64,000 nt of DNA from the NCBI RefSeq assembly GCF_030812215.1, contig NZ_JAUSSG010000005.1:310001-374000 (forward strand), read 5' to 3'. This document shows, piece by piece, positions 1 to 64,000 of the stretch. Source of the DNA: Variovorax boronicumulans (GTDB lineage: Bacteria; Pseudomonadota; Gammaproteobacteria; Burkholderiales; Burkholderiaceae_C). A program made the position numbers and the translations under genes. Positions within the stretch are counted from its first letter, which is position 1. Each line of letters begins with the position of its first letter. Below the pieces are notes generated by a model. The model made no database searches and was not told the DNA's origin. It saw only the letters and a list, made by a program, of their open reading frames with translations.

Positions 1-1
1 C

Positions 2-484
2 TTCCTCGGCGGCGGCGTGCTCGCTGGCATCAAGGTGCCGATCCTCATCATGCTGGCGACGTACCTCGTGGCGTACGTGCTGCTGAACATGGCGCCGTTC
101 GGGCGGTATGTGTATGCCATCGGCGGCAACGAGGAAGCGACGCGCCTGTCCGGCGTTCGCGTGTCTCGCTACAAGCTGCTCGTCTATGCGTTGAGCGGTC
201 TTACGGCAGCCATTGCCGGCATCGTGCAGGCGGCGCGCGTCACCAGCGGGCAACCCGGTGTCGGCGTGGGCTTCGAGCTCGATGCCATCGCGGCGGTGGT
301 GATGGGCGGCACGTCCATCGCAGGCGGCCGTGGCGCCATCGTCGGCACGCTGGTCGGAGCGCTCTTGCTCGGCGTGCTGAACAACGGTCTCAACATGATC
401 GGCGTGTCGCCGTACCTGCAATTGATCATCAAGGGCGGCATCGTCCTCCTTGCGATCTTCATCAGCCGAGAAGCAAAGAGATGA
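2..484 (+). CDS. Sugar/polyol ABC transporter permease, C-terminal part
   Basis: The reading frame is open from the left edge of the window, so this is the C-terminal 160 or so residues of a longer protein (family length about 320-340). It holds several hydrophobic membrane segments and the stretch YAIGGNEEATRLSGV, typical of the RbsC/XylH/AraH permeases (BPD_transp_2 family) where the permease meets its ATPase. A later glycine-rich part (AVVMGGTSIAGGRGAIVGT) is also typical of that family. The protein should form the inner-membrane channel of a ribose/polyol-type importer. Its partners (binding protein, ATPase) must lie to the left, outside the window. The polyol dehydrogenase and sugar kinase that follow suggest that it imports a pentose or tetritol. 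The exact substrate is inferred from context. Confidence 0.88.
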   Translation, partial: FLGGGVLAGIKVPILIMLATYLVAYVLLNMAPFGRYVYAIGGNEEATRLSGVRVSRYKLLVYALSGLTAAIAGIVQAARVTSGQPGVGVGFELDAIAAVVMGGTSIAGGRGAIVGTLVGALLLGVLNNGLNMIGVSPYLQLIIKGGIVLLAIFISREAKR

Positions 485-489
485 GCTCG

Positions 490-582
490 CCCCCAGGCTC
501 CGCGCACTGCGTGTCGCTTCTCCTTCCCCCTACCGGGGGCAACACCTGCGGCCCGGCAAAGCCGGTTCCGCGGTGTTCCACG
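490..582. repeat. Comamonadaceae-type dispersed intergenic repeat, copy 1
   Basis: This spacer between the permease and the dehydrogenase is nearly the reverse complement of the segment at 29744-29833. Shared blocks include GTGTCGCTTC, a run of Cs with GGGGGC, GCGGCCCGGC and CCGGTTCCGCGGTGT. It contains short inverted repeats (CCCCCTACCGGGGG; GGCCCGGCAAAGCCGG) that could fold in RNA. Here it lies inside a presumed operon, so it may be transcribed. Confidence 0.75.
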
Positions 583-614
583 AACAACCCCAACCCCTCA
601 GAGAAAAGAGAACC

Positions 615-1745
615 ATGAGCTACCAGAAACTCCAGCCCGGCGCATCGGGCGCCATCGGCGAACTTGCCGCCATGCAGGCCGTCGTGTGCCACGGCCCGAA
701 GGACTACCGGCTCGAAACCGTCGCGATGCCCACCATCGGCCGCAACGAACTGCTGATCTCCATCGCCGCCTGCGGCATCTGCGCCTCCGACTGCAAGTGC
801 CACTCGGGCGCGAAGATGTTCTGGGGCGGCGACGGCCAGCCCTCGTGGGTCAAGGCGCCGGTCATCCCGGGCCATGAATTCTTCGGCTATGTCGAGGCGC
901 TCGGCGAAGGCGCGGCCGAGCACTTCGGCGTGGAGAAAGGCGACCGCGTGATCGCCGAGCAGATCGTGCCCTGCGGCAAGTGCCGCTTCTGCACTTCCGG
1001 CAAGTACTGGATGTGCGAGGTGCACAACATCTTCGGCTTCCAGCGCATCGTGGCCGATGGCGGCATGGCCGACTACATGCGGCTGCCGCCCACGTCGCGC
1101 GTGCACAAGATTCCCGACGGCATCTCGCTGGAAGACGCGGCCATCATCGAGCCGCTCTCGTGCGCGATCCACACGGTGAACCGCGGCGACATCCAGCTCG
1201 ATGACGTGGTGGTGATCGCCGGTGCCGGCCCGCTCGGCCTGATGATGGTGCAGGCCGCGGCACTGAAGACACCCAAGAAGCTGATCGTGATCGACCTCGT
1301 GCCCGAGCGCCTCGCGCTCGCGAAAGAGTTCGGCGCCGACGTGACGATCAACCCCAAGACCGAGAACGCCGACGCCATCGTCAAGGGTCTGACCGAAGGC
1401 TACGGCTGCGACGTGTACATCGAGACCACCGGCGCGCCCATCGGCGTGACGCAGGGCCTGGAGATGATCCGCAAGCTCGGCCGCTTCGTCGAGTTCAGCG
1501 TGTTCGGTTCGGAGACGAGCGCCGACTGGTCGATCATCGGCGACCGCAAGGAACTCGACGTGCGCGGCGCGCACCTGGGGCCGTACTGCTACCCGATTGC
1601 CATCGACCTGCTGGCGCGCGGGCTCGTCACCTCGAAAGGCATCGTGACGCACGACTTTCCGCTCACCGAATGGGAGCGCGCGTTTGCGCTGGCAAACTCG
1701 CTGGATTCCATCAAGGTGCTGCTCAAGCCGCAGCCCCGATCCTGA
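615..1745 (+). CDS. Zinc-dependent polyol dehydrogenase (erythritol/L-threitol dehydrogenase-like)
   Basis: A 376-residue medium-chain alcohol dehydrogenase. Catalytic-zinc ligands are visible as Cys56 (in CGICASDC) and the His87-Glu88 pair of PGHEFFG. The structural-zinc cysteines are Cys120, 123, 126 and 134, and the NAD-binding GAGPLG lies at 203-208. It should oxidise a sugar alcohol to a ketose in the cytoplasm. An upstream in-frame start at 450 was rejected because it would run through the permease end and the repeat; ATG 615 follows a purine-rich GAGAAAAGAG. The next gene is an FGGY kinase, so the product is probably phosphorylated. The resemblance to erythritol/threitol dehydrogenases is by overall sequence memory. 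Xylitol or another polyol remains possible. Confidence 0.88.
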   Translation: MSYQKLQPGASGAIGELAAMQAVVCHGPKDYRLETVAMPTIGRNELLISIAACGICASDCKCHSGAKMFWGGDGQPSWVKAPVIPGHEFFGYVEALGEGAAEHFGVEKGDRVIAEQIVPCGKCRFCTSGKYWMCEVHNIFGFQRIVADGGMADYMRLPPTSRVHKIPDGISLEDAAIIEPLSCAIHTVNRGDIQLDDVVVIAGAGPLGLMMVQAAALKTPKKLIVIDLVPERLALAKEFGADVTINPKTENADAIVKGLTEGYGCDVYIETTGAPIGVTQGLEMIRKLGRFVEFSVFGSETSADWSIIGDRKELDVRGAHLGPYCYPIAIDLLARGLVTSKGIVTHDFPLTEWERAFALANSLDSIKVLLKPQPRS

Positions 1746-1757
1746 GAGACAGCAACC

Positions 1758-3284
1758 ATGAAATACGTGATCGGCGTCGACATCGGCACGCAAAGCACCA
1801 AGTGCCTGCTGGTCGGCATCGACGGCAAGGTGCATGCGCAGGCGAGCGCGGCCTACCAGCCCGAAACGCCGAAGCCGCTGTGGGCGCAACAGGACTCTGC
1901 CGTGTGGTTCGACGCGGTGTGCGAGAGCGTACGGGCCTGCGTGGCGAAGAGCGGCATCGCCGCTTCGGACATCGCCGCGATGTGCGTGAGCAGCCTCTAC
2001 GGCGGCGCGGGCATCCCGGTCGACGAGGCCATGCAGCCGCTGCACCCGTGCCTCATCTGGATGGACCGGCGCGCCACCGCCGAGGTCGATGCAGTGAACG
2101 CGACGGTCGATGTGGCGCGGCTGCAGGCCATCACCGGCAACGGCGTGGACAGCTACTACGGCTACACCAAGATGCTGTGGGTGCGCGAGCACCTGCCCGA
2201 GGTGTGGGCGAAGACGCGCTACTTCTTGCCGCCCAACAGCTACATCAACTGGCGGCTGACCGGCGAGCTCGCGGTCGACCACAGCTCGGCCGGCAACATC
2301 GGCGGCGTGTACGACGCGGCGCGGCGCGCGTGGTCGGATGAAGCGCTCGGCATGCTGGGCATTCCGGCGCGCATGATGCCGCCGCGCCTGGTCGAATCCA
2401 GCGACGTGGTCGGTGGGTTGCGCGCCGAATGGGCCACGAAGCTCGGCCTCGCCGAAGGCATGCCGCTGATGGCCGGCGGCGTCGACGCGGCGGTGGCCAC
2501 CTTCTGCGCGGGCGTCACCGGCAGCGGCGACCATGTCGCGATGATCGGCACCAGCATGTGCTGGGGCTTCGTGAGCCCGACGGTCGATGCGCGCCACAAG
2601 CTCATCACGATGCCGCACGTCTACCGCGGCGCGGACCGCAGCTATGTGTTCGGTGGCGCGATCACCGCGGGCGCGGCCGTCACCTGGTTCCGCGAAGCCT
2701 TCTGCCAGGCCGAGGTCGCCGAGGCCGCGCGCACCGGCGAGGACGCGCACGCGTTGATCGAGCGCAAGGCCGTCGACGTGCCGCCCGGCGCGGAGGGCCT
2801 GGTCTTCCTGCCGTACCTCATGGGCGAGCGCAGCCCGATCTGGGATGCGCAGGCCAAAGGTGCGTTCATCGGCCTCTCGCTCGCGCACAGCCGCGCGCAC
2901 CTCTATCGCGCAGTGCTCGAAGGCGTGAGCTTCGCGCTGCAGCACAACATCGAAGCGGGCCGACAAAGCGGGCAGCCGCTGGACGACCGCCTGATCGTGG
3001 TCGGCGGTGCGGCGCATTCGGACCTGTGGATGCAGATCGTGGCGGACATCACGGGCTACCCGGTGTTCACCATCGAGGAAGAGGTCGAGGCTGCACTTGG
3101 TGCGGCGATGCTCGCGGCGCTCGGCGCAGGGCTTGTCGATGCGACGACGGCCGAGCGCGGCTGGGTCACGCTGGTGGAACGCGCGCGGCCGGAGCCCGCG
3201 GCGCAAGCGGTCTATCGCGATCGCTTCGATATCTACAAATCTCTCTACCCCGCGTTGCGCGATGCGATGCACCGGCTGACATGA
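1758..3284 (+). CDS. FGGY-family carbohydrate kinase (xylulokinase-like)
   Basis: A 508-residue protein of normal length for the family. The N-terminal ATP-phosphate motif DIGTQSTK is at residues 8-15. The probable catalytic aspartate is Asp243 in AGGVDAAVATFCAG. The C-terminal adenosine-binding part contains VVGGAAHSDLWMQ. It should phosphorylate a ketose such as a xylulose or erythrulose at the expense of ATP. It starts 12 bases after the dehydrogenase and overlaps the following short-chain dehydrogenase by four bases (ATGA), so the three are one operon. The exact sugar cannot be read from the sequence. Confidence 0.9.
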   Translation: MKYVIGVDIGTQSTKCLLVGIDGKVHAQASAAYQPETPKPLWAQQDSAVWFDAVCESVRACVAKSGIAASDIAAMCVSSLYGGAGIPVDEAMQPLHPCLIWMDRRATAEVDAVNATVDVARLQAITGNGVDSYYGYTKMLWVREHLPEVWAKTRYFLPPNSYINWRLTGELAVDHSSAGNIGGVYDAARRAWSDEALGMLGIPARMMPPRLVESSDVVGGLRAEWATKLGLAEGMPLMAGGVDAAVATFCAGVTGSGDHVAMIGTSMCWGFVSPTVDARHKLITMPHVYRGADRSYVFGGAITAGAAVTWFREAFCQAEVAEAARTGEDAHALIERKAVDVPPGAEGLVFLPYLMGERSPIWDAQAKGAFIGLSLAHSRAHLYRAVLEGVSFALQHNIEAGRQSGQPLDDRLIVVGGAAHSDLWMQIVADITGYPVFTIEEEVEAALGAAMLAALGAGLVDATTAERGWVTLVERARPEPAAQAVYRDRFDIYKSLYPALRDAMHRLT

Positions 3285-4018
3285 CGATCTCCTTCGACTT
3301 CTCCGGCCGGCGCGCACTCGTGACCGGCGCAAGCAGCGGCATCGGCCGCGCGGTGGCGGTGCGGCTTGCGCAATCGGGCGCGTCGGTGACGGCCGTGGGC
3401 CGCAACGCGGCGGCGCTCGATGCGCTGCACGCAGAGGCCGGCTGCACGCCACTGGTCATCGACGTGGGCGACGCGGCGGCGTTGGAACGCGCGCTCGCAA
3501 CGTTGCCGGCCTTCGACCTCGTGGTGAACTGCGCCGGCATCGCATTGCTCGAATCCGCGCTCGACCTGCAGGCCGAAAGCTTCGACGCCGTGATGGCAGT
3601 CAACGCACGCGCCGCGGCATTGGTCGCCTCGCGCTGCGGCAAGGCGATGATCGCGGCCGGCGTGCGCGGCAGCATCGTCAACGTGTCGAGCCAGGCCGCG
3701 CTGGTCGCGCTCGATGCGCACCTTTGCTATTGCGCTTCGAAGGCGGCGATGGACGCGATCACGCGCTCGCTGTGCCTCGAATTCGGGCCGCACGGCATCC
3801 GCGTGAACAGCGTGAATCCAACGGTCACGCTCACGCCGATGGCCGCAGAGGCCTGGGCCGATCCGGCGAAGAGCGCGGCGGTCCTGAGGAACATTCCGAT
3901 GGGAAGGTTTGCAGAGGTCGAGGAGGTGGTGGCGCCGGTCCTCTTCCTGCTCTCGGGTGGCGCGTCGATGGTCAGCGGCGTGGCGCTGCCGGTCGACGGG
4001 GGCTACACGATCGTCTGA
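3281..4018 (+). CDS. Short-chain dehydrogenase (L-xylulose reductase/DCXR-like)
   Basis: A 245-residue classical short-chain dehydrogenase. It has the cofactor loop TGASSGIG near residues 15-22, NCAGI in the central fold, and the catalytic pair Tyr150 and Lys154 (YCASK) after a serine-rich strand (NVSSQAA). The overall pattern, including NPTVTLTPMA and the VDGGYT end, recalls dicarbonyl/L-xylulose reductases. Its start overlaps the kinase stop, which implies translational coupling and a shared pathway of polyol and ketose interconversion. The start was set by the overlap; a much longer upstream frame is antiparallel noise. Substrate is inferred. Confidence 0.87.
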   Translation: MTISFDFSGRRALVTGASSGIGRAVAVRLAQSGASVTAVGRNAAALDALHAEAGCTPLVIDVGDAAALERALATLPAFDLVVNCAGIALLESALDLQAESFDAVMAVNARAAALVASRCGKAMIAAGVRGSIVNVSSQAALVALDAHLCYCASKAAMDAITRSLCLEFGPHGIRVNSVNPTVTLTPMAAEAWADPAKSAAVLRNIPMGRFAEVEEVVAPVLFLLSGGASMVSGVALPVDGGYTIV

Positions 4019-4032
4019 GCCGGTTCGGACGT

Positions 4033-4347
4033 TCAGGCGAAACGAGTGCCGCCGTTCGGCGCATCGAGCAGCTCATCGAGGTTGCGCGAGATCTTCTGTT
4101 CGATCTGCTCGCTGAAACTGCTGAACAGGAAACCCAGCGTGGCTTCGAGCTTGAAGGTGCTTGCCGTGACTTCGACCGTACCGTCGATGCCGGGCCGGCT
4201 GAACTGGGCGACGTCGCAGGTCTTGCCCTCGGTGTAGGTGCACTCCAGGCCGTAGTCCTCTTCGACCTGCTGCACCCATTGGCGCGCAACTTCGCGGGCG
4301 CCGGCGATGCCCAGCGTGTGGTTTCTCTCGATATGGATGTCAGGCAC
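4033..4347 (-). CDS. Polyhydroxyalkanoic acid system family protein (small)
   Basis: A 104-residue soluble protein beginning with a GTG codon preceded by GGAGA on the minus strand. The sequence (MPDIHIERNHTLG, then VARQWVQQVEEDYGL and FLFSSFSEQIEQKISRNLDELL) matches the family named polyhydroxyalkanoic acid system protein, found near polyester genes in proteobacteria; its biochemical role is poorly known. It is the last gene of a minus-strand operon, and its start overlaps the stop of the lipoprotein peptidase gene by eight bases. No PHA synthase or phasin is nearby, so a role in PHA is not supported by context. Confidence 0.75.
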   Translation of the reverse strand: MPDIHIERNHTLGIAGAREVARQWVQQVEEDYGLECTYTEGKTCDVAQFSRPGIDGTVEVTASTFKLEATLGFLFSSFSEQIEQKISRNLDELLDAPNGGTRFA

Positions 4348-5464
4348 CGTGATCTCCGTTGTCGTTGTTGTCGCTGGAATGGGTCTGCAGGATGCCCGTG
4401 GCGGCCTGCAGGGCACTCCGGCGTTCTTCCGTGGTCGGCAGCGCGGCAATGCGCCGGACCTCAGTGTAGAAGCGCGGCCAGTCGCGGCCTTCGCGGTCGA
4501 ACAGCGCCTCGAACGCCGGCACCAGGTCGTCGTACGCACCCTGGGCGCCGAAGGCCGCGTTGTTCGCGCGCGCCACCCAGCCGTCGTAGGCGTTCTGGCG
4601 AGGGCCCTGCCAGCCCTTCTTCAGCTCGGCATAGCGCGCGCGGAAGTCGGCCATCGCGGCCTTCTTCATCGCCTCGACGGCGGGCCAGTCCTTGGCCTTG
4701 GCCTCGGGTGACTCATACACCTGCGTGAGCGCGCGGCGCGTGTTGAGCGCGAGCGCGCGGAATTCCTGGCGCTGGCCGTCGAACTGCGCGTACTCGCGCC
4801 TCGCCGCCTCGCCGGCTTCGCGCTGCAACCACATGCCGCCGCCGATGCGCTCGACCGCCGTGGCGTAGGACTCGTTGAACACTGTGTCGCCCGGCACGTA
4901 CAGCACCTGGTGCGCGAGCTCGTGGAACACGAGGCGCGCGAGTTCGCCCTCGGGGTAGCCGATGAAGGTGGAGAGCAGCGGATCGCCGCCGGCCCAGTTC
5001 ATCCAGCCGAGCGTCGAATACGCGGGCACCGGGTACACGGCCACTTCGAGGTCGAGCGCGCGCTGCGCCTCGGCTTCGGCCTTGGCCGCGTCCTCGCTGT
5101 AGTAGCCGCGGTAGCCCACGCAGCCAGCCACCGGGAAGCACCAGCTCTTGAGCGTGAGCGAATACGGCGGCGCGGCCACCACGTTCCACACGGCGGCGGG
5201 TCGGTGCAGGTCGGCATACGACTTGTAGCTCGCGTTGTCGGGCAGGCCGAGTTCGGCCGAGGCGAAGCGGCGGATGCGCTGGGTGAGTTCGAGCTTGGCC
5301 TTCAGCGGCGCCGAGGTGGCCGGGTCCGCGAGCCATTCGGGCACAGGCTTGGCGGCCCGCATGATGCCGATGTGGCCGCTGGCGGATTGCCAGTAGTAGC
5401 CGAGGTCGGCGCAACCCGTGAGGAACAGGGCGCCGGCCAGCGTCAATGCGGACAGCCCCCTCAC
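4340..5464 (-). CDS. Predicted aminopeptidase, lipoprotein (HExxH metallopeptidase)
   Basis: A 374-residue exported lipoprotein: a short hydrophobic signal ends in LTGC, so Cys18 would be lipidated. The zinc motif HELAHQ is at residues 181-186, followed by NESYATAVER, which could supply the third ligand. This matches the COG4324-type predicted aminopeptidases. A GTG start at 5464 is chosen because it forms a GTGA overlap with the upstream stop and gives a clean signal peptide; a TTG at 5488 is an alternative that adds eight residues. It probably works at the inner face of the outer membrane or in the periplasm. Substrate is unknown. Confidence 0.85.
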   Translation of the reverse strand: MRGLSALTLAGALFLTGCADLGYYWQSASGHIGIMRAAKPVPEWLADPATSAPLKAKLELTQRIRRFASAELGLPDNASYKSYADLHRPAAVWNVVAAPPYSLTLKSWCFPVAGCVGYRGYYSEDAAKAEAEAQRALDLEVAVYPVPAYSTLGWMNWAGGDPLLSTFIGYPEGELARLVFHELAHQVLYVPGDTVFNESYATAVERIGGGMWLQREAGEAARREYAQFDGQRQEFRALALNTRRALTQVYESPEAKAKDWPAVEAMKKAAMADFRARYAELKKGWQGPRQNAYDGWVARANNAAFGAQGAYDDLVPAFEALFDREGRDWPRFYTEVRRIAALPTTEERRSALQAATGILQTHSSDNNDNGDHGA

Positions 5465-7524
5465 GCGCGTTCGACCTGCACCAGGCAATCGTAGAAGGTC
5501 GGGCCGCGGCCGATGTCCGTCAGCCGCTGGCTCGTGAGCTGGTTGACGTTGGTGCCGTCGCTACCGAACTTGCGCCACCAGATGCCCATGCCGTGCACCA
5601 CGCCCTGGCGCGCGCGGCGCGAGACCTCGGCGCGGCAGCGGTGCTCGCCGCGCTGGTTGAACACGCGCACCATCGCGCCGTCTTCGATGCCGCGCGCGGC
5701 GGCGTCGGCCTCGTGGATTTCGAGCAGCGGCTCGACCTCGATGGCGCGCAGGCTCGTCACGTTGACGAAGGTGGAGTTGAGGAAATTGCGTGCGGGCGGC
5801 GAGATCATCGCGAGCGGAAACTCGGTCGAGCTGCCGGCCGGCTCCCAGTTGGGCACGTGGTCCGGAAGGCCGTCCATGCCCATGGCCTGAAGGCGCGCGC
5901 TGAAGAATTCGCAGCGGCCCGAAGGCGTGGGGAACCTGCCTTCGGCAAAAGGCGCCTCGGGCAGCTTCACGGTGGTGAAGCCCTGGGTCAGCATCTGTGC
6001 GTAGTCGATGGCGTTCTCGGCGAACGCGGTGCGGCACAGCGCTTCGTCGTCGTCCGAGAAACAGGGCTCGTCGAAGCCCATGCGGCGCGCCAGCTCGCGG
6101 AACACCCAGGCGTTGCTGCGGGCCTCGCCGCGCGGCGCGACCGCGGGGCGGTTCAGCAGCACGTCGGTGTGGCCGTAGCTGCAGTGGATGTCCCAGTGTT
6201 CCAGCTGCGTGGTGGCGGGCAGGAGGTAGTCGGCGTAGTCGGCGGTGTCGGTGCGGAACTGCTCCAGCACCACGGTGAAGAGGTCTTCGCGCGCGAAGCC
6301 CGCGACCACCTTGGCCGAATCGGGCGCCACCGCGACGGGGTTGCTGTTGTAGACCACGATGGCTTTCACCGGCTTGGCTTCGTCGAGCAGCGCGTCGCCG
6401 ATGGTGCTCATGTTGATGGTGCGCGGGCGGCGGCCCGCGAGCAGATCGGGGCGCTGCAACGCGGCGCGGTCAACCGGGAAATGGCCCGAGCTGCTCAGCA
6501 GCAGCCCGCCCGCCCGGTCGCGCCATGCGCCCACCAGCGCCGGCAGGCAGGCGACCGCGCGGGCCGCGTTGCCGCCGCCGCGCACGCGCTGCATGCCGTA
6601 GTTCAGGCGAATGGCCGCGGGCTTCGTCGTGCCGTAGGCCTCGGCCAGCGCCACGATCTGCGCTTCGGGAATGCCGCAGACCTCGGCCGCGCGCGAAGGC
6701 GGCCATTGCAGCGCGCGCTCGCGCAGCTGTTCCCAGCCCAGCGTGTGGTTGGCGATGTAGTCGTGGTCGAGCCAGTCGTGCACGATCAGCTCGTGCATCA
6801 GCGCCAGGGCCAGTGCGGCGTCGGTGCCGGGCAGGAGCGCGATGTGCTCGTCGCACTTGTCGGCTGTTTCGGTCTTGCGCGGGTCGATGCACACCAGCCG
6901 TGCGCCGGCGCGCTTGGCGGCCTGGGCGTGGCGCCAGAAATGCAGGTTGCTGGCGATGGAATTGCTGCCCCAGATGAGGATGAGCTTGGCCTCGGCGAAG
7001 AACTCGATCCGCATGCCGACCTTGCCGCCCAGCGTGTGGACCATCGCCTCGCCGCCGGCCATCGAGCAGATCGTGCGGTCCAGCAGCGACGCGCCCAGCT
7101 TGTGGAAGAACCGCCGGTCCATCGATTCGCCCTGCACCAGGCCCATGGTGCCCGCATAAGAGTAGGGGAGAATTGTTTCCGGATCGGACCGCAATGACCG
7201 AAGATGCGCGGCGATGCCGTCCAGCGCGGTGTCCCACGAAACCGGCTCGAACTGGCCGCTGCCCTTGGGGCCGACGCGCTTCATGGGCTGCACCAGCCGC
7301 TCGGCATGGTCGTTGCGTTCGATGTAGCGGGACACCTTGGTGCACAGAACGCCGCCGGTGTGCGGGTGGGCGGCATTGCCCTGCAGCTTCACGGCCACGC
7401 CGTCGCGGACGGTGGTGACGAGCGCGCAGGTGTCGGGGCAATCGTGGGGGCAGGCGCCCAGCACGGTGGTAGTGAGAGCGGGGGAAGTCGTTGTTGCTTC
7501 CAGGGAGTCTGGTGCGTGGGGCAT
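5461..7524 (-). CDS. Molybdopterin-dependent oxidoreductase with N-terminal [4Fe-4S] motif
   Basis: A 687-residue protein of the DMSO reductase superfamily. Four N-terminal cysteines (Cys25, 29, 33 and, after a gap, Cys61) form the iron-sulfur motif CPHDCPDTC...C. Molybdopterin-binding segments follow, with a C-terminal dinucleotide-binding domain (from about LLEIHEADAAARGIEDG). No twin-arginine leader is seen, so it is probably cytoplasmic. It resembles the single-subunit formate-dehydrogenase or assimilatory-type enzymes whose substrates are mostly unknown. It is first in a tight minus-strand operon and diverges from the binding-protein gene at 7586 across only 61 bases. Confidence 0.87.
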   Translation of the reverse strand: MPHAPDSLEATTTSPALTTTVLGACPHDCPDTCALVTTVRDGVAVKLQGNAAHPHTGGVLCTKVSRYIERNDHAERLVQPMKRVGPKGSGQFEPVSWDTALDGIAAHLRSLRSDPETILPYSYAGTMGLVQGESMDRRFFHKLGASLLDRTICSMAGGEAMVHTLGGKVGMRIEFFAEAKLILIWGSNSIASNLHFWRHAQAAKRAGARLVCIDPRKTETADKCDEHIALLPGTDAALALALMHELIVHDWLDHDYIANHTLGWEQLRERALQWPPSRAAEVCGIPEAQIVALAEAYGTTKPAAIRLNYGMQRVRGGGNAARAVACLPALVGAWRDRAGGLLLSSSGHFPVDRAALQRPDLLAGRRPRTINMSTIGDALLDEAKPVKAIVVYNSNPVAVAPDSAKVVAGFAREDLFTVVLEQFRTDTADYADYLLPATTQLEHWDIHCSYGHTDVLLNRPAVAPRGEARSNAWVFRELARRMGFDEPCFSDDDEALCRTAFAENAIDYAQMLTQGFTTVKLPEAPFAEGRFPTPSGRCEFFSARLQAMGMDGLPDHVPNWEPAGSSTEFPLAMISPPARNFLNSTFVNVTSLRAIEVEPLLEIHEADAAARGIEDGAMVRVFNQRGEHRCRAEVSRRARQGVVHGMGIWWRKFGSDGTNVNQLTSQRLTDIGRGPTFYDCLVQVERA

Positions 7525-7585
7525 CGGACAAGTCTAATTTGAGTGCGAGAAAAACGCGCAGCGGGCGCAGAGGGAGTTTTTCACC

Positions 7586-8713
7586 ATGGTGAATCGCAGG
7601 CATTTTTCTTTGGCCGTCGGCGCCGCCGCCACGCTGGGCGGCGTCCGCATCGCGCAGGCGCAGGCGGAAGCGCCCCTCGTGCTGGGCCAGTCCGCGCCAT
7701 TCACCGGGCCGGCAGCGCAGCTGGGCATCCAGTTCCACCAGGGCGCCAAGGTGTTCCTGGACCAGTACAACGCCCAGCCCGGCCGCCGCAACGTGGTGAT
7801 CAAGAACCTGGACGACGGCTACGAGCCCGACCGCTGCGCCGCCAACACCCAGAAGCTGATCGAGGAGGACGTGTTCGCCCTTTTCGGCTACATCGGCACG
7901 CCGACCAGCCTGGCCGCGCTGCCGCTGGCGGTGAAGGAGAAGGTGCCGTTCATCGCGCCGTTCACCGGCGCGATGTCGCTGCGGGAGCCCTTCCACAAGA
8001 ACGTGTTCCACCTGCGCGCCTCGTACAACGACGAGACGGCGCTGATGGTCAAGCAGCTCACCCACCTGGGGCTGAAGAAGATCGCGGTCTTCTACCAGAA
8101 CGATGCCTACGGCAAGGCCGGACTCGACGGGGTGACGCTGGCGCTGTCGCAGATGGACCTGAAACCGATCGCCATGGCCACGGTGGAGCGCAACTCGGCC
8201 GACGTGGCGCAGGCGGTGAAGGCCATCGTGGGCGCGCGGCCCGATGCGGTGGTGCAGGTGGGCGCGTACAAGGCCTGCGCGGCCTTCATCCGCGAGGCGC
8301 GCAAGGCGAGCTATGGCGGCACCTTCATCAACCTGTCGTTCGTCGGCACGCAGGCGCTGGCGGACGAACTCGGCAAGGAAGCCGCGGGCGTGATGGTGAC
8401 GCAGGTGGTGCCCTCGCCCTACAACCCGGCCAATGCGATCACGCGCGAATTCGTCGAAGCGGTGCGCAAGGCGGGCGGCGGGGCCAGTGCGAACTTCTCA
8501 AGCATGGAGGGCTACCTGGCCGCGAAGGTACTGACCGAGGGGCTGCGCAAGGCTTCGGGCAAGGTCACGCGAGACAGCCTCGTCGGAGGGCTGGAGAGCA
8601 TCGACCGGCAGCAGTTCGGCGGGTTCGAGGTGTCGTTCTCGGCGAAGAACCACGTGGGGTCGAAGTTCGTCGAGTTGTCGATGCTGACCGGCGACGGGCG
8701 GGTTCGGACCTAG
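7586..8713 (+). CDS. ABC transporter substrate-binding protein, branched-chain amino acid type
   Basis: A 375-residue periplasmic binding protein of the Peripla_BP_6 (LivJ-like) family. The N-terminus MVNRRHFSLAVGAAATLGG is a signal with a twin-arginine-like RRHF, and processing is likely near AQAQA. The mature part opens with LVLGQSAPFTGPAAQLG and contains AVFYQNDAYGKAGLDGV, both typical of the family. A good ribosome binding site (AGGGAG) precedes the ATG. No permease or ATPase is adjacent, so it is an orphan receptor that must share a transporter encoded elsewhere or act as a sensor. Ligand is unknown. Confidence 0.88.
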   Translation: MVNRRHFSLAVGAAATLGGVRIAQAQAEAPLVLGQSAPFTGPAAQLGIQFHQGAKVFLDQYNAQPGRRNVVIKNLDDGYEPDRCAANTQKLIEEDVFALFGYIGTPTSLAALPLAVKEKVPFIAPFTGAMSLREPFHKNVFHLRASYNDETALMVKQLTHLGLKKIAVFYQNDAYGKAGLDGVTLALSQMDLKPIAMATVERNSADVAQAVKAIVGARPDAVVQVGAYKACAAFIREARKASYGGTFINLSFVGTQALADELGKEAAGVMVTQVVPSPYNPANAITREFVEAVRKAGGGASANFSSMEGYLAAKVLTEGLRKASGKVTRDSLVGGLESIDRQQFGGFEVSFSAKNHVGSKFVELSMLTGDGRVRT

Positions 8714-8842
8714 TGTGCTGTCCCGCAAATAACTGCGCATGAAATCGCACCGTTCACACCAGGGCGGGTGCGCGGGCCGAAGGACATTCACATTCGCGGA
8801 GGGGCGTACCCGGCGGCCTGTGCCCAACCCCGAACGCCAACC

Positions 8843-9145
8843 TCACCTCAACCCACCCACATAGCGAGGCGGCGGCGTAGGTGGATTCCCATCGGGCTGC
8901 CGCGCCGCCAGCCGCGCAGCCCGCGCCAGCGGCTCCATCGCCTGCTCGAGCCGCGTCGCGAGCTGGTCGAGTTCCTCGTCCTTGGTTTCCGCCGCGTGCG
9001 CCCGCGTCATGCGCACGATCTCGGCGGCGTACTCGGCATTGGTGGCCATCCATTCGGTGTCGGTCACGCGCCCGTGCTTTCGCCGCAGTGCCACGTGAAG
9101 ACGGGCTGCAAGCGCGATGCGTTCGCTTTCGGACATGGATGGCAT
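8843..9145 (-). CDS. Hypothetical small helical protein
   Basis: A 100-residue hydrophilic protein, probably mostly alpha-helical (long runs of Ala, Glu, Arg; heptad-like spacing in EELDQLATRLEQAMEPLARAARLAAR), ending in a proline-rich tail. GGGAGA lies upstream of the start. A second ATG three codons in (9136) is equally plausible. It lies 18 bases downstream of the ammonium transporter and could be read from the same promoter. I do not recognise a family. Confidence 0.6.
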   Translation of the reverse strand: MPSMSESERIALAARLHVALRRKHGRVTDTEWMATNAEYAAEIVRMTRAHAAETKDEELDQLATRLEQAMEPLARAARLAARQPDGNPPTPPPRYVGGLR

Positions 9146-9163
9146 GGTGTCTCCCTCGGGTGG

Positions 9164-10399
9164 TCAGGCTCCCAGGTGTTCACGGTGCTGAGCAAGATCG
9201 AGGCCCAGCTGTTCGCTTTCGGGATCGACGCGCAATCCGACCAGCACATGCACCAGGAACAGCACGATCGCCGTTCCCACCGCGCTGTAGATCGCCACGC
9301 TGCCGACGGCGATGGCCTGCGTCAGTACATTGCCGGCCGCGCCCGAGATGCGTGCGTCGGCGAACACGCCCGTGAGCAGCGCGCCCACGATGCCGCCAAT
9401 GCCATGCACGCCGAACACGTCGAGCGAATCGTCCGCGCCCAGCATGTGCTTCAAGCCCGTGGCACCCCAGTAGCAGGCCAGGCCCGCGATGGCGCCGATG
9501 GCCAGCGCCGAGAGCGGCGTGACAAAGCCGGCAGCCGGTGTGATCGCCACCAGCCCGGCCACGAGGCCCGAGCAGAGCCCCAGCAGCGAAGGGCTGCGCC
9601 GCACGATCCACTCGCCGATCATCCAGCTCATCGCACCGGCCGCCGCCGCGATGTGGGTGACCAGCATCGCCAGGCCCGCGCGCCCGTCGGCCGCGACCGC
9701 CGAGCCCGCATTGAAGCCGAACCAGCCGACCCAGAGGAGGCCGGCGCCCATCATCGTCATCGCCAGGCTGTAGGGCTCGAAGGCCTCGCGCCCGTAGCCC
9801 TTGCGCGGGCCGAGCGCATAGGCGCACACCAGCCCCGCGATGCCCGCGTTGACGTGCACCACCGAGCCGCCCGCGAAATCGAGCGCGCCCATCTGCGCGA
9901 GCCAGCCGCCCGGCTCCCACACCCAGTGCGCGACGGGCGCATAGACCAGCACGCTCCACAGCAGCGCGAACCACAGCACCGCCGAGAAGCGCATCCGCTC
10001 GACGAACGCGCCCAGCACCAGCGCGGTGGTGATGATCGCGAAGGTGAGCTGGAACATCGCATAGACCGACTCGGGCACGTTGGGCGCGACGTGGCTCACC
10101 GCGATCTGCCCGGCCTCCTTGAGGTACTCGAAGCCCGAGAACCAGAAGCGCCCGGTGCCGCCGAGCCAGGGCCAGCCCGCAGTGAAGGCCAGCGAGTAGC
10201 CGAAGGTGAACCAGGTCAGCGACACCGCCGCGGCGATCGCCACGACGGCCGCCATGGTGGCCAGCACGTTCTTGCGCCGCACCATGCCGGCGTAGAAGAG
10301 CGCGATGCCGGGCAGCGTCATCAGCAGCACCAGCGCGGTCGACGTCATCATCCAGGCGGTGTCGGCCGCGTTGATGGAGGCTTGCGGAACCAGGGCCAT
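9164..10399 (-). CDS. amtB: Ammonium transporter (Amt/MEP/Rh family)
   Basis: A 411-residue integral membrane protein with about 11 membrane segments and no separate signal peptide. The two pore histidines expected in this family are present in GGSVVHVNAG and DVFGVHGIGGIVG. Other family hallmarks are ALFYAGMVRRKN, WFGFNAGSA and the conserved VTPAAGFV region (seen here as ITPAAGFVTP). It should conduct ammonia into the cell when nitrogen is scarce. A near-consensus sigma-54 promoter and a perfect-consensus NtrC site lie upstream. No PII gene (glnK) accompanies it, unlike the common glnK-amtB arrangement. Confidence 0.93.
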   Translation of the reverse strand: MALVPQASINAADTAWMMTSTALVLLMTLPGIALFYAGMVRRKNVLATMAAVVAIAAAVSLTWFTFGYSLAFTAGWPWLGGTGRFWFSGFEYLKEAGQIAVSHVAPNVPESVYAMFQLTFAIITTALVLGAFVERMRFSAVLWFALLWSVLVYAPVAHWVWEPGGWLAQMGALDFAGGSVVHVNAGIAGLVCAYALGPRKGYGREAFEPYSLAMTMMGAGLLWVGWFGFNAGSAVAADGRAGLAMLVTHIAAAAGAMSWMIGEWIVRRSPSLLGLCSGLVAGLVAITPAAGFVTPLSALAIGAIAGLACYWGATGLKHMLGADDSLDVFGVHGIGGIVGALLTGVFADARISGAAGNVLTQAIAVGSVAIYSAVGTAIVLFLVHVLVGLRVDPESEQLGLDLAQHREHLGA

Positions 10400-10438
10400 G
10401 GCGGTGCGCTTCTTCGAGTTGTCAGGTGTGGCGCTACG

Positions 10439-10454
10439 TGCACGAGTCGTGCCA
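10439..10454 (-). promoter_or_regulatory. Sigma-54 promoter of amtB
   Basis: Read on the minus strand the site is TGGCACGACTCGTGCA. It has the full -24 element TGGCACG, four spacer bases, then GTGCA against the TTGCA consensus of the -12 element (11 of 12 defined positions). It lies about 40 bases before the amtB start codon, giving a leader of about 28 bases. Together with the upstream NtrC-type site this indicates nitrogen-starvation control. Confidence 0.8.
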
Positions 10455-10483
10455 CATCGTTAACTACCGGAAACACTTTGGTT

Positions 10484-10502
10484 TGCGAACCGGCCGTTCG
10501 CA
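10484..10502. promoter_or_regulatory. Inverted repeat between the NtrC site and the amtB promoter
   Basis: TGCGAAC-CGGCC-GTTCGCA is a perfect 7-base inverted repeat with a 5-base centre. It sits between the NtrC-type site and the sigma-54 promoter. It may be a second, weaker activator site or the target of another regulator. It deviates from the NtrC consensus in the inner bases, so its role is uncertain. Confidence 0.35.
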
Positions 10503-10527
10503 GTAAGGCAAAGCGGGTAATTCCCAA

Positions 10528-10544
10528 TGCACTGGTGCGGTGCA
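10528..10544. promoter_or_regulatory. NtrC binding site upstream of amtB
   Basis: TGCACTGGTGCGGTGCA fits the NtrC consensus TGCACY-N5-GGTGCA at every defined position. Its centre is about 90 bases upstream of the sigma-54 promoter of amtB, a normal distance for an NtrC enhancer. Confidence 0.78.
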
Positions 10545-10669
10545 GCACATAAAGTCTGCGCACTCGCGAACGGGCCCTGCTCGTGCTGCCGAGGGTCCGA
10601 GGAGACAATTTCCCCCTTCAAAAAGAAAAATCCTTCAAGGCTCCGTACGAGATGCCACTTCGAACTTGA

Positions 10670-10696
10670 AAGGCGCCGCTGGTCGGCGCCTTTTTT
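10670..10696 (+). terminator. Intrinsic terminator, plus strand, of an unidentified transcript
   Basis: An 8-base stem (AAGGCGCC / GGCGCCTT) with a 7-base loop is followed directly by six Ts (10691-10696). It reads on the plus strand, yet no plus-strand protein gene lies between 8713 and here; the flanking genes are both on the minus strand. It therefore probably ends a small non-coding RNA. Confidence 0.7.
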
Positions 10697-10985
10697 ATTG
10701 CCCGCGCGGCAGGCGTCGGGCAGATCCTTTTCTCCGGTTTGGCCTTAAGCAGCAAACCTTTATAGCTATCTTTTCAGTAGCACCTGGAAGAGGCTCTCTC
10801 GTCGCCGAAATGTCCCCTGCGAGGGGCGACCCGGTGCCTGCGGGATTTGCCGATTCGAGGCGGATTGATCCTGGATCGGCGCTGCTTGGGGCCCTTCCGA
10901 GCGCACCACCGACGACGTCGCCGGGCACCAACAAGAGCGCGTCGATATGGGGCACGGCCGCCGACGTGGCGTCCTGAAATGAGAA
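10697..10985. other. Non-coding stretch with no recognised feature
   Basis: Between the plus-strand terminator and the tctA terminator there is no credible gene. The stretch contains the AT-rich block AACCTTTATAGCTATCTTTT near 10759-10778, which recalls short TATAGCTATC-type motifs common between Comamonadaceae genes, and a CGACGACGTCG palindrome near 10911. Neither has an assigned role. Confidence 0.4.
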
Positions 10986-11013
10986 AAGCCCCTGCGCTTT
11001 CGTGCAGGGGCTT
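10986..11013 (-). terminator. Intrinsic terminator of the tctBA operon
   Basis: On the minus strand AAGCCCCTGC pairs with GCAGGGGCTT around an 8-base loop and is followed by TTTCTC. It starts about 20 bases after the tctA stop codon. Confidence 0.8.
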
Positions 11014-11035
11014 GCCCAGGAACGGCGAGGCGGGC

Positions 11036-12547
11036 CTATTCCTCGACAAAAGCCTCTTCGCGCTTGGCCTTGATCGACGGCAGCAGCACGATGCACAGCA
11101 GCGCCGCCGCAGCCACCAGCAACCCGGCAGACAGCGGCCGCGTGACGAACACACTCCACGCACCGCGCGACAGCAGCAGCGCGCGCCGCAGGTTCTCTTC
11201 CATCATCGGCCCGAGGATGAAGCCCAAGAGCAGCGGGGCCGGCTCGGTCTTGAGCTTCAGGAACAAATAGCCGATGAAGCCGAAGATCGCGACCATCCAC
11301 ACGTCGAAGGTGTTGTTGTTGGTCGAGTACACGCCGATGGCGCAGAACAGCACGATGGCGGGGAACAGGAACTTGTAGGGCACCGTCAAGAGCTTGATCC
11401 ACATGCCGATCAGCGGCAGGTTCAGCACGATGAGCATCGCGTTGCCGATCCACATCGAGGCGATCAGGCCCCAGAAGAGCTCGGGGTTGCTGGTCATCAC
11501 CTGCGGGCCGGGCTGGATGTTGTGGATCGTCATCGCGCCCACCATCAGCGCCATCACCGCGTTGGGCGGAATGCCCAGCGTCAGCAGCGGAATGAAGGAG
11601 GTCTGCGCACCGGCGTTGTTGGCCGACTCGGGCGATGCCACGCCGCGGATGTTGCCCTTGCCGAAGGGCACTTCGCCGGGGCGCATCTTGATCTTCTTCT
11701 CCAGTGCATAGGCCGCGAAAGCCGCCAGCAGCGCGCCGCCGCCGGGCAAGATGCCCAGCGCTGAGCCCAGGGCTGTGCCGCGCAGCACCGCGGGCGTCAT
11801 GCGCTTGAAGTCGTCCTTGGTGGGCCACAGGCCCTTGACCTTGTGCGTGAAGACTTCGCGCTCGTCGTCGGGCTGCGAGAGGTTGCCGATGATTTCGCCG
11901 TAGCCGAACACGCCCATGGCGATCACCACGAAGCCGATACCGTCGGTGAGCTCGGGAATGTCGAAGCTGAAGCGGGCCACGCCCGAGTTCACGTCGGTAC
12001 CCACGATGCCGAGCAGGAGGCCCAGCACGATCATTGCCACCGCCTTCAGGAGCGAGCCCGAGGCCAGCACCACGGCGCCGATCAGGCCCAGCGTCATCAA
12101 CGAGAAGTATTCGGCCGGGCCGAACTTGAAGGCCAGCTCGGTCAGCGGCGGCGCGAAGGCGGCCAGGATGAGCGTGCCGACGCAGCCAGCGAAGAACGAG
12201 CCCAGGCCCGCGGCCGCGAGTGCGGGGCCTGCGCGGCCCTGCCTGGCCATCTGGTAGCCGTCGATGCAGGTGACCACCGAGGACGATTCCCCGGGCAGGT
12301 TCACCAGAATGGCGGTGGTCGAGCCGCCGTACTGCGCGCCGTAGTAAATGCCAGCCAGCATGATCAGTGCCGAGACGGGCGGCAGCGCATACGTGGCGGG
12401 CAGCAGCATCGCGATGGTGGCGACCGGGCCGATGCCCGGCAGCACGCCGATCAGCGTGCCCAGGATGCAGCCCAGGAGGCAATACAGCAGGTTCGTGAAG
12501 GTGAAGGCAACGCCGAAACCGATGGAAAGGTTGTGGATCAGGTCCAT
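11036..12547 (-). CDS. tctA: Tripartite tricarboxylate transporter, large membrane subunit TctA
   Basis: A 503-residue membrane protein with about 12 hydrophobic segments. Signature regions for the TctA family are GVLPGIGPVATIAMLLP near the N-terminus and the related GILPGGGALLAAFAAY in the second half, an internal repeat thought to build the substrate path. It forms the secondary transporter with TctB, 12 bases upstream, and normally needs a periplasmic TctC receptor. No tctC is adjacent; the nearest Bug/TctC-type protein in the window is at 61517. The substrate, usually a di- or tricarboxylate, cannot be told. Confidence 0.93.
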   Translation of the reverse strand: MDLIHNLSIGFGVAFTFTNLLYCLLGCILGTLIGVLPGIGPVATIAMLLPATYALPPVSALIMLAGIYYGAQYGGSTTAILVNLPGESSSVVTCIDGYQMARQGRAGPALAAAGLGSFFAGCVGTLILAAFAPPLTELAFKFGPAEYFSLMTLGLIGAVVLASGSLLKAVAMIVLGLLLGIVGTDVNSGVARFSFDIPELTDGIGFVVIAMGVFGYGEIIGNLSQPDDEREVFTHKVKGLWPTKDDFKRMTPAVLRGTALGSALGILPGGGALLAAFAAYALEKKIKMRPGEVPFGKGNIRGVASPESANNAGAQTSFIPLLTLGIPPNAVMALMVGAMTIHNIQPGPQVMTSNPELFWGLIASMWIGNAMLIVLNLPLIGMWIKLLTVPYKFLFPAIVLFCAIGVYSTNNNTFDVWMVAIFGFIGYLFLKLKTEPAPLLLGFILGPMMEENLRRALLLSRGAWSVFVTRPLSAGLLVAAAALLCIVLLPSIKAKREEAFVEE

Positions 12548-12559
12548 GGTGTGTGCTCC

Positions 12560-13048
12560 TCAGCCCGAAATGAAAGTGGGCCAGACCTGGATCTGCAGCT
12601 TGAGCGCCCAGATGAAGGCCACGTAGCTGCCGGCCGCCAGGATGGTGGAGAGCACGAGCACGTCGCGCAGCTTGAAGTGCTCGCCGGCCATGCTGGAGAT
12701 GATCGTGAGCGCGTAGATCGCGATGATCATTCCCATCGCCGGCAGGCCGATGCTCGGCAGGCCGCCCAGGAGGACGCCGAACGCGAGGTTGGCGCCGAGC
12801 ACGAAGGCCAGCGGCTTCCAGGCCCATTTGCCGATCTTGTCGCCGTCGGTGGTCTCCACCACCATGGCCTGGAACATGATGACCACCCCGAGGATGGCCA
12901 GCAGGATGCCCAGCATGAGCGGGAAATAGCCAGGGCCCATGCGGGCGCCGTTGCCGACGGTGTAGGTGGTGGCGCCTATCGCGAACGCGCCCCCCACGGT
13001 GGTGAACATGACCCCTGAAAAGAAGTCCGCCTGACTCTTGATCTTCAT
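12560..13048 (-). CDS. tctB: Tripartite tricarboxylate transporter, small membrane subunit TctB
   Basis: A 162-residue protein with four membrane segments, typical of TctB. The start MKIKSQADFFSGVMF is chosen because it is the usual TctB beginning and follows a purine-rich GAGGGTCGAGGCA; an upstream TTG at 13126 would add 26 unlikely residues. GYFPLMLG near residue 45 is conserved in the family. It is the first gene of the tctBA operon and stabilises or couples the large subunit. Confidence 0.9.
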   Translation of the reverse strand: MKIKSQADFFSGVMFTTVGGAFAIGATTYTVGNGARMGPGYFPLMLGILLAILGVVIMFQAMVVETTDGDKIGKWAWKPLAFVLGANLAFGVLLGGLPSIGLPAMGMIIAIYALTIISSMAGEHFKLRDVLVLSTILAAGSYVAFIWALKLQIQVWPTFISG

Positions 13049-13150
13049 TGCCTCGACCCTCTGTTTTGGAGAGGTGAGGGTCGTCGTCCGCGGCTGACCG
13101 TTGGCTGACCGCTCCGGTAAGGACAAATGCTTAGGCCAGGATCAGGGTTC

Positions 13151-13200
13151 TCCCCGGAGCGACGTTTTCGGCCCGTGAAGCCGGGTCCTCGGTGCCCCTG
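13151..13200. repeat. Degenerate copy of the dispersed intergenic repeat
   Basis: The reverse complement (GGCACCGAGGACCCGGCTTC, then ACGGGCC and GTCGCTCCGGGG) follows the copy at 29744-29833 with substitutions. It lies in the 250-base gap between tctB and the RRM gene. Confidence 0.45.
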
Positions 13201-13230
13201 GAAAAAGAGAAGCGGGGTGGTCCGGAAACG

Positions 13231-13252
13231 AAAAAAGCTCCCGAAGGAGCTT
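13231..13252 (-). terminator. Intrinsic terminator of the RRM protein gene
   Basis: On the minus strand AAGCTCC-TTC-GGGAGCTT is followed by a run of six Ts. It lies about 47 bases after the stop codon. The plus-strand reading has only four Ts, so it may also end transcripts weakly in the other direction. Confidence 0.8.
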
Positions 13253-13298
13253 TTCATTCATTCAGAGAGCCGAGGCTCTCGCGAGCGTGGGTAAGGGC

Positions 13299-13712
13299 TT
13301 AGTAGCCTCCGCGACCACCGCCGCCGCCACCACCGTAACCGCCGCCGCCACCGCCGCTACGGCCACCGCCGCCGCCGCCGTAACCGCCGCCACCACCACC
13401 GTAGCCGCCACCACCAGCGCCGCCGCCGTAGCCGCCACCACCGCCGGTGCGGGGGGGACGTGCTTCCATCGGACGGGCTTCGTTCACCGTCAGGGCGCGG
13501 CCCTGGAGCGAATGGCCGTTCATGGCTTCAATGGCTGCGAGTGCTTCGGCATCCGAACCCATTTCGACGAAGCCGAAGCCCTTCGAACGGCCGGTGTCAC
13601 GTTCCATCATGACCTTGGCGCTGACGATCGAGCCGAACTCGCCGAAAGCCTGTTCCAGGTCGTTGTCACGCACGGAGTAGGCGAGGTTGCCTACGTAGAG
13701 TTTCTTGCCCAT
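13299..13712 (-). CDS. Glycine-rich RNA-binding protein (single RRM)
   Basis: A 137-residue protein: an RRM domain over residues 1-80 followed by a tail made almost only of glycine with scattered tyrosine, arginine and serine (GGGGYGG-type repeats, residues 90-137). The RNA-contact motifs are LYVGNL (5-10, RNP2) and KGFGFVEM (44-51, RNP1). Bacterial proteins of this form are often cold-induced RNA chaperones. An 8-base-pair hairpin covers the ribosome binding site (13716-13758), and a terminator follows the gene. The tail is encoded by a CCACCG-rich tract prone to length change. Confidence 0.92.
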   Translation of the reverse strand: MGKKLYVGNLAYSVRDNDLEQAFGEFGSIVSAKVMMERDTGRSKGFGFVEMGSDAEALAAIEAMNGHSLQGRALTVNEARPMEARPPRTGGGGGYGGGAGGGGYGGGGGGYGGGGGGRSGGGGGGYGGGGGGGRGGY

Positions 13713-13715
13713 GGA

Positions 13716-13758
13716 GGGACTCCTAATTCAAACCAACAAAACAAAGCGATGGAGTCCC
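13716..13758 (-). promoter_or_regulatory. Leader hairpin sequestering the ribosome binding site of the RRM gene
   Basis: In the mRNA, GGGACTCC (13758-13751) is perfectly complementary to GGAGTCCC (13723-13716), separated by a 27-base U-rich loop. The second arm contains the Shine-Dalgarno sequence AGGAG, seven bases before the AUG. When paired, the ribosome site is masked, so the structure could control translation by temperature or by a binding protein, possibly the RRM protein itself. Confidence 0.6.
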
Positions 13759-13890
13759 AGAATCACAACAAACAAGTGCGCTGTGGCGCGAAACTGACCG
13801 ATCACCGAATTACGTGCACGGGAGCAAAGCTCACAGACACGTGGGGCGAATTATCCCGGTCCTTTGCAAAAAAGCGTGGGAAATCGTGTG

Positions 13891-14127
13891 TTATTGAGAA
13901 ACATCCCGGCGCGACGGGCGGTTTCGCAACGGTTTGAGCAGCTCCGACAGGCCGTTGTGGTCTATTTCATGCATCAAATGGAGCAGCCGGCCAATTTCTC
14001 CCGAGGGAAAACCCTCGCGGGCGAACCAGGTCAGGTAATTTCCGGGCAAATCGGCGATCAGCGTGCCCTTGTGTTTGCCAAAAGGCATTTCGAGGGTCAC
14101 CAGGCGCTGCAGGTCTTCGGGTTTCAT
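13891..14127 (-). CDS. DUF3820 family protein
   Basis: A 78-residue cytoplasmic protein. Its core MPFGKHKGTLIADLPGNYLTWF is the hallmark of DUF3820, a family sometimes labelled quorum-sensing-regulated virulence factor. The biochemical role is unknown. It starts 11 bases after the stop of the SUI1-like gene, so the two are probably co-transcribed on the minus strand. Confidence 0.85.
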   Translation of the reverse strand: MKPEDLQRLVTLEMPFGKHKGTLIADLPGNYLTWFAREGFPSGEIGRLLHLMHEIDHNGLSELLKPLRNRPSRRDVSQ

Positions 14128-14138
14128 GGGTGGGTTCC

Positions 14139-14516
14139 TCAGCCTCCGGCGCGCTTGACGGTGTGGCCCTGCTTCACGAGCGCGGCGATCACCAGTTCGC
14201 GGTGATCGCCCTGGATCTCGATGGTGCCGTCCTTCACCGTGCCGCCCGAGCCGCAGGCCGTTTTCAGCTGCTTGCCCGCCGCCGCGAGCGCCGCGGCGTC
14301 CAGCGCGAGGCCCTTGATGACCGTCACGCCCTTCCCTTTGCGGCCCTTGGTCTCGTGCGATACACGCACAATGCCGTCAGTGGCCGGCGCGCGCGCCTTC
14401 TCGAGTTCCTTGCAGCGGCATTGCGCCATCGGCGCACGGCAATCGGGACACATGCGGCCGCCCGCCTCGGTGGAATACACCAGGGTGCTGGCCTGATTGC
14501 TTTTTGTCGTCGCCAT
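14139..14516 (-). CDS. yciH: SUI1/eIF1-like translation factor (YciH)
   Basis: A 125-residue protein with an N-terminal zinc-ribbon-like set of four cysteines (Cys23, 26, 33, 35) and a C-terminal SUI1 domain (VTVIKGLALDAAALAAAGKQ, then CGSGGTVKDGTIEIQGDH). YciH proteins bind the small ribosomal subunit and influence start-site fidelity. The start MATTKSNQ is preferred; in-frame ATG 14525 and GTG 14546 are alternatives. It diverges from the DEAD-box helicase gene with no more than about 30 bases between start codons, so the two share a promoter region. Confidence 0.9.
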   Translation of the reverse strand: MATTKSNQASTLVYSTEAGGRMCPDCRAPMAQCRCKELEKARAPATDGIVRVSHETKGRKGKGVTVIKGLALDAAALAAAGKQLKTACGSGGTVKDGTIEIQGDHRELVIAALVKQGHTVKRAGG

Positions 14517-14546
14517 TCGATCCATCTCTTCTCTCTGTCTGCTCAC

Positions 14547-15812
14547 ATGCCATTCGACTCACTGGGCCTGGCCCCCGCGCTCGTGCAGGCTGCCGCCGAA
14601 AGCGGCTATGCCGCGCCGACAGCCATCCAGGCCGCGGCCATCCCCGCGATTTTGCAGGGCCGCGACGTGCGGGGCTCGGCGCAGACCGGCTCCGGCAAGA
14701 CAGCCGCATTTTCCCTGCCGCTGCTGCAGCGCCTGGCCGCCGAACCCGCACTGTCGCCGCGCCGCGTGCGCGCACTGGTGCTCGTGCCCACGCGCGAGCT
14801 CGCGGCGCAGGTCGGTGAGACGATGCGCAGCCTCGCGCAGCACCTGCCCGAGCGCTTGAAAATCGCCATCGCCTTCGGCGGCGTCTCGATCAACCCGCAG
14901 ATGATGAGCCTGCGCGGCGGCGCCGATATCGTCGTCGCCACGCCCGGCCGGCTGCTCGATCTGGTCGAGCACAACGCGCTCAAGCTGGGCGCGGTCTCGA
15001 TGCTGGTGCTCGACGAGGCCGACCGCCTGTTCGACCTCGGCTTTGCCGAAGAGCTCGGCCGCATCCTCGCGCTGCTGCCGGCGCAACGGCAGAACCTGCT
15101 CTTCTCCGCCACCTTCCCGCCGGCCATCCAGTCGCTGGCCGATGGCATGCTGCGCGACCCCGCGGTCATCGACGTGCAGGGCGAGCCGGGCACCGAGCCG
15201 AACATCGTGCAGCGCGTGATCGAGGTCGATACGAACCGCCGCACGCAGCTTCTGCGCCATCTGCTGAAAGAGAACGAGTGGGAGCGCGTGCTGGTGTTCG
15301 TCGCCACGCAGCACTCGGCACAGATCGTGGCCGAGAAGCTCTACAAGAACGGCGTGTACGCGGTGCCCTTCCATGGCGACATCGCGCAGGGCACGCGCAC
15401 CGGCATCCTTGCGCAGTTCAAGGAGAGCCGCTGGGACGTGGTGATCGCCACCGACCTCGCGGCGCGCGGCATCGACATCGCGCAGCTCCCCGTGGTCATC
15501 AACTACGACCTGCCGCGCTCGCCCACCGACTACATCCACCGCATCGGCCGCACGGGCCGCGCGGGCGAAAGCGGCCTGGCGATCAGCTTCGTGAGCGCAT
15601 CGACCGAGGCGCACTTCCGTCTGATCGAAAAGCGCCAGGGCCTGAGCCTGCCGCGCGAGCGCATCGAAGGGTTCGAGCCGACCGAGGTGGCCGTGCCGCT
15701 GGTCGACGCGTCGGGCACCGGCGGCATCAAGGGCAAGCGGCCGAGCAAGAAGGACAAGCTGCGTGCGGCGGCGCAGGCCGCGCAGCAAGGCGAATCCGAA
15801 AAGAACGACTGA
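14547..15812 (+). CDS. DEAD-box RNA helicase (RhlE-like)
   Basis: A 421-residue ATP-dependent RNA helicase with the whole motif set: the Q motif region (FDSLGL...PTAIQ), AQTGSGKT at 45-52, PTRELA, DEAD at 156-159, SAT (LLFSATF) and HRIGRTGRAG near the end of the second RecA domain. The short basic C-terminal tail (KGKRPSKKDKLR) is typical of the RhlE group. It should unwind structured RNA in ribosome assembly or mRNA decay. It is divergent from the yciH-like gene and close to an RRM protein, so this 13-16 kb block is concerned with RNA. Confidence 0.92.
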   Translation: MPFDSLGLAPALVQAAAESGYAAPTAIQAAAIPAILQGRDVRGSAQTGSGKTAAFSLPLLQRLAAEPALSPRRVRALVLVPTRELAAQVGETMRSLAQHLPERLKIAIAFGGVSINPQMMSLRGGADIVVATPGRLLDLVEHNALKLGAVSMLVLDEADRLFDLGFAEELGRILALLPAQRQNLLFSATFPPAIQSLADGMLRDPAVIDVQGEPGTEPNIVQRVIEVDTNRRTQLLRHLLKENEWERVLVFVATQHSAQIVAEKLYKNGVYAVPFHGDIAQGTRTGILAQFKESRWDVVIATDLAARGIDIAQLPVVINYDLPRSPTDYIHRIGRTGRAGESGLAISFVSASTEAHFRLIEKRQGLSLPRERIEGFEPTEVAVPLVDASGTGGIKGKRPSKKDKLRAAAQAAQQGESEKND

Positions 15813-15821
15813 CCGCGCCGG

Positions 15822-16124
15822 TCACTCCGTCGCGTAATCGACCTGGTGCCGCGCGATCCGCAGGTCGCCCAACTCCTCGCGCACACGCAGATGCGCAGGA
15901 TGCGTCGCATAGCCGTCGAGCGATGCCTGGCTGTCGAACTCGCTGTAGAGCACCACGTCGCAGGCGTAGGCTATGCGGCTCGAATCGACACCTACCTCGA
16001 TGTGCAGCAGTCCGGGAATCTGGCCGCGCAGCGATTCGAACTTGCGCTTGAGCAACTGCGTGGCCTTCGCCTTCTCTTCCGACGAATCGCCGCGCAGGTC
16101 CCACATCACGATGTGCTTGAACAT
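15822..16124 (-). CDS. Stress-responsive A/B-barrel (Dabb) domain protein
   Basis: A 100-residue protein opening with MFKHIVMWDL and containing YSEFDSQASLDGYATHPAHL, both typical of Dabb-domain (dimeric alpha-beta barrel) proteins. The start at 16124 is chosen from the family N-terminus; an ATG at 16145 would add seven residues. It is the last minus-strand gene of the acyl-CoA block, 210 bases after the second acyl-CoA dehydrogenase. Its stop and the helicase stop lie within a small palindrome (15810-15824). The substrate, if any, is unknown. Confidence 0.82.
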   Translation of the reverse strand: MFKHIVMWDLRGDSSEEKAKATQLLKRKFESLRGQIPGLLHIEVGVDSSRIAYACDVVLYSEFDSQASLDGYATHPAHLRVREELGDLRIARHQVDYATE

Positions 16125-16334
16125 GGATGGTGCTCGCCCGCTCATTCGGTGGAATCGAGCTTGTCGAGGAGGTGGAAAACAAAGATCACGCGGGCTCCTG
16201 CCGGATGCAGATGAAGGGGCGCCGGAACGACGGCCCCGGTGTGCGGTCGATGGTAAGCAGGCCCCGCGCGAAAGGCCATGCCTCGCGCACCTCGCCGATG
16301 AAGAACAGTTTTCCGTTGGCGGAAAGGCGAGGCT

Positions 16335-17501
16335 CTACAGCCAACCGAGCTGCCGCGCGGCCAGCTCCTTCATGATTTCCTCGGCACCGCCGCCGATCAT
16401 CATCACCTTGACCTCGCGGTAGATGCGCTCGCTCACCGTGCCGCGCATGAAGCCCATGCCGCCGAGGATCTGCACCGCCTGGTCGGCGCAGAACTGCATG
16501 GTCTGCGTTGCGTGGTTCTTGAGCATGCAGACCTGCGCGACCCACTCGGGCGCGTTGAAGCGGCCGGCCGCTTCGTGCGCGTCGCCTTCGGCGGACACGG
16601 CTTCGAGCCACGCCTCGGTGGAGGCGATGCGCATCTGCATGTCCACCAGCTTGTGGCGCACCGCCTGGTGCTCGATGAGCGCGGCGCCGAAGGTCTTGCG
16701 TTCGCGCGACCAAGCCAGCGCCTCGTCGAGGCAGGCCTGTGCGAAGCCGAGCGCGCCGGCTGCGAGGCCGACGCGCTCGCCGTTGAAGTTGCTCATGATG
16801 ATGCGAAAACCCGCACCTTCGTCCCCGAGCAGATAGCGCGCCGGCACGCGCACGTTGTCGAAGTGCAGCGTCGCGGTGTCGGAGCACAGCCAGCCCATCT
16901 TCGCGAGGCGTATGCGCGTGAGGCCGGCCGAACTGCCGGGCACGAGCAGCATCGAGACGCCGCCCGCGCCGCGCCCTTCGCCGGTGCGCACGGCTACGGT
17001 GATCCAGTCGGCGCGCATGCCCGAGGTGATGAAGGTCTTCTCGCCGTTCAGCACGTAGTGGTCGCCGTCGCGTTTTGCTGTCGTACGCAGCGCCGCCACA
17101 TCGGAGCCACCGCCGGGCTCGGTGATCGCGAGCGCCGCGATCTTCTCGCCGCGCAGCACCGCGGGCACGACCTCGTTGCGGACCTCGTCGCTCGCATGCA
17201 GCACCACCGGCGGCAGGCCGATGTTGTGGGAGAACAGGCTCGCGAGCACGCCGCCGCTCTTGCCGTGGCGCGCGAGTGCGATCCATGCGGGGAGCTTGAG
17301 CGAATACGAGGCCGGCGTGCCGCCCAGTGCCTCGGGATAGCCAAGGCCCAGCAGACCGAGTTCGGCGGCGCGCGCATAGAGCGCGCGCGGAAATTCGCCC
17401 GTGTCGTCCCACGCCTGCACGTTCGGCGCGATCTCGCTCTCGGCGAAGCGCTGCACCGTGTCGGCGAGCGCTGCGCGGTCAGCTTGAAGTTCTGCGTCCA
17501 C
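16335..17501 (-). CDS. Acyl-CoA dehydrogenase
   Basis: A 388-residue flavoenzyme with the N-terminal, middle (ALAITEPGGGSDVAALRT) and C-terminal (QILGGMGFMRG) signatures of the family. It starts with GTG after a GAGG site. The region normally carrying the catalytic glutamate reads MMIGGGAEEIMKELA. It should form an alpha-beta double bond in an acyl-CoA, passing electrons to ETF. It starts 15 bases after a second acyl-CoA dehydrogenase gene and belongs to the carboxylase operon. Chain specificity is not readable; context suggests a branched or terpenoid acyl-CoA. Confidence 0.92.
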   Translation of the reverse strand: MDAELQADRAALADTVQRFAESEIAPNVQAWDDTGEFPRALYARAAELGLLGLGYPEALGGTPASYSLKLPAWIALARHGKSGGVLASLFSHNIGLPPVVLHASDEVRNEVVPAVLRGEKIAALAITEPGGGSDVAALRTTAKRDGDHYVLNGEKTFITSGMRADWITVAVRTGEGRGAGGVSMLLVPGSSAGLTRIRLAKMGWLCSDTATLHFDNVRVPARYLLGDEGAGFRIIMSNFNGERVGLAAGALGFAQACLDEALAWSRERKTFGAALIEHQAVRHKLVDMQMRIASTEAWLEAVSAEGDAHEAAGRFNAPEWVAQVCMLKNHATQTMQFCADQAVQILGGMGFMRGTVSERIYREVKVMMIGGGAEEIMKELAARQLGWL

Positions 17502-17516
17502 GAGAGGTCGCTTTCC

Positions 17517-18677
17517 TCAGCCGCGCGGCGGCCGCTTGGCGATGCCCATCGTCTTCGCGAGGATGCCCAGCATCACTTCGTCCGCGCCACCGCCGATCGA
17601 ACCGAGCCGCCCGTCGCGGTACAGCCGCGAGACGCGGTTTTCCAGCGTGAAGCCCATGCCGCCCCAGAACTGCAGGCAGGTGTCCGACACCTGCCGCGTG
17701 AGCCGCCCGGTCTTGAGCTTGGCCATCGAGGCGAGTTCGAGCACGTTCTCGCCCTGCACATGCAGGTCGCAGGCGCGATACGTGAGGGCGCGCAGCGCCT
17801 CCACCTCGGTCTTCAGTTCAGCCAGCTTGAACTGCACCCACTGCTGGTCGGCCAGCGTGCCGCCGAACATGTGGCGCTGCTGCGCCCATTCGATGGTCTG
17901 CGCGATGCAGTCTTCCATCGGTTCGAGCGAGCTCGCGGCCGCCCACAGGCGTTCTTCCTGGAACTGCTGCATCTGGTAGACGAAGCCTTGGCCCTCCTCG
18001 CCGATGCGATAGCGCTGCGGCACGCGCACGTTGTCGAAGTAGATGAGCCCGGTGTCGCTCGAATTCATGCCGATCTTGCGGATCTTCTTGGCCTTCTCGA
18101 TGCCGGGGCTGTCCATCGGCACCATCACCAGCGACTTGTTGCGGTGCACGGGGCCGTCGCTGGTGTTGACCAGCATGCACATCCAGTCGGCCTGCAGGCT
18201 GTTGGTGATCCACATCTTCTGGCCGCTGATGAGGTAGTCGTCGCCGTCCTTTCGCGCATGGCTCTTGAGGCCCGCGACGTCGCTGCCCGCGCCGGGCTCG
18301 CTCACGCCGATGCAGCCGACCATGTCGCCCGCGATGGCGGGCGCGAGGAATTCGCGGCGCAACGCGTCGCTGCCGAAGCGCGCGAGCGCGGGCGTGCACA
18401 TGTCGGTCTGCACGCCGATGGCCATGGGCACGCCGCCGCAGCTGATGTGGCCGAGCGCTTCTGCCATTGCCATCGCGTACGAGTAGTCGAGGCCACCACC
18501 GCCAAAGGCCTCGGGCTTGTTCAGGCCCAGGAGGCCGAGGTTGCCGAGCTTCTTGAAGACCTCGTGCGCGGGGAAGATCTCGGCCTCCTCCCATTCGTCG
18601 ACGTGCGGGTTGATCTCGTCGTCGATGAAGCGGCGCAGCGTCTTCTGGATTTCGAGGTGTTCGTGGGTGTACTGCAT
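17517..18677 (-). CDS. Acyl-CoA dehydrogenase (citronellyl-CoA dehydrogenase-like)
   Basis: A 386-residue acyl-CoA dehydrogenase that begins MQYTHEHLEIQKTL; an upstream in-frame ATG at 18794 was rejected because it reads into the neighbouring gene. The middle motif is GCIGVSEPGAGSDVAGLK, and the C-terminal part LGSIGGGADEVMLGIL resembles AtuD-type enzymes that handle methyl-branched terpenoid acyl-CoAs. It lies 19 bases after the short-chain dehydrogenase gene, in the same operon. The atu-type assignment rests on motif memory and on the adjacent carboxylase; isovaleryl-CoA or another branched substrate is possible. Confidence 0.9.
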   Translation of the reverse strand: MQYTHEHLEIQKTLRRFIDDEINPHVDEWEEAEIFPAHEVFKKLGNLGLLGLNKPEAFGGGGLDYSYAMAMAEALGHISCGGVPMAIGVQTDMCTPALARFGSDALRREFLAPAIAGDMVGCIGVSEPGAGSDVAGLKSHARKDGDDYLISGQKMWITNSLQADWMCMLVNTSDGPVHRNKSLVMVPMDSPGIEKAKKIRKIGMNSSDTGLIYFDNVRVPQRYRIGEEGQGFVYQMQQFQEERLWAAASSLEPMEDCIAQTIEWAQQRHMFGGTLADQQWVQFKLAELKTEVEALRALTYRACDLHVQGENVLELASMAKLKTGRLTRQVSDTCLQFWGGMGFTLENRVSRLYRDGRLGSIGGGADEVMLGILAKTMGIAKRPPRG

Positions 18678-18696
18678 GTCGCTTGTCTCCGGTCGA

Positions 18697-19608
18697 TCAG
18701 TCGTTCGTTTCTTTGTCCTGGAACACGCGCGGCGTCTGCGCGAGATGGAAGCCGTCGAACGGCCGCACCGCAGAACGCTGCCGCGCCGCCGCATCCGGCA
18801 GCGCCATCGGCCAGCCCATGCGCACCTGCGGCCGCGCCCCGTCCACGCGCAGCACGCTGCCGCTGATGAAGCTCGCCGCGGGGCTCAGCAGGAAGGCGAT
18901 GGCGGCAGAAGTCTCGGCCTCGTTGCCGAAGCGGCCCGCGGGCACGGTCTTGCGCATGGCGCGCAGCATGTCACCAGCCTCGGGCGGGTAGTGATCCATG
19001 CCGCTCGATGCGATATAGCCCGGCGCGACGGCGTTCACGCGCACGCCGCTCGCGGCCCATTCGAGCGCGGCCGTCTCGGTGAAGCTCACCATGCCGGCGC
19101 GCGCGGCGCCGCTGTGGCCCATGTTGGGCATCGAGCCCCACATGTCGGCGACGATGTTGACGATGGCACCGCCGTTGGCTTGCATGCTCTGCACGAAGCA
19201 TTCGCGCGCGACGAGGAAGCCGCCGGTGAGGTTGGTGTGGATCACCGCCTCCCAGCCCTTGGCCGTGATGGCGGCGAGCGGCGTGATGTATTGGCCGCCC
19301 GCGTTGTTGACGAGCCCGTCGATGCGGCCGTGTGCGGCGACGATGGCGGCAACCGCTGCGCGCACGGCCTCTTCCTGGCGGATGTCGAAGGCCTGGGTGC
19401 TCGCCTTGCCGCCGGCATCGGCGATCTCGGCCTGCACCTTCTGCAGCTTCTCGGTGTTGCGGCCGACGAGCACGACCTGCGCGCCGAGCGATGCGAGCTC
19501 GTGCGCCGTGCAGCGGCCAATGCCCGAGCCGCCGCCGGTGACGACGATCACCTGGCCGGCGAACAGGCCGGGCGAGAACACGGAACGGTAGCGGGAGGAG
19601 GCGTTCAT
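18697..19608 (-). CDS. Short-chain dehydrogenase/enoyl-CoA reductase-like (AtuG/PECR type)
   Basis: A 303-residue short-chain dehydrogenase with TGGGSGIG in the cofactor loop and NNAGGQY in the central strand. The active-site region is unusual: where most members have YxxxK there is SGAARAGMVSF, a feature shared with peroxisomal trans-2-enoyl-CoA reductases and 2,4-dienoyl-CoA reductase-like proteins. That suggests an acyl-CoA substrate, not an alcohol. The start MNASSRYRSVFSPGLF was chosen because upstream codons overlap the carboxylase gene region. It lies between the carboxylase subunit and two acyl-CoA dehydrogenases. Confidence 0.87.
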   Translation of the reverse strand: MNASSRYRSVFSPGLFAGQVIVVTGGGSGIGRCTAHELASLGAQVVLVGRNTEKLQKVQAEIADAGGKASTQAFDIRQEEAVRAAVAAIVAAHGRIDGLVNNAGGQYITPLAAITAKGWEAVIHTNLTGGFLVARECFVQSMQANGGAIVNIVADMWGSMPNMGHSGAARAGMVSFTETAALEWAASGVRVNAVAPGYIASSGMDHYPPEAGDMLRAMRKTVPAGRFGNEAETSAAIAFLLSPAASFISGSVLRVDGARPQVRMGWPMALPDAAARQRSAVRPFDGFHLAQTPRVFQDKETND

Positions 19609-19651
19609 GCGAATGGCTTTCTGGTATTCGGAAGGAGTGCGGCGTGCCGCG

Positions 19652-21604
19652 TCACGCGTCGGCGATCTCCGCCACCACATGGCGCGCGGCCACCTGTGCG
19701 CCCACGGCCACATGCAGCGCGGCGACGCGTCCGGCGCGTGGTGCGCAGTGCACGTGTTCCATCTTCATCGCTTCGAGCGTGACGAGCGGCTGGCCTGCGG
19801 CGACCGTGTCACCTTCGGCGGCCAGCAGCGCGATGACGCGGCCGTTCATCGACGCGCGCAGCAGCCCGTCGCCGTTTGCGGCACCGGCGCGGGGCACGGC
19901 CACATGCGTGAGATTCTGAAGTTCGAAGGCCTGGCCGTAAAAATGAAACCACAGGTGGGCAACGGACTCGCGCACCGAGACGGCCCGTTCGGAAACACCG
20001 TTGCACGAGAAGCGCACCACGCCGCCATCGGACAGCGAAAGCAGTGCGATGCGCTCGGGCGAAGTTGCATCGATTGCGACATCGAAACGACCTCCGCCCT
20101 GCGGCGTCACGCGGGCCGCATGCACCTTGCCGTTGAGCGAGAAGCGCAGCGCGTTGGGCAGCATGTGCGCGAGCGCCGAAGGCCAGCCGCGTTCGCCGAG
20201 TTGGAGCAGCAGTGCGGCCAGCAGCGCGGCGCGGCCTTCCGTGGCGGCGTCGGGCGCAAGCAGCGCATCGGCGTGCTCGGCGATGAACGCCGTCGTCGCC
20301 GCGCCATCTGCAAACACCGGGTGCGACAGCGCACGTTGCAGAAACTGCTGGTTGGTCGCGATGCCGAGCGCCACGGTGTCCTGCAGGCCCGCGATGAGAC
20401 GTTGCCTGGCTTCGTCGCGGGTGCGGCCGTGCGACACCAGCTTGGCGATCATCGAGTCGTAGAAAGCCGGCACTTCGGCACCATCGCGCAGCGCGTGTTC
20501 GGTGCGCAAAGCCGGCGCAGGCCGCCACGCAGCGAGCGTGCCGCTCTGCGGCATGAAGCCCTGCCGCGGGTCTTCGGCACACAGGCGCACTTCGATCGCA
20601 TGGCCGCGCATCTGCACGTCCTGCTGCGTGAGCGGCAGCGGTTCCCCGGCCGCAACGCGCAACTGCAACTCGACCAGGTCGAGCCCCGTCACCGCCTCGG
20701 TCACCGGGTGCTCCACCTGCAGCCGCGTGTTCATTTCCATGAACCAGTACTGGCCCTCGGCATCGAGCAGGAATTCGAGCGTGCCCGCGCCTTCGTACGC
20801 AATGGCCTTCGCTGCGGCAACGGCCGTCGCGCCCATGCGTTCGCGCAATTCGACAGACACGGCCGGCGACGGCGATTCCTCGATCACTTTCTGATGCCGC
20901 CGCTGCACCGAGCAGTCGCGCTCGCCGAGGTGGATGGCGTTGCCGTGCCGGTCGGCAAACACCTGGATCTCGATGTGGCGCGGCGCGACGATGGCGCGCT
21001 CCAGGATCACGGTCACATCGCCGAAGGCGTTGAGCGCTTCCGATTGCGCGCTCTGCAGCAGTTCGTCAAAGGCAGCGGCCGATGGCACCAGCCGCATGCC
21101 GCGCCCGCCGCCGCCGGCGGTCGCCTTGACCATCACGGGCCAGCCGATGCGCGCGGCTTCGGCGGCGAGCGTGGTGGGGCTCTGGTCGTCGCCCTGGTAG
21201 CCGGGAATGCACGGCACGCCCGCCGCCTGCATCAAGCGCTTCGCACCGGCCTTGTCGCCCATCGCGCGAATGGCTTCGGGCGAGGGGCCGATGAAGACGA
21301 GGCCCGCATCGCGGCAGGCCTGTGCGAAATCGGCGTTCTCCGCGAGAAAGCCGTAGCCGGGATGCACGGCCTGCGCGCCGCTCGCACGCGCGGCGTCGAT
21401 GATCGCGGCGATGCGGAGGTAGCTCCGTGCAGGCAGCGATTCGCCGATCCACACGGACTGGTCGGCCTGCCGAACGTGTTCCGCATCGGCATCGGCGCTC
21501 GAATACACGGCGACAGTGCGATAGCCCATGGCGCGCGCGGTGCGCATCACGCGGACCGCGATTTCGCCGCGGTTGGCGATGAGGATCTTGCCGAATGCGC
21601 TCAT
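19652..21604 (-). CDS. Acyl-CoA carboxylase, biotin carboxylase/biotin carrier subunit
   Basis: A 650-residue alpha subunit. From the N-terminus it has the biotin-carboxylase domain (KILIANRGEIAVRV; ATP-grasp loop KATAGGGGRGMRLV; EMNTRLQVEHPVTE), a linker, and a C-terminal biotinyl domain with EAMKMEH in which Lys614 carries biotin. It should carboxylate biotin with bicarbonate and ATP. Its ATG overlaps the stop of the carboxyltransferase gene (ATGA), so the two subunits are made together. It is of the 3-methylcrotonyl-/geranyl-CoA carboxylase class; which of the two cannot be settled by eye. Confidence 0.93.
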   Translation of the reverse strand: MSAFGKILIANRGEIAVRVMRTARAMGYRTVAVYSSADADAEHVRQADQSVWIGESLPARSYLRIAAIIDAARASGAQAVHPGYGFLAENADFAQACRDAGLVFIGPSPEAIRAMGDKAGAKRLMQAAGVPCIPGYQGDDQSPTTLAAEAARIGWPVMVKATAGGGGRGMRLVPSAAAFDELLQSAQSEALNAFGDVTVILERAIVAPRHIEIQVFADRHGNAIHLGERDCSVQRRHQKVIEESPSPAVSVELRERMGATAVAAAKAIAYEGAGTLEFLLDAEGQYWFMEMNTRLQVEHPVTEAVTGLDLVELQLRVAAGEPLPLTQQDVQMRGHAIEVRLCAEDPRQGFMPQSGTLAAWRPAPALRTEHALRDGAEVPAFYDSMIAKLVSHGRTRDEARQRLIAGLQDTVALGIATNQQFLQRALSHPVFADGAATTAFIAEHADALLAPDAATEGRAALLAALLLQLGERGWPSALAHMLPNALRFSLNGKVHAARVTPQGGGRFDVAIDATSPERIALLSLSDGGVVRFSCNGVSERAVSVRESVAHLWFHFYGQAFELQNLTHVAVPRAGAANGDGLLRASMNGRVIALLAAEGDTVAAGQPLVTLEAMKMEHVHCAPRAGRVAALHVAVGAQVAARHVVAEIADA

Positions 21605-23211
21605 GGCCGCGCCACCGAGAACTGCATCGCCTGCGGCACGCGCGCGTCGGCATCGCGGCACACGGACAGCACTTCGGCCAGCACCGCGCGCGTGTCGCGC
21701 GGATCGATCACGCCATCGTCCAGCAGCAGCGCACTGGTGGTGAACACGCTCATCTGCCGGTCGAAGCGCTCCACGATCTGCTGCTGCATCGCGTCGATCT
21801 TCGCGGTGTCGACCGCACCCTTGCGTGCCATGCCGGCCTCCATGACGATGGCCATCGTCTTGGCCGCCTGCTCGCCGCCCATCACCGCGGTGCGCGCATT
21901 CGGCCACGAGAAGCAGAAGCGCGGCGCGAAGCCGCGGCCGCACATGCCGTAGTTGCCCGCACCGTACGAGGCGCCGCAATGCAGCGTGATCTGCGGCACG
22001 GTCGCGTTGGTCACGGCCTGGATCATCTTGGCGCCGTGCTTGATGATGCCGGCCTCCTCGTGCGCGCGGCCCACCATGTAGCCGGTGATGTTCTGCAGGT
22101 AGACGATGGGCGTGCGCGACTGGCAGCAGGCCTGGATGAAGTGCGTGGCCTTGGTCGCGCCGTCGGAATCGATGGGGCCGTTGTTGGTGACGATGCCCAC
22201 CGCATGGCCTTCGAGCCGGATGTGGCCGCAGACGGTGGCGCTGCCGTAGTGCTCGCTGAATTCGAGGAACTCGGAGCCGTCGGCGATGCGCGCGACGACC
22301 TCGCGCATGTCCACCGGCCGGCGTCCGTCGCTGGGCATGATGCCCAGCAGGTCTTCGGCGTCGTAGTGCGGCGGTGTGAACTTGCGCGGGGCTTCGTCGC
22401 GGGCCCAGTCGATGCCGCCGAGGATCGAGCGCGCGATGCGGATGGCGTCGCGGTCGTCTTCGGCGAGGTAGTCGCCCAAGCCCGAGATGTGGGTGTGCAT
22501 CACGGCGCCGCCCAGCTCTTCCTCGGTCGCGATCTCGCCGGTGGCGGCTTTCAGCAAGGGCGGCCCGGCGAGAAAGGCGCGCGTGCGGTCGCGCACCATC
22601 ACGATGTAGTCCGACAGGCCCGTCTGGTAGGCGCCGCCCGCGGTCGAGGAGCCGTGCGTCACCGTCACCACCGGCAGCCCCGCAGCCGAGAGCCGCGCGA
22701 GGTTGCGAAAGATGCTGCCGCCGCGCACGAAGTCCTGCACGCGGTACTGCATGAGGTTGGCGCCGGCGCTTTCGACCAGCTGCACGTAGGGGAGCTTGTT
22801 CTCCAGCGCGATCTCCTGCACGCGCAGCTGCTTGTCCAGGCCCATGGGCTGCAGCGCGCCGGCGTCGATGCCGGAATCGGAGGCGCTCACCATGCAGCGC
22901 ACGCCGGCGACCTGGCCGATGCCGGAGATCAGGCCGCCGCCGGGCACGCTCTTCGAGAGATCGGGGTTGTCATGCCCAAGGCCTGCGAGCGAGGCCAGCG
23001 GAAGAAAGGGCGCGCCGGTGTCCAGCAGCAGCGCGATGCGCTCGCGCGGCAACAGCTGGCCGCGCTTGGCAAAGCGTTCGGCCGAGGCGCCCGAGGCGGC
23101 TGCGGCGCGGGCCTCGTGTGCGCGCACCTGCTCCAGCAGCGCGAGCATGCCGGCGCGGTTGGCCTGGAAGGTGTCGCTGGCCGATGACAGCCGGGATTCG
23201 ATGACGGGCAT
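21601..23211 (-). CDS. Acyl-CoA carboxylase, carboxyltransferase subunit (MCC/geranyl-CoA type)
   Basis: A 536-residue beta subunit of the carboxyltransferase family. Family regions seen are KRGQLLPRERIALLLD, HGSSTAGGAYQTGLSDY, FLAGPPLLKAATGE and SYGAGNYGMCGRGFAPRF. It should move the carboxyl group from biotin to a 3-methyl-2-enoyl-CoA such as 3-methylcrotonyl- or geranyl-CoA. The start MPVIESRLSSASDTFQANR matches the usual N-terminus. It is the first gene of the operon running to about 16335. The following genes (no hydratase or lyase, but two acyl-CoA dehydrogenases and a reductase) look more like an atu set than a complete leucine set. Confidence 0.93.
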   Translation of the reverse strand: MPVIESRLSSASDTFQANRAGMLALLEQVRAHEARAAAASGASAERFAKRGQLLPRERIALLLDTGAPFLPLASLAGLGHDNPDLSKSVPGGGLISGIGQVAGVRCMVSASDSGIDAGALQPMGLDKQLRVQEIALENKLPYVQLVESAGANLMQYRVQDFVRGGSIFRNLARLSAAGLPVVTVTHGSSTAGGAYQTGLSDYIVMVRDRTRAFLAGPPLLKAATGEIATEEELGGAVMHTHISGLGDYLAEDDRDAIRIARSILGGIDWARDEAPRKFTPPHYDAEDLLGIMPSDGRRPVDMREVVARIADGSEFLEFSEHYGSATVCGHIRLEGHAVGIVTNNGPIDSDGATKATHFIQACCQSRTPIVYLQNITGYMVGRAHEEAGIIKHGAKMIQAVTNATVPQITLHCGASYGAGNYGMCGRGFAPRFCFSWPNARTAVMGGEQAAKTMAIVMEAGMARKGAVDTAKIDAMQQQIVERFDRQMSVFTTSALLLDDGVIDPRDTRAVLAEVLSVCRDADARVPQAMQFSVARP

Positions 23212-23284
23212 GGGGTCTGTGCAGATCGCTGGTTTTCGCTCTGCACAGACTTTAGGGACCGGGCCTTCCGCCCGCTTGCGCCAA

Positions 23285-24058
23285 CTAGCTGGTGCGGGCG
23301 CGCCGCGGTGCGGTGGGCGCATCCAGGCTGCTGCCGGTGACCACCCAGAAGATGAAGATCAACACCGCGCCGGCCGTGCCGAACACCGACAGGCCCATGT
23401 AGCTGCCGCCGATGGCGAGCGCGTCGGCTGGCGCCGCGGCGGTGCAGATCATGCTGGCGGCGCTCATGCCCACGTAGTGCATGGTGCAGACCGCGACGCC
23501 CATCACCGCGGCGGCCGCGATCTGGTGGCTCAGCTTGCGCAGGTTGAAGGCCAGCCACAGGGCGGCCGCGGCGGCGGTGATGGCGATCACCACCGACAGC
23601 GCGACCGTGCCCATGTCGAATTCCATCGAGGCGCGCATGTTCATCGCGAACATGCCCATGTAGTGCATCACGCACACGCCGATCCCGGCCAGGAGGCTGC
23701 CGGCGAGCCAGCCGGCCTTGCTGAATTTGCGCCGGCCGCCGGCGAGATACAGGGCAATGCCCGAGATCAGGATGGCCGCCACCAGCGACACCACCGTGAG
23801 CGGCATGTTGTACGAGATGGCCACCGGCAGCCGGTAGGCCAGCATGCCGATGAAGTGCATCGACCAGATGCCGATGCCGCCCAGCGCCACCGCGGCGCAG
23901 GCCACGACGGCGAGGTTGGGTTTGCCGTCCGCACCGACCATGCGGCCCGCGCAGATCAACGCCACCAGCGATCCCGCGAACGAGATGAGGAACGAAAGCG
24001 CCACCAACCCCAGCGAGTACTCGGGCGACAGCAACTGGCCTACAACGAGGGGAGTCAT
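23285..24058 (-). CDS. MHYT-domain membrane sensor protein
   Basis: A 257-residue protein made almost wholly of seven membrane helices. Three copies of the MHYT motif are visible: MHFIGM (67-72), MHYMGM (131-136) and MHYVGM (193-198). These are thought to bind a metal such as copper and to sense oxygen, CO or NO. No GGDEF, EAL or kinase domain is attached, so it must signal through a partner or act alone. AAGGAAA precedes the start, and the upstream gap is AT-rich (24127-24188), which is unusual in this genome and suitable for a promoter. Confidence 0.9.
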   Translation of the reverse strand: MTPLVVGQLLSPEYSLGLVALSFLISFAGSLVALICAGRMVGADGKPNLAVVACAAVALGGIGIWSMHFIGMLAYRLPVAISYNMPLTVVSLVAAILISGIALYLAGGRRKFSKAGWLAGSLLAGIGVCVMHYMGMFAMNMRASMEFDMGTVALSVVIAITAAAAALWLAFNLRKLSHQIAAAAVMGVAVCTMHYVGMSAASMICTAAAPADALAIGGSYMGLSVFGTAGAVLIFIFWVVTGSSLDAPTAPRRARTS

Positions 24059-24188
24059 GCGTTTTTTCCTTTCAGAGAAACGCCTTCAGGCCCCGGAAAC
24101 CGGATGTGATCGGGCACCCAAACGGCATCCCGGCCAGTTTGTAATATTTGTTTTTAAAAGTAAATCGGAATCTGTACTTATCGTTACC

Positions 24189-25892
24189 CTACCTTACAGC
24201 GCGGATTCGATATATCGCATTGTTGCGGTCGGCGCTCACGTAGACGGTGCCGTCGGCACCGACGGCCACGCCCGTCACCACGTAGGGCGGCGGCAGCCCG
24301 GGGCCGGGCGCGAGGCCGATCGGCAGGCTTTCGGCGATGGTCCGGCGGCTGCCGTTGGCCGGGTCGATTTCCACCAGCCGCCTCGCCGCGCTCTCGGCCA
24401 CGATGAAGGTGCCCCACGGCGTCTGCGCCACGCCCTCGGGCAGCGCGAGGCCGTCGACGATGGTGCGCAGCGGCGCGCTGGCATCGAGCGGAATGCGCAG
24501 CAGCTTGCCGGCGGCCTCGGTGACGTAGAGCGCGCCGTCCTTGCCCAGGACCATCTGCACCGGGCCGTTCAGCCCGCTGGCAAGCACTGACTTCTCTGCA
24601 AACTTCGGCCCGCTGGCGCGCGTGATGCTGCCGGTGGCGAGCTCGATGTAGATCACGCTGCCGTCGGGCATGGGCAACGCATCGAAGGGTGCCTTCAGGC
24701 CATGGATGGTTTCGACGGTCTTGAGCGTCTGGCGGTCGACCAACTGGACCGTGCCGGTGAACCAAGAGGTCAGCGCGAAGCGCGTGGGCGAGAGGCCGAC
24801 CGCAAACGGATAGTCGAGCTCCGGCTCGCGCTGCATGCGGAACACGTCGCGCACTTCGCCGGTGCGCACGTCCACCTGGCGGAAGCCGAAGACGTCGGCC
24901 ACCCAGAGGTCGTTGCCGTCGATCTTGAGGCCCGCGGGCACCGCCACCTTGCCGCTGGTGAGGGTGCGCAGGTCGCCCGTGGCGGGGTTGAAGGCCTGCA
25001 CCTCGTTGTTGGCCATGTTCGACACGTAGATCGTGCCGTCCGGCGCGATGACGAGGTTGTCGAGCGAGGGCCGCAGTTGCTTGGCGACGGTCTTGCTGCC
25101 GGTGGCCAGTTCCACCCGCACCAGCTCGCCGCTGCGCGCATCGACCACCCAGAGGTTGCCCTTGCCGTCCAGATTGGCCGCGGCCGGGATCTTGAAGCCG
25201 TCCGCGATCACGGTCATGTTGCCGTTGGCCGGATCGATCTTCACGACCTGGCCCTTGAACCACAGCGGCCCGTAGAGCATGCCGTCGGGCCCGACCTCGA
25301 AACCGTTGAAGCCGCCCATGTCCTTCTTGATGAGCCGCGGCGGCTTCTGGCCGGTGCGGTCGATTTCCCACAGCGCATCGCCCAGGAACACCTGCGAGGC
25401 GTAGAGCTTGCCGCTCTTGCGGTCGAAGTCCAGCGAGTTGAGGCCGGGCAGGTCCTTGGCGAGCACGCGCATCGGTGCGGTGTCGCCCTCGCGGTAGCGC
25501 AGCATGCCCATGAGGTAGTTGGTCCAGGCCAGCTCGCCCTGCGGACCGACCGCGATGTCGTCGGCCTGACCTTCGGGCGCATCGATCAGCACCTTGGCCG
25601 CGCCGGTGGTGCGGTCGACTTCCCACAGCGTGTTGCCGAGCACCGAACCCGCGAGCAGCCGGCCCTTGGCATCGATGGCCAGCCCGTGCACGCCCGAGAA
25701 CGACGACGGCGGCACCAGCGCCTCGGGCGCGGCCCACGAGGCGGGCCGGGTGGTGAGCGGCGCAGTTGGCGGCGCGGGTATCTGCGAGGGCGTGGGCACG
25801 GGTGCCCGCGCAGGCGGTGCGACCGTGCTGCAGGCACCCAGCAAGGCGAGCGTGGCGATCAGCGCGGCAGCGCGGAACGGGTGACGGGGCAT
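24189..25892 (-). CDS. Beta-propeller lipoprotein (SMP-30/NHL-like)
   Basis: A 567-residue exported lipoprotein: the signal ends in LLGAC with Cys21 as the probable lipidation site, followed by a proline-rich linker. The remainder consists of repeated blades with phrases such as GLAIDAKGRLLAGS, LDNLVIAPDGTIYVSN and VAVGADGTVYVSADRN, typical of SMP-30/gluconolactonase and NHL propellers. The blade count suggests two propellers or one large one. It probably sits on the periplasmic side. No catalytic assignment is possible, and a carrier or scaffold role is equally possible. Confidence 0.8.
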   Translation of the reverse strand: MPRHPFRAAALIATLALLGACSTVAPPARAPVPTPSQIPAPPTAPLTTRPASWAAPEALVPPSSFSGVHGLAIDAKGRLLAGSVLGNTLWEVDRTTGAAKVLIDAPEGQADDIAVGPQGELAWTNYLMGMLRYREGDTAPMRVLAKDLPGLNSLDFDRKSGKLYASQVFLGDALWEIDRTGQKPPRLIKKDMGGFNGFEVGPDGMLYGPLWFKGQVVKIDPANGNMTVIADGFKIPAAANLDGKGNLWVVDARSGELVRVELATGSKTVAKQLRPSLDNLVIAPDGTIYVSNMANNEVQAFNPATGDLRTLTSGKVAVPAGLKIDGNDLWVADVFGFRQVDVRTGEVRDVFRMQREPELDYPFAVGLSPTRFALTSWFTGTVQLVDRQTLKTVETIHGLKAPFDALPMPDGSVIYIELATGSITRASGPKFAEKSVLASGLNGPVQMVLGKDGALYVTEAAGKLLRIPLDASAPLRTIVDGLALPEGVAQTPWGTFIVAESAARRLVEIDPANGSRRTIAESLPIGLAPGPGLPPPYVVTGVAVGADGTVYVSADRNNAIYRIRAVR

Positions 25893-26013
25893 GTCTTCTT
25901 CTCCTTCTTGTGGACGCGCGCGCAGTCTAGAAGGAGGAAGGGGATGCGGCGCAGTCCCGCCCGGGACATGCGGACTTTCGTCCGCTGCGGATTACCCGCA
26001 GCGTGCGGTTTTC

Positions 26014-27273
26014 TCACCCGCGCAGCAACTGCGTGACGGCGTGGATCAGCAAGCCCACCAGCCCGCCCACCAGCGTGCCGTTGATGCGGATGAACTGCAG
26101 GTCGCGCCCGATGTGGCGTTCGAGCTCCACCGTCATCTCCTCGGCATTCCACTCGCCGACCCGCTCCTCGATGTAGCGGCGGATGTCCTCGCGATAGCGC
26201 TCGATGGCCAGCGGCGCGGCGGCCTCGATCTGCTCGTTGACCCAGTGGCGGATGGCCTCGTCGGCCTGCAGCCGCGTGCCCAGGGCGCCGGCCATCGACG
26301 CGATGCGCTGGCGGATCGTCGAGTCGCTGCGGCGCAGGTCGTCGTCCAGCCATGCCAGCAGTTCGCCCCAGAGCCCGTGCAGATAGTCGCCCAGGGCCGG
26401 GTGCGCCATCAGTTCGGCGCGGATCTGCTCGCCGCGCTGCTGGAACTCGGGGTCGAGCTTCAGGCGCACCACGAAGTCGTCGACGAATTCGTCGAAGCGC
26501 TTGCGCATCGGGTGGTCGGGCTCGGCGGCCAGTTCGCCGATGGTGTGCGCCACGGCCGCCACGATCTTGCGCGTGGCGAGCTTGGCCGCGACCTGGTCCA
26601 GGCCCACGTAGCGCAGCGTCTTGATTTCGCGCGCGATGGCTTCGGTGATGTGCGCCTGCACCTCCTCGCCTTCGAGCAGCCCCGCCACCTGCCGCAGCAC
26701 GTCGTCGAGCAGCGCCTGGTGGCGACCGCCCGCGGTGAGCGCATCGAGCGCCTGGCCGGTGAGGCGCGAGAGGTCGATCTTCTCGAGGCCCGCTGCGGCG
26801 GCGCGCCCCATGAAGTCGCGCACCCGCTCGTCGTCGAAGGCGGTGAGCCCGTAGCGCGTGGCGGCCACGCCCCATTCGCCCAGCTTCTCGCCGCTCGCGG
26901 GCCGCGCGAGCCAGTCGGCGATGCGGCTGGCGGTGTCGAACTCGCGCAGCTTGGCGAGCACCTGCGCGGTGCTCAGGAAGTTGTTGCAGATGAAGCCCGC
27001 GAGCTTGGCGCCGATGCGGTCCTTGTTGCTCGGGATGATCGCGGTGTGCGGAATCGGCAGGCCCAGCGGATGGCGGAACAGCGCCACCACCGCGAACCAG
27101 TCGGCAATCGCGCCGACCATCGCGGCCTCGGCGAAGGCGGCCACGTAGCCCCAGGCCGGATGCTGCGCATACAGCGCACTGGCTAACGCGTAGAGCAGCG
27201 CCGCCGCGCACAGCAGGCCGAGCGCGACGCGCTTCATGCGCCGCAGCGCGTCGCTGCCGTCGGCTTCAGCCAA
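26014..27273 (-). CDS. DUF445 family membrane-associated protein
   Basis: About 419 residues from a TTG start that overlaps the argE stop by eight bases; the ATG at 27237 (MKRVALGLLCAAALL) would give 407 residues and is a real alternative. Hydrophobic segments lie at the N-terminus (including VGAIADWFAVVALFRHPLG, the DUF445/YjiN hallmark) and at the extreme C-terminus (GTLVGGLVGLLIHAVTQLL). The long middle is helical and charged. The function of the family is unknown. Confidence 0.83.
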   Translation of the reverse strand: MAEADGSDALRRMKRVALGLLCAAALLYALASALYAQHPAWGYVAAFAEAAMVGAIADWFAVVALFRHPLGLPIPHTAIIPSNKDRIGAKLAGFICNNFLSTAQVLAKLREFDTASRIADWLARPASGEKLGEWGVAATRYGLTAFDDERVRDFMGRAAAAGLEKIDLSRLTGQALDALTAGGRHQALLDDVLRQVAGLLEGEEVQAHITEAIAREIKTLRYVGLDQVAAKLATRKIVAAVAHTIGELAAEPDHPMRKRFDEFVDDFVVRLKLDPEFQQRGEQIRAELMAHPALGDYLHGLWGELLAWLDDDLRRSDSTIRQRIASMAGALGTRLQADEAIRHWVNEQIEAAAPLAIERYREDIRRYIEERVGEWNAEEMTVELERHIGRDLQFIRINGTLVGGLVGLLIHAVTQLLRG

Positions 27274-28432
27274 TGGTGTGGGAAGTTGCGAGGCGCTCCA
27301 TGAACAGCTCGCAGCGCGCGAGTTGTTCGAGGCTCACGAACTCGTCGGGCTGGTGCGCCTGCTCGATGCTGCCCGGACCGCACACCACCGTGGGGATGCC
27401 GGCGTTCTTGAACAGGCCCGCTTCGGTGCCGAAGGCCACCAAGGTGGTGCGGTCCTCGCCTGCCAGGCGCTGCGCGAGCAACGTGACCGGATCGTTCGCC
27501 GCGCCGAGAAAGCTCGGAATCTCGCAGATCGTCTCGAACTTGAAGCCCGCATCGGGCGCCACCTTCTTCATCGCCGGCTCCAGGCCCGCGGCATAGGCCA
27601 GCACGTCGGACTGCATGCGCTTGGCATCGGCGGTGGGCAGGTCGCGGAATTCATAGCGGAACTCGGCATCGCGCGGCACCACGTTGTCGGCGATGCCGCC
27701 GTGGAACTGGCCCACGCTCGCGGTGCTGAAGGGCACGTCGAAGCCCTCGTAGCGCGGCTCGCTGCGCTCGAAATCCTCGGCCATGTCGCGCACCTTGCCG
27801 ATCACGCGCGCGGCCATCTCGATGGCATTGACCGACTTGGGCGTGAGCGACGAATGCGCCTCCTTGCCGCGCACGCAGCACTTGTAGCGGTACACGCCCT
27901 TGTGGGCGATGGCCGGCACCATGCTGGTGGGTTCGCCCACGATGCAGGCGAGCGGCTTGATGCCGGCATCGCGCATGTCGGCGATGAGCTCCTTCACGCC
28001 GAAGCAGCCGATTTCTTCCTCGTAGCTGAAGGCGAAGTGCACCGCGAAGGGGGAGTCGCTTTCGAGGAAGCGCTTGGCATTGGCGAGAGCGATCGCAATG
28101 AAGCTCTTCATGTCGGCCGAGCCGCGGCCATAGAGGCGCTCGTTCATCACCGTCGCGGAGAGCGGGTCCACGCTCCAGGCCTGCCCGTCCCAGGGCACCG
28201 TGTCGGTGTGCCCCGAAATGATCACCCCGGCCGGCTTGCCCTCGCCCAGCGTGGCAAAGAGGTTCGCCTTGGTGCGCTCGGCGTTGTAGGTGATGCGGCT
28301 CTTCACGCCGAGGGCGGCGAGGTGGCTCTGCGCGAGGTCGATCAGCTGCAGGTTGCTGTTCTCGCTGACGGTGTTCATGCGCACCAGCGACTGGGCCAGT
28401 GCGAGGCTTTGGGGGGAAAGCGTGTGGGGCAT
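27266..28432 (-). CDS. argE: Acetylornithine deacetylase
   Basis: A 388-residue M20 metallopeptidase-family enzyme. Metal and catalytic segments are SGHTDTVPWDG, the bridging aspartate in GRGSADMKSFIA, the catalytic glutamates in SYEEEIGCFG, and the late AFGTEAGLF. The overall sequence matches ArgE, which removes acetate from N-acetylornithine in arginine synthesis. Much longer upstream readings were rejected because they enter the divergent diesterase gene. It is divergent from the glycerophosphodiesterase gene across about 100 bases. Confidence 0.9.
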   Translation of the reverse strand: MPHTLSPQSLALAQSLVRMNTVSENSNLQLIDLAQSHLAALGVKSRITYNAERTKANLFATLGEGKPAGVIISGHTDTVPWDGQAWSVDPLSATVMNERLYGRGSADMKSFIAIALANAKRFLESDSPFAVHFAFSYEEEIGCFGVKELIADMRDAGIKPLACIVGEPTSMVPAIAHKGVYRYKCCVRGKEAHSSLTPKSVNAIEMAARVIGKVRDMAEDFERSEPRYEGFDVPFSTASVGQFHGGIADNVVPRDAEFRYEFRDLPTADAKRMQSDVLAYAAGLEPAMKKVAPDAGFKFETICEIPSFLGAANDPVTLLAQRLAGEDRTTLVAFGTEAGLFKNAGIPTVVCGPGSIEQAHQPDEFVSLEQLARCELFMERLATSHTIG

Positions 28433-28531
28433 GCAACAGATTGTCCAAGAAGTCGATGCCCCGCGCCTGAGGTTGTCCCGACTGTCATCGGGAGCGGGTA
28501 CCCTGCGCCTTTTTTGGATGGAGAAAAAAAC

Positions 28532-29725
28532 ATGCGCACCCTTCAGATCGCACTGACCGCCACCGCAGCCCTGTGCATTGCGGCCTGCAGCGGCACCGGC
28601 CCCTCGGGCCCCGCCAAGCTCTTGACCCTCGACGGCAACCCGCCGCTGGTCATCGCCCACCGCGGCGCCTCGGGCTACCTGCCGGAACAGACGCTGGAGG
28701 CTTACACGAAGGCCATCGAACTGGGCGCCGACGTGATCGAGATGGACCTGGTCTCCACCAAGGACGGCGTGCTCATCGCCCGCCACGACCCCAACCTGGC
28801 CATCAGCACCGACGTGGCCAAGCACCCCCGTTTCGCCTCGCGCAAGAAGACCATCAAGGTCGACGGCGAAACCCAGACCGGCTGGTTCAGCAACGACTTC
28901 ACGCTGGCCGAGATCAAGACGCTGGGCGGCATCTCCACCGATGCCGAGCGCCCGCAGGAATTCAACGGCAAGTTCAAGGTCGTGACCTTCCAGGAGATCA
29001 TCGATTTCGCCAAGGCCAAGTCGAAGGAAACCGGTCGCACCATCGCGATCTATCCCGAGACCAAGAACCCGACCTACTTCCGCGACCTGGGCCTGCCGAT
29101 GGAAGACAAGGTCGTCGCCGCCATCACCGCGGCCGGCTGGAACAGCAAGACCGCGCCGATCTACGTGCAGTCGTTCGAGCCGGGCAGCCTCAAGTACATG
29201 AAGGCCAAGGGCCTGAACACCAAGCTCATCCAGCTGATCGACGGCGACGGCATCGACATGAAGACCGGCGCCATGACCTATGCCGTTCCGGTCGACCGCC
29301 CCTACGAGTGGACCAAGGCCGGCGACACGCGCAACTTCGACGTGATGGTCACGCCCGCGGGCCTGGCCGAGATCAAGACCTATGCCGACGGCATCGGCCC
29401 CTGGAAGCGCTACATCGTGACCATCAAGGGCAGCATCGGTGCCGACGGCAAGCCGCTGGACGTGAACAAGGACGGCAAGATCAACGACGCCGACGCCACC
29501 TCGGTCTCGCCCACCACGCTGATCGCCGACGCCCACAAGGCGGGCCTCTTCGTGCACCCCTTCACCTTCCGCAACGAGTCGCGCCGCCTGGCGGCCGACT
29601 ACAACAAGGACGGCAAGAACGAGTACGCGATTTATTACAAGCTGGGCGTGGACGGCGTTTTCACCGACTTCACCGACACCGCGATCGCCGCGCGCACCGA
29701 GTACCTCAAGAGCATGGGCCGCTGA
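28532..29725 (+). CDS. glpQ: Glycerophosphodiester phosphodiesterase, lipoprotein, with calcium-type loops
   Basis: A 397-residue exported enzyme: the signal ends in IAAC with Cys19 as a lipoprotein site. The catalytic core opens with VIAHRGASGYLPEQTLEAY, then DVIEMDLVSTKDGVLIARHDP, the GDPD metal and histidine motifs. It should split glycerophosphodiesters to glycerol-3-phosphate and an alcohol in the periplasm. Unusually, two EF-hand-like loops lie near the end: DVNKDGKINDAD from residue 310 and DYNKDGKNEY from residue 356. GlpQ enzymes are calcium dependent, but such loops are not a standard part of the family. GGAGAAAA precedes the start. Confidence 0.9.
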   Translation: MRTLQIALTATAALCIAACSGTGPSGPAKLLTLDGNPPLVIAHRGASGYLPEQTLEAYTKAIELGADVIEMDLVSTKDGVLIARHDPNLAISTDVAKHPRFASRKKTIKVDGETQTGWFSNDFTLAEIKTLGGISTDAERPQEFNGKFKVVTFQEIIDFAKAKSKETGRTIAIYPETKNPTYFRDLGLPMEDKVVAAITAAGWNSKTAPIYVQSFEPGSLKYMKAKGLNTKLIQLIDGDGIDMKTGAMTYAVPVDRPYEWTKAGDTRNFDVMVTPAGLAEIKTYADGIGPWKRYIVTIKGSIGADGKPLDVNKDGKINDADATSVSPTTLIADAHKAGLFVHPFTFRNESRRLAADYNKDGKNEYAIYYKLGVDGVFTDFTDTAIAARTEYLKSMGR

Positions 29726-29743
29726 GCTGTTTGGCTCTTTTCG

Positions 29744-29833
29744 AGGGACACCGCGGAACCGGCTTCGCCGGGCCGCAGGTGTCGCCCCCGGCGAGGGGGT
29801 TGGCGAAGCGACACGAAGTGCGCGCAGCCTGGG
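29744..29833. repeat. Dispersed intergenic repeat, copy 2
   Basis: It begins just after the diesterase gene. Blocks GACACCGCGGAACCGGCTTC, CCGGGCCGCAGGTGT, CGCCCCC and GAAGCGACACGAAGTGCGCG match copy 1 (490-582, opposite orientation) and, less closely, 47958-48047. The GGCTTCGCCGGGCC and CCCCCGGCGAGGGGG parts can each form small hairpins. Confidence 0.78.
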
Positions 29834-29895
29834 AAAGTGCGTAATTACCCGGCACGGTCTTTGCGGAGCAGGATGCAAAGCCTAGACTGTGCCCT

Positions 29896-31101
29896 ATGAA
29901 ACTCATCGATTCGCTCGTCACGCAGGCGGCCGGCATCGCCGCCGTCCGACGTGACCTCCACGCCCACCCCGAACTCTGCTTCCAGGAAGTCCGCACCGCC
30001 GATGTGGTGGCAGGCAAGCTCACCGAATGGGGCATTCCCATCCATCGGGGCCTTGGAACCACCGGCGTCGTCGGCATCGTCAAGAACGGCACCAGCAACC
30101 GCGCCGTCGGTCTTCGCGCCGACATGGACGCCCTGCCCGTCACCGAGCTCAACACCTTCGCCCACGCCAGCAAGCACCACGGCAAGATGCACGCCTGCGG
30201 CCATGACGGCCACACCGCGATGCTGCTCGCAGCCGCCCAGCACCTGGCCAAGAACCGCAATTTCGACGGCACCGTCTACCTGATCTTCCAGCCGGCCGAA
30301 GAGGGCGGCGGCGGCGCCCGCGAAATGATCAAGGAAGGGCTCTTCGAGCAGTTCCCCATGGATGCCGTCTTCGGCATGCACAACTGGCCCGGCATGAAGG
30401 CCGGCCAGTTCGCCGTGAGCCCCGGCCCGGTGATGGCGTCGGGCAACAAGTTCCACGTCAACGTGATCGGCAAGGGCGGCCATGCCGCGCTGCCGCAGAC
30501 CGGCATCGACCCGGTGCCGATCGCCTGCGAGATCGTGCAGGCCTTCCAGACCATCCTCACCCGCAAGATGAAGCCGACCGATTCGGCCGTGATCTCGGTC
30601 ACCACCATCCATGCGGGCGAAACCAACAACGTGATTCCCGACAACTGCGAGCTCTCGGGCACGGTGCGCACCTTCTCGATCGAGGTGCTCGACATGATCG
30701 AGGCCAAGATGCGGCAGATCGCCGAGCACATCTGCGCGGCGCACGACGCGACCTGCGATTTCCGCTTCGAGCGCTACTACCCGCCCACCATCAACACCGA
30801 GGCCGAGGCCCACTTCGCGCGCGACGTGATGGCCGGCATCGTCGGCCCCGAGAACGTGCTCAAGCAGGAGGCCGCCATGACCTCCGAGGACTTCGCCTTC
30901 ATGCTGCAGGCCAAGCCCGGCGCCTATGCCTTCATCGGCAACGGCGACGGCACACACCGCGACATGCACCACGGCGAAGGCCCCTGCACGCTGCACAACG
31001 CGAGCTACGACTTCAACGACGACCTGATCCCGCTGGGCGCCACCTGCTGGGTGCAGATCGCCGAGCAGTTCCTGAACAAGCCCGGCGGCAACGTTTCATG
31101 A
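29896..31101 (+). CDS. M20 family amidohydrolase (hippurate hydrolase/aminoacylase-like)
   Basis: A 401-residue M20D peptidase. Metal ligands lie in ACGHDGHTAML (Cys101, His103, His106), with the catalytic glutamate in FQPAEEGGGGAREM. The dimer-domain motif is GKGGHAALPQTGIDP, and MTSEDFAFML carries the late ligand region. It should hydrolyse N-acyl amino acids or similar amides in the cytoplasm. The next gene overlaps it by four bases and encodes a second hydrolase with a carboxypeptidase fold, so the pair may act in sequence on one substrate, which is unknown. Confidence 0.9.
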   Translation: MKLIDSLVTQAAGIAAVRRDLHAHPELCFQEVRTADVVAGKLTEWGIPIHRGLGTTGVVGIVKNGTSNRAVGLRADMDALPVTELNTFAHASKHHGKMHACGHDGHTAMLLAAAQHLAKNRNFDGTVYLIFQPAEEGGGGAREMIKEGLFEQFPMDAVFGMHNWPGMKAGQFAVSPGPVMASGNKFHVNVIGKGGHAALPQTGIDPVPIACEIVQAFQTILTRKMKPTDSAVISVTTIHAGETNNVIPDNCELSGTVRTFSIEVLDMIEAKMRQIAEHICAAHDATCDFRFERYYPPTINTEAEAHFARDVMAGIVGPENVLKQEAAMTSEDFAFMLQAKPGAYAFIGNGDGTHRDMHHGEGPCTLHNASYDFNDDLIPLGATCWVQIAEQFLNKPGGNVS

Positions 31102-32192
31102 TCGGCATCGGCGAGGCCTTTTCGCCGCGCTATGCCCAGGCGCGCCAGAAGTTCCTGCAAGGCTGCGTGAGCGCCGGCCTCACCGTCGAGCCGCATGCGC
31201 ACCCGCTCAAGGGCCGCGACGGCGAAGACTTGTCGATGGACGTGGCGCTCGATGGCGACGCGAACGCCGAGCGCCTGCTGATCGTCACGAGCGCATGCCA
31301 CGGCGTCGAGGGCCATTGCGGCAGCGGCGTGCAGGTGTTCGCGCTGCACGATGCCGAGTGGCGCGACAAGGCCAAGGCACAGGGCGTGGCGGTGCTCTAC
31401 GTGCACGCGCTCAACCCGCACGGCTTTTCGTACGGCCGGCGCGTGACGCACGAGAACGTCGACCTGAATCGCAACTTCATCGATTTCTCGCAGCCGGTGC
31501 CGGTCAACGAGCCTTACGCCAAGCTGCATCCGCTGCTGCTGCCCGATACCTGGCCGCCCACGCCCGAGAACCAGGCCGCCGTCGAGAAGTGGATCGAGAA
31601 GCACGGCACCACCGCTTACCAGGCGGCCGTCACCAGCGGCCAGTACCAGTTCGAAGACGGCCTTTTCTTCGGCGGCAAGGCGCCCACCTGGAGCAACAAG
31701 ACCATTCGCAGCGTGTTGCGCCGCCATGCGGGCAATGCCAGGCGCATCGGCTGGATCGACCTGCACACGGGACTTGGCCCCAACGGCCTCGGCGAGCGCA
31801 TCTATGCGGGCAAGGACGACAAGGCCGCCTACGCCCGCGCCAACGCCTGGTGGGGCACGCCCGCGGCGCCCGTCACTTCGATCTACGACGGCTCATCGAC
31901 TTCGGCGCTGCTGCGCGGGCTGATGTGGGACGCCATCTACGAGGAGTGCCCGAAGGCCGAATACACCGGCATCGCGCTCGAATACGGCACGCTGCCCATC
32001 CTGGAAGTGACTGGCGCACTGCGTGCGGACCACTGGCTGCACAAGCACCCGGATGCGCCGGCCGACCTGGCCGACAGCATCCGTGCGCGGATGGTCGAGG
32101 CGTTCTATACCGACACCGACGCGTGGCGCGGGCAGATCGTCAGCCAGGCGCGGCAGGCGATGTTCCAGGCGGTGGATGGGCTGAGCGGCTGA
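31098..32192 (+). CDS. M14-fold metallopeptidase-like protein (DUF2817)
   Basis: A 364-residue protein of the DUF2817 family, related to zinc carboxypeptidases. The probable zinc site is His-Glu in SACHGVEGHCGSG with a later histidine in GWIDLHTGLGPNG; GIALEYGTLP may carry the catalytic glutamate. No signal peptide is seen. It is translationally coupled to the M20 hydrolase (ATGA). The gene ends five bases before the converging ThDP-enzyme gene. The substrate may be an acylated amino acid or small peptide, which is inference from the neighbour. Confidence 0.8.
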   Translation: MIGIGEAFSPRYAQARQKFLQGCVSAGLTVEPHAHPLKGRDGEDLSMDVALDGDANAERLLIVTSACHGVEGHCGSGVQVFALHDAEWRDKAKAQGVAVLYVHALNPHGFSYGRRVTHENVDLNRNFIDFSQPVPVNEPYAKLHPLLLPDTWPPTPENQAAVEKWIEKHGTTAYQAAVTSGQYQFEDGLFFGGKAPTWSNKTIRSVLRRHAGNARRIGWIDLHTGLGPNGLGERIYAGKDDKAAYARANAWWGTPAAPVTSIYDGSSTSALLRGLMWDAIYEECPKAEYTGIALEYGTLPILEVTGALRADHWLHKHPDAPADLADSIRARMVEAFYTDTDAWRGQIVSQARQAMFQAVDGLSG

Positions 32193-32196
32193 TCGT

Positions 32197-33879
32197 TCAG
32201 GGCAGCACTCCCGCCGCCAACGCGGCCTTCCGGATCGACTGCAGCGTGCTGACTGGCGTGATCGCCTCGGGGTCCAGCAGGCAATGCAGGATCGCCGGCT
32301 TGCCGCTCGCGCGTGCACGTGCGAGTGCGGGGCCGAACTCTTCCGTCGTGGTCACGCGTTCGCCGTGGCCGCCGAACACCTCGGCATAGCCGCGGAAGTC
32401 GGGGTTCTTCAACTGCGTGGCGCTGATGCGGCCGGGGTAGTGCTTTTCCTGGTGCATGCGGATCGTGCCGTACATGCCGTTGTCCAGCAGCACCACGAGG
32501 ATCGGCAGGCCGTACTGCACGGCGGTGGCGAACTCCTGGCCGTGCATCAGAAAATCGCCGTCGCCCGCGAACACGACCACCTCGCGCCCAGGCCACAGGC
32601 GCTTGGCGCCGACGCCCGCCGGCAGGCCGTAGCCCATCGAACCGCTGGTCGGCGCGAGCTGGCTTGCGAACGCGCGGAACGGCCAGAAGCGGTGCACCCA
32701 GGTCGCGAAGTTGCCTGCGCCGTTGCAGAAGATGGTGTCGGCCGGCAGCACCTCGCGCAGGTGCTGCATGACCTCGCCCATCTGCAGCGGACCGGGAATG
32801 CGGATCGGCGCCGGATCGCTCCAGCGCAGGAACTCTTCGCGCGCGATCTTCGTCTCGGCCTGCCACACGGGGGGTGATGCCGGACGCAGCGTGAACACCG
32901 CTTCGGCGAAAGCCTGCGGCGTGGCGTGGATGCCCTGCGTCGGGCGGTAGAGCTTGCCGAGCTCGTCGGCGTCGGCGTGCACATGCACCAGCGCCTGCTT
33001 CGGCTGCGGGATCGCGAACAGCTCATAGCCTTGCGACGGCACTTCCGACAGACGCCCACCGACCAGCAGCACCAGGTCCGCATTGCGGATGCGTTCCAGC
33101 ATGCGCGGATTCGCGCCGAGTCCCAGGTCGCCCGCGTAGCAGGGATGCTCGGCGGACATCAGCATCTGGCGGCGGAACGAGCAGTACACAGGCAGCGCAT
33201 GCGCCTCGGCAAACTTCGCGAACTGCTGCGTCGCGGCTTCGGACCAGCGGCTGCCGCCGAGGATGACGACGGGCCGCTGCGCCTGCGACAGGCGCTGCTG
33301 CAGCTCGGCCAACTGCGCCGGGCCGGGATAAGTTTCGGTCACCGCATACGGCAGCGCATCGGCCACCACAGCGGCTTCGGTCAGCATGTCTTCGGGCAGC
33401 GCGATCACCACCGGACCGGGCCGGCCCGAGGTCGCGACATGGAAGGCGCGCGACACGAGCTCGGGCACGCGCGCCGGGTCGTCGATCTGCACGACCCACT
33501 TGGCCATCGTGCCGAAGACCGCACCGTAGTCCAGTTCCTGGAAGGCTTCGCGGCCGAGCGCGTCGCGCGCGACCTGGCCGACGAACAGCAGGAGCGGCGT
33601 CGAATCCTGGTGCGCGATGTGCACGCCCGCCGCCGCGTTGGTGGCACCAGGGCCGCGCGTGACGAAGCAGATGCCCGGCCTGCCGGTGAGCTTGCCCTGC
33701 GCCTCGGCCATCATCGTCGCGCCGCCTTCCTGCCGGCACACCGTCACGTCGATCGATGCGTCGTGCAGCGCGTCGAGCACGGCCAGGAAGCTTTCGCCGG
33801 GCACGCAGAAGAGCTGCTTGACGCCGTGGGTGATGAGCTGGTCGACCAGGATCTGGCCGCCGGTGCGGGAGGAAGTCAT
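32197..33879 (-). CDS. Thiamine-diphosphate-dependent enzyme (acetolactate synthase/decarboxylase family)
   Basis: A 560-residue protein with the three domains of the pyruvate-oxidase/acetolactate-synthase family. The catalytic glutamate lies in CRQEGGATMMAEA, and the ThDP-magnesium motif begins GDGD at 439-442 and runs to LDNGMYG. The start MTSSRTGGQILVDQL was taken from the family N-terminus. It lies at the end of an operon with an aminotransferase, an amino-acid-type binding protein and an aldehyde dehydrogenase. In that setting a 2-oxo-acid decarboxylase is the most economical reading. A true acetolactate synthase is less likely as no small subunit is present. Confidence 0.87.
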   Translation of the reverse strand: MTSSRTGGQILVDQLITHGVKQLFCVPGESFLAVLDALHDASIDVTVCRQEGGATMMAEAQGKLTGRPGICFVTRGPGATNAAAGVHIAHQDSTPLLLFVGQVARDALGREAFQELDYGAVFGTMAKWVVQIDDPARVPELVSRAFHVATSGRPGPVVIALPEDMLTEAAVVADALPYAVTETYPGPAQLAELQQRLSQAQRPVVILGGSRWSEAATQQFAKFAEAHALPVYCSFRRQMLMSAEHPCYAGDLGLGANPRMLERIRNADLVLLVGGRLSEVPSQGYELFAIPQPKQALVHVHADADELGKLYRPTQGIHATPQAFAEAVFTLRPASPPVWQAETKIAREEFLRWSDPAPIRIPGPLQMGEVMQHLREVLPADTIFCNGAGNFATWVHRFWPFRAFASQLAPTSGSMGYGLPAGVGAKRLWPGREVVVFAGDGDFLMHGQEFATAVQYGLPILVVLLDNGMYGTIRMHQEKHYPGRISATQLKNPDFRGYAEVFGGHGERVTTTEEFGPALARARASGKPAILHCLLDPEAITPVSTLQSIRKAALAAGVLP

Positions 33880-33904
33880 GAGGGTTCCAGTGGAATGAAG
33901 ATGT

Positions 33905-35122
33905 TCAGGAGAGCGCGGCGCAGGCGGCGGCGATGCGCGCGCACGCCTCTTCGAGCTGCGCCATCGACGTCGCATACGAGATGCGGAAATACGGTGCGAG
34001 TCCGAACACGCTGCCGGGCACCACCGCCACGTCGAAGTCCTGCAGCAGGTAGCGGCAGAAGTCGCTGTCGGTCTGCAGCAGCGCGCCGGCGGCGGTGCGC
34101 TTGCCGAGCGCGCCCGCGCAACTTGCGAATGTGTAGAAGGCGCCTTCGGGCACGCGGCAATGCAGGCCTTGCGTGCGGTTGAGCGCGGCCACGACGAAGT
34201 CGCGGCGCTGTTGAAACGACGCGCAGCGCTCGGCCACGATGCCCTGCGGCCCGGTGAGCGCCTCGATCGCCGCGGCCTGGCTCACCGACGACGGGCACGA
34301 GGTCGACTGGCTTTGCACCACGGCCATCGCCGCGATCAACGGGCGCGGTCCCGCGCCGTAGCCGACGCGCCAGCCGGTCATTGCATAGGCCTTCGACACG
34401 CCGTTCACCGTCAACGTGCGTTCGCGCAGCCGCGGCTCCACGGCCACCGGCGTTGCGAATGCAAGGCCGTCGTAGAGGATGTGTTCGTAGATGTCGTCCG
34501 CCAGCACCCAGACACCCGGGTGGTCGAGCAGCACATCGGTGATCGGCTTCAGTTGCGCAGCGCTGTAGGCCGCGCCGCTCGGGTTCGACGGCGAGTTGAG
34601 AAACAGCCAACGCGTGCGCGGCGTGATGGCCGCCTGCAACTGCGCCGCCGTCAGGCGAAAGCCGTTCTCCTCGCCGCACGCCACCGACACCGGCACGCCG
34701 CCACAGATTTGCACGATGTCCGCGTACGAAGTCCAGTACGGCGCGGGCAGGATCACTTCGTCGCCCGGGTTCAGGCTCGCCATCAGCGCATTGAAGATCA
34801 CCTGCTTGGCGCCCGCGCTCACGCTGATCTCGTCGAGTGCGAAGTCCAGCGCGTTGTCGCGCTTGAACTTCAACTGCACAGCCGCCTTCATCGCCGGGCT
34901 GCCGTCGAGCACCGTGTAGCGCGTGTCGCCGCGCGCAATCGCCTGCGAGGCGGCATGCCGGATGTTCTCGGGCGTGTCGAAATCGGGCTCGCCCGCGCCC
35001 AGCACGATCACCGGGCGGCCGGCGCGCTTGAGCGCCTGCGCGTGGTCGGTGATGCGCAGGATCTCCGAGACGTTGATGGCGCGCACACGTTGCGCCGGCG
35101 AGAACACGGCTGCGTCTGTCAC
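33905..35122 (-). CDS. PLP-dependent aminotransferase, class I (aspartate family fold)
   Basis: A 405-residue fold-type I aminotransferase. The PLP lysine is Lys244 in VSKAYAMTGWRVGYG; other family marks are LGAGEPDFDTPENI, the asparagine in NSPSNPSG, and ADDIYEHILYDG. It begins with GTG that overlaps the stop of the binding-protein gene (GTGA). It should convert an amino acid into a 2-oxo acid with 2-oxoglutarate or oxaloacetate as acceptor. Substrate range is not readable, but the neighbouring genes suggest an imported amino acid. Confidence 0.9.
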   Translation of the reverse strand: MTDAAVFSPAQRVRAINVSEILRITDHAQALKRAGRPVIVLGAGEPDFDTPENIRHAASQAIARGDTRYTVLDGSPAMKAAVQLKFKRDNALDFALDEISVSAGAKQVIFNALMASLNPGDEVILPAPYWTSYADIVQICGGVPVSVACGEENGFRLTAAQLQAAITPRTRWLFLNSPSNPSGAAYSAAQLKPITDVLLDHPGVWVLADDIYEHILYDGLAFATPVAVEPRLRERTLTVNGVSKAYAMTGWRVGYGAGPRPLIAAMAVVQSQSTSCPSSVSQAAAIEALTGPQGIVAERCASFQQRRDFVVAALNRTQGLHCRVPEGAFYTFASCAGALGKRTAAGALLQTDSDFCRYLLQDFDVAVVPGSVFGLAPYFRISYATSMAQLEEACARIAAACAALS

Positions 35123-36030
35123 TTCGCGTAGGCTTCCAATGGCTTGTCGTTGGGTTCGAGCAAGAGCTGCTTGAGCGCGGGGCTCATCGGCAGGTTGAGG
35201 CTGGTGTTCTTCGGTGGAATCGCGGCCACGAACCACTTGGTGTAGATCTTCTCGAGCTCACCGCTCTTCATGAGCTTGCGCAGCGACTCGTCCACCGCCG
35301 CCTTGAAGGCCGGGTCGTCCTTGCGGAACAGCAGCGCGATCGGCTCCGAGCCCAGCGCCTCGCCGGTGATGCGGTAGGCCGTCGGGTTCTTCGAGTTCGC
35401 GATGATCCCGGCGAGCAGGTTGTCGTCGAGCACGAAGGCATCTGCGCGGCCCGACTCCATGAGGAGGAAGCTCTCCAGGTGGTCCTTGCCGAGCATCGTG
35501 TTGTACGAGACGTTCTGCGCGCGCTCGCGCTTGCGCAGCAGCTGCACGGCGGTGGTGCCGGTGGAGGCCGACACGTTGCGGCCCGCGAGCTGGTCGAGCG
35601 TGGTGATGCCCGAGTCAACCTTGGTCGCCATGCGCACCTCGCTCACATACGTGGTGAGTGCGAAGGCCACCTGCTGCTGGCGCGCGGTGTTGTTGGTGGT
35701 GGGGCCGCAGCCGATGTCCAGCGTGCCGTTCTGCACCAGCGGAATGGTGTTCTGCGCGGTCACGGCCATGTATTCGAGCCTGGCGTTGGGCGTGATGTCC
35801 TTCAGCACGCGCTCGCAGAGCTCGACGTGGTAGCCCACGTACTTCTCGCCCGCGCCCAGCATGTAGGCCATCGGCGGCGAGGCTTCGCGCACGCCGAGCA
35901 CGACCTTGCCGCTCGCCTTGATCTTGTCGAGCGTGCCGCCCGCAGGCGCGGCCTGCTGCGCGGTGGCGCTGCCGAAGGCGAGCGCGAGCAGCGTGGCAGT
36001 GGCGAGGGTCTTCAGTTGCATCTTCATCAT
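35119..36030 (-). CDS. Amino-acid ABC transporter periplasmic binding protein (GltI-like)
   Basis: A 303-residue SBP_bac_3 protein with a signal peptide (cleavage near FGSATAQQA). Early LDKIKASGKVVLGVREASPPMAY and later GTLDIGCGPTTNN are typical of polar amino-acid receptors. AGGAGA precedes the ATG. No permease or ATPase genes follow, so the membrane part must be borrowed. It lies inside an otherwise enzymatic operon, between an aldehyde dehydrogenase and an aminotransferase, which links uptake to breakdown of the same amino acid. Confidence 0.9.
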   Translation of the reverse strand: MMKMQLKTLATATLLALAFGSATAQQAAPAGGTLDKIKASGKVVLGVREASPPMAYMLGAGEKYVGYHVELCERVLKDITPNARLEYMAVTAQNTIPLVQNGTLDIGCGPTTNNTARQQQVAFALTTYVSEVRMATKVDSGITTLDQLAGRNVSASTGTTAVQLLRKRERAQNVSYNTMLGKDHLESFLLMESGRADAFVLDDNLLAGIIANSKNPTAYRITGEALGSEPIALLFRKDDPAFKAAVDESLRKLMKSGELEKIYTKWFVAAIPPKNTSLNLPMSPALKQLLLEPNDKPLEAYAK

Positions 36031-36126
36031 CTCTCTGTCTCCTGGTGGTTTTTCTTGGGTACGCGCGGCCGCCTCCTTGCCGCTGCAGCGAAGTGCTGCG
36101 CGGCAGGAACAACGGGCCGGGGTCGA

Positions 36127-37665
36127 TCAGTCGCCGATGTCGAAGGTCACGCCTTGCGCCAGAGGCAATGCCGTCGAGTAGTTGATGGTGTTGGTCGCAC
36201 GGCGCATGTACGCCTTCCAGCTGTCGGAGCCCGCTTCACGCCCGCCGCCGGTTTCCTTCTCGCCGCCGAAGGCGCCGCCGATCTCGGCACCGCTCGGGCC
36301 GATGTTGACGTTGGCGATGCCGCAGTCCGACCCCGCGCTGGACATGAAGCGCTCGGCCTCGCGCACGTTGAGCGTGAAGATCGACGACGACAGGCCCGCG
36401 CCCACCGCGTTGTGCCATTCGATGGCTTCGTCCAGCGTGCTGTAGCGCACCACGTAGAGGATGGGCGCGAAGGTCTCGCGCAGCACCGGGCCGTCGTGCG
36501 ACTTCAGTTCCACCAGCGCGGGCCGCACGTAGTAGGCGTCCTGCGTGCCGATGCCATCCACGCGGCTGCCGCCATGCACCTTCGCGCCGATCTCGCGGCT
36601 TTCGCTCAGGGCCTTCTGCATGCCCTCGAAGGCCGCGCGGTCGATCAGCGGACCGACCAGCGTGCCGGCCTCGCGCGGATCGCCCACCTGCACATTGCCG
36701 TAGACCTTCGCGAGCTTGGGCACGAGCTGGTCGTACACGCTGTCGTGCACGAACAGGCGCCGCAGCGTCGTGCAGCGCTGGCCGGCCGTGCCCATGGCTG
36801 CGAAGGCGATGCCACGCAGCGTGAGATCGAGGTCGGCCGAGGGCGTGACGATGGCGGCGTTGTTGCCGCCGAGTTCGAGAATCGCGCGAGCGAAGCGCGC
36901 GGCCAGCTTGGGCCCGACCTGCCGACCCATCGCCGTGGAGCCGGTCGCCGAGAGGATCGGCACGCGATGGTCGTCCACCAGCACTTCGCCGATGTCGCGC
37001 TGGCCCAGCAAGAGACCCAGCAGGCCTTCGGGCGCGTCGCCGAAACGGGCGATGGCGCGTTCGGCGATGGCGTGCACGGCCAGTGCGGTGAGCGGTGTTT
37101 TCTCGGACGGCTTCCACACCACCGAGTCGCCGCACACGAGCGCGAGTGCCGCATTCCACGACCACACGGCCACGGGGAAGTTGAAGGCCGAGATCACGCC
37201 GCAGACGCCCAGCGGATGCCAGGTTTCCATCATCCGGTGCTCGGCGCGCTCGGTGGCCAGCGTGAGGCCGTAGAGCTGGCGCGAGAGGCCGACCGCGAAG
37301 TCGCAGATGTCGATCATTTCCTGCACCTCGCCCGCGCCTTCGGACGGGATCTTGCCGGCCTCCAGCGTGACGAGGCGTCCGAGGTCGCGCTTGGCGGCGC
37401 GCAGCTCTTCGCCCAGGAGACGCACCAGCTCGCCGCGCCGCGGCGCCGGCACATTGCGCCAGGCCTTGAAGGCCTCGTGCGCCCGGCCGATCGCGCCGGT
37501 GGCTTCCACGGCCGTGGTCTGCGGCACCTCTGCGATCACCTCGCCGCTGACCGGCGAGCGCACCGTCAGCTCGCCGCCGGTGTAGGCGGCGCGGGGCACG
37601 CCCAGGCGCTGCAGCAATTGTTCGACTTCGGTGGGGACAGAAAGGGTGGCTTGGGCTTCAGACAT
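36127..37665 (-). CDS. Aldehyde dehydrogenase, family 7 (aminoadipate-semialdehyde/antiquitin-like)
   Basis: A 512-residue NAD-linked aldehyde dehydrogenase. The nucleophile is Cys298 in GTAGQRCTTLRR and the general-base glutamate lies in ILELGGNNAAIV. HPLGVCGVISAFNFPVAVW is distinctive of the ALDH7 (antiquitin, piperideine-6-carboxylate dehydrogenase) branch. It is first in a four-gene minus-strand operon. ALDH7 enzymes commonly act in lysine breakdown, but other amino aldehydes are possible. The start MSEAQATLSVPTEVEQLL was preferred over an ATG 20 codons upstream. Confidence 0.9.
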   Translation of the reverse strand: MSEAQATLSVPTEVEQLLQRLGVPRAAYTGGELTVRSPVSGEVIAEVPQTTAVEATGAIGRAHEAFKAWRNVPAPRRGELVRLLGEELRAAKRDLGRLVTLEAGKIPSEGAGEVQEMIDICDFAVGLSRQLYGLTLATERAEHRMMETWHPLGVCGVISAFNFPVAVWSWNAALALVCGDSVVWKPSEKTPLTALAVHAIAERAIARFGDAPEGLLGLLLGQRDIGEVLVDDHRVPILSATGSTAMGRQVGPKLAARFARAILELGGNNAAIVTPSADLDLTLRGIAFAAMGTAGQRCTTLRRLFVHDSVYDQLVPKLAKVYGNVQVGDPREAGTLVGPLIDRAAFEGMQKALSESREIGAKVHGGSRVDGIGTQDAYYVRPALVELKSHDGPVLRETFAPILYVVRYSTLDEAIEWHNAVGAGLSSSIFTLNVREAERFMSSAGSDCGIANVNIGPSGAEIGGAFGGEKETGGGREAGSDSWKAYMRRATNTINYSTALPLAQGVTFDIGD

Positions 37666-37865
37666 GGGCGCGCTCCGGGAAGGAGGGAGAAGAAAGACAA
37701 CAGGAGGCCGGGGAAATGCGGCCAATATCTGCGAATCCCGCGCGCTTGCCTAGTGAAAAAAAGGAAGGACTTGATGCGTTTGCGGAATGAACTCGGCGCC
37801 TGCTCCCCGCGCGACGCGGTGCGCGCCTACGCGCAACCCGCCGCCCCGCGCCCAAGATTCGCGCG

Positions 37866-38366
37866 ATGAAAGTCATCCACGCCCTCTACGCCGCGATCCA
37901 CGCACTGATGGCACTCGCGTTCGCGGTCGCCTCGCTCGTGCTGGTCGTGATCGCGGCGCGTGCGGGCTGGGGCGCCGTGATGCAGGGCCTGGACCTTCCG
38001 GCGGCCGAGGCGATCATCGAAGCGGTGGGCCTGCTCGCAGCCGGCGTCGTGGCGCTGCAGATCTCGCAGACCGTGCTCGAAGAAGAGGTGGTGCGCGACG
38101 CGCACATCGGCGCACCCACGCGCGTGCGCCGGTTCCTCTCGCGCTTCATGGTGGTGATCGTGGTGGCCGTCGCGGTCGAAGGGTTGGTCGCGACCTTCAA
38201 GGCGCGCGAAGCGCCCGAGTTGATGCTGCACGCCGCCGCCATGCTCGGTGCCGTGGGCCTGCTGATGGCAGGCTGGGGCCTCTTCATCCGCCTGAACCGC
38301 TACGCCGAGGAGCTGGAGCCCGAGGCCATGGCAGAGGCCAAGAGCGAAGACCGCAAGCTGAAGTGA
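37866..38366 (+). CDS. Hypothetical four-helix membrane protein
   Basis: A 166-residue protein with four hydrophobic segments (about residues 8-30, 48-66, 98-114 and 124-142) and a charged C-terminal tail. It lacks a cleavable signal and any motif I can assign. It lies alone on the plus strand between two minus-strand genes, and its stop TGA abuts the stop of the IclR gene (TGATCA). Conserved unknown membrane protein is the fairest description. Confidence 0.7.
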   Translation: MKVIHALYAAIHALMALAFAVASLVLVVIAARAGWGAVMQGLDLPAAEAIIEAVGLLAAGVVALQISQTVLEEEVVRDAHIGAPTRVRRFLSRFMVVIVVAVAVEGLVATFKAREAPELMLHAAAMLGAVGLLMAGWGLFIRLNRYAEELEPEAMAEAKSEDRKLK

Positions 38367-39245
38367 TCAGTCCGGGCCGGGCGCCTCGGGCAGCGAGATC
38401 TTCTGCCCGCCCGGCGAGCCCGCCAGGCTCTGCGCCGGCCGCCTGAGCGTCGCATCGAAGGGATTGATCTTCGGTCCGATGGCGGCGGCTTCCCGCTTGA
38501 GCAACTCCACCACCGTCGGCATGCGGTCCGCATTGAGCCGGTCGGCAATCGTGCCGACGCTCAGCGCGGCCACCGCGCGCCCTTCACGGTCGAGGATGGG
38601 CACCGCCACGCCCGCCATGCCTTCGAGCAGCCCGGTGTTGCGGCCTGCGTAGCCGGCCTGCCGCACGCGCTCGATTTCGGTGCGCAGATAGACCTCGTCG
38701 TACACGCCGTACTCGCGCACCCGCGAGAGATTGAAGCGGATCACCTCTTCGCGCTCCGCCTCCGGCAGGAACGCGAGGATCGCCAGCGCGCCCTGCCCCA
38801 CGCCCAGTGCGATGCGCCCGCCGATGTCGCCGGTGAACGAGCGGATGGGAAACGGCCCCTCGCTGCGGTCCAGGCAGATGGCGTCGAAGCCGCTGCGCGC
38901 CAACAGGAAGATGCTGTCGCCCAGGCTCGCGCACAGCCGCAGCAGTACCGGCCGGCAAATCGAGCGCAGGTCGCCGGGGTTGCCCGCGCTCGCCGCGAGC
39001 GCAAAGAAATCGATGCCGAGGCGATAGAGCTTGGTGCGCTCGTCCTGCTCGACCATGCCCTCGGCCATGAGCGCCTGCAGCAAACGGTGCGTGGTGGCTT
39101 GCGTGAGGCCCACGGAACGTGCGATCTGGGTCACGCGACCGCCCTCGGCCTGCACCGCGCCGAGCGCGCGGATCACCGAAAAGACGCGCGGCACGCCGCC
39201 GCTGGACGCGGGCGACGCCGAGGCCGCCTCCGAAGTGCTTTCCAT
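38367..39245 (-). CDS. IclR-family transcriptional regulator
   Basis: A 292-residue regulator: a winged helix-turn-helix at about residues 20-80 (RVFSVIRALGAV, then THRLLQALMAEGMVEQ) and the IclR effector domain to about residue 265. The start at 39245 (MESTSEAAS) avoids reading through the control region. It is divergent from the seven-gene transporter and flavoprotein operon, which it most likely controls. Four TGGAAT half-sites lie in the shared region. Confidence 0.9.
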   Translation of the reverse strand: MESTSEAASASPASSGGVPRVFSVIRALGAVQAEGGRVTQIARSVGLTQATTHRLLQALMAEGMVEQDERTKLYRLGIDFFALAASAGNPGDLRSICRPVLLRLCASLGDSIFLLARSGFDAICLDRSEGPFPIRSFTGDIGGRIALGVGQGALAILAFLPEAEREEVIRFNLSRVREYGVYDEVYLRTEIERVRQAGYAGRNTGLLEGMAGVAVPILDREGRAVAALSVGTIADRLNADRMPTVVELLKREAAAIGPKINPFDATLRRPAQSLAGSPGGQKISLPEAPGPD

Positions 39246-39257
39246 ACCTTGCTCCCG

Positions 39258-39335
39258 TGGAATTCTTTGGGTCGATTTTGTCGATGATATTCCAATGAAT
39301 GGAATAAATCGCAGAAAGATTCTGATTAGTGGAAT
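39258..39335. promoter_or_regulatory. Cluster of TGGAAT half-sites, probable IclR-type operator region
   Basis: ATTCCA-N5-TGGAAT forms an inverted repeat at 39289-39305. Extra direct TGGAAT copies are at 39258-39263 and 39330-39335. The stretch is also locally AT-rich, as expected of a promoter. Its place between a divergent IclR gene and the operon at 39452 makes it the likely regulator target. Confidence 0.55.
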
Positions 39336-39451
39336 ACCCGAGGCGTTCTGGCGCAATCGTTGCAATAGAGTGAATCGAAAGTACCCAGCAGTCCATGGCC
39401 TGCACCAAGGTGTCGCACGCCATCTTTCCTGCCCCCACGAAAGGCGTTTCC

Positions 39452-40522
39452 ATGTCATTCCTACGGCTTACCGACGTGACCAAGTTCTACGGCAGCACCC
39501 GCGCGGTGTCGGCGATGAACCTCAGCGTCGAAAAGGGCGAGTTCGTGTCGCTGCTCGGCCCCTCGGGCTGCGGCAAGACCACGACGCTGCAGATGATTGC
39601 GGGCTTCGAGGCGGTCTCCAGCGGCCGCATCGAACTCGCGGGCAAGGACATCACGAATGCCAAGGCCAACACGCGCGGCCTGGGCATCGTGTTCCAGAGC
39701 TACGCGCTCTTTCCGCACATGACGGTGGCCGACAACGTGAGCTTCGGCCTGGAGATGCGCAAGATGCCGAAGGCCGAGCGCGCCGACCGCGTGAAGCAGG
39801 CACTGGCGCTGGTGCATCTGGAGATGCACGCCACGCGTTATCCGCGCGAACTCTCGGGCGGCCAGCGGCAGCGCGTGGCGCTCGCCCGCGCGCTGGTGAT
39901 CGAGCCGCCGGTGCTGCTGCTCGACGAACCGCTCTCCAACCTGGACGCCAAGCTGCGCGAGGAGATGCAGTTCGAGCTGCGCCAGATCCAGCGCAAGGTC
40001 GGCACCACCACGGTGATGGTCACGCACGACCAGAGCGAGGCCATGTCGATCAGCGACCGCGTGGTGGTCATGGAAGGCGGCTGCGCCACGCAGATCGATC
40101 ATCCGCACCGCGTGTACGAGCATCCGAGCACGCGCTTCATCTCCACCTTCGTGGGCAAGGCCAACCTGCTGAACGGGCGCGTGACGGCCTGCGGCACCGG
40201 CAGCTGCAAGGTCGAGGTCGGCCCGCTCGCGGTGCAGGTCGATGACGACGGTTTCAAGACCGGCGCCGCGGTGCTCATGAGCGTGCGGCCCGAAAAGCTC
40301 CAGCTCGTCATGGCCGGCCGCGGCCGGCTCGACGGCACGGTGCAGGAACGCTTCTTCCTCGGCAGCCAGTGGCTCTACCGCGTGAACACGCCCGCCGGTG
40401 ACCTGATGGTGTTGAGCCCCAACGACGGCCGCGAGGCGCTGGACGAAGGCAACGCCGTGGGCATCGACTGGCCCGCGCACTGCACGCGGCTGCTGCCGGC
40501 CGAGGAGGCGGTCGCGGCATGA
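39452..40522 (+). CDS. ABC transporter ATP-binding protein (PotA-like)
   Basis: A 356-residue importer ATPase: Walker A GPSGCGKTT at 36-44, signature LSGGQRQRV from residue 134, Walker B VLLLDEPLSNLDAKL, then a C-terminal TOBE domain (about 240-350). This form drives Pot (spermidine/putrescine), iron and opine importers. The start MSFLRLTDVTKFYG was chosen from the family; an ATG 19 codons upstream exists. It is the first gene of the operon and overlaps the next by four bases. Confidence 0.93.
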   Translation: MSFLRLTDVTKFYGSTRAVSAMNLSVEKGEFVSLLGPSGCGKTTTLQMIAGFEAVSSGRIELAGKDITNAKANTRGLGIVFQSYALFPHMTVADNVSFGLEMRKMPKAERADRVKQALALVHLEMHATRYPRELSGGQRQRVALARALVIEPPVLLLDEPLSNLDAKLREEMQFELRQIQRKVGTTTVMVTHDQSEAMSISDRVVVMEGGCATQIDHPHRVYEHPSTRFISTFVGKANLLNGRVTACGTGSCKVEVGPLAVQVDDDGFKTGAAVLMSVRPEKLQLVMAGRGRLDGTVQERFFLGSQWLYRVNTPAGDLMVLSPNDGREALDEGNAVGIDWPAHCTRLLPAEEAVAA

Positions 40523-41379
40523 GCGGCATCCGAAACAAGGCCGCGCCATGGTGGCTGTCGGGCCCCGCCCTGCTTCTCTTCACCGCGCTGCTGCTGGTGC
40601 CGCTGCTGCTCACCGCGGTGCTGTCGTTCAACGTGTACGACCCAGCCACCGGGCCGAAGGCGGGCGAGTTCACGCTGGAACACTACGCGCACGTGTTCAC
40701 CGACTCGTACTACCACGGCATCTTCTGGCGCACCTTCTGGATCTCGGCGCTGGTCACCTTGATCTGCGTGGTCATCGGCGCGCCCGAGGCCTATGTGCTC
40801 AGCCGCATGCGCAACCCGTGGCGCTCGATCCTGTTGCTGGTGGTGCTCGCGCCGCTGCTGGTGTCGGTGGTGGTGCGCGCCTTCGGCTGGAGCATGCTGC
40901 TCGGCCCCGAGGGCGCGGTCAATTCGCTGCTGGGCCTCGTGGGCATCGGGCCGGTGAAGATGCTCTACACCGAGATCGCGGTGATCGTCGCGCTGGTGCA
41001 CGTGATGCTGCCGTTCATGGTGATCCCGGTATGGACCTCGCTGCAGAAGCTGGACCCGGGTGTCGAGAACGCGGCGCTCTCGCTCAAGGCCTCGCCGTTC
41101 ACCACGCTGCGGCGCATCGTGCTGCCGCAGGTGATGCCGGGCATTCTTTCCGGCAGCCTGATCGTGTTCGGCCTGGCCGCGAGTTCGTTCGCGATTCCCG
41201 GGCTGCTCGGCGGGCGTCGACTGAAGATGGTCGCGACGGTCGTCTACGACGAGTACCTGAGCGAGCTCAATTGGCCGCTCGGTGCCGCCATCGCACTCAC
41301 GCTGCTCGCCGCGAACCTCATCGTGATGCTGAGCTACAACCGCCTCGTCGAAGGCCGCTACAAGAAAGCGCTGGGCTGA
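40519..41379 (+). CDS. ABC transporter permease (PotB-like)
   Basis: A 286-residue inner-membrane protein with six hydrophobic segments. The ATPase-contact loop (EAA motif) is NAALSLKASPFTTLRRIVLPQ. It pairs with the second permease at 41470. The gene is coupled to the ATPase gene by an ATGA overlap. Confidence 0.9.
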   Translation: MSGIRNKAAPWWLSGPALLLFTALLLVPLLLTAVLSFNVYDPATGPKAGEFTLEHYAHVFTDSYYHGIFWRTFWISALVTLICVVIGAPEAYVLSRMRNPWRSILLLVVLAPLLVSVVVRAFGWSMLLGPEGAVNSLLGLVGIGPVKMLYTEIAVIVALVHVMLPFMVIPVWTSLQKLDPGVENAALSLKASPFTTLRRIVLPQVMPGILSGSLIVFGLAASSFAIPGLLGGRRLKMVATVVYDEYLSELNWPLGAAIALTLLAANLIVMLSYNRLVEGRYKKALG

Positions 41380-41382
41380 AAT

Positions 41383-41466
41383 GACCCCCACGCTCCATCA
41401 CTTCGTGTATTCGCTGCCCCCCGAGGGGGCGCAGGCCTCCCTTGGGGCGGCCCGGCGGGAGGCCTC
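41383..41466. repeat. Dispersed intergenic repeat, copy 3
   Basis: It fills almost the whole 90-base gap between the two permease genes. ACTTCGTGTATTCGCTGCCC, CCCGAGGGGGCGC and GGGGCGGCCCGGCGGG are parts of a repeat often met between Comamonadaceae genes, related to the copies near 490 and 47958. It interrupts an operon otherwise joined by overlaps. Confidence 0.7.
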
Positions 41467-41469
41467 GGC

Positions 41470-42264
41470 ATGAGCAAGAACGGCCCCTTCGCCCTCGCGT
41501 TCAACGCGCTCGTCATCACCTTCATGCTGGCGCCGCTGCTGGTGGTGTGCATCGTCGCGTTCACGCCCGAGAACACGCTGACTATTCCGACCACCAGCTT
41601 CTCGCTGCGCTGGTTCGCCGCGGTGTTCGCGCACCCGGACTTCATGCAGTCGTTCTGGAACAGCCTGTGGCTCGCGCTGGCCTCGGCCACCATCGCCACG
41701 CTGCTGGCGGTGCCGGCGGGCATGGCGATCACGCGCTACGAGTTTCCGGGGCGCGATTTCTTGAATGGCCTCTTTCTCTCGCCGCTGATCATTCCGCACC
41801 TGGTGCTGGGCGTGGCGCTCTTGCGCCTGTTCGCGCTGGTGGGTGGCACGGGCAGCTTCGGCTGGCTGGTGATGGCGCATGCGCTCATCGTCACGCCCTA
41901 CACGCTGCGCCTGGTGGTGGCGGCGCTCGTGGGCTTCGACCGCAGCGCCGAGCAGGCCGCGCTTTCGCTGGGCGCGAGCCAGGCGACGGTGTTCCGGCGC
42001 ATCACGCTGCCGATGATCCTGCCGGGCGTGACCGGTGGCTGGATGCTCGCTTTCATCAACAGCTTCGACGAAGTGACGATGTCGATCTTCGTGACCTCGC
42101 CGAGCACGGTGACGCTGCCGGTGCGCATGTACATGTATGCGACCGAGTCGATCGATCCGCTGATGGCCGCGGTGTCGGCGCTGATGGTGGCGGTGACCGC
42201 GGTGGCGATGGTGATCCTCGACCGGCTCTACGGGCTGGACCGCGTGCTGGTGGGGCGCAAGTAG
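41470..42264 (+). CDS. ABC transporter permease (PotC-like)
   Basis: A 264-residue membrane protein with about six hydrophobic segments and the EAA loop EQAALSLGASQATVFRRITLP. It forms the channel with the permease at 40519. Its stop TAG is followed at once by the ATG of the [2Fe-2S] gene, so transport and oxidation genes are translated together. Confidence 0.92.
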   Translation: MSKNGPFALAFNALVITFMLAPLLVVCIVAFTPENTLTIPTTSFSLRWFAAVFAHPDFMQSFWNSLWLALASATIATLLAVPAGMAITRYEFPGRDFLNGLFLSPLIIPHLVLGVALLRLFALVGGTGSFGWLVMAHALIVTPYTLRLVVAALVGFDRSAEQAALSLGASQATVFRRITLPMILPGVTGGWMLAFINSFDEVTMSIFVTSPSTVTLPVRMYMYATESIDPLMAAVSALMVAVTAVAMVILDRLYGLDRVLVGRK

Positions 42265-42573
42265 ATGGCATCGAACGCAACAAACCACGCATTGCTGCAT
42301 CGCGTGGCCGAGACCGGCCGTGTCGCCGTGCCCTTCACGCTCGACGGTGAGCCCGCTTCTGCATTGGCCGGCGACACGGTGCTCACCGCCGTACTCACGC
42401 AAGGCAGCCAACTCCGCCGCAACGAATTCAGCGACATGCCGCGCGCCGGCTTCTGCATGATGGGCGCCTGCCAGGACTGCTGGATCGCCACCGCCGAAGG
42501 CGAGCGCCTGCGTGCCTGCTCGACCTTCATCGCGCCGGGGATGGAACTGGTCACCGGACGGAGCGGCGCATGA
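42265..42573 (+). CDS. Small [2Fe-2S] subunit of a flavoprotein dehydrogenase (HcnA/opine-oxidase gamma type)
   Basis: A 102-residue ferredoxin-like protein with cysteines in GFCMMGACQDCW and RACS, the pattern of the Fer2_4 family. Such proteins are the small subunit of HcnABC (hydrogen cyanide synthase), opine/nopaline oxidases and D-hydroxyproline dehydrogenases. It should pass electrons between the two flavin subunits encoded next. It overlaps the next gene by four bases. Confidence 0.88.
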   Translation: MASNATNHALLHRVAETGRVAVPFTLDGEPASALAGDTVLTAVLTQGSQLRRNEFSDMPRAGFCMMGACQDCWIATAEGERLRACSTFIAPGMELVTGRSGA

Positions 42574-43982
42574 CGACGAATGCCGAGCTTCAACCCGTGA
42601 TCGTCGGCGCCGGGCCGGCCGGTGTGCGCGCGGCAGAGGCGCTGGTTGCACATGGACTGCGCCCCGTCGTGATCGACGAGTCCTCGCGTGCCGGCGGACA
42701 GATCTACCGCCGGCCACCCGCCAACTTCATCCAGCGCACCGCGGCCACGCTCTACGGCTTCGAGGCCTCGCGTGCGAACGCGGTGCACGAAGCTTTCGAC
42801 GCGCTGCGCGATCGCATCGACTACCGCCCCGACAGCCTGGTGTGGAATGCACAGGCCGGCGTGCTCGACGTGCTGCACAACCCGACACGCACCACCACGC
42901 GCGTGCCCCATGGCGCACTGATCGTCGCAACCGGCGCGACCGACCGCGTGCTGCCCGTGCCTGGGTGGACCTTGCCTGGCGTCTACACGCTCGGCGGCGC
43001 GCAGGTCGCGCTCAAGTTCCAGGGCTGCGCCATCGGCGAGCGCGTGGTGTTCATGGGCACGGGGCCGTTGCTGTATCTCGTGGCGTATCAATACGCGAAG
43101 GCCGGCGCGAAGGTTGCGGCCGTGCTGGACACCGCGCGGCTCACCGACCAGATCGCCGCGACGCCCGCGATGCTGCGCCAGCCCGCCGTGTTCGCGAAGG
43201 GCGTGTACTTCGTCGCATGGCTGCGCGCGCATGGCGTGCCGCTGCACAGCGGCGTGCGGCCGCTGCGCGTGACCGGCGACGACGAGGCGCGGCGTGTCAC
43301 CGGCATTGCGTGGCACGACGGCCGCGAGGAGCGCGCGCTCGACTGCGACGCCGTCGGCTTTGGCTACGCACTGCGCTCCGAAACCCAGCTCGCCGATCTG
43401 CTCGGCTGCCGTTTCGAATTCGCTTCGATGCACCGCGCCCACCTGCCGGTGCGCGACGCGGCGGGCCGCGCCAGCGTCGAAGGCGTCTACCTCGCGGGCG
43501 ATGGCGCCGGCATCATGGGCGCCGATGCGGCCGAGTGGGCGGGCGAGCGCGCCGCGCTCGCGCTGCTGGCGGACCGTGGCGTGGCCATCGACACCGCGCG
43601 CGCCGAAGCGCTCGAACGCAAGCTCGAAGGACTGACGGGTTTCCGCCGTGGACTGGAGCGCGCCTTTCCGCTGCCGCAGGACTGGGCCGCGAACGCGCCC
43701 GACGACCTCGTCATCTGCCGCTGCGAGAACGTCACCGCCGGCACGCTGCGCCAGACCGTTGTCGTCAACGGCGCCGACGAGATGAACCGCCTGAAGGCGC
43801 TGTCTCGCGTCGGCATGGGCCGCTGCCAGGGCCGCATGTGCGGCGTGGCCGCGGCAGAAATCCTCGCGCATGCGACGGGCCAGCCGCTGCAGCAGGTGGG
43901 CCGGCTGCGCGGGCAGGCGCCGATCAAGCCGATCCCGATCCATCTCGCCGTGCGCGCGGCCAGCGAAGGAGCGAGCGCATGA
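42570..43982 (+). CDS. NAD/FAD-type flavoprotein subunit with C-terminal [2Fe-2S] domain (HcnB/OoxA type)
   Basis: A 470-residue pyridine-nucleotide-disulfide-oxidoreductase-like protein: the FAD loop VIVGAGPAGVRAAEAL, a second nucleotide loop GTGPLLYLVAYQYAKAGA, and a C-terminal cysteine cluster (CRCENV ... GRCQGRMCG) like the BFD-type iron-sulfur domain of HcnB and opine oxidase A. It is one of three subunits encoded in tandem. It probably hands electrons from the amine-oxidising subunit to the respiratory chain. Confidence 0.9.
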   Translation: MTTNAELQPVIVGAGPAGVRAAEALVAHGLRPVVIDESSRAGGQIYRRPPANFIQRTAATLYGFEASRANAVHEAFDALRDRIDYRPDSLVWNAQAGVLDVLHNPTRTTTRVPHGALIVATGATDRVLPVPGWTLPGVYTLGGAQVALKFQGCAIGERVVFMGTGPLLYLVAYQYAKAGAKVAAVLDTARLTDQIAATPAMLRQPAVFAKGVYFVAWLRAHGVPLHSGVRPLRVTGDDEARRVTGIAWHDGREERALDCDAVGFGYALRSETQLADLLGCRFEFASMHRAHLPVRDAAGRASVEGVYLAGDGAGIMGADAAEWAGERAALALLADRGVAIDTARAEALERKLEGLTGFRRGLERAFPLPQDWAANAPDDLVICRCENVTAGTLRQTVVVNGADEMNRLKALSRVGMGRCQGRMCGVAAAEILAHATGQPLQQVGRLRGQAPIKPIPIHLAVRAASEGASA

Positions 43983-45166
43983 GTTCGCTCCGAACCCTGC
44001 GCACCGACGTGGCCATCGTCGGCGGCGGCATCGTCGGCTCGTCGGCTGCGCTCGCGCTGCGGCAGATGGGCATCGGCGTCGCGCTGCTGGAGCGCGACCT
44101 CTGCGGCTCGCGCTCCAGCGGCGTCAACTTCGGCGGCGTGCGGCGCCAGGGGCGGCCGCTGAGCCAATTGCCGCTCGCGCAACGCGCCCACCAGATCTGG
44201 GGGCGCCTGCCCTCGCTGCTCGGCACCGACGGCGAGTATCTGCGCTCGGGCCATTTCAAGATCGCGCGCAGCGAATCCGACATGGCCTCGCTCGAGCGCT
44301 ACCGCGCGCAGAGCCTGGACTTCGACCTCGGGCTCGAACTGATCTCCGCCGCCCGCCTGCGCGAACGCTGCCCGTGGCTCGGCCCGCGTGCGGTCGGCGG
44401 CTCGCTGTGCGTGGAAGACGGCCAGGCCAACCCGCGTCTGGTGTCGCCCGCCTTCGCGCTCGCGGCGCAGCGCGCGGGCGCGCAGATCTTCGAGCGCCAC
44501 AAGGTCGACGAAGTGGCGCACGACGGCGCGATGTTCATGCTGCGCTCGGGCAATGCGCTCGAAGTGCATGCGCCGATGCTGCTCAACTGCGCGGGCGCAT
44601 GGGCCGGCCCCCTCGCCGCCCAGTTCGGCGAGGCGGTGCCGCTGCGCGCGAGCCACCCGGTGATGGCGGTGACCGAGCCGCTGCCGCACTTCATGGTCTG
44701 GAGCCTCGGTGTCGAGGGCGGCGGCATCTACGGCCGGCAGGTGGCGCGCGGCAACCTGGTGCTCGGTGGCGGCCGTGGGTATGCGCTCGATGCCGACCGC
44801 GCCCGCGTCGACCGCGACGCCATCGCCACGCTCGCGCTGCAGGCCATCGAGCTGCTGCCCGCGCTGCGCCATGCGCACTTCATCCGCACCTGGAGCGGCA
44901 CCGAGGGCAACATGCCCGACCGCCAGCCGGTGCTCGGCCCGAGCCGCACCACGCCCGGGCTGTTCCATGGCTTCGGCTTCTCGGGCGCGGGCTTCCAGAT
45001 CGGCCCGGCCGCCGGCGAGGTGCTGGCCGAGCTGGTGCGCGATGGCCGCAGCAGCACGCCGATCGATGCGTTCGCGGTCGACCGCGCCTTCCCTGAGGAA
45101 GAAGGGGAAGCCGCGGATGAAGAGCAGACCCACTCCCCTCTCACTTCCGTCCCCACCCTCTCCTGA
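43979..45166 (+). CDS. DadA-like FAD oxidoreductase, catalytic subunit (HcnC/OoxB type)
   Basis: A 395-residue DAO-family flavoprotein. The FAD loop VAIVGGGIVGSSAALAL is at the N-terminus, and the C-terminal signature is GFGFSGAGFQIGPAAGE. In the three-subunit enzymes this is the part that oxidises the amine or imino acid. The C-terminal 25 or so residues (EEEGEAADEEQTHSPL and onward) are acidic and unlike the family, possibly a tail. The substrate is presumably what the surrounding ABC importer brings in. Confidence 0.9.
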   Translation: MSSLRTLRTDVAIVGGGIVGSSAALALRQMGIGVALLERDLCGSRSSGVNFGGVRRQGRPLSQLPLAQRAHQIWGRLPSLLGTDGEYLRSGHFKIARSESDMASLERYRAQSLDFDLGLELISAARLRERCPWLGPRAVGGSLCVEDGQANPRLVSPAFALAAQRAGAQIFERHKVDEVAHDGAMFMLRSGNALEVHAPMLLNCAGAWAGPLAAQFGEAVPLRASHPVMAVTEPLPHFMVWSLGVEGGGIYGRQVARGNLVLGGGRGYALDADRARVDRDAIATLALQAIELLPALRHAHFIRTWSGTEGNMPDRQPVLGPSRTTPGLFHGFGFSGAGFQIGPAAGEVLAELVRDGRSSTPIDAFAVDRAFPEEEGEAADEEQTHSPLTSVPTLS

Positions 45167-45178
45167 AAGGCAACCACC

Positions 45179-46246
45179 ATGTCCCGTATCCAGAAGACTT
45201 TTTCCCTTCGCCGGACCCTGCTCGGGGCAGCGGCGGTTTCGCTGCTCGCGGCCGGCGGCGCGGCGAGCGCGCAGACCAAGACGCTCTACATCGGCATGAA
45301 CGGCGGCACCATGGAGAAGGCGTACACGCAGTACGTGTTCCCGGCCTTCGAGAAGCTCTACGGCGCGAAGGTGGTGGTGGTGCCGGGCACCTCGTCCGAC
45401 ATCCTCGCGAAGGCGCAGGCCAACAAGGACAAGCCGCAGATGCACGTGATGTTCCTGGACGACGGGATCATGGTGCGCGCCATCGGCATGGGCCTGTGCC
45501 AGAAGCAGAAGCCCAACCCGTCGCTGGCCGAGATCTACCCCGCCGCACGCTTCAAGGACGACATGGCCAGCGGCGTGAGCCTGGGCATGACGGGTCTCGC
45601 CTACAACGCCAAGATGTTCAAGGAAAAGGGCTGGGCCGCACCCACCTCGTGGATGGACCTGGCCGATCCGAAGTTCAAGGGCAAGGTGGTGTTCCAGTCG
45701 ATGTCGTCCTCGTCGTTCGGGCTGCACGGCTTTTTGATGTTCAACCGCATCCAGGGTGGCAACGACAAGAACGTGGAGCCCGGCTTCAAGGCCTGGCCCA
45801 CCACCGTCGGCCCTAACGTGCTCGAGTACATCCCGAGCTCGGCCAAGCTCTCGGAGATGGTGCAGACGGGCGAGGCCGCGATCTTCCCGCTCACGCCCAC
45901 GGCCGTGGCTGCGCTCAAGGCCAAGGGCATTCCGGTGGAGTACGCGCCGCCCAAGGAAGGCGCGGTGGTGCTGATGGTGGGCCAGTGCGTGATCGCCAAC
46001 AACAGCGAGCCCGAGCTGTCGCAGAAGCTCGCCGAGTTTTTGCTGAGTCCGCTCGCGCAGGCCAACGTGCTTCAGTACGGCGCACAGATCCCGACCAACC
46101 CGAAGGCGCCGGCCGTGGGCGAAGGCGCGACGCAGGTGGCGGACATCAACAAGTGGATGAAGACCGCGATCACCATCGACTGGGAGAGCATCAACGCGAA
46201 CCGGCCGGCGTGGAATTCGCGCTGGAACAAGACGATCGAGAAGTAG
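45179..46246 (+). CDS. ABC transporter periplasmic binding protein (PotD-like)
   Basis: A 355-residue SBP_bac_8-type receptor with a signal peptide ending near GGAASAQT. Features such as SLGMTGLAYNAKMFKEKGW and GEAAIFPLTPTAVAALKAKG match polyamine/opine receptors. An AAAGG site precedes the start. It closes the operon, so the receptor is encoded last while the ATPase is first. It converges on the GMC gene with only nine bases between stops. Confidence 0.92.
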   Translation: MSRIQKTFSLRRTLLGAAAVSLLAAGGAASAQTKTLYIGMNGGTMEKAYTQYVFPAFEKLYGAKVVVVPGTSSDILAKAQANKDKPQMHVMFLDDGIMVRAIGMGLCQKQKPNPSLAEIYPAARFKDDMASGVSLGMTGLAYNAKMFKEKGWAAPTSWMDLADPKFKGKVVFQSMSSSSFGLHGFLMFNRIQGGNDKNVEPGFKAWPTTVGPNVLEYIPSSAKLSEMVQTGEAAIFPLTPTAVAALKAKGIPVEYAPPKEGAVVLMVGQCVIANNSEPELSQKLAEFLLSPLAQANVLQYGAQIPTNPKAPAVGEGATQVADINKWMKTAITIDWESINANRPAWNSRWNKTIEK

Positions 46247-46255
46247 GCGCCGGCC

Positions 46256-47890
46256 TCAAGCCGCGCGGTTGGCTTCAACGATCCAGCCCGCGGCCTTCTC
46301 CGCCATCATCAGCGTGGGGCTGTTCGTGTTGCCGCTCGTGATGGTCGGCATCGCGCCCGCATCGACCACGCGCAGGCCCTGGATGCCGCGCACGCGCAGC
46401 TTTGCATCGAGCACCGCCATCGGGTCGCTGTCGGCACCCATCTTCGTGGTGCCGACCGGGTGGAAGATGGTGGTCGCGATGTCGCCGGCCAGGCGCGCGA
46501 GGTCTTCGTCGGTCTGGTACTGCACGCCGGGCTTCCACTCCTGGGGCTTGTACTTGGCGAGCGCGGGCTGCGCGGCGATGCGGCGCGTCACGCGCAGCGA
46601 ATCGGCCGCCACCTTGCGGTCTTCGTCGGTGCTCAGGTAGTTGGGCGCGATGGCGGGCGCATCTTCGAAGCGCTTGCTCTTGATGCGCACCGAGCCCCGG
46701 CTGGTCGGGTTGAGGTTGCACACGCTCGCGGTGAAGGCCGGAAAGCTGTGCAGCGGATCGCCGAAGGCATCGAGCGACAGCGGCTGCACATGGTATTCGA
46801 GGTTCGGCCACTCGTAGGCGTCGGAGCTGCGCGTGAAGGCGCCCAGCTGCGACGGCGCCATGCTCATCGGGCCGCTGCGCTTCATCAGGTATTCGAGGCC
46901 GATCTTCGCCTTGCCGACCATCGACGACGCCAGCACGTTGAGCGTGGGCGCGCCGTCGATCTTGTAGACCGCGCGGATCTGCAGATGGTCCTGCAGGTTG
47001 GCGCCGACGCCGGGTGCATCGAGCACCACGTCGATGCCGTGCTGCTGCAGCAACGCGGCCGGGCCGACGCCCGAGAGCTGCAGGATCTGCGGCGAGCCGA
47101 TGGCGCCCGCAGAGAGGATCACCTCGCGCTCGGCATGCGCGGTGCTCATCTCGCTGCCGTTCCACACTTCGGCGCCGGTGCAGCGCTTCGTGCCGTCGGC
47201 CTGCGTCTCGAACAGGAGGCGCGAGACCTGTGCGCCGGTCCACAACTCGAAGTTGGGCCGGCCGTAGCAGGTGGGCCGCAGGAACGCCTTGGCCGTGTTC
47301 CAGCGCCAGCCGTTCTTCTGGTTGACCTGGAAGTAGCCCACGCCCTCGTTGCTGCCGCGGTTGAAGTCGGTGGTGTGCGGCACGCCGGCCTGCACCGCGG
47401 CTTCAGCGAACGCATCGAGGATGTCCCAGCGCAGGCGCTGCTTCTCCACGCGCCACTCGCCGCCTGCGCCGTGCATCTCGTCGGCGCCGAGGTAGAAGTC
47501 CTCGTGCTTCTTGAAGGCCGGCAGCACGTTCTGCCAGCGCCAGCCGTCGTCGCCGGTGAGGTCGGCCCACTGGTCGTAGTCGCGCGACTGGCCGCGCATG
47601 TAGATCATTCCGTTGATGCTGGAGCACCCGCCCAGCGTCTTGCCGCGCGGATAGCGCAGCGTGCGGCCGTTGAGGCCCGCGTCGGGCTCGGTGTTGTAGA
47701 GCCAGTCGGTGCGCGGGTTGCCGATGCAGTAGAGGTAACCGACCGGAATGTGGATCCAGTGGTAGTCGTCCTTGCGGCCGGCCTCGATGAGCAGCACGCG
47801 CTTGGTCTTGTCGGCGCTCAGGCGGTTGGCGATGAGCGAGCCTGCCGTGCCGGCGCCGATGATGATGTAGTCGAAGGTGGTGTCGCTCAA
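46256..47890 (-). CDS. GMC-family flavoprotein alcohol dehydrogenase (probable 3-hydroxypropionate dehydrogenase)
   Basis: A 544-residue GMC oxidoreductase: FAD loop DYIIIGAGTAGSLIANRLS, signature YPRGKTLGGCSSINGMIYMRG split over residues 80-100, and the C-terminal active-site region GAMPTITSGNTNSPTLMMAE with a histidine in TIFHPVGTTKMG. A TTG at 47890 with GGAG six bases upstream is the likely start; the TTG at 47902 lacks a site. It resembles choline dehydrogenases, but the adjacent mmsA-type gene and divergent LysR match the reported layout of 3-hydroxypropionate catabolism (hpdH). That role is inferred. Confidence 0.85.
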   Translation of the reverse strand: MSDTTFDYIIIGAGTAGSLIANRLSADKTKRVLLIEAGRKDDYHWIHIPVGYLYCIGNPRTDWLYNTEPDAGLNGRTLRYPRGKTLGGCSSINGMIYMRGQSRDYDQWADLTGDDGWRWQNVLPAFKKHEDFYLGADEMHGAGGEWRVEKQRLRWDILDAFAEAAVQAGVPHTTDFNRGSNEGVGYFQVNQKNGWRWNTAKAFLRPTCYGRPNFELWTGAQVSRLLFETQADGTKRCTGAEVWNGSEMSTAHAEREVILSAGAIGSPQILQLSGVGPAALLQQHGIDVVLDAPGVGANLQDHLQIRAVYKIDGAPTLNVLASSMVGKAKIGLEYLMKRSGPMSMAPSQLGAFTRSSDAYEWPNLEYHVQPLSLDAFGDPLHSFPAFTASVCNLNPTSRGSVRIKSKRFEDAPAIAPNYLSTDEDRKVAADSLRVTRRIAAQPALAKYKPQEWKPGVQYQTDEDLARLAGDIATTIFHPVGTTKMGADSDPMAVLDAKLRVRGIQGLRVVDAGAMPTITSGNTNSPTLMMAEKAAGWIVEANRAA

Positions 47891-47957
47891 CGGTGTCTCC
47901 AATCTGGTTGTTCTTTTCTCGGGCGCGCAATGTCTCCCCGCACATGCGTCTTGCCAG

Positions 47958-48047
47958 CGCTCCCGCGGAACCGGGTCCGCCGGGCCGCCGGAAGCGCCCC
48001 CTCGAGGGAGGATGCGAGCGACACGAAGTGCGCGAGAGTCGGGGGTG
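47958..48047. repeat. Dispersed intergenic repeat, copy 4
   Basis: It lies between the mmsA-type gene and the GMC gene. CCGCGGAACCGGGTCCGCCG, GGGCCGCCGG, CCCCCTCGAGGGAGG and GCGACACGAAGTGCGCGAGA match copy 2 (29744-29833) in the same orientation. Confidence 0.72.
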
Positions 48048-48050
48048 GGC

Positions 48051-49568
48051 TTACTTTGCCGTGGGCATGACGAACTCGGCGCCCTTGCCGATGCTCTCGG
48101 GCCAGCGCTGCATGATCGACTTCTGCTTCGTATAGAAGCGCACGCCCTCTTCGCCGTACGCGTGCATGTCGCCGAACAGGCTCTTCTTCCAGCCGCCGAA
48201 GCCGTGCCAGGCCATCGGCACCGGAATCGGCACGTTGATGCCCACCATGCCCACCTGGATGCGCCGGCTGAACTCGCGCGCCACGTTGCCGTCGCGGGTG
48301 AAGCAGCTCACGCCGTTGCCGAACTCGTGGGCGTTGATGAGGTCCACCGCGTCCTTGAAGTTCTCCACGCGCACGCAGCTGAGCACCGGGCCGAAGATTT
48401 CTTCCTTGTAGATGCGCATCTCGGGCGTGACGTGGTCGAAGAGGGTGCCGCCCATCCAGAAACCATCGCCGCAGCCTTCGCCGGCCTTGTTGCCGTCGAA
48501 CACGCGGCCATCGACCAGCAGCTTCGCGCCTTCCTTCTCGCCTTGCGCGATGTAGCCGGTGATGCGCTCGTGCGCCGCGCGCGTGACGATCGGGCCCATC
48601 TCGGCCGCGAGGTTGGTGCCGTTGAGCACCTTGAGCGTCTTCGTGCGCTCGATGAGCTTGGGGATCACCTTGTCCGCCACGTCGCCCACCAGCACCGCGA
48701 CGCTGATCGCCATGCAGCGCTCGCCGGCCGAGCCGTAGCCCGCGCCGATCAGTGCATCCACCGTCTGGTCGATGTCCGCATCGGGCATGACCACCATGTG
48801 GTTCTTCGCACCGCCCAGGGCCTGCACGCGCTTGCCGTGGCGGGCGCCGGTTTCGTAGATGTAGTTGGCGATCGGCGTAGAGCCGACGAAGCTGATGGCC
48901 TTGACGTCGGGGTGCTCGATCAGCGCATCGACCGCCGCCTTGTCGCCCTGCACGACGTTGAACACGCCATCGGGCAGGCCCGCTTCCTTGAACAGCTCGG
49001 CGATGCGCAGCGACGGGCTCGGATCGGTCGGGCTGGGCTTGAGCACGAAGGTGTTGCCCGCGGCAATGGCCACCGGGAACATCCACATCGGCACCATCAC
49101 CGGGAAGTTGAAGGGCGTGATGCCGGCGACCACGCCCAGGGGCTGGCGCAGCGTCCAGTTGTCGATGCCGGTGCTCACCTGGTCGGTGAAGTCGCCCTTG
49201 AGGAGTTGCGGGATGCCGCAGGCGAATTCGACGATGTCGATGCCGCGCGAGACCTCGCCCTGCGCGTCGGTGAAGACCTTGCCGTGCTCGGCGGTGATGA
49301 GGTGGGCGAGCTCGTCCTTGTGCTCGTTGAGCAGCTGCAGGAACTTGAACATCACGCGCGCCCGGCGGATCGGCGGCGTGTCGGCCCAGGCGGGGAACGC
49401 GGCTTGGGCGGCGGCCACGGCGGCCGAGACCTGCGCCGCGTCGGCGAGGCCGACCTTGCCGGTGACGGCCCCCGTGGCGGGATTCGTCACATCCTGCGTG
49501 CGGCCCGAGGTGTTGGCGGCGGGCAGGCCGGCGATGTGGTGGTCGATATTTCTGATATTCATGGACAT
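48051..49568 (-). CDS. mmsA: CoA-acylating methylmalonate/malonate-semialdehyde dehydrogenase
   Basis: A 505-residue aldehyde dehydrogenase of the MmsA branch. The nucleophilic cysteine lies in [33 protein letters not shown] and [15 protein letters not shown] are typical of MmsA. It converts methylmalonate or malonate semialdehyde to propionyl- or acetyl-CoA with NAD and CoA. AAGGAGA lies seven bases before the chosen ATG at 49568; a second ATG two codons on is possible. It is divergent from a LysR gene and precedes a GMC dehydrogenase that could make the semialdehyde. Confidence 0.93.
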
Positions 49569-49638
49569 GATGGGTCTCCTTGGGGGCAATTTGGCCTGTT
49601 CCTCGAAGGAAAGGCCAATGAATTCGACGCCACGGGCT

Positions 49639-49655
49639 TATAAATCGGACTTATA
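49639..49655. promoter_or_regulatory. TATAA-N7-TTATA palindrome at the lysR start
   Basis: TATAA-ATCGGAC-TTATA is an inverted repeat with a T-N11-A spacing (T41, A53) as preferred by LysR proteins. It also resembles a -10 box and ends on the first base of the lysR start codon. It may be the autoregulatory site in the 86-base region shared with mmsA. Confidence 0.45.
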
Positions 49656-50563
49656 TGACTACCGCCGCCATGGACCTCCAGATTTTGCGCGCCTTCGTTC
49701 TCGCAGCGAAGGAGGGCAACGTCTCCCGCGCCGCCGAACGGCTGCACCTCACGCAGCCGGCGGTGAGCCTGCAGCTCAAGCGCTTTGCCGAGGAAACCGG
49801 GCTCGTGCTCTTCACGCGCACGCCGCACGGGCTCGCGCTCACGGCCGACGGCGCGGCGATGCTGCCGCAGGCCGAGCGGGTGCTGGCCGCCGTCGGCGAC
49901 CTGCAGCAGGCGGCGCGCAAGCTCCAGGGCACGGTGCGCGGGGCGCTGCGCATCGGCACCATCCTCGACCCCGAGTTCACGCGCCTGGGCGTGTTCCTGC
50001 GCGAGCTGGTCGAGGCCGCGCCGCAGATCGAGACCGAACTGCGCCACGGCATGAGCGGCAGCGTGCTGGCGCAGCTGCTGCGCGGCGACCTGGACGTGGG
50101 CTTTCACCTCGACCCGGGCGAAGACGGCCAGACAACGACAACACCGGCGCTGTCGGTCCGCACCCTCACCCGCTTCACCTACCGCGTGGTCGCGCCCGCC
50201 GGCTGGGGCCCGCAGGTGCAGGGTCGCGACTGGAAGGCGCTGGCCGCCCTGCCCTGGCTCGCGACGCCGCCCGAGTCGGCGCACCACCGGCTGCTGGAGC
50301 GCGTGTTCGCGCCGCTCGGCCTTTCGCCGCGGCGGGTGGCGATGGTGGACCAGGAGGCATCGATGCTCGACCTGCTGAAGTCGGGCATTGGCCTGAGCCT
50401 CGTGCGCGACTCGATCGCGATCCGCGAATGCCAGGCCCACGGCCTCGCGATGGCCGACCGGGTGCAGCTCGATTGCGCGCTGCGTTTTGTCTCGCTCGCA
50501 TCGCGGCGCGACGAGCCGGTGATCGCCAGCGCCTGGGATGCGCTGGCCAAGGCCTGGAACTGA
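49655..50563 (+). CDS. LysR-family transcriptional regulator
   Basis: A 302-residue LysR protein: winged helix-turn-helix at residues 6-65 (LQILRAFVLAAKEGNVSRAAERLHLTQPAVSLQLKRF spread over that span), then the effector domain. It is divergent from mmsA and should control the mmsA and GMC genes. No clear ribosome binding site precedes ATG 49655 or the second ATG at 49670. With the TATAAAT box only some ten bases upstream, the mRNA may be leaderless or nearly so. Confidence 0.92.
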   Translation: MTTAAMDLQILRAFVLAAKEGNVSRAAERLHLTQPAVSLQLKRFAEETGLVLFTRTPHGLALTADGAAMLPQAERVLAAVGDLQQAARKLQGTVRGALRIGTILDPEFTRLGVFLRELVEAAPQIETELRHGMSGSVLAQLLRGDLDVGFHLDPGEDGQTTTTPALSVRTLTRFTYRVVAPAGWGPQVQGRDWKALAALPWLATPPESAHHRLLERVFAPLGLSPRRVAMVDQEASMLDLLKSGIGLSLVRDSIAIRECQAHGLAMADRVQLDCALRFVSLASRRDEPVIASAWDALAKAWN

Positions 50564-50696
50564 AGAAAAGCTGAAAAAACGGCGCGCCGCCCTACGCCAA
50601 TGAGGGGTCTGGAGCACATGGGCGCAGGATGCACCCGGTTACGATGCGCGCGTCCCCCAAACCCGGTTATTTGTTTACTTTCTGCTCATCCGTCCC

Positions 50697-51863
50697 ATGC
50701 CTTCCGCCACCCCGACTGCCGACGCCCAAGCCGCCGACAGCGCGTTGCCGCGTGTGGCGCAGCGGGAGCAGGAAGGCCGCCAATGGACGGTCGCCACCGG
50801 CCGCTGGACCGCGCTGGGCATGTCGTCGGTCCCGGCGTGGCAAGCCTTGTCGAAAAGCCTGGCGGCGGCACCTCCCGCGGACGACCGCGCCTGGGACCTG
50901 CGCCCCATCGTGCAGCTCGACCACATCGGCGCGCAGCTGCTGTGGGAGCACTGGCGCCACGAATGGCCCGCCACGCTGGAGATGGAGGCGCAGCACAAGG
51001 CGGTGCTCGACCAGGTGGCGCAATACACCGTCGCCACGCCGGATGAACCGCCCAGGACGCTGGCCGACCGCATCCGCACCTTCTCGCACAACGGGCCGCG
51101 CGCGATGTACGTCATGCGCGACTTCGTCGGCCTCATCGGCCAGCTCGCGCTCGATGTCGGCAGGCTGATCCGCGCACCGCACCGCGCGCCGTGGCGCGAT
51201 TTCTCGGGGCATCTCTATCAGTTCGGCGCGACGGCGCTGCACATCACGGCGCTGGTCGGCCTCCTGATCGGCGTGGTGCTGGCCTACCTGATCTCGCAGC
51301 AGCTTCGCAACTACGGCGCCGAAGCCTTCGTGGTGAACATCCTCGGGCTCTCGCTGGTGCGCGAGCTCGGGCCGGTGCTGGCCGCGGTGCTGATCGCCGG
51401 GCGATCGGGCTCGGCCATCACCGCGCAGATCGGCGTGATGCGGGTGACCGAGGAGCTCGATGCGATGCGCGTCATGGGCATCCCGCACGGCTTTCGCCTG
51501 GTGATGCCGCGCGTGCTGGCGCTGGCGATCGCGATGCCGCTCATCAGCCTCTGGACCTCGATGGCGGCGCTGCTGGGCGGCATGCTCGCGGCCGACGCGG
51601 CACTCGATATTTCGCCGGCCTACTTTCTTTCTGCGCTGCCGCGCGCGGTGCCGATCGCGAACCTCTGGCTCGCGATGGCCAAGTCGGCGGTGTTCGGCAT
51701 CCTGATCGCGTTGATCGGCTGCTACTTCGGCATGAAGGTCAAGCCCAACACCGAGAGCCTCGGGCGCGGCACGACGTCGTCGGTGGTGACATCGATCACC
51801 GCGGTGATCCTGGTCGACGCGCTGTTCGCGGTGCTTTTCAAAGGCATCGGATTCCGGGGATGA
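50697..51863 (+). CDS. mlaE: MlaE-type lipid ABC permease with N-terminal STAS-like extension
   Basis: A 388-residue protein. Residues 1-130 are soluble and helical/STAS-like (RQWTVATGRWTALGM ... IGAQLLWEHW), as in the long MlaE forms. The C-terminal 250 residues are the membrane permease with RELGPVLAAVLIAGRSGSAI and EELDAMRVMGI, both hallmarks. With the following ATPase, MCE protein and lipoprotein it forms an envelope phospholipid transporter. It overlaps the ATPase gene by four bases. Confidence 0.92.
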   Translation: MPSATPTADAQAADSALPRVAQREQEGRQWTVATGRWTALGMSSVPAWQALSKSLAAAPPADDRAWDLRPIVQLDHIGAQLLWEHWRHEWPATLEMEAQHKAVLDQVAQYTVATPDEPPRTLADRIRTFSHNGPRAMYVMRDFVGLIGQLALDVGRLIRAPHRAPWRDFSGHLYQFGATALHITALVGLLIGVVLAYLISQQLRNYGAEAFVVNILGLSLVRELGPVLAAVLIAGRSGSAITAQIGVMRVTEELDAMRVMGIPHGFRLVMPRVLALAIAMPLISLWTSMAALLGGMLAADAALDISPAYFLSALPRAVPIANLWLAMAKSAVFGILIALIGCYFGMKVKPNTESLGRGTTSSVVTSITAVILVDALFAVLFKGIGFRG

Positions 51864-52711
51864 ATACCGCCGTGAACAACAACAGCAACGACGCCACCGT
51901 GGTCGACATCCGCAAGCTCTGGACGGTGTTCAAGAGCGCCGATGGCGAGCAGGTGGTGCATCGCGATCTCGACATGCACATCGACCGCGGCGAGGTGCTC
52001 TCGCTGGTGGGCGGCTCGGGCACCGGCAAGACGGTGCTGCTGCGCCAGATCCTCGGGCTGGAAAAGCCGACGCAGGGCGTGGTCGAGGTGCTGGGCCAGG
52101 AGCCGGGCGAACTCAGCGCCTCGGGCGCGGCCAACGTGGGCATGCTGTTCCAGCACGGCGCGCTGTTCTCTGCCTTCAGCGTGCTGGAGAACATCGCCTT
52201 TCCACTGCGCGAACTGAAGCTGCTGCCCGACGAGCTGATCCGCCACGCGGCGCTCGTGAAGCTGCAGATGGTGGGGCTGGAGCCGCAGCACGCGAACAAG
52301 AGCCCGTCGGACCTGTCGGGCGGCATGATCAAGCGCGTGGCGCTGGCGCGCGCGCTCATCATGGATCCGCCGCTGCTGCTGCTGGACGAACCCACCGCGG
52401 GCCTGGACCCCGAGGCGTCCGACAGCTTCTGCAATTTGCTGCGCGGCCTGCACCGCGAGCTGGGCCTGACGGTGGTGATGGTCACGCACGACCTGGACAC
52501 GCTGTTCGACCTGAGCACCCGCATCGCGGTGCTGGCCGACCAGAAAGTCATCGTCAGCGGCACGGCGCGCGAGGTCATTGCCTACCCGCATCCGTTCATC
52601 CACGAATACTTTCTAGGAGGGCGCGGCCAGCGCGCCCTGGAGGCGCTGCATGACAAGCCAGCCACAGAACAACACGCGCCGCGGCCCGAAGCCGCGCGCG
52701 CCGAAAGGTAG
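51860..52711 (+). CDS. mlaF: MlaF-type lipid ABC transporter ATPase
   Basis: A 283-residue ATPase: Walker A GGSGTGKTVLLRQ, signature LSGGMIKRVALARAL (the MlaF variant with M in place of Q), Walker B LLLLDEPTAGLDPEAS. It powers the permease at 50697. A longer upstream reading is antiparallel noise; the start comes from the ATGA overlap. The last 25 residues are polar and variable. Confidence 0.92.
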   Translation: MNTAVNNNSNDATVVDIRKLWTVFKSADGEQVVHRDLDMHIDRGEVLSLVGGSGTGKTVLLRQILGLEKPTQGVVEVLGQEPGELSASGAANVGMLFQHGALFSAFSVLENIAFPLRELKLLPDELIRHAALVKLQMVGLEPQHANKSPSDLSGGMIKRVALARALIMDPPLLLLDEPTAGLDPEASDSFCNLLRGLHRELGLTVVMVTHDLDTLFDLSTRIAVLADQKVIVSGTAREVIAYPHPFIHEYFLGGRGQRALEALHDKPATEQHAPRPEAARAER

Positions 52712-52720
52712 GTAGCCACC

Positions 52721-53677
52721 ATGGAAAACAAGGCCCATGCCCTCGCCGCCGGCGCCTTCGTGCTCAGCCTCCTGGCCGTGCTCGTCGGGCTGGTGATCTG
52801 GTTCACGCGCGACAACACCGTGCGCAACGTCTACGAGCTTTCCACCCGCGATGCGGTCAGCGGCCTGCAGCCGCAGGCGATGGTGCGCTACCGCGGCATC
52901 GCGGTCGGCAAGGTGGCCTCGATCGACTTCGATCCGAAGGTGAAGGGCAACGTGCGCGTACGCATCACCGTCGACCAGCGCGTGCCCCTCACCACCTCCA
53001 GCTTTGCCACGCTGAGCTACCAGGGCGTGACGGGCCTGGCCTTCATCGCGCTGGACGACAAGGGCGAATCGCAGGTCGCGCTCAAGCCCAACAACGACGA
53101 CCCGCCGCGCATTCCGCTCAAGCCCTCGATGCTCGCGCAGCTGCAGGACCGCGGCGAGGCCATCATCAACCAGGTCGAGGAAGTGACGAAACGTGCCAAC
53201 CAGCTGCTGAGCGACCCGAACCAGAAGCGCGCGGCCGATGCGCTGGAGAACATCGCCGCGGCCTCGGCCAGCGCCAACACGCTGCTCAAGACGCTGGACA
53301 CCACGGTGAAGACCGGCCTGAACCCGACGCTGGCCGCCATGCCCGACACGCTGGGCACGGTGAAGAAGGCCGCCAGCGACGTCTCGCGCGTGGCCAACAA
53401 CTTCAACACCACCGTGGGTCGGCTCAACGCGCCCGACGGCCCGGTCGAGCGCCTGAGCGACGGCACCAAGGCGCTGGCGCAGGCGGTCGACTCGTTCAAC
53501 GCGGCCACGCTGCCGCGCGTGAACCGCGTGGCCGACGACACCTCGCACGCGGTGCGCCGGCTGGGCCGCGCGGCGGACAGCATCAACGACAACCCGCAAT
53601 CGCTGCTGTTCGGCAACGGCGGTGCCGCGGCGGGGCCGGGCGAGCCGGGTTTCTCCGCGCCGGCCGCGCGCCCTTGA
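52721..53677 (+). CDS. mlaD: MCE-domain lipid-binding protein (MlaD-like)
   Basis: A 318-residue protein with one N-terminal membrane anchor (residues 10-30) and an MCE domain at about 38-115 (LQPQAMVRYRGIAVGKVASI). The C-terminal 200 residues form a long helical region (NLLKTLDTTV-type and NNFNTTVGRL repeats) seen in MCE proteins that build a periplasmic channel. It binds lipids between membranes. Confidence 0.92.
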   Translation: MENKAHALAAGAFVLSLLAVLVGLVIWFTRDNTVRNVYELSTRDAVSGLQPQAMVRYRGIAVGKVASIDFDPKVKGNVRVRITVDQRVPLTTSSFATLSYQGVTGLAFIALDDKGESQVALKPNNDDPPRIPLKPSMLAQLQDRGEAIINQVEEVTKRANQLLSDPNQKRAADALENIAAASASANTLLKTLDTTVKTGLNPTLAAMPDTLGTVKKAASDVSRVANNFNTTVGRLNAPDGPVERLSDGTKALAQAVDSFNAATLPRVNRVADDTSHAVRRLGRAADSINDNPQSLLFGNGGAAAGPGEPGFSAPAARP

Positions 53678-53692
53678 TCGAAGGTGACGAGC

Positions 53693-54361
53693 ATGAAGAC
53701 AACCACCCCAACGCTTTCAATGGCGCTCGCCGGCATCGGCCTTGCGGCGCTGGTCGCCGGCTGCGGCGCGCTGCCCGACAAGCCCGCGCGCGCGACGCTC
53801 TACGACTTCGGCCCCGGGCTCGCCGCCACGGCGCCGGCCGCCGCGCCCACTGCCGCGCTGCCGACCCTGGCGCTCGCCGAGTTCGAGAGCAACACACGGC
53901 TGGACGGCACGCAGATCCTCTACCGCCTGGGCTATGCGGACGCCAACGAGCTGCGCCCCTACGGCCAGTCGCGCTGGAGCCTGCCGCCCGCGCAGTTACT
54001 GCGCCAGCGGCTGCGCGACAGCCTCGCGGAGCACCGCATGGTGCTCGGCCCGGAAGAGAGCGCGACCATCGCCCGCACCAAGGGCGAGGTGCCCGACACG
54101 CTGCGCATCTCGCTGGACGAGTTCAGCCACTACTTCGATTCGCCCGCGAGCAGCGTGGGCCTCGTGCGCCTGCGCGCCACGCTGATCCGCGGCACCACGG
54201 GCGGCGACCGCGTGCTGGGCCAGCGGATGTTCACGGTGCGCCGCCCCGCGCCCAGCGCCGATGCGCCGGGCGGCGTGAAGGCGCTCGCGGCCGCCAGCGA
54301 CGCGGCCGTGGCCGAGGTCACGCAGTGGATGGATGCACTGCAGCGCCAGCCGCGGCAGTAA
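53693..54361 (+). CDS. ABC-type transport auxiliary lipoprotein (PqiC/MlaB-associated type)
   Basis: A 222-residue exported lipoprotein: signal ending LVAGC with Cys24. The body contains YDFGPG near the N-terminus and LPTLALAEFESNTRLDGTQILYRLGYAD, typical of the ABC_trans_aux family found with MCE systems. The ATG at 53693 follows GAAGGTGA; a GTG three codons earlier is less likely. It probably receives or docks the lipid transporter at the outer membrane. Confidence 0.88.
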   Translation: MKTTTPTLSMALAGIGLAALVAGCGALPDKPARATLYDFGPGLAATAPAAAPTAALPTLALAEFESNTRLDGTQILYRLGYADANELRPYGQSRWSLPPAQLLRQRLRDSLAEHRMVLGPEESATIARTKGEVPDTLRISLDEFSHYFDSPASSVGLVRLRATLIRGTTGGDRVLGQRMFTVRRPAPSADAPGGVKALAAASDAAVAEVTQWMDALQRQPRQ

Positions 54362-54409
54362 GCTGTAGCCCGATTCGCAGCAACTTCCAACACCGAGGAG
54401 ACCCGCCCC

Positions 54410-54631
54410 ATGAACGCAACACGCATCGTCGGCATCCTGCTGGTCGTGGCAGGCATCGCGGGGCTGGGCCTCGGCGGCTTCAGCTTCACCAAGGAAACCC
54501 ATCAGGCCAAGCTCGGGCCGCTGGAGTTCTCGGTGAAGGAAAAGCAGACCGTCAACTTCCCGGCCTGGGCCAGCGTGGCCGCCATCGTGGTGGGTGGCGC
54601 GCTGGTGCTGCTGGGCGGCAAAAAGAGTTGA
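54410..54631 (+). CDS. Small two-helix membrane protein, unknown
   Basis: A 73-residue protein with two membrane segments (residues 6-26 and 52-69) around a polar loop (KETHQAKLGPLEFSVKEKQTV). GAGGAG lies upstream of the ATG. It is 48 bases after the auxiliary lipoprotein gene and may be part of that operon. Small proteins of this plan are common and unassigned. Confidence 0.75.
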   Translation: MNATRIVGILLVVAGIAGLGLGGFSFTKETHQAKLGPLEFSVKEKQTVNFPAWASVAAIVVGGALVLLGGKKS

Positions 54632-54968
54632 GAAAGTGTGAATAAACCTACTGCGCGATCCGATCTCGCACCTGCGGTCCTCACCGTGCAGCGTACGGTT
54701 CCGGTCCGCGATGCAAGCTCGAACCGCTCGCTACGGTTTCTTCGCACCTTCTGAGCGCCCCCGCGTGCTGCGGGATTGACGGGTCAGGGGGAGAGGTCGC
54801 GGCGGGCTGCTGAAAGCTGCCGCCGGCCGACGTCAGCGGGGGCGAAGCCAGCCGCCATGCAATCCGTCACGGTGCCGGCGGTGCAATGGTGGCCGGAACA
54901 TTTCTCCTCGTTCTTGCGCCGCGAAGGCCTTCGCACAATGCGCCCTCCTTCATTTCTGGCGCACTTCC
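54632..54968. other. 337-base intergenic region without recognised gene
   Basis: It contains short imperfect inverted repeats (GGTCCTCACCGT ... ACGGTTCCGGTCC near 54678-54700; GAACCGCTCGCTACGGTTTC near 54721) but no T-run terminator and no open frame with credible composition. It presumably holds the promoter of the pentapeptide-repeat gene. Confidence 0.4.
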
Positions 54969-55463
54969 ATGAGCTCTCTTCAGATCATCCAGGACCACGA
55001 CAAATGGCGCAAAGGCACCGGCGGCGCGCCCGCGGGGCTGGCGGGCGAAAGCGACGGCAATGTCTACGTCGGCCTCGATCTCGGCCTGATCACCTTCACG
55101 TCCAGCACCTTCAACGGCAGCCGCTTCGGCTCCACCAGCTTCATGGACGCCGTCTGGACTGCGTGCCGCTTCACCGGCTGCTCGTTCAGCCGGTGCGACA
55201 TGCAGCGGATCAGGATCAGCGGCTGTTCATTCACGGGCTGCACCTTCGCGGCGTCGCAACTGCGGGCCAGCACTTTCAACGACTGCACGTTCAGTCACTG
55301 CAACCTGATCTCGCTGAATCTCGATGCGAGCCACTGGTCGCAGGTCAAGCTGCTGGATTGCCGGGGCCAGCAGGTGAGCGCCGCCGACCTGGTCGGCGAG
55401 CAGGTCGACTTCACGGGAAGCCGGTTCGAGGACATGCAGTTCACCAACGCGCGCATCAACTGA
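54969..55463 (+). CDS. Pentapeptide-repeat protein
   Basis: A 164-residue protein whose middle (about 45-120) is a run of five-residue units with phenylalanine or leucine at the centre (CRFTG, CSFSR, CSFTG, CTFAA, STFND, CTFSH, CNLIS). These should fold into a right-handed square helix. Cysteine often fills the i-2 position, so a ladder of cysteines would line one face. No signal peptide is seen. Known relatives include DNA mimics that protect gyrase, but the role here is unknown. Confidence 0.85.
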   Translation: MSSLQIIQDHDKWRKGTGGAPAGLAGESDGNVYVGLDLGLITFTSSTFNGSRFGSTSFMDAVWTACRFTGCSFSRCDMQRIRISGCSFTGCTFAASQLRASTFNDCTFSHCNLISLNLDASHWSQVKLLDCRGQQVSAADLVGEQVDFTGSRFEDMQFTNARIN

Positions 55464-55476
55464 GCGAAAAGAAAAA

Positions 55477-56256
55477 TCAGAGGGCGCGGGCCTGGCCGTT
55501 CAGCCCCGCCAGCAAACGCGGCAACAGGTCTTCGGAAGTCCCGCGCAACACCACCGCCGCCGAATCGTCCAGATGCGGCAGCGGCTCCAGGTTCAGCGTG
55601 ATGAGCCGGCTGCCGCGCGCCATCGCAAGCTCGGGCAGTTCGGCCGCCGGATAGACGATGGTCGTGCTGCCGACCACCATGAAGAGGTCCGATTCCTGCG
55701 CCGCCACCTGCGCCTCGAGCAGCACGCCGGGGTTGAGCATCTCGCCGAACATCACCACGTCGGGCCGCGCATGCGAGCCGCAGCGCAGGCACCGGTGAAA
55801 GGGCCACGGGCCGCTGCGGTTGCCGCAGTGGTCGCAGCGCCAGCGGCGCAGCGACCCATGGAGCTCGAGCACGTCGAGCCCGCCCGCCTGGGTGAGCAAG
55901 CCGTCGACGTTCTGCGTGACCAGCCGCGTCGCCGGTCGCAGCCGCTGCAACTGCGCGAGCGCCCGGTGGCCCGGATTGGGCGCGGCCGATTCGACGACCG
56001 ACATGCGCTGGCCCCAGAATTTCGTGAAGCCCGAGGGGTCGCGCTTCAGGTCTTCGGCGTGGGAGAACTGCAAGGCGTTCTGGCTTTTCCAGAGCCCGTC
56101 CGCATCGCGGTAGGTCGGGATGCCCGAGGCGCGGGAGAGGCCGGCGCCCGAGAAGACGACGATGCGCCGGGCGCCCTGCAGCAGCGCGACGGCGGATTCG
56201 AGTTGAGAAGAAGAAGAAGAAGAAGAAGTGGCGTCGGTTGCGGCGGATCGCGTCAT
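55477..56256 (-). CDS. NAD-dependent protein deacylase (sirtuin)
   Basis: A 259-residue Sir2-family protein: VVFSGAGLSRASGIPTYRD at about 30-50, TQNVDGLLTQAG, the catalytic histidine in VLELHGSLRRW, and four zinc cysteines in CDHCGNR ... CLRCGS. It should remove acyl groups from lysines using NAD. The N-terminus carries seven serines in a row encoded by a GAA/TTC triplet run. The start ATG overlaps the stop of the IclR gene (ATGA). Confidence 0.92.
   Translation of the reverse strand: MTRSAATDATSSSSSSSQLESAVALLQGARRIVVFSGAGLSRASGIPTYRDADGLWKSQNALQFSHAEDLKRDPSGFTKFWGQRMSVVESAAPNPGHRALAQLQRLRPATRLVTQNVDGLLTQAGGLDVLELHGSLRRWRCDHCGNRSGPWPFHRCLRCGSHARPDVVMFGEMLNPGVLLEAQVAAQESDLFMVVGSTTIVYPAAELPELAMARGSRLITLNLEPLPHLDDSAAVVLRGTSEDLLPRLLAGLNGQARAL
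56207..56228. repeat. GAA triplet run coding the sirtuin polyserine tract
   Basis: Seven GAA units (plus-strand reading) in a row inside the sirtuin gene. Triplet slippage would change the serine count without a frameshift. Confidence 0.85.
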
Positions 56257-57197
56257 CGCTCTGTTTTTCGGGTATCGGAAGGCCCCGCGGCGGGTGCGCC
56301 CAGCCGCTGGGACACGGCGCCCGCGCAGGCCTTGAGTGCGCGCGAGAGCTCGCCGTCCCACGCGGTGTCGAAGATGCCGGCCGGGCCGATGGCGGTCACG
56401 GCAAGCACGATGGCGCCGGTGTGGTCGAACACCGGCGCGGCCATGGCGCTCACGCCCTCGATCACCTCGCCGTCGGAGCGGCTGATGCCATGCGCGCGCA
56501 CCTCCTTCAGCTGGCGCTCGAAGTCGCTCCACGAGGGCAGCGGCTGCACCGGCGGCATGCCGGCGGGTGTGGCGGCCTCGGCGGCTGCGCCCTTGCGCGG
56601 CTTCTGGCGCTGGCGCTCTTCCTCGAGCAGTTGCCGCACCGCGTCGGCATCGAGGTAGGCCGCGAAGATGCGGCCAGAGGCCGTGTTGGTCAGCGAGAAC
56701 ACCGTGCCGTGCCGCATGTTCACGTGCACCGGCGACGGCGATTCGGCCGTGCGGACGATGGTCGCGCCGCGCGCGCCCCACACCGCCAGCGCCACCGTGT
56801 GGCCGATCCGCTGCGCCAGCGGGCTGAGCAACGGGGTGGCGATGTGCACCGGGTCGGCCTGCTGCAGGCTGATGAGCCCCAGTTGCAAGGCCAGCGGACC
56901 GAGCAGATAGTGGCCGCTCGCACGGTCCTGCTCGATGAGCCCGAGCCGCCCGAAGCTCACCATGTAGGGGTGGGCCTTGGCGGGTGTCATGTCGGCTTCG
57001 CGCGCCAGGTCTTTCAGCGCCATCGGCCGGCCGTGGTGCACCAGCGCACGCAGCAGCTGGCCGCCGACCTCGATGCTCTGGATGCCGCGTTGGGCGGCGC
57101 GGTCGGTGTCAGGGGTATCGGGAGTGTCGCTGGAGTCCTTGGTCACCTGGATCGCGGGGCCAGCCGCTCGTTCGTTCATGAAGAAGGGATTAGACAT
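56253..57197 (-). CDS. IclR-family transcriptional regulator of the homogentisate operon
   Basis: A 314-residue regulator with a helix-turn-helix at about 38-100 (QSIEVGGQLLRALVHHGRPMALKDLAREADMT in that span) and an effector domain behind it. A low-complexity stretch of about 30 residues (KPRKGAAAEAATPAGMPP) interrupts the effector domain. It is divergent from the operon starting at 57305, and palindromes in the shared gap suggest it controls that operon and itself. The sirtuin gene is coupled downstream. Confidence 0.9.
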   Translation of the reverse strand: MSNPFFMNERAAGPAIQVTKDSSDTPDTPDTDRAAQRGIQSIEVGGQLLRALVHHGRPMALKDLAREADMTPAKAHPYMVSFGRLGLIEQDRASGHYLLGPLALQLGLISLQQADPVHIATPLLSPLAQRIGHTVALAVWGARGATIVRTAESPSPVHVNMRHGTVFSLTNTASGRIFAAYLDADAVRQLLEEERQRQKPRKGAAAEAATPAGMPPVQPLPSWSDFERQLKEVRAHGISRSDGEVIEGVSAMAAPVFDHTGAIVLAVTAIGPAGIFDTAWDGELSRALKACAGAVSQRLGAPAAGPSDTRKTER

Positions 57198-57222
57198 TAC
57201 CTGATCCGGGGCTTACACTGCG

Positions 57223-57261
57223 AAAATTCGTTATCCGCGAATTCGTTTGCCCTAAACGAAT
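57223..57261. promoter_or_regulatory. Operator palindromes between iclR and the homogentisate operon
   Basis: ATTCGTTT-GCCCT-AAACGAAT (57241-57261) is a perfect 8-base inverted repeat. A second, overlapping site ATTCG-TTATCCG-CGAAT lies at 57226-57242. The flanks AAAATTCGTT and AACGAATTTT make the whole cluster symmetrical. It begins about 25 bases from the iclR start codon and ends about 44 bases before the operon start. Confidence 0.7.
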
Positions 57262-57304
57262 TTTCACAACCCTTTCCAACCCCACACAGACCGGAGACAA
57301 GACG

Positions 57305-58264
57305 ATGAGCCAAGCCAAGAAGTTCGCCAGCCAGGCCGACATGGAAGAGAAGAAGATCACCTTCAGCCAGATCTCCGAGCACGCCTGGGCCTACACCGCC
57401 GAGGGCGACCCGAACACCGGCATCGTGATCGGCGACGACTGCGTGCTGGTTGCCGACACCCAGGCCACCCCCGCCATGGCCGCCGACGTGGTGCGCCGCA
57501 TCCGCGAGGTGACCGACAAGCCCATCAAGTACGTGGTGCTCACCCACTACCACGCGGTGCGCGTGCTGGGCGCGGCGGGCTACGGCGCCCAGCACATCCT
57601 GGCCAGCCAGGACACGCGCGACCTGATCGTGGAGCGCGGCGAGGCCGACAAGGCCAGCGAAATCGGCCGCTTCCCGCGCCTCTTCCAGAACGTGGAAACC
57701 GTGCCCCCGGGCCTGACCTGGCCCACCATGACCTTCACCGGCAAGATGACGCTGTGGCTCGGCAAGCTCGAGGTGCAGCTGATCCAGCTGGGCCGCGGCC
57801 ACACCAAGGGCGACACGGTCGTCTGGCTGCCAGAGGAGCGCACGCTGCTGTCGGGCGACCTGGTCGAATTCGGCGCCACGCCATACGCCGGCGACGCCTA
57901 TTTCCAGGACTGGCCGCAGACGCTGGACAACATCGCCGCCCTGAAGCCCGCCGCGCTGGTGCCGGGCCGCGGCGCCGCGCTCACCACGCCGGCCGAGGTG
58001 GCCGAGGGGCTCACGGGCACGCGCAACTTCATCTCCGACGTGTATGCCAGCGTGCAGGAAGGCGTGAAGGCCGGCCGCGACCTGAACACGGTCTACAAGG
58101 ACACCTACGCCAAGCTAAAGCCCAAGTACAGCCAGTGGGTGATCTTCGACCACTGCATGCCGTTCGATGTGAGCCGGGCGTACGACGAAGCCTCGGGCCA
58201 TGCCGACCCGCGCGTGTGGACGGCCGAGCGCGACATCGAGATGTGGAAGGCGCTCGAAGGCTGA
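57305..58264 (+). CDS. Metallo-beta-lactamase-fold protein with altered metal site
   Basis: A 319-residue MBL-fold protein, first gene of the homogentisate operon. The usual HxHxDH motif reads H81-Y-H83-A-V85-R86, so the aspartate and third histidine are gone. His166 (RGHTKGD) and Asp185 (LSGDLVEF) are present. The last histidine position (VPGHG in relatives) is Arg222. The three-histidine site could still hold one metal, while the second-metal ligands are missing. It may be a mono-metal hydrolase or a binding protein. It precedes the flavin hydroxylase by 60 bases. Confidence 0.85.
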   Translation: MSQAKKFASQADMEEKKITFSQISEHAWAYTAEGDPNTGIVIGDDCVLVADTQATPAMAADVVRRIREVTDKPIKYVVLTHYHAVRVLGAAGYGAQHILASQDTRDLIVERGEADKASEIGRFPRLFQNVETVPPGLTWPTMTFTGKMTLWLGKLEVQLIQLGRGHTKGDTVVWLPEERTLLSGDLVEFGATPYAGDAYFQDWPQTLDNIAALKPAALVPGRGAALTTPAEVAEGLTGTRNFISDVYASVQEGVKAGRDLNTVYKDTYAKLKPKYSQWVIFDHCMPFDVSRAYDEASGHADPRVWTAERDIEMWKALEG

Positions 58265-58324
58265 TGCATTTGCTTCCTTCGCCGGCCATCCGGCGAAGGA
58301 AAGACAAAGACACGGAGACAACAC

Positions 58325-59962
58325 GTGATCGACTATCAAAGTCTGCGCTTCGACTACCGCCGCCACGCCGATCAGGACGCATCGACACCCGCCCATCACC
58401 CCGTGGTGATCGTCGGCGCCGGCCCGGTCGGCCTCACGCTCGCCATCGACCTCGCGCTGCGCCAGGTTCCTGTGGTGCTGCTGGACAACGACAACACCCT
58501 CTCCAGCGGCTCGCGCGCGATCTGCTTTGCCAAGCGCTCGCTCGAAGTGTTCGACCGCCTGGGCTGCGGCGACCGCATGGTCGACAAGGGCGTGTCGTGG
58601 AGCGTGGGCAAGGTGTTCTTCCACGACGAGCAGGTCTACCGCTTCGACCTGCTGCCCGAGCCCGGCCACGAGCGGCCCGCCTTCATCAACCTGCAGCAGT
58701 ACTACGTCGAGGGCTACCTCGTGGAGCGCGCGGCGGCGCTGCCGCTCATCGACCTGCGCTGGAACAACAAGGTGACGGGTATCGAGCCGCGCGACGACGG
58801 CGCGATGCTCACGGTCGAAACGCCCGAGGGCAACTATCAATTGGCGGCCGGCTACGTCGCCGCTTGCGACGGCTCGCGCTCCAACCTGCGCCAGTTGCTC
58901 GGCCAGGAGGCCAAGGGCCGCACCTTCCGCGACCGCTTCCTGATCGCCGACATCACGATGGACGCGCCGCTCCCCACCGAGCGCCGCTTCTGGTTCGACC
59001 CCTCGTTCCACCCGGGCCAGAGCGTGCTGCTGCACAAGCAGGCCGATGGCATGTGGCGCGTCGATTTCCAGCTCGGCTGGGACGCCGACCCGGTGGAAGA
59101 ACGCAAGCCCGAGAACATCACGCCGCGCGTGCGCGCGCTGCTCGACAGCATCGGCTTTGCGGAGGTGCAGTTCCAGATCGGCTGGGCCAGCGTCTACACC
59201 TTCGCCTGCCAGCGCATGGAGCGCTTTCGCCACGGCCGCGTGCTGTTCGCGGGCGACTCGGCGCACGGCGTGTCGCCCTTCGGCGCGCGCGGTGCCAACT
59301 CGGGCGTTCAGGACGCGGACAACCTCGCGTGGAAACTCGCCGCGGTGCTGAAGGGCGATGCGCCCGATGCGCTGCTCGACAGCTATGCAAGAGAGCGCGA
59401 ATACGCGGCCGACGAGAACATCCGCCACTCCACGCGCGCGACCGACTTCATCACGCCAAAGAGCGATGTGAGCCGCCTGTTCCGCGATGCGGTACTGGAA
59501 CTGACGAAACGCCACGCCTTCGCGCGCACGCTGGTCAACAGCGGGCGGCTCTCGGTGCCGGCGGTGCTGCGCGACTCCCCGCTCAACACGGCCGATGCCG
59601 ACGCGTTCAAGGGCGCGATGGTGCCGGGCGCCGCCGCCACCGACGCGCCGACCGTGCGGGCCGATGGCAGTGCGGGCTGGCTGCTGCGCGAATGCCATGG
59701 ACAGCAGTTCACCGCACTGGTGTTCGGCGAAGGCGGGGCCGCCGAGCGCAGCGTGGAAGCGCTCAAAGGCGGCGACCGGCCGCTGCACATCGTGCGCGTG
59801 CAAGGCACAACGCCCGCAGGCGAACTCGCCACCCAGCGCTACGACGCGCAACCCGGTACCGTCTACCTGCTGCGCCCCGACCAGCACGTGTGCGCACGCT
59901 GGCGGCAGCCCACGGCGGCGAACATCCGTGCAGCCATCGACCGCGCACTGGCAAAGGCATGA
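58325..59962 (+). CDS. FAD-dependent aromatic hydroxylase (probable 3-hydroxyphenylacetate 6-hydroxylase, MhaA-like)
   Basis: A 545-residue flavoprotein hydroxylase of the PheA/TfdB/MhpA group: FAD loop [19 protein letters not shown], the GD motif [20 protein letters not shown], and a C-terminal thioredoxin-like domain with a late [14 protein letters not shown], as in that group. Its place before homogentisate dioxygenase and its tiny partner gene match MhaA-MhaB of Pseudomonas putida, which turn 3-hydroxyphenylacetate into homogentisate. That equation is inferred from layout. A 3-hydroxybenzoate-type enzyme would not feed this pathway. Confidence 0.85.
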
Positions 59963-60156
59963 AGATGCAGCAACTGAACACCACGCCGAACCTCGAAGCC
60001 CCCGACGACTTCTACGAAGCGCTCATCGAGGCGCACCAGGGGCTTTCCACCGAAGAGAGCCACGCCTTCAACGCGCGCCTCGTGCTCGTGCTGGCCAACC
60101 ACATCGGCTCGCTCGCCGTGCTGCGCGAGGCCTTCGAGGCCGCGCGCGGCGGCTAG
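59959..60156 (+). CDS. DUF2783 small protein (probable MhaB-like coupling subunit)
   Basis: A 65-residue helical, acidic protein ([20 protein letters not shown], then a hydrophobic helix [19 protein letters not shown]). It overlaps the hydroxylase gene by four bases, so the two are made together. P. putida MhaB is a similarly small protein needed to couple NADH use to hydroxylation; DUF2783 is the matching family here by size and position. The role is inference. Confidence 0.75.
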
Positions 60157-60209
60157 GCGGGTCCACGCACTCCAACCTCATCTCATCGCGATTTTCGAAA
60201 GAGAACACC

Positions 60210-61520
60210 ATGACCCAAGCTTCCGCCAACGACGAGCGGCGCTACCTCGGCGGCTTCGGCAACGAATACGCCTCCGAGGCCGTTCCCGGCGCCCTGCCTC
60301 AGGGTCGCAACAACCCGCAGCGCGGGCCGTTCGACCTCTACACCGAACTGCTCTCGGGCACCGCCTTCACCGCACCGCGCCATGAGAACCGCCGCACCTG
60401 GCTCTATCGCCGGCAGCCTTCGGTGGTGTCGGGACGCTACCAGCCGTATGCCCAGCCGCACTGGACGACCGGCGGCGACCGCGAGATCGCGCTGCCGCCC
60501 GAGCCGATGCGCTGGCATCCGATGCCGCTGGACGGCGCGGCCGAAGCCGACTTCATCGACGGCATGCACACGGTGGCCGCCAATGGCGATGCCGAATCGC
60601 AGGTCGGCATCGGCTCGCTCATGTACCTCGCGGGCCGCTCGATGGAAAAGCGCGCCTTCGTCAACGCCGATGGCGAGATGCTGGTCGTGCCGCAGCAGGG
60701 CCGCCTCGTCATCACGACCGAACTCGGCGTGCTCGATGTGAAACCGGGAGAAATCGCGGTGCTGCCGCGCGGCATGGTCTTCAAGGTGGCGCTGCCCGAC
60801 GGTCTCTCGCGCGGCTACGTCTGCGAGAACTACGGCGCGCATTTCCGCCTGCCCGAGCTCGGCCCGATCGGCTCGAACGGCCTGGCCAATGCGCGCGATT
60901 TCCAGGCCCCCGTGGCGGCCTTCGAGGAAGACGGCGGCGCCTACGAGCTCGTCAAGAAATTCGCCGGCCGCTTCTGGAAGGCGCCGACCAAGCAATCGCC
61001 CTTCAACGTGGTCGCCTGGCACGGCAACCTCGCGCCGGTGAAGTACGACACCGCGCATTTCATGGTGATCGGCTCGATCAGCTTCGACCATCCCGATCCG
61101 TCGATCTTCACCGTGCTGACCTCGCCCAGCGACACGCCCGGCACCGCGAACTGCGACTTCGTGATCTTCCCGCCGCGCTGGATGGTGATGGAGAACACCT
61201 TCCGCCCACCCTGGTTCCACCGCAACCTCATGAGCGAGTTCATGGGCCTGGTGCTGGGCGAGTACGACGCCAAGCCCGGCGGCTTCAAGCCCGGCGGCGC
61301 GAGCCTGCACAACTGTATGGTGCCGCACGGCCCGGACGAGGAAGCCTTCGACAAGGCGACGCACGCCGACCTCAAGCCGCACAAGCTGGACAACACGCTG
61401 GCCTTCATGTTCGAGAGCCGCTACCGCTTCATTCCAACGAACTTCGCGCTCAACAGCCCGGCGCTCGACACCGACTACGCCGACTGCTGGGCGGGGCTGA
61501 AGGACCAGTTCAAGCCATGA
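60210..61520 (+). CDS. hmgA: Homogentisate 1,2-dioxygenase
   Basis: A 436-residue dioxygenase that opens homogentisate to maleylacetoacetate with iron and oxygen. The iron ligands His337 (WFHRN), Glu343 (SEFMG) and His373 (VPHGPD) keep the same spacing (6 and 30) as His335, Glu341 and His371 in the human enzyme. [17 protein letters not shown] at the N-terminus is also typical. GAAAGAGAA precedes the start. Its stop overlaps the start of the binding-protein gene. Confidence 0.96.
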
Positions 61521-62497
61521 TGAAGAACGCCTCCTTCACTCTCGCGCGCCGCGCGGCGGCCATCGCCCTGCTCGCCGCGCCCTTGTTCGCGCATGCCGCG
61601 GACTTTCCTTCCAAGCCGATCCGCTTCATCGTGCCCTACACGCCCGGCGGCACCACCGACCTCGTGGCGCGCACCGTGGGCCAGAAGGTGTCGGAAAAGC
61701 TCGGCCAGCCGGTGCTCATCGACAACCGCGGCGGCGCGGGCGGCAACATCGGCATGGACGCCGTGGCCAAAGCGGCGCCCGATGGCTACACCATCGGCTT
61801 CGGCGCGATCTCGACCAATGCGCTGAATCCGCACATCTACAAATCGATGGCCTTCGATCCGCGCAAGGACTTCACGGCCATCAGCCTACTGGGCACCTCG
61901 ACCATCGTGCTCGAAGTGCCGGCGGCCTCGCCGATCAAGTCGGTGCCCGACCTGATCGCCGCCGCGAAGAAGAACCCGGGCCTGCCCTACGCCACCGCGG
62001 GCGCCGGCACGTCGATGAACCTCGCGGGCGTGATGTTCGCGCAGATGACCGGCTCCGAGCTCGTGCACGTGGCCTACAAGGGCAGCGGCCCGGCCATCAC
62101 CGACATGCTGGGCAACAACATCGGCGTGATGTTCGACAACCTGCCCGCGTCGCTGCCGCACATCCAGGCCGGCAAGCTGCGCGCACTGGCAGTCGCCGGG
62201 CCGGCGCGCTCGCCGTCGCTGCCCGACGTGCCGACGATGGCCGAGGCGGGCCTCAAGGGCTATGCGCTCGATCCGTGGTTCGGCGTGTACGGGCCGGCGA
62301 ACCTTCCGGCGCCCATCGTGAAGGCGCTGAACGAAGCATTCGTCGAAGCGCTCGCGATGCCCGAGGTGAAGGCCAGGCTGCAGCAGGCCGGCTTCTCGCC
62401 GCGCGGCTCGACCGCGCAGGAGCTGGCCACGCTCACGCAGACCGAATACCAGCGCCTGGGCGATGTCGCCAAGAAGGCCGGCATGACCGCAGACTGA
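61517..62497 (+). CDS. Bug/TctC-family periplasmic binding protein
   Basis: A 326-residue receptor of the tripartite tricarboxylate transporter family with a signal peptide ending near FAHAAD. Typical parts are [32 protein letters not shown] and [12 protein letters not shown]. The start overlaps the hmgA stop (ATGA); a second ATG one codon on is possible. It probably binds the aromatic acid or another substrate of this pathway. No TctA/TctB genes are adjacent; the tctBA pair at 11-13 kb lacks a receptor. Confidence 0.92.
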
Positions 62498-62504
62498 AGC
62501 ACCT

Positions 62505-62546
62505 CACCACCGTTCACGCTGAGCCCCACCACCGTTCACGCTGAGC
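62505..62546. repeat. Tandem 20-base direct repeat
   Basis: CACCACCGTTCACGCTGAGC occurs exactly twice, at 62505-62524 and 62527-62546. The second copy runs into the palindrome that follows. Confidence 0.8.
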
Positions 62547-62582
62547 TTGTCGAAGCGCCGCGCAAGACTTCGACAAGCTCAG
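62541..62582. repeat. Long palindromic intergenic element
   Basis: CTGAGCTTGTCGAAG and CTTCGACAAGCTCAG are perfect 15-base inverted arms around a 12-base loop. Elements with the core TTCGACAAGCTCAG are scattered through many proteobacterial genomes. It lies between the binding-protein and fumarylacetoacetase genes and could form a strong RNA hairpin that tunes expression of the last gene. No T-run follows, so it is not a standard terminator. Confidence 0.8.
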
Positions 62583-62627
62583 TCCGAACGGTCCCGGATT
62601 CCTCTCCCACCCAATTCAAGGACACCC

Positions 62628-63908
62628 ATGACCATCGCACTGAACGCCACCCATGACCCGAAGCTGCGCAGCTGGGTCGCCTCGGCCAACGAAGCCGGCA
62701 CCGACTTCCCGATCCAGAACCTGCCGTTCGGCCGCTTCCGCACGGCGGGCAGCAGCGAGGCCTTTCGCATCGGCGTCGCCATCGGCGACCAGGTGCTCGA
62801 CCTGAGGGCTGCGGGCCTCGTCGACACCGACGACATGAACGCACTGATGGGTGCGAGCGTGAAGGACCGCCAGGCCCTGCGCGCCGCGATCTCCACAGGC
62901 CTCGCCGAAGGCAGCGACAAGCAGGCCGCATGGTCGAAGGCACTGCTCGCGCAGGCCAAGGCGGAGATGACCGTGCCCTGCCGCATCGGCGACTACACCG
63001 ACTTCTACACGGGCATTCACCACGCCACCACCATCGGCAAGCTGTTCCGTCCCGACCAGCCGCTGATGCCCAACTACAAGTGGGTGCCGATCGGCTACCA
63101 CGGCCGCGCCTCGTCGATCCGCGTGAGCGGCCAGACCTTCAAGCGCCCGCAAGGCCAGACCAAAGCGCCCGACGCAGAAACGCCGAGCTTCGGTCCTTCG
63201 AAGCGGCTCGACTACGAACTGGAGCTGGGCTTCTTTGTGGGCCGCGGCAATGCGCTGGGCGAGCCCATCGCCATCGCCGACGCCGAAGACCACCTGTTCG
63301 GCGTGACCTTGCTCAACGACTGGTCGGCGCGCGACGTGCAGGCCTGGGAATACCAGCCGCTCGGCCCCTTCCTCTCGAAGAGCTTCGCGAGCACGCTGTC
63401 GCCGTGGATCGTGACGATGGAGGCGCTCGCGCCATTCCGCGCGAAGTTCGAGCGGCCCGCGGGCGACCCGCAGCCGCTGCCGTACCTCGATGCGCCATCG
63501 AACCGCGACAGCGGCGCGCTGGACATCACGCTCGAAGTGCTGCTGCAGACCGCGAAGATGCGCGCCGAAGGTGTCGCACCCGCCCGCCTCACGCGTGGCA
63601 ACACCATCGAGGCCGCCTACTGGACCGCCGCGCAGCTCATCACCCACCACACGGTGAACGGCTGCAACCTGCAGCCGGGCGACCTGCTGGGTTCAGGCAC
63701 GCTCTCCGGCCCGAAGGCCGACGAGGCCGGCTCGCTGATCGAACTCACGCTGGGCGGCAAGCAGCCGATCACGCTGCCGAACGGCGAGAAGCGCACCTTC
63801 CTGGAAGACGGCGACACGCTGGTCATTCGCGGCTGGTGCGAGCGCGCGGGGGCTGTGCGTATCGGTCTGGGCGAAGTCAGCGGCACCGTGGAAGCCGCCG
63901 CGAAGTAG
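62628..63908 (+). CDS. fahA: Fumarylacetoacetase
   Basis: A 426-residue enzyme that splits fumarylacetoacetate to fumarate and acetoacetate, the last step of the homogentisate pathway. Metal-site regions are GDYTDFYTGIHHATTIG, LDYELELGFFVG and NDWSARDVQAWEYQPLGPFLSKSF, all characteristic. AAGGACACCC precedes the ATG; an upstream start at 62547 would cross the palindrome and is rejected. The isomerase that should act between hmgA and this gene is not in the window. Confidence 0.94.
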   Translation: MTIALNATHDPKLRSWVASANEAGTDFPIQNLPFGRFRTAGSSEAFRIGVAIGDQVLDLRAAGLVDTDDMNALMGASVKDRQALRAAISTGLAEGSDKQAAWSKALLAQAKAEMTVPCRIGDYTDFYTGIHHATTIGKLFRPDQPLMPNYKWVPIGYHGRASSIRVSGQTFKRPQGQTKAPDAETPSFGPSKRLDYELELGFFVGRGNALGEPIAIADAEDHLFGVTLLNDWSARDVQAWEYQPLGPFLSKSFASTLSPWIVTMEALAPFRAKFERPAGDPQPLPYLDAPSNRDSGALDITLEVLLQTAKMRAEGVAPARLTRGNTIEAAYWTAAQLITHHTVNGCNLQPGDLLGSGTLSGPKADEAGSLIELTLGGKQPITLPNGEKRTFLEDGDTLVIRGWCERAGAVRIGLGEVSGTVEAAAK

Positions 63909-63914
63909 GCAACC

Positions 63915-64000
63915 TCAGGGGGCCGGTGCGGTCGTGCTGGCGGCCACCGGCCACGCCACTTCGCTCGCCACGCGCGGCTTGCCCATCGGCGCGGCGGCCT
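63915..64000 (-). CDS. Possible C-terminal end of a minus-strand gene
   Basis: Reading in from the right edge on the minus strand, one frame stays open for 28 codons (AAAPMGKPRVASEVAWPVAA and onward) and ends in TGA seven bases from the fumarylacetoacetase stop. It could be the tail of a converging gene. Too short to assign. Confidence 0.35.
   Translation of the reverse strand, partial: AAAPMGKPRVASEVAWPVAASTTAPAP

Follow-up and report, generated by a model that had tools for sequence, protein, structure and literature searches.

In the D-lysine route of Pseudomonas putida, L-piperideine-6-carboxylate dehydrogenase (P6CDH) and then a 2-aminoadipate aminotransferase are expected before 2-oxoadipate. 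The arginine transaminase pathway of Pseudomonas aeruginosa (AruH, AruI, and KauB) has an aminotransferase, a ThDP-dependent 2-oxo acid decarboxylase, and an aldehyde dehydrogenase (ALDH), a combination also found at the locus described here. According to the accessible part of PMC7286885, the enzyme that consumes 2-oxoadipate in P. putida lysine breakdown is HglS (DUF1338), an oxygen-dependent Fe(II)/O2 enzyme that gives D-2-hydroxyglutarate and whose reaction also occurs in plants. ThDP-dependent decarboxylation of 2-oxoadipate in lysine breakdown is described, in the portion of PMC9367764 at hand, for the human 2-oxoadipate dehydrogenase complex (DHTKD1), a multienzyme, oxidative system that gives glutaryl-CoA. 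D-hydroxyproline and opine dehydrogenases are presented in the available text of PMC4575208 as heterotrimeric flavin dehydrogenases. Finally, clusters from rhizobia, Agrobacterium, and Paracoccus (L281, L282, L285, and L289, the last assigned to the HglS cluster by annotation) carry HglS (annotated VOC), P6CDH, and an aminotransferase together with an FAD oxidoreductase, and no PRK08199 gene is present on these loci; a LysR gene lies upstream in three of the four and a MarR gene in L281.

Operon Structure

We analyzed a 64,000-nt stretch of Variovorax boronicumulans DNA (the window), in which four ORFs were confirmed, all on the minus strand (Table 1). Transcription runs from the P6CDH-type ALDH through the binding protein and the aminotransferase to the ThDP enzyme, with gaps of 96 nt between the first two genes and 25 nt between the last two. 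A GTGA overlap provides both the binding-protein stop and the aminotransferase start. Third-position GC of 0.85–0.94 supports coding for all four genes. No permease or ATPase gene occurs within the four-gene operon. A sequence-only reading of this DNA had described the four genes as one operon with two members coupled by GTGA, and we agree, the joined pair being the binding protein and the aminotransferase; its family assignments were likewise borne out.

Table 1. Features of the operon and the divergent neighboring module
Feature	Coordinates	Strand	Remarks
Probable ALDH7-type L-piperideine-6-carboxylate (2-aminoadipate semialdehyde) dehydrogenase	36127..37665	-	First operon gene, ATG at 37665; NF050084
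Periplasmic amino-acid binding protein (SBP_bac_3)	35119..36030	-	PF00497, 94.6 bits; PRK10797 below cut-off
PLP aminotransferase related to "aspartate aminotransferase B"	33905..35122	-	GTG start; 6f35, 618.9 bits
ThDP enzyme, family PRK08199	32197..33879	-	ATG at 33879; NF006052
IclR-family regulator, between operon and divergent uptake/oxidation module	38367..39245	-	Start codon inferred; conserved beside module
Pot/Phn-type ABC transporter	39395..42264	+	ATPase 39395-40522, permeases 40519-41379 and 41470-42264; from ATPase family and ORFs
Three overlapping genes like alpha-beta-gamma flavin dehydrogenases	42265..45166	+	2Fe-2S 42265-42573, FAD/BFD 42570-43982, DAO-type 43979-45166
Substrate-binding protein of Pot/Phn-type transporter	45179..46246	+	PhnS, 76.8 bits of 395; conserved in L242, L244, L252, and L254

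The sequence-only reading knew of no operon of exactly this make-up. Partial parallels exist in the rhizobial clusters, where P6CDH and the aminotransferase occur together, with HglS where the Variovorax operon has its ThDP enzyme. In L281, L282, and L285, the order is likewise P6CDH and then aminotransferase, with identities of 72–75% and 63–67%, respectively. In contrast to these clusters, the Variovorax operon is without HglS and the FAD oxidoreductase, contains a ThDP enzyme and a binding protein, and has no adjoining LysR gene. A search of open PMC papers turned up no description of the pathway, the operon, or the lysine genes of Acidovorax GW101-3H11. The operon, with a ThDP enzyme seemingly in place of HglS, appears to be a new variant of a known lysine pathway.

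Proposed Pathway

We consider it fairly probable that the operon encodes the lower half of a catabolic route of the pipecolate/lysine type in which the ThDP enzyme replaces the HglS step. The sequences show the gene families, the operon structure, the conserved linkage, the lack of an HglS match in the genome, and the loss of acetolactate synthase (AHAS) motifs; which substrates the ThDP enzyme, the aminotransferase, the binding protein, and the flavin dehydrogenase act on, and what becomes of glutarate semialdehyde, we infer. Piperideine-6-carboxylate, a lysine-derived cyclic imine, would probably arise from pipecolate through the neighboring three-subunit flavin dehydrogenase, and the ALDH would convert it to 2-aminoadipate, which the aminotransferase would convert to 2-oxoadipate, the node shared with the P. 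putida route. The ThDP enzyme would then release CO2 nonoxidatively to give glutarate semialdehyde, standing in for the O2- and Fe(II)-dependent HglS plus 2-hydroxyglutarate dehydrogenase, and the product would pass through glutarate into glutaryl-CoA metabolism. If true, this would be a second, oxygen-independent exit from 2-oxoadipate and would account for how the breakdown continues in some bacteria that have P6CDH but no HglS. Glutarate production from lysine would also benefit from a natural 2-oxoadipate decarboxylase.

The ALDH scored 806.9 bits against NF050084 (P6CDH; cut-off 730), is the sole match above that cut-off in its genome, and fell below the cut-offs of 24 other families among the matches listed. 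Because it exceeds the P6CDH cut-off, it most likely is P6CDH, an enzyme of lysine/pipecolate breakdown, and acts before the aminotransferase, making that enzyme's substrate, 2-aminoadipate. The sequence-only reading had instead placed it last, in an Ehrlich order of import, transamination, decarboxylation, and oxidation, which the P6CDH score leaves unsupported. Such an order, of the arginine transaminase type and in the lysine case running from 2-oxo-6-aminocaproate through 5-aminopentanal to 5-aminovalerate, would account for a binding protein, an aminotransferase, a ThDP enzyme, and an ALDH sharing one operon, and the related ThDP families include PRK07524 (5-guanidino-2-oxopentanoate decarboxylase). 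Nevertheless, we regard it as improbable: the ALDH scores as P6CDH, which would probably act upstream; the ThDP enzyme belongs to another family, reaching just 232.8 of the 500 bits required for PRK07524, which was rejected as its identity; and the families to which the aminotransferase and the binding protein come closest take acidic amino acids. The role of terminal Ehrlich oxidase was rejected for the ALDH on its P6CDH score and on the linkage of P6CDH elsewhere to lysine-type genes.

Returning to the pipecolate/lysine-type route, the aminotransferase scored 554.7 bits against PRK06107 (aspartate transaminase), below the cut-off of 617, as did the Sinorhizobium meliloti aminotransferase found beside P6CDH (573.3 bits). 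We propose that it is a 2-aminoadipate aminotransferase giving 2-oxoadipate. For the binding protein, the best of the 14 families listed was PRK10797 (glutamate/aspartate type) at 245.5 bits, below its cut-off of 375.

In the divergent uptake/oxidation module, the Pot/Phn-type transporter is one that was also found with P6CDH in L076, L242, L244, L252, and L254. The three overlapping genes encode adjacent Fer2, FAD/BFD, and DAO-type subunits, the arrangement of heterotrimeric flavin imino-acid dehydrogenases, with matches to PF13510 (Fer2_4), to Pyr_redox_2, Fer2_BFD, and SO_alpha_A3, and, below cut-off, to ThiO/soxB-type families. As far as the available text of PMC4575208 goes, they share with D-hydroxyproline and opine dehydrogenases a plan of three jointly encoded subunits that include 2Fe-2S and FAD parts. 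Unlike those, they are linked to P6CDH, which makes pipecolate the likelier substrate; we propose an imino-acid (pipecolate) dehydrogenase that makes piperideine-6-carboxylate.

Family and Motifs of the ThDP Enzyme

The ThDP enzyme scored 904.8 bits against NF006052 (PRK08199; cut-off 539), a family currently named only "thiamine pyrophosphate protein," without a function; the closest named Variovorax orthologues are 97% identical. True AHAS (TIGR00118; 328.8 of 538.35 bits) and sulfoacetaldehyde acetyltransferase (TIGR03457; 243.8 of 676.4 bits) were both rejected, AHAS also for its missing motifs, in keeping with the sequence-only reading, from which we also retain 2-oxo acid decarboxylation as probable. 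The arginine of FDDR and the tryptophan of QW are AHAS motif residues. The consensus of the clade that contains the Variovorax enzyme (clade A) reads RLSEvPS and TIRMHQE (105 sequences), compared with FDDRVTG and VRQWQE in L001, a protein of the same genome, and both residues are replaced by consensus throughout PRK08199. The TIRMHQE consensus was taken without L002 and L008, two of the six outgroups of the family tree, in which they had been read in a wrong frame, and L194–L197 (38–41% identical) entered the group-C consensus for the RLSEvPS motif and were left out of that for TIRMHQE; in the family tree, L174 was left out as a duplicate of L064.

From its context, the enzyme most likely decarboxylates 2-oxoadipate to glutarate semialdehyde. 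In contrast to the human complex as the available portion of PMC9367764 describes it, the Variovorax enzyme is a single protein with acetolactate-synthase-type domains. No bacterial 2-oxoadipate decarboxylase appeared among the matches listed in a search of open PMC papers. Alternatively, the enzyme may belong to the lysine route as a carboligase, act on another intermediate (2-oxoglutarate or 2-oxoadipate plus an aldehyde acceptor), or run parallel to HglS or oxoadipate dehydrogenase. Several carboligases are among its solved relatives, but the family-wide replacement of the two AHAS residues speaks against this alternative. Taken together with the HglS and CoA-transferase data below, we think it unlikely, though worth keeping in view.

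Linkage of the ThDP and P6CDH Genes

A search for the four-gene set in other genomes, the check suggested with the sequence-only reading, recovered all four on 40 loci out of 80 examined in named relatives. P6CDH is present on 56 of the 80 (54 of the 69 that extend 6 kb or more upstream), lies on the same strand as the ThDP gene in 55 of the 56, and is separated from it by just 8–23 bp in nine, gap lengths in relatives being distances between aligned ends. With all four genes on 40 and both P6CDH and the ThDP gene on 56 loci, the set is conserved far beyond chance, in line with that reading. Counting against the proposed route, 24 loci show no P6CDH, and 15 of these extend for 6 kb or more upstream; one of the 24, L102, has a short P6CDH fragment at the contig end.

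The ThDP–P6CDH pair is also found on Azospirillum plasmids, where the ThDP gene lies 38–181 bp upstream on the same strand in all 12 P6CDH records (several from the same species); a 13th ThDP record gave no P6CDH match. In G696, outside the order, the two genes share a strand and are separated by about 110 bp. In a class sample, the two families were side by side on one contig in two of the five genomes with both. Of 66 PRK08199 loci below 58% identity, 60 were without any sought lysine-route marker within 9 kb. Both results count against the proposed route. The linkage might be a lineage accident of Comamonadaceae and the enzyme's role unrelated, in line with the 24 unpaired clade-A loci, the lack of nearby lysine genes at most loci outside clade A, and the wide occurrence of PRK08199 in the bacterial family (148 of 200 genomes). 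However, the pair also occurs in the alphaproteobacterium Azospirillum and in G696, and PRK08199 genes of several clades are neighbors of HglS, of P6CDH, or of a CoA-transferase of the glutarate type, which makes this very improbable. A ThDP-like gene beside an Agrobacterium P6CDH cluster was rejected as a counterpart; it is of another family (27% identity).

Distribution of HglS

With an E-value limit of 0.001, HglS (PF07063) had no match in the Variovorax genome; the control search matched 2 of 14 known genomes. Whereas P. putida uses HglS, as the accessible part of PMC7286885 describes, Variovorax has a ThDP enzyme in the operon. Among 70 P6CDH genomes of a family sample, 14 carried only the clade-A ThDP gene (ThDP-A), 25 only HglS, 1 both, and 30 neither (Fisher p 0.006, uncorrected for phylogeny). 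ThDP-A was counted in 21 genomes of the sample at 889 bits or more (at least 69% identity by fetched loci), with G277 (63%) uncounted. HglS thus occurs in 1 of the 15 P6CDH genomes with ThDP-A, which argues against a parallel role. The 30 genomes with neither count against the proposed route; a saccharopine/lysine-dehydrogenase-like gene lies near P6CDH in 18 of the 30 P6CDH loci from such genomes. PF16653 has no match in the Variovorax genome, which argues against that kind of route here.

Of 60 listed plasmid P6CDH places, at least 30 have HglS within 6 kb, a lower bound from 60 of 77 HglS and 60 of 111 P6CDH records. At eight Azospirillum places among the 60, a ThDP gene is adjacent and HglS is not listed within 6 kb; adjacency was tested at the Azospirillum places, and no listed ThDP place lies near the others. 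Some observations count against the proposed route. Azospirillum lipoferum, A. oryzae, and Azospirillum sp. B510 also hold HglS on another replicon in the plasmid collection. On at least eight rhizobial replicons (CP090106, NZ_CP104131, NZ_CP104135, NZ_CP104127, NZ_CP069303, NZ_CP104159, NZ_CP024314, and NZ_CP121653), a PRK08199-like gene and HglS occur apart from each other. Other-clade PRK08199 members (47–53% identical) have HglS within 4 kb in G105, G158, G027, and G156, where a second consumer of 2-oxoadipate seems redundant; three genomes have PRK08199 beside HglS and a YdiJ-like FAD/Fe-S oxidoreductase, and one more has it beside a full-length HglS. The rhizobial replicons and these neighbors also suit a parallel or different role.

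PRK08199 Beyond the Operon

More tentatively, and with slightly less than even confidence, we suggest that PRK08199 comprises widespread nonoxidative 2-oxoadipate decarboxylases of an O2-independent lysine/pipecolate branch, which would have joined P6CDH in place of HglS at least twice (Comamonadaceae and Azospirillum) and operate alongside HglS in other bacteria; this would give the large family a function. In support also of the route proposed for the operon, a PRK08199-clade gene of Rhizobium leguminosarum is preceded, at a distance of 13 bp, by a CoA-transferase gene that scored 793.6 bits against NF052585 (succinate-glutarate CoA-transferase; cut-off 750), a neighbor that fits plain decarboxylation rather than a carboligase or parallel role. 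A Shinella relative (75.6%) is placed in the same way. Against the same cut-off, the Methylobacterium CoA-transferase neighbor scored 580.8 bits, and CaiB-type genes at six Burkholderiales loci scored 480–522 bits (six of seven genes scanned, with L185 left out).

Operon Layout and Gene Identities

The operon of four minus-strand genes described by the sequence-only reading was recovered at the same coordinates, and the GTGA coupling claimed for it joins the stop codon of the binding-protein gene to the start of the aminotransferase gene. The remaining intergenic gaps are 96 nt and 25 nt. The operon is flanked by a convergent DUF2817 gene on its 3′ side and a divergent small membrane-protein-like gene on its 5′ side. 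The nearby plus-strand module encodes an ABC transporter of the Pot/Phn type together with three proteins, from overlapping genes, that have 2Fe-2S, FAD/BFD, and DAO-type domains. Within 29896-32192, a plus-strand M20 amidohydrolase gene (29896-31101) overlaps the DUF2817 gene (31098-32192), which meets the ThDP gene end to end.

Coordinates of the operon genes and the adjacent regulator in the window
Gene	Position	Strand	Placement
ALDH (P6CDH type)	36127-37665	minus	first operon gene
Binding protein	35119-36030	minus	second operon gene
Aminotransferase	33905-35122	minus	third operon gene
ThDP enzyme	32197-33879	minus	fourth operon gene
IclR regulator	38367-39245		between operon and plus-strand transporter/flavin-dehydrogenase module

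The aldehyde dehydrogenase (ALDH) scored 806.9 bits against the L-piperideine-6-carboxylate dehydrogenase (P6CDH) model (cut-off 730), fell below the cut-off for every other family listed, and is the sole gene in its genome above the P6CDH cut-off. It had been cast as the last Ehrlich step, but this match makes the second step of the route proposed below its more likely place. The aminotransferase is nearest to "aspartate aminotransferase B" (6f35, a rhizobial entry; 618.9 bits). Its best family is PRK06107, as it is for the Sinorhizobium meliloti aminotransferase (L285 9541-10773) encoded beside P6CDH and the O2-dependent hydroxyglutarate synthase HglS. The natural substrate of this PRK06107/6f35 group may be 2-aminoadipate. 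For the binding protein, the best match is the glutamate/aspartate type, at a score under the cut-off.

The ThDP Enzyme

The ThDP protein scored 904.8 bits for PRK08199 (cut-off 539), a family that carries no stated function, and its closest named orthologues are 97% identical (Variovorax). No close structure was found, since the best solved relative, an ancestral acetolactate synthase, reached only 224 bits. The protein fell under the cut-offs for acetolactate synthase, Xsc, and 5-guanidino-2-oxopentanoate decarboxylase, and so stands apart from the true acetolactate synthases and Xsc, as the sequence-only reading had supposed. In the alignment, an acetohydroxyacid synthase (AHAS)-type protein from the same genome (L001) has the motifs RFDDRVTG and MVRQWQE, of which the second arginine (FDDR) and the tryptophan (QW) have roles in AHAS. 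These motifs are replaced both in clade A, the PRK08199 members closest to the window's enzyme (RLSEvPSQ and TIRMHQE; 105 sequences of ≥60% identity), and in the rest of the family (RLGEmtT and TIRMHQE, the latter from 62 sequences), which argues against an acetolactate synthase. The GDG motif is retained, as is the activating glutamate; the enzyme is therefore probably catalytic. Outside the window (G000:C5:310001-374000), the genome encodes another PRK08199 paralogue (G000:C2:401742-403445) that is 49% identical to the ThDP enzyme; the lysine-route markers sought were absent from its surroundings.

Proposed Pathway

The gene set noted by the sequence-only reading stands, but its order of import, transamination, decarboxylation, and oxidation needs reversal and its substrate needs naming. 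Pipecolate would be taken up by the Pot-type transporter and oxidized by the three-subunit flavin dehydrogenase, as suggested by linkage and by the heterotrimeric subunit plan set out in PMC4575208. PF16653 (lysine/saccharopine dehydrogenase) matched nothing in the genome. P6CDH, for which the family evidence is strong, would then yield 2-aminoadipate. Linkage points to transamination to 2-oxoadipate, which the ThDP enzyme would decarboxylate to glutarate semialdehyde. Putative oxidation to glutarate, by another ALDH (the genome encodes many) or by P6CDH itself, would lead to glutaryl-CoA. The new point would be a ThDP enzyme at the 2-oxoadipate node, a position that HglS takes in other clusters; the matches listed from the open PMC literature contained no description of a bacterial one.

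Linkage in Relatives

Among 80 named ThDP loci (Variovorax, Acidovorax, Rhodoferax, Paracidovorax, Curvibacter, and others), P6CDH was present on 56 (on the same strand as ThDP in 55). Restricting the count to the 69 loci that extend 6 kb or more upstream leaves 54 with P6CDH. The full four-gene set, which the sequence-only reading had proposed seeking elsewhere, was recognized on 40/80. Another 12 loci had P6CDH and ThDP without aminotransferase and binding protein, 4 had P6CDH, aminotransferase, and ThDP, and 24 had ThDP without P6CDH, nine of these extending <6 kb upstream. In nine loci, the P6CDH and ThDP alignments end 8-23 bp from each other; this pair is thus the core, to which aminotransferase and binding protein are added. 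In Acidovorax (L114, for example), loci also carry a gene for a DAO-type flavoprotein and, divergently oriented, a LysR gene.

In the plasmid collection, a PRK08199 gene lies 38-181 bp upstream of P6CDH on the same strand in 12/12 Azospirillum P6CDH records, which come from a few related species and count as one lineage; a 13th ThDP record had no P6CDH match. In Azospirillum argentinense, P6CDH cleared its curated cut-off with 817.9, and PRK08199 gave 902.6 for the ThDP protein. In 2/3 loci examined, the pair has a LysR-type gene pointing away from it, and the one LysR protein compared is 48% identical to its Acidovorax counterpart. In a class sample of 364 genomes, PRK08199 occurred in 16, P6CDH in 62, and both in 5, side by side only in the window's own genome and G696. 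Rhizobium jaguaris (L288 969-9671) presents a different context for the family, with a PRK08199-clade gene following two hydantoinase/oxoprolinase-family genes, an aminotransferase, and two oxidoreductases.

ThDP Enzyme or HglS

The slot is mostly filled by either ThDP or HglS. Instead of the ThDP pair, Rhizobium, Agrobacterium, Sinorhizobium, and Paracoccus loci have HglS, P6CDH, an aminotransferase, and an FAD oxidoreductase; in L281, L282, and L285, identity to the window's proteins is 72-75% for P6CDH and 63-67% for the aminotransferase. Among 60 plasmid places listed for P6CDH, at least 30 have HglS listed no more than 6 kb away; at the 8 Azospirillum places in this set of 60, the ThDP gene is present and no HglS is listed within that distance. 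The transporter/flavin-dehydrogenase module adjoins P6CDH-ThDP in L242 and L244, and in L076 and L254 it clusters with P6CDH, a different aminotransferase, and HglS. No HglS was found in the window's own genome.

In a family sample of 200 genomes, P6CDH occurred in 70, HglS in 31, and clade-A ThDP (≥889 bits) in 21. The 70 P6CDH genomes divided into 14 with clade-A ThDP only, 25 with HglS only, 1 with both (G286, genes unlinked), and 30 with neither (Fisher p 0.006, shared ancestry ignored). Where P6CDH and clade-A ThDP lie within 6 kb, HglS occurred in 0/9 genomes (p 0.02, shared ancestry ignored). At 30 P6CDH loci from genomes with neither (L198-L227), a saccharopine/lysine-dehydrogenase-like gene lies near P6CDH in 18 and an Lrp/AsnC regulator in 13.

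Several observations count against the proposed 2-oxoadipate decarboxylation. In 4/200 order-sample genomes, other-clade PRK08199 genes and HglS are no more than 4 kb apart, with an FAD/Fe-S oxidoreductase also present in G027, G156, and G105 and a full-length HglS in G158. On at least eight rhizobial replicons, HglS and a PRK08199-like gene occur away from each other, and three Azospirillum strains additionally carry HglS on a separate replicon. Where both are present, either the two enzymes work in parallel, perhaps under oxygen shortage, or the PRK08199 substrate is different. The lysine-route markers sought within 9 kb were absent from 60/66 PRK08199 loci of <58% identity, and P6CDH was absent from 6/21 clade-A genomes. 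Of those six loci, three keep the LysR gene and one also the binding protein, which, as a guess, would fit 2-aminoadipate uptake.

Glutarate-Side Neighbors

In Rhizobium leguminosarum, a CoA-transferase that passes the succinate-glutarate CoA-transferase model (793.6, cut-off 750) lies 13 bp upstream of a gene placed in the PRK08199 clade by tree (58% identical to the window's). The same placement was found in a Shinella relative (75.6% identical), whose replicon is among those also holding HglS. PRK08199 thus adjoins 2-oxoadipate-making genes and, elsewhere, a glutarate-using gene; the reaction joining them would be 2-oxoadipate decarboxylation followed by oxidation. In Methylobacterium, a gene lying upstream of a clade-A member also has succinate-glutarate CoA-transferase as its best family, below cut-off (580.8), and at six Burkholderiales loci relatives scored 480-522, only some lying near the ThDP gene. 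In a distant Burkholderiales clade (L175 8957-15096, L178 1436-7513), a recurring gene set comes after PRK08199; it comprises ornithine-cyclodeaminase-like and hydroxyacid-dehydrogenase-like genes (by eye), an unknown gene, and a CoA-transferase of the CaiB type.
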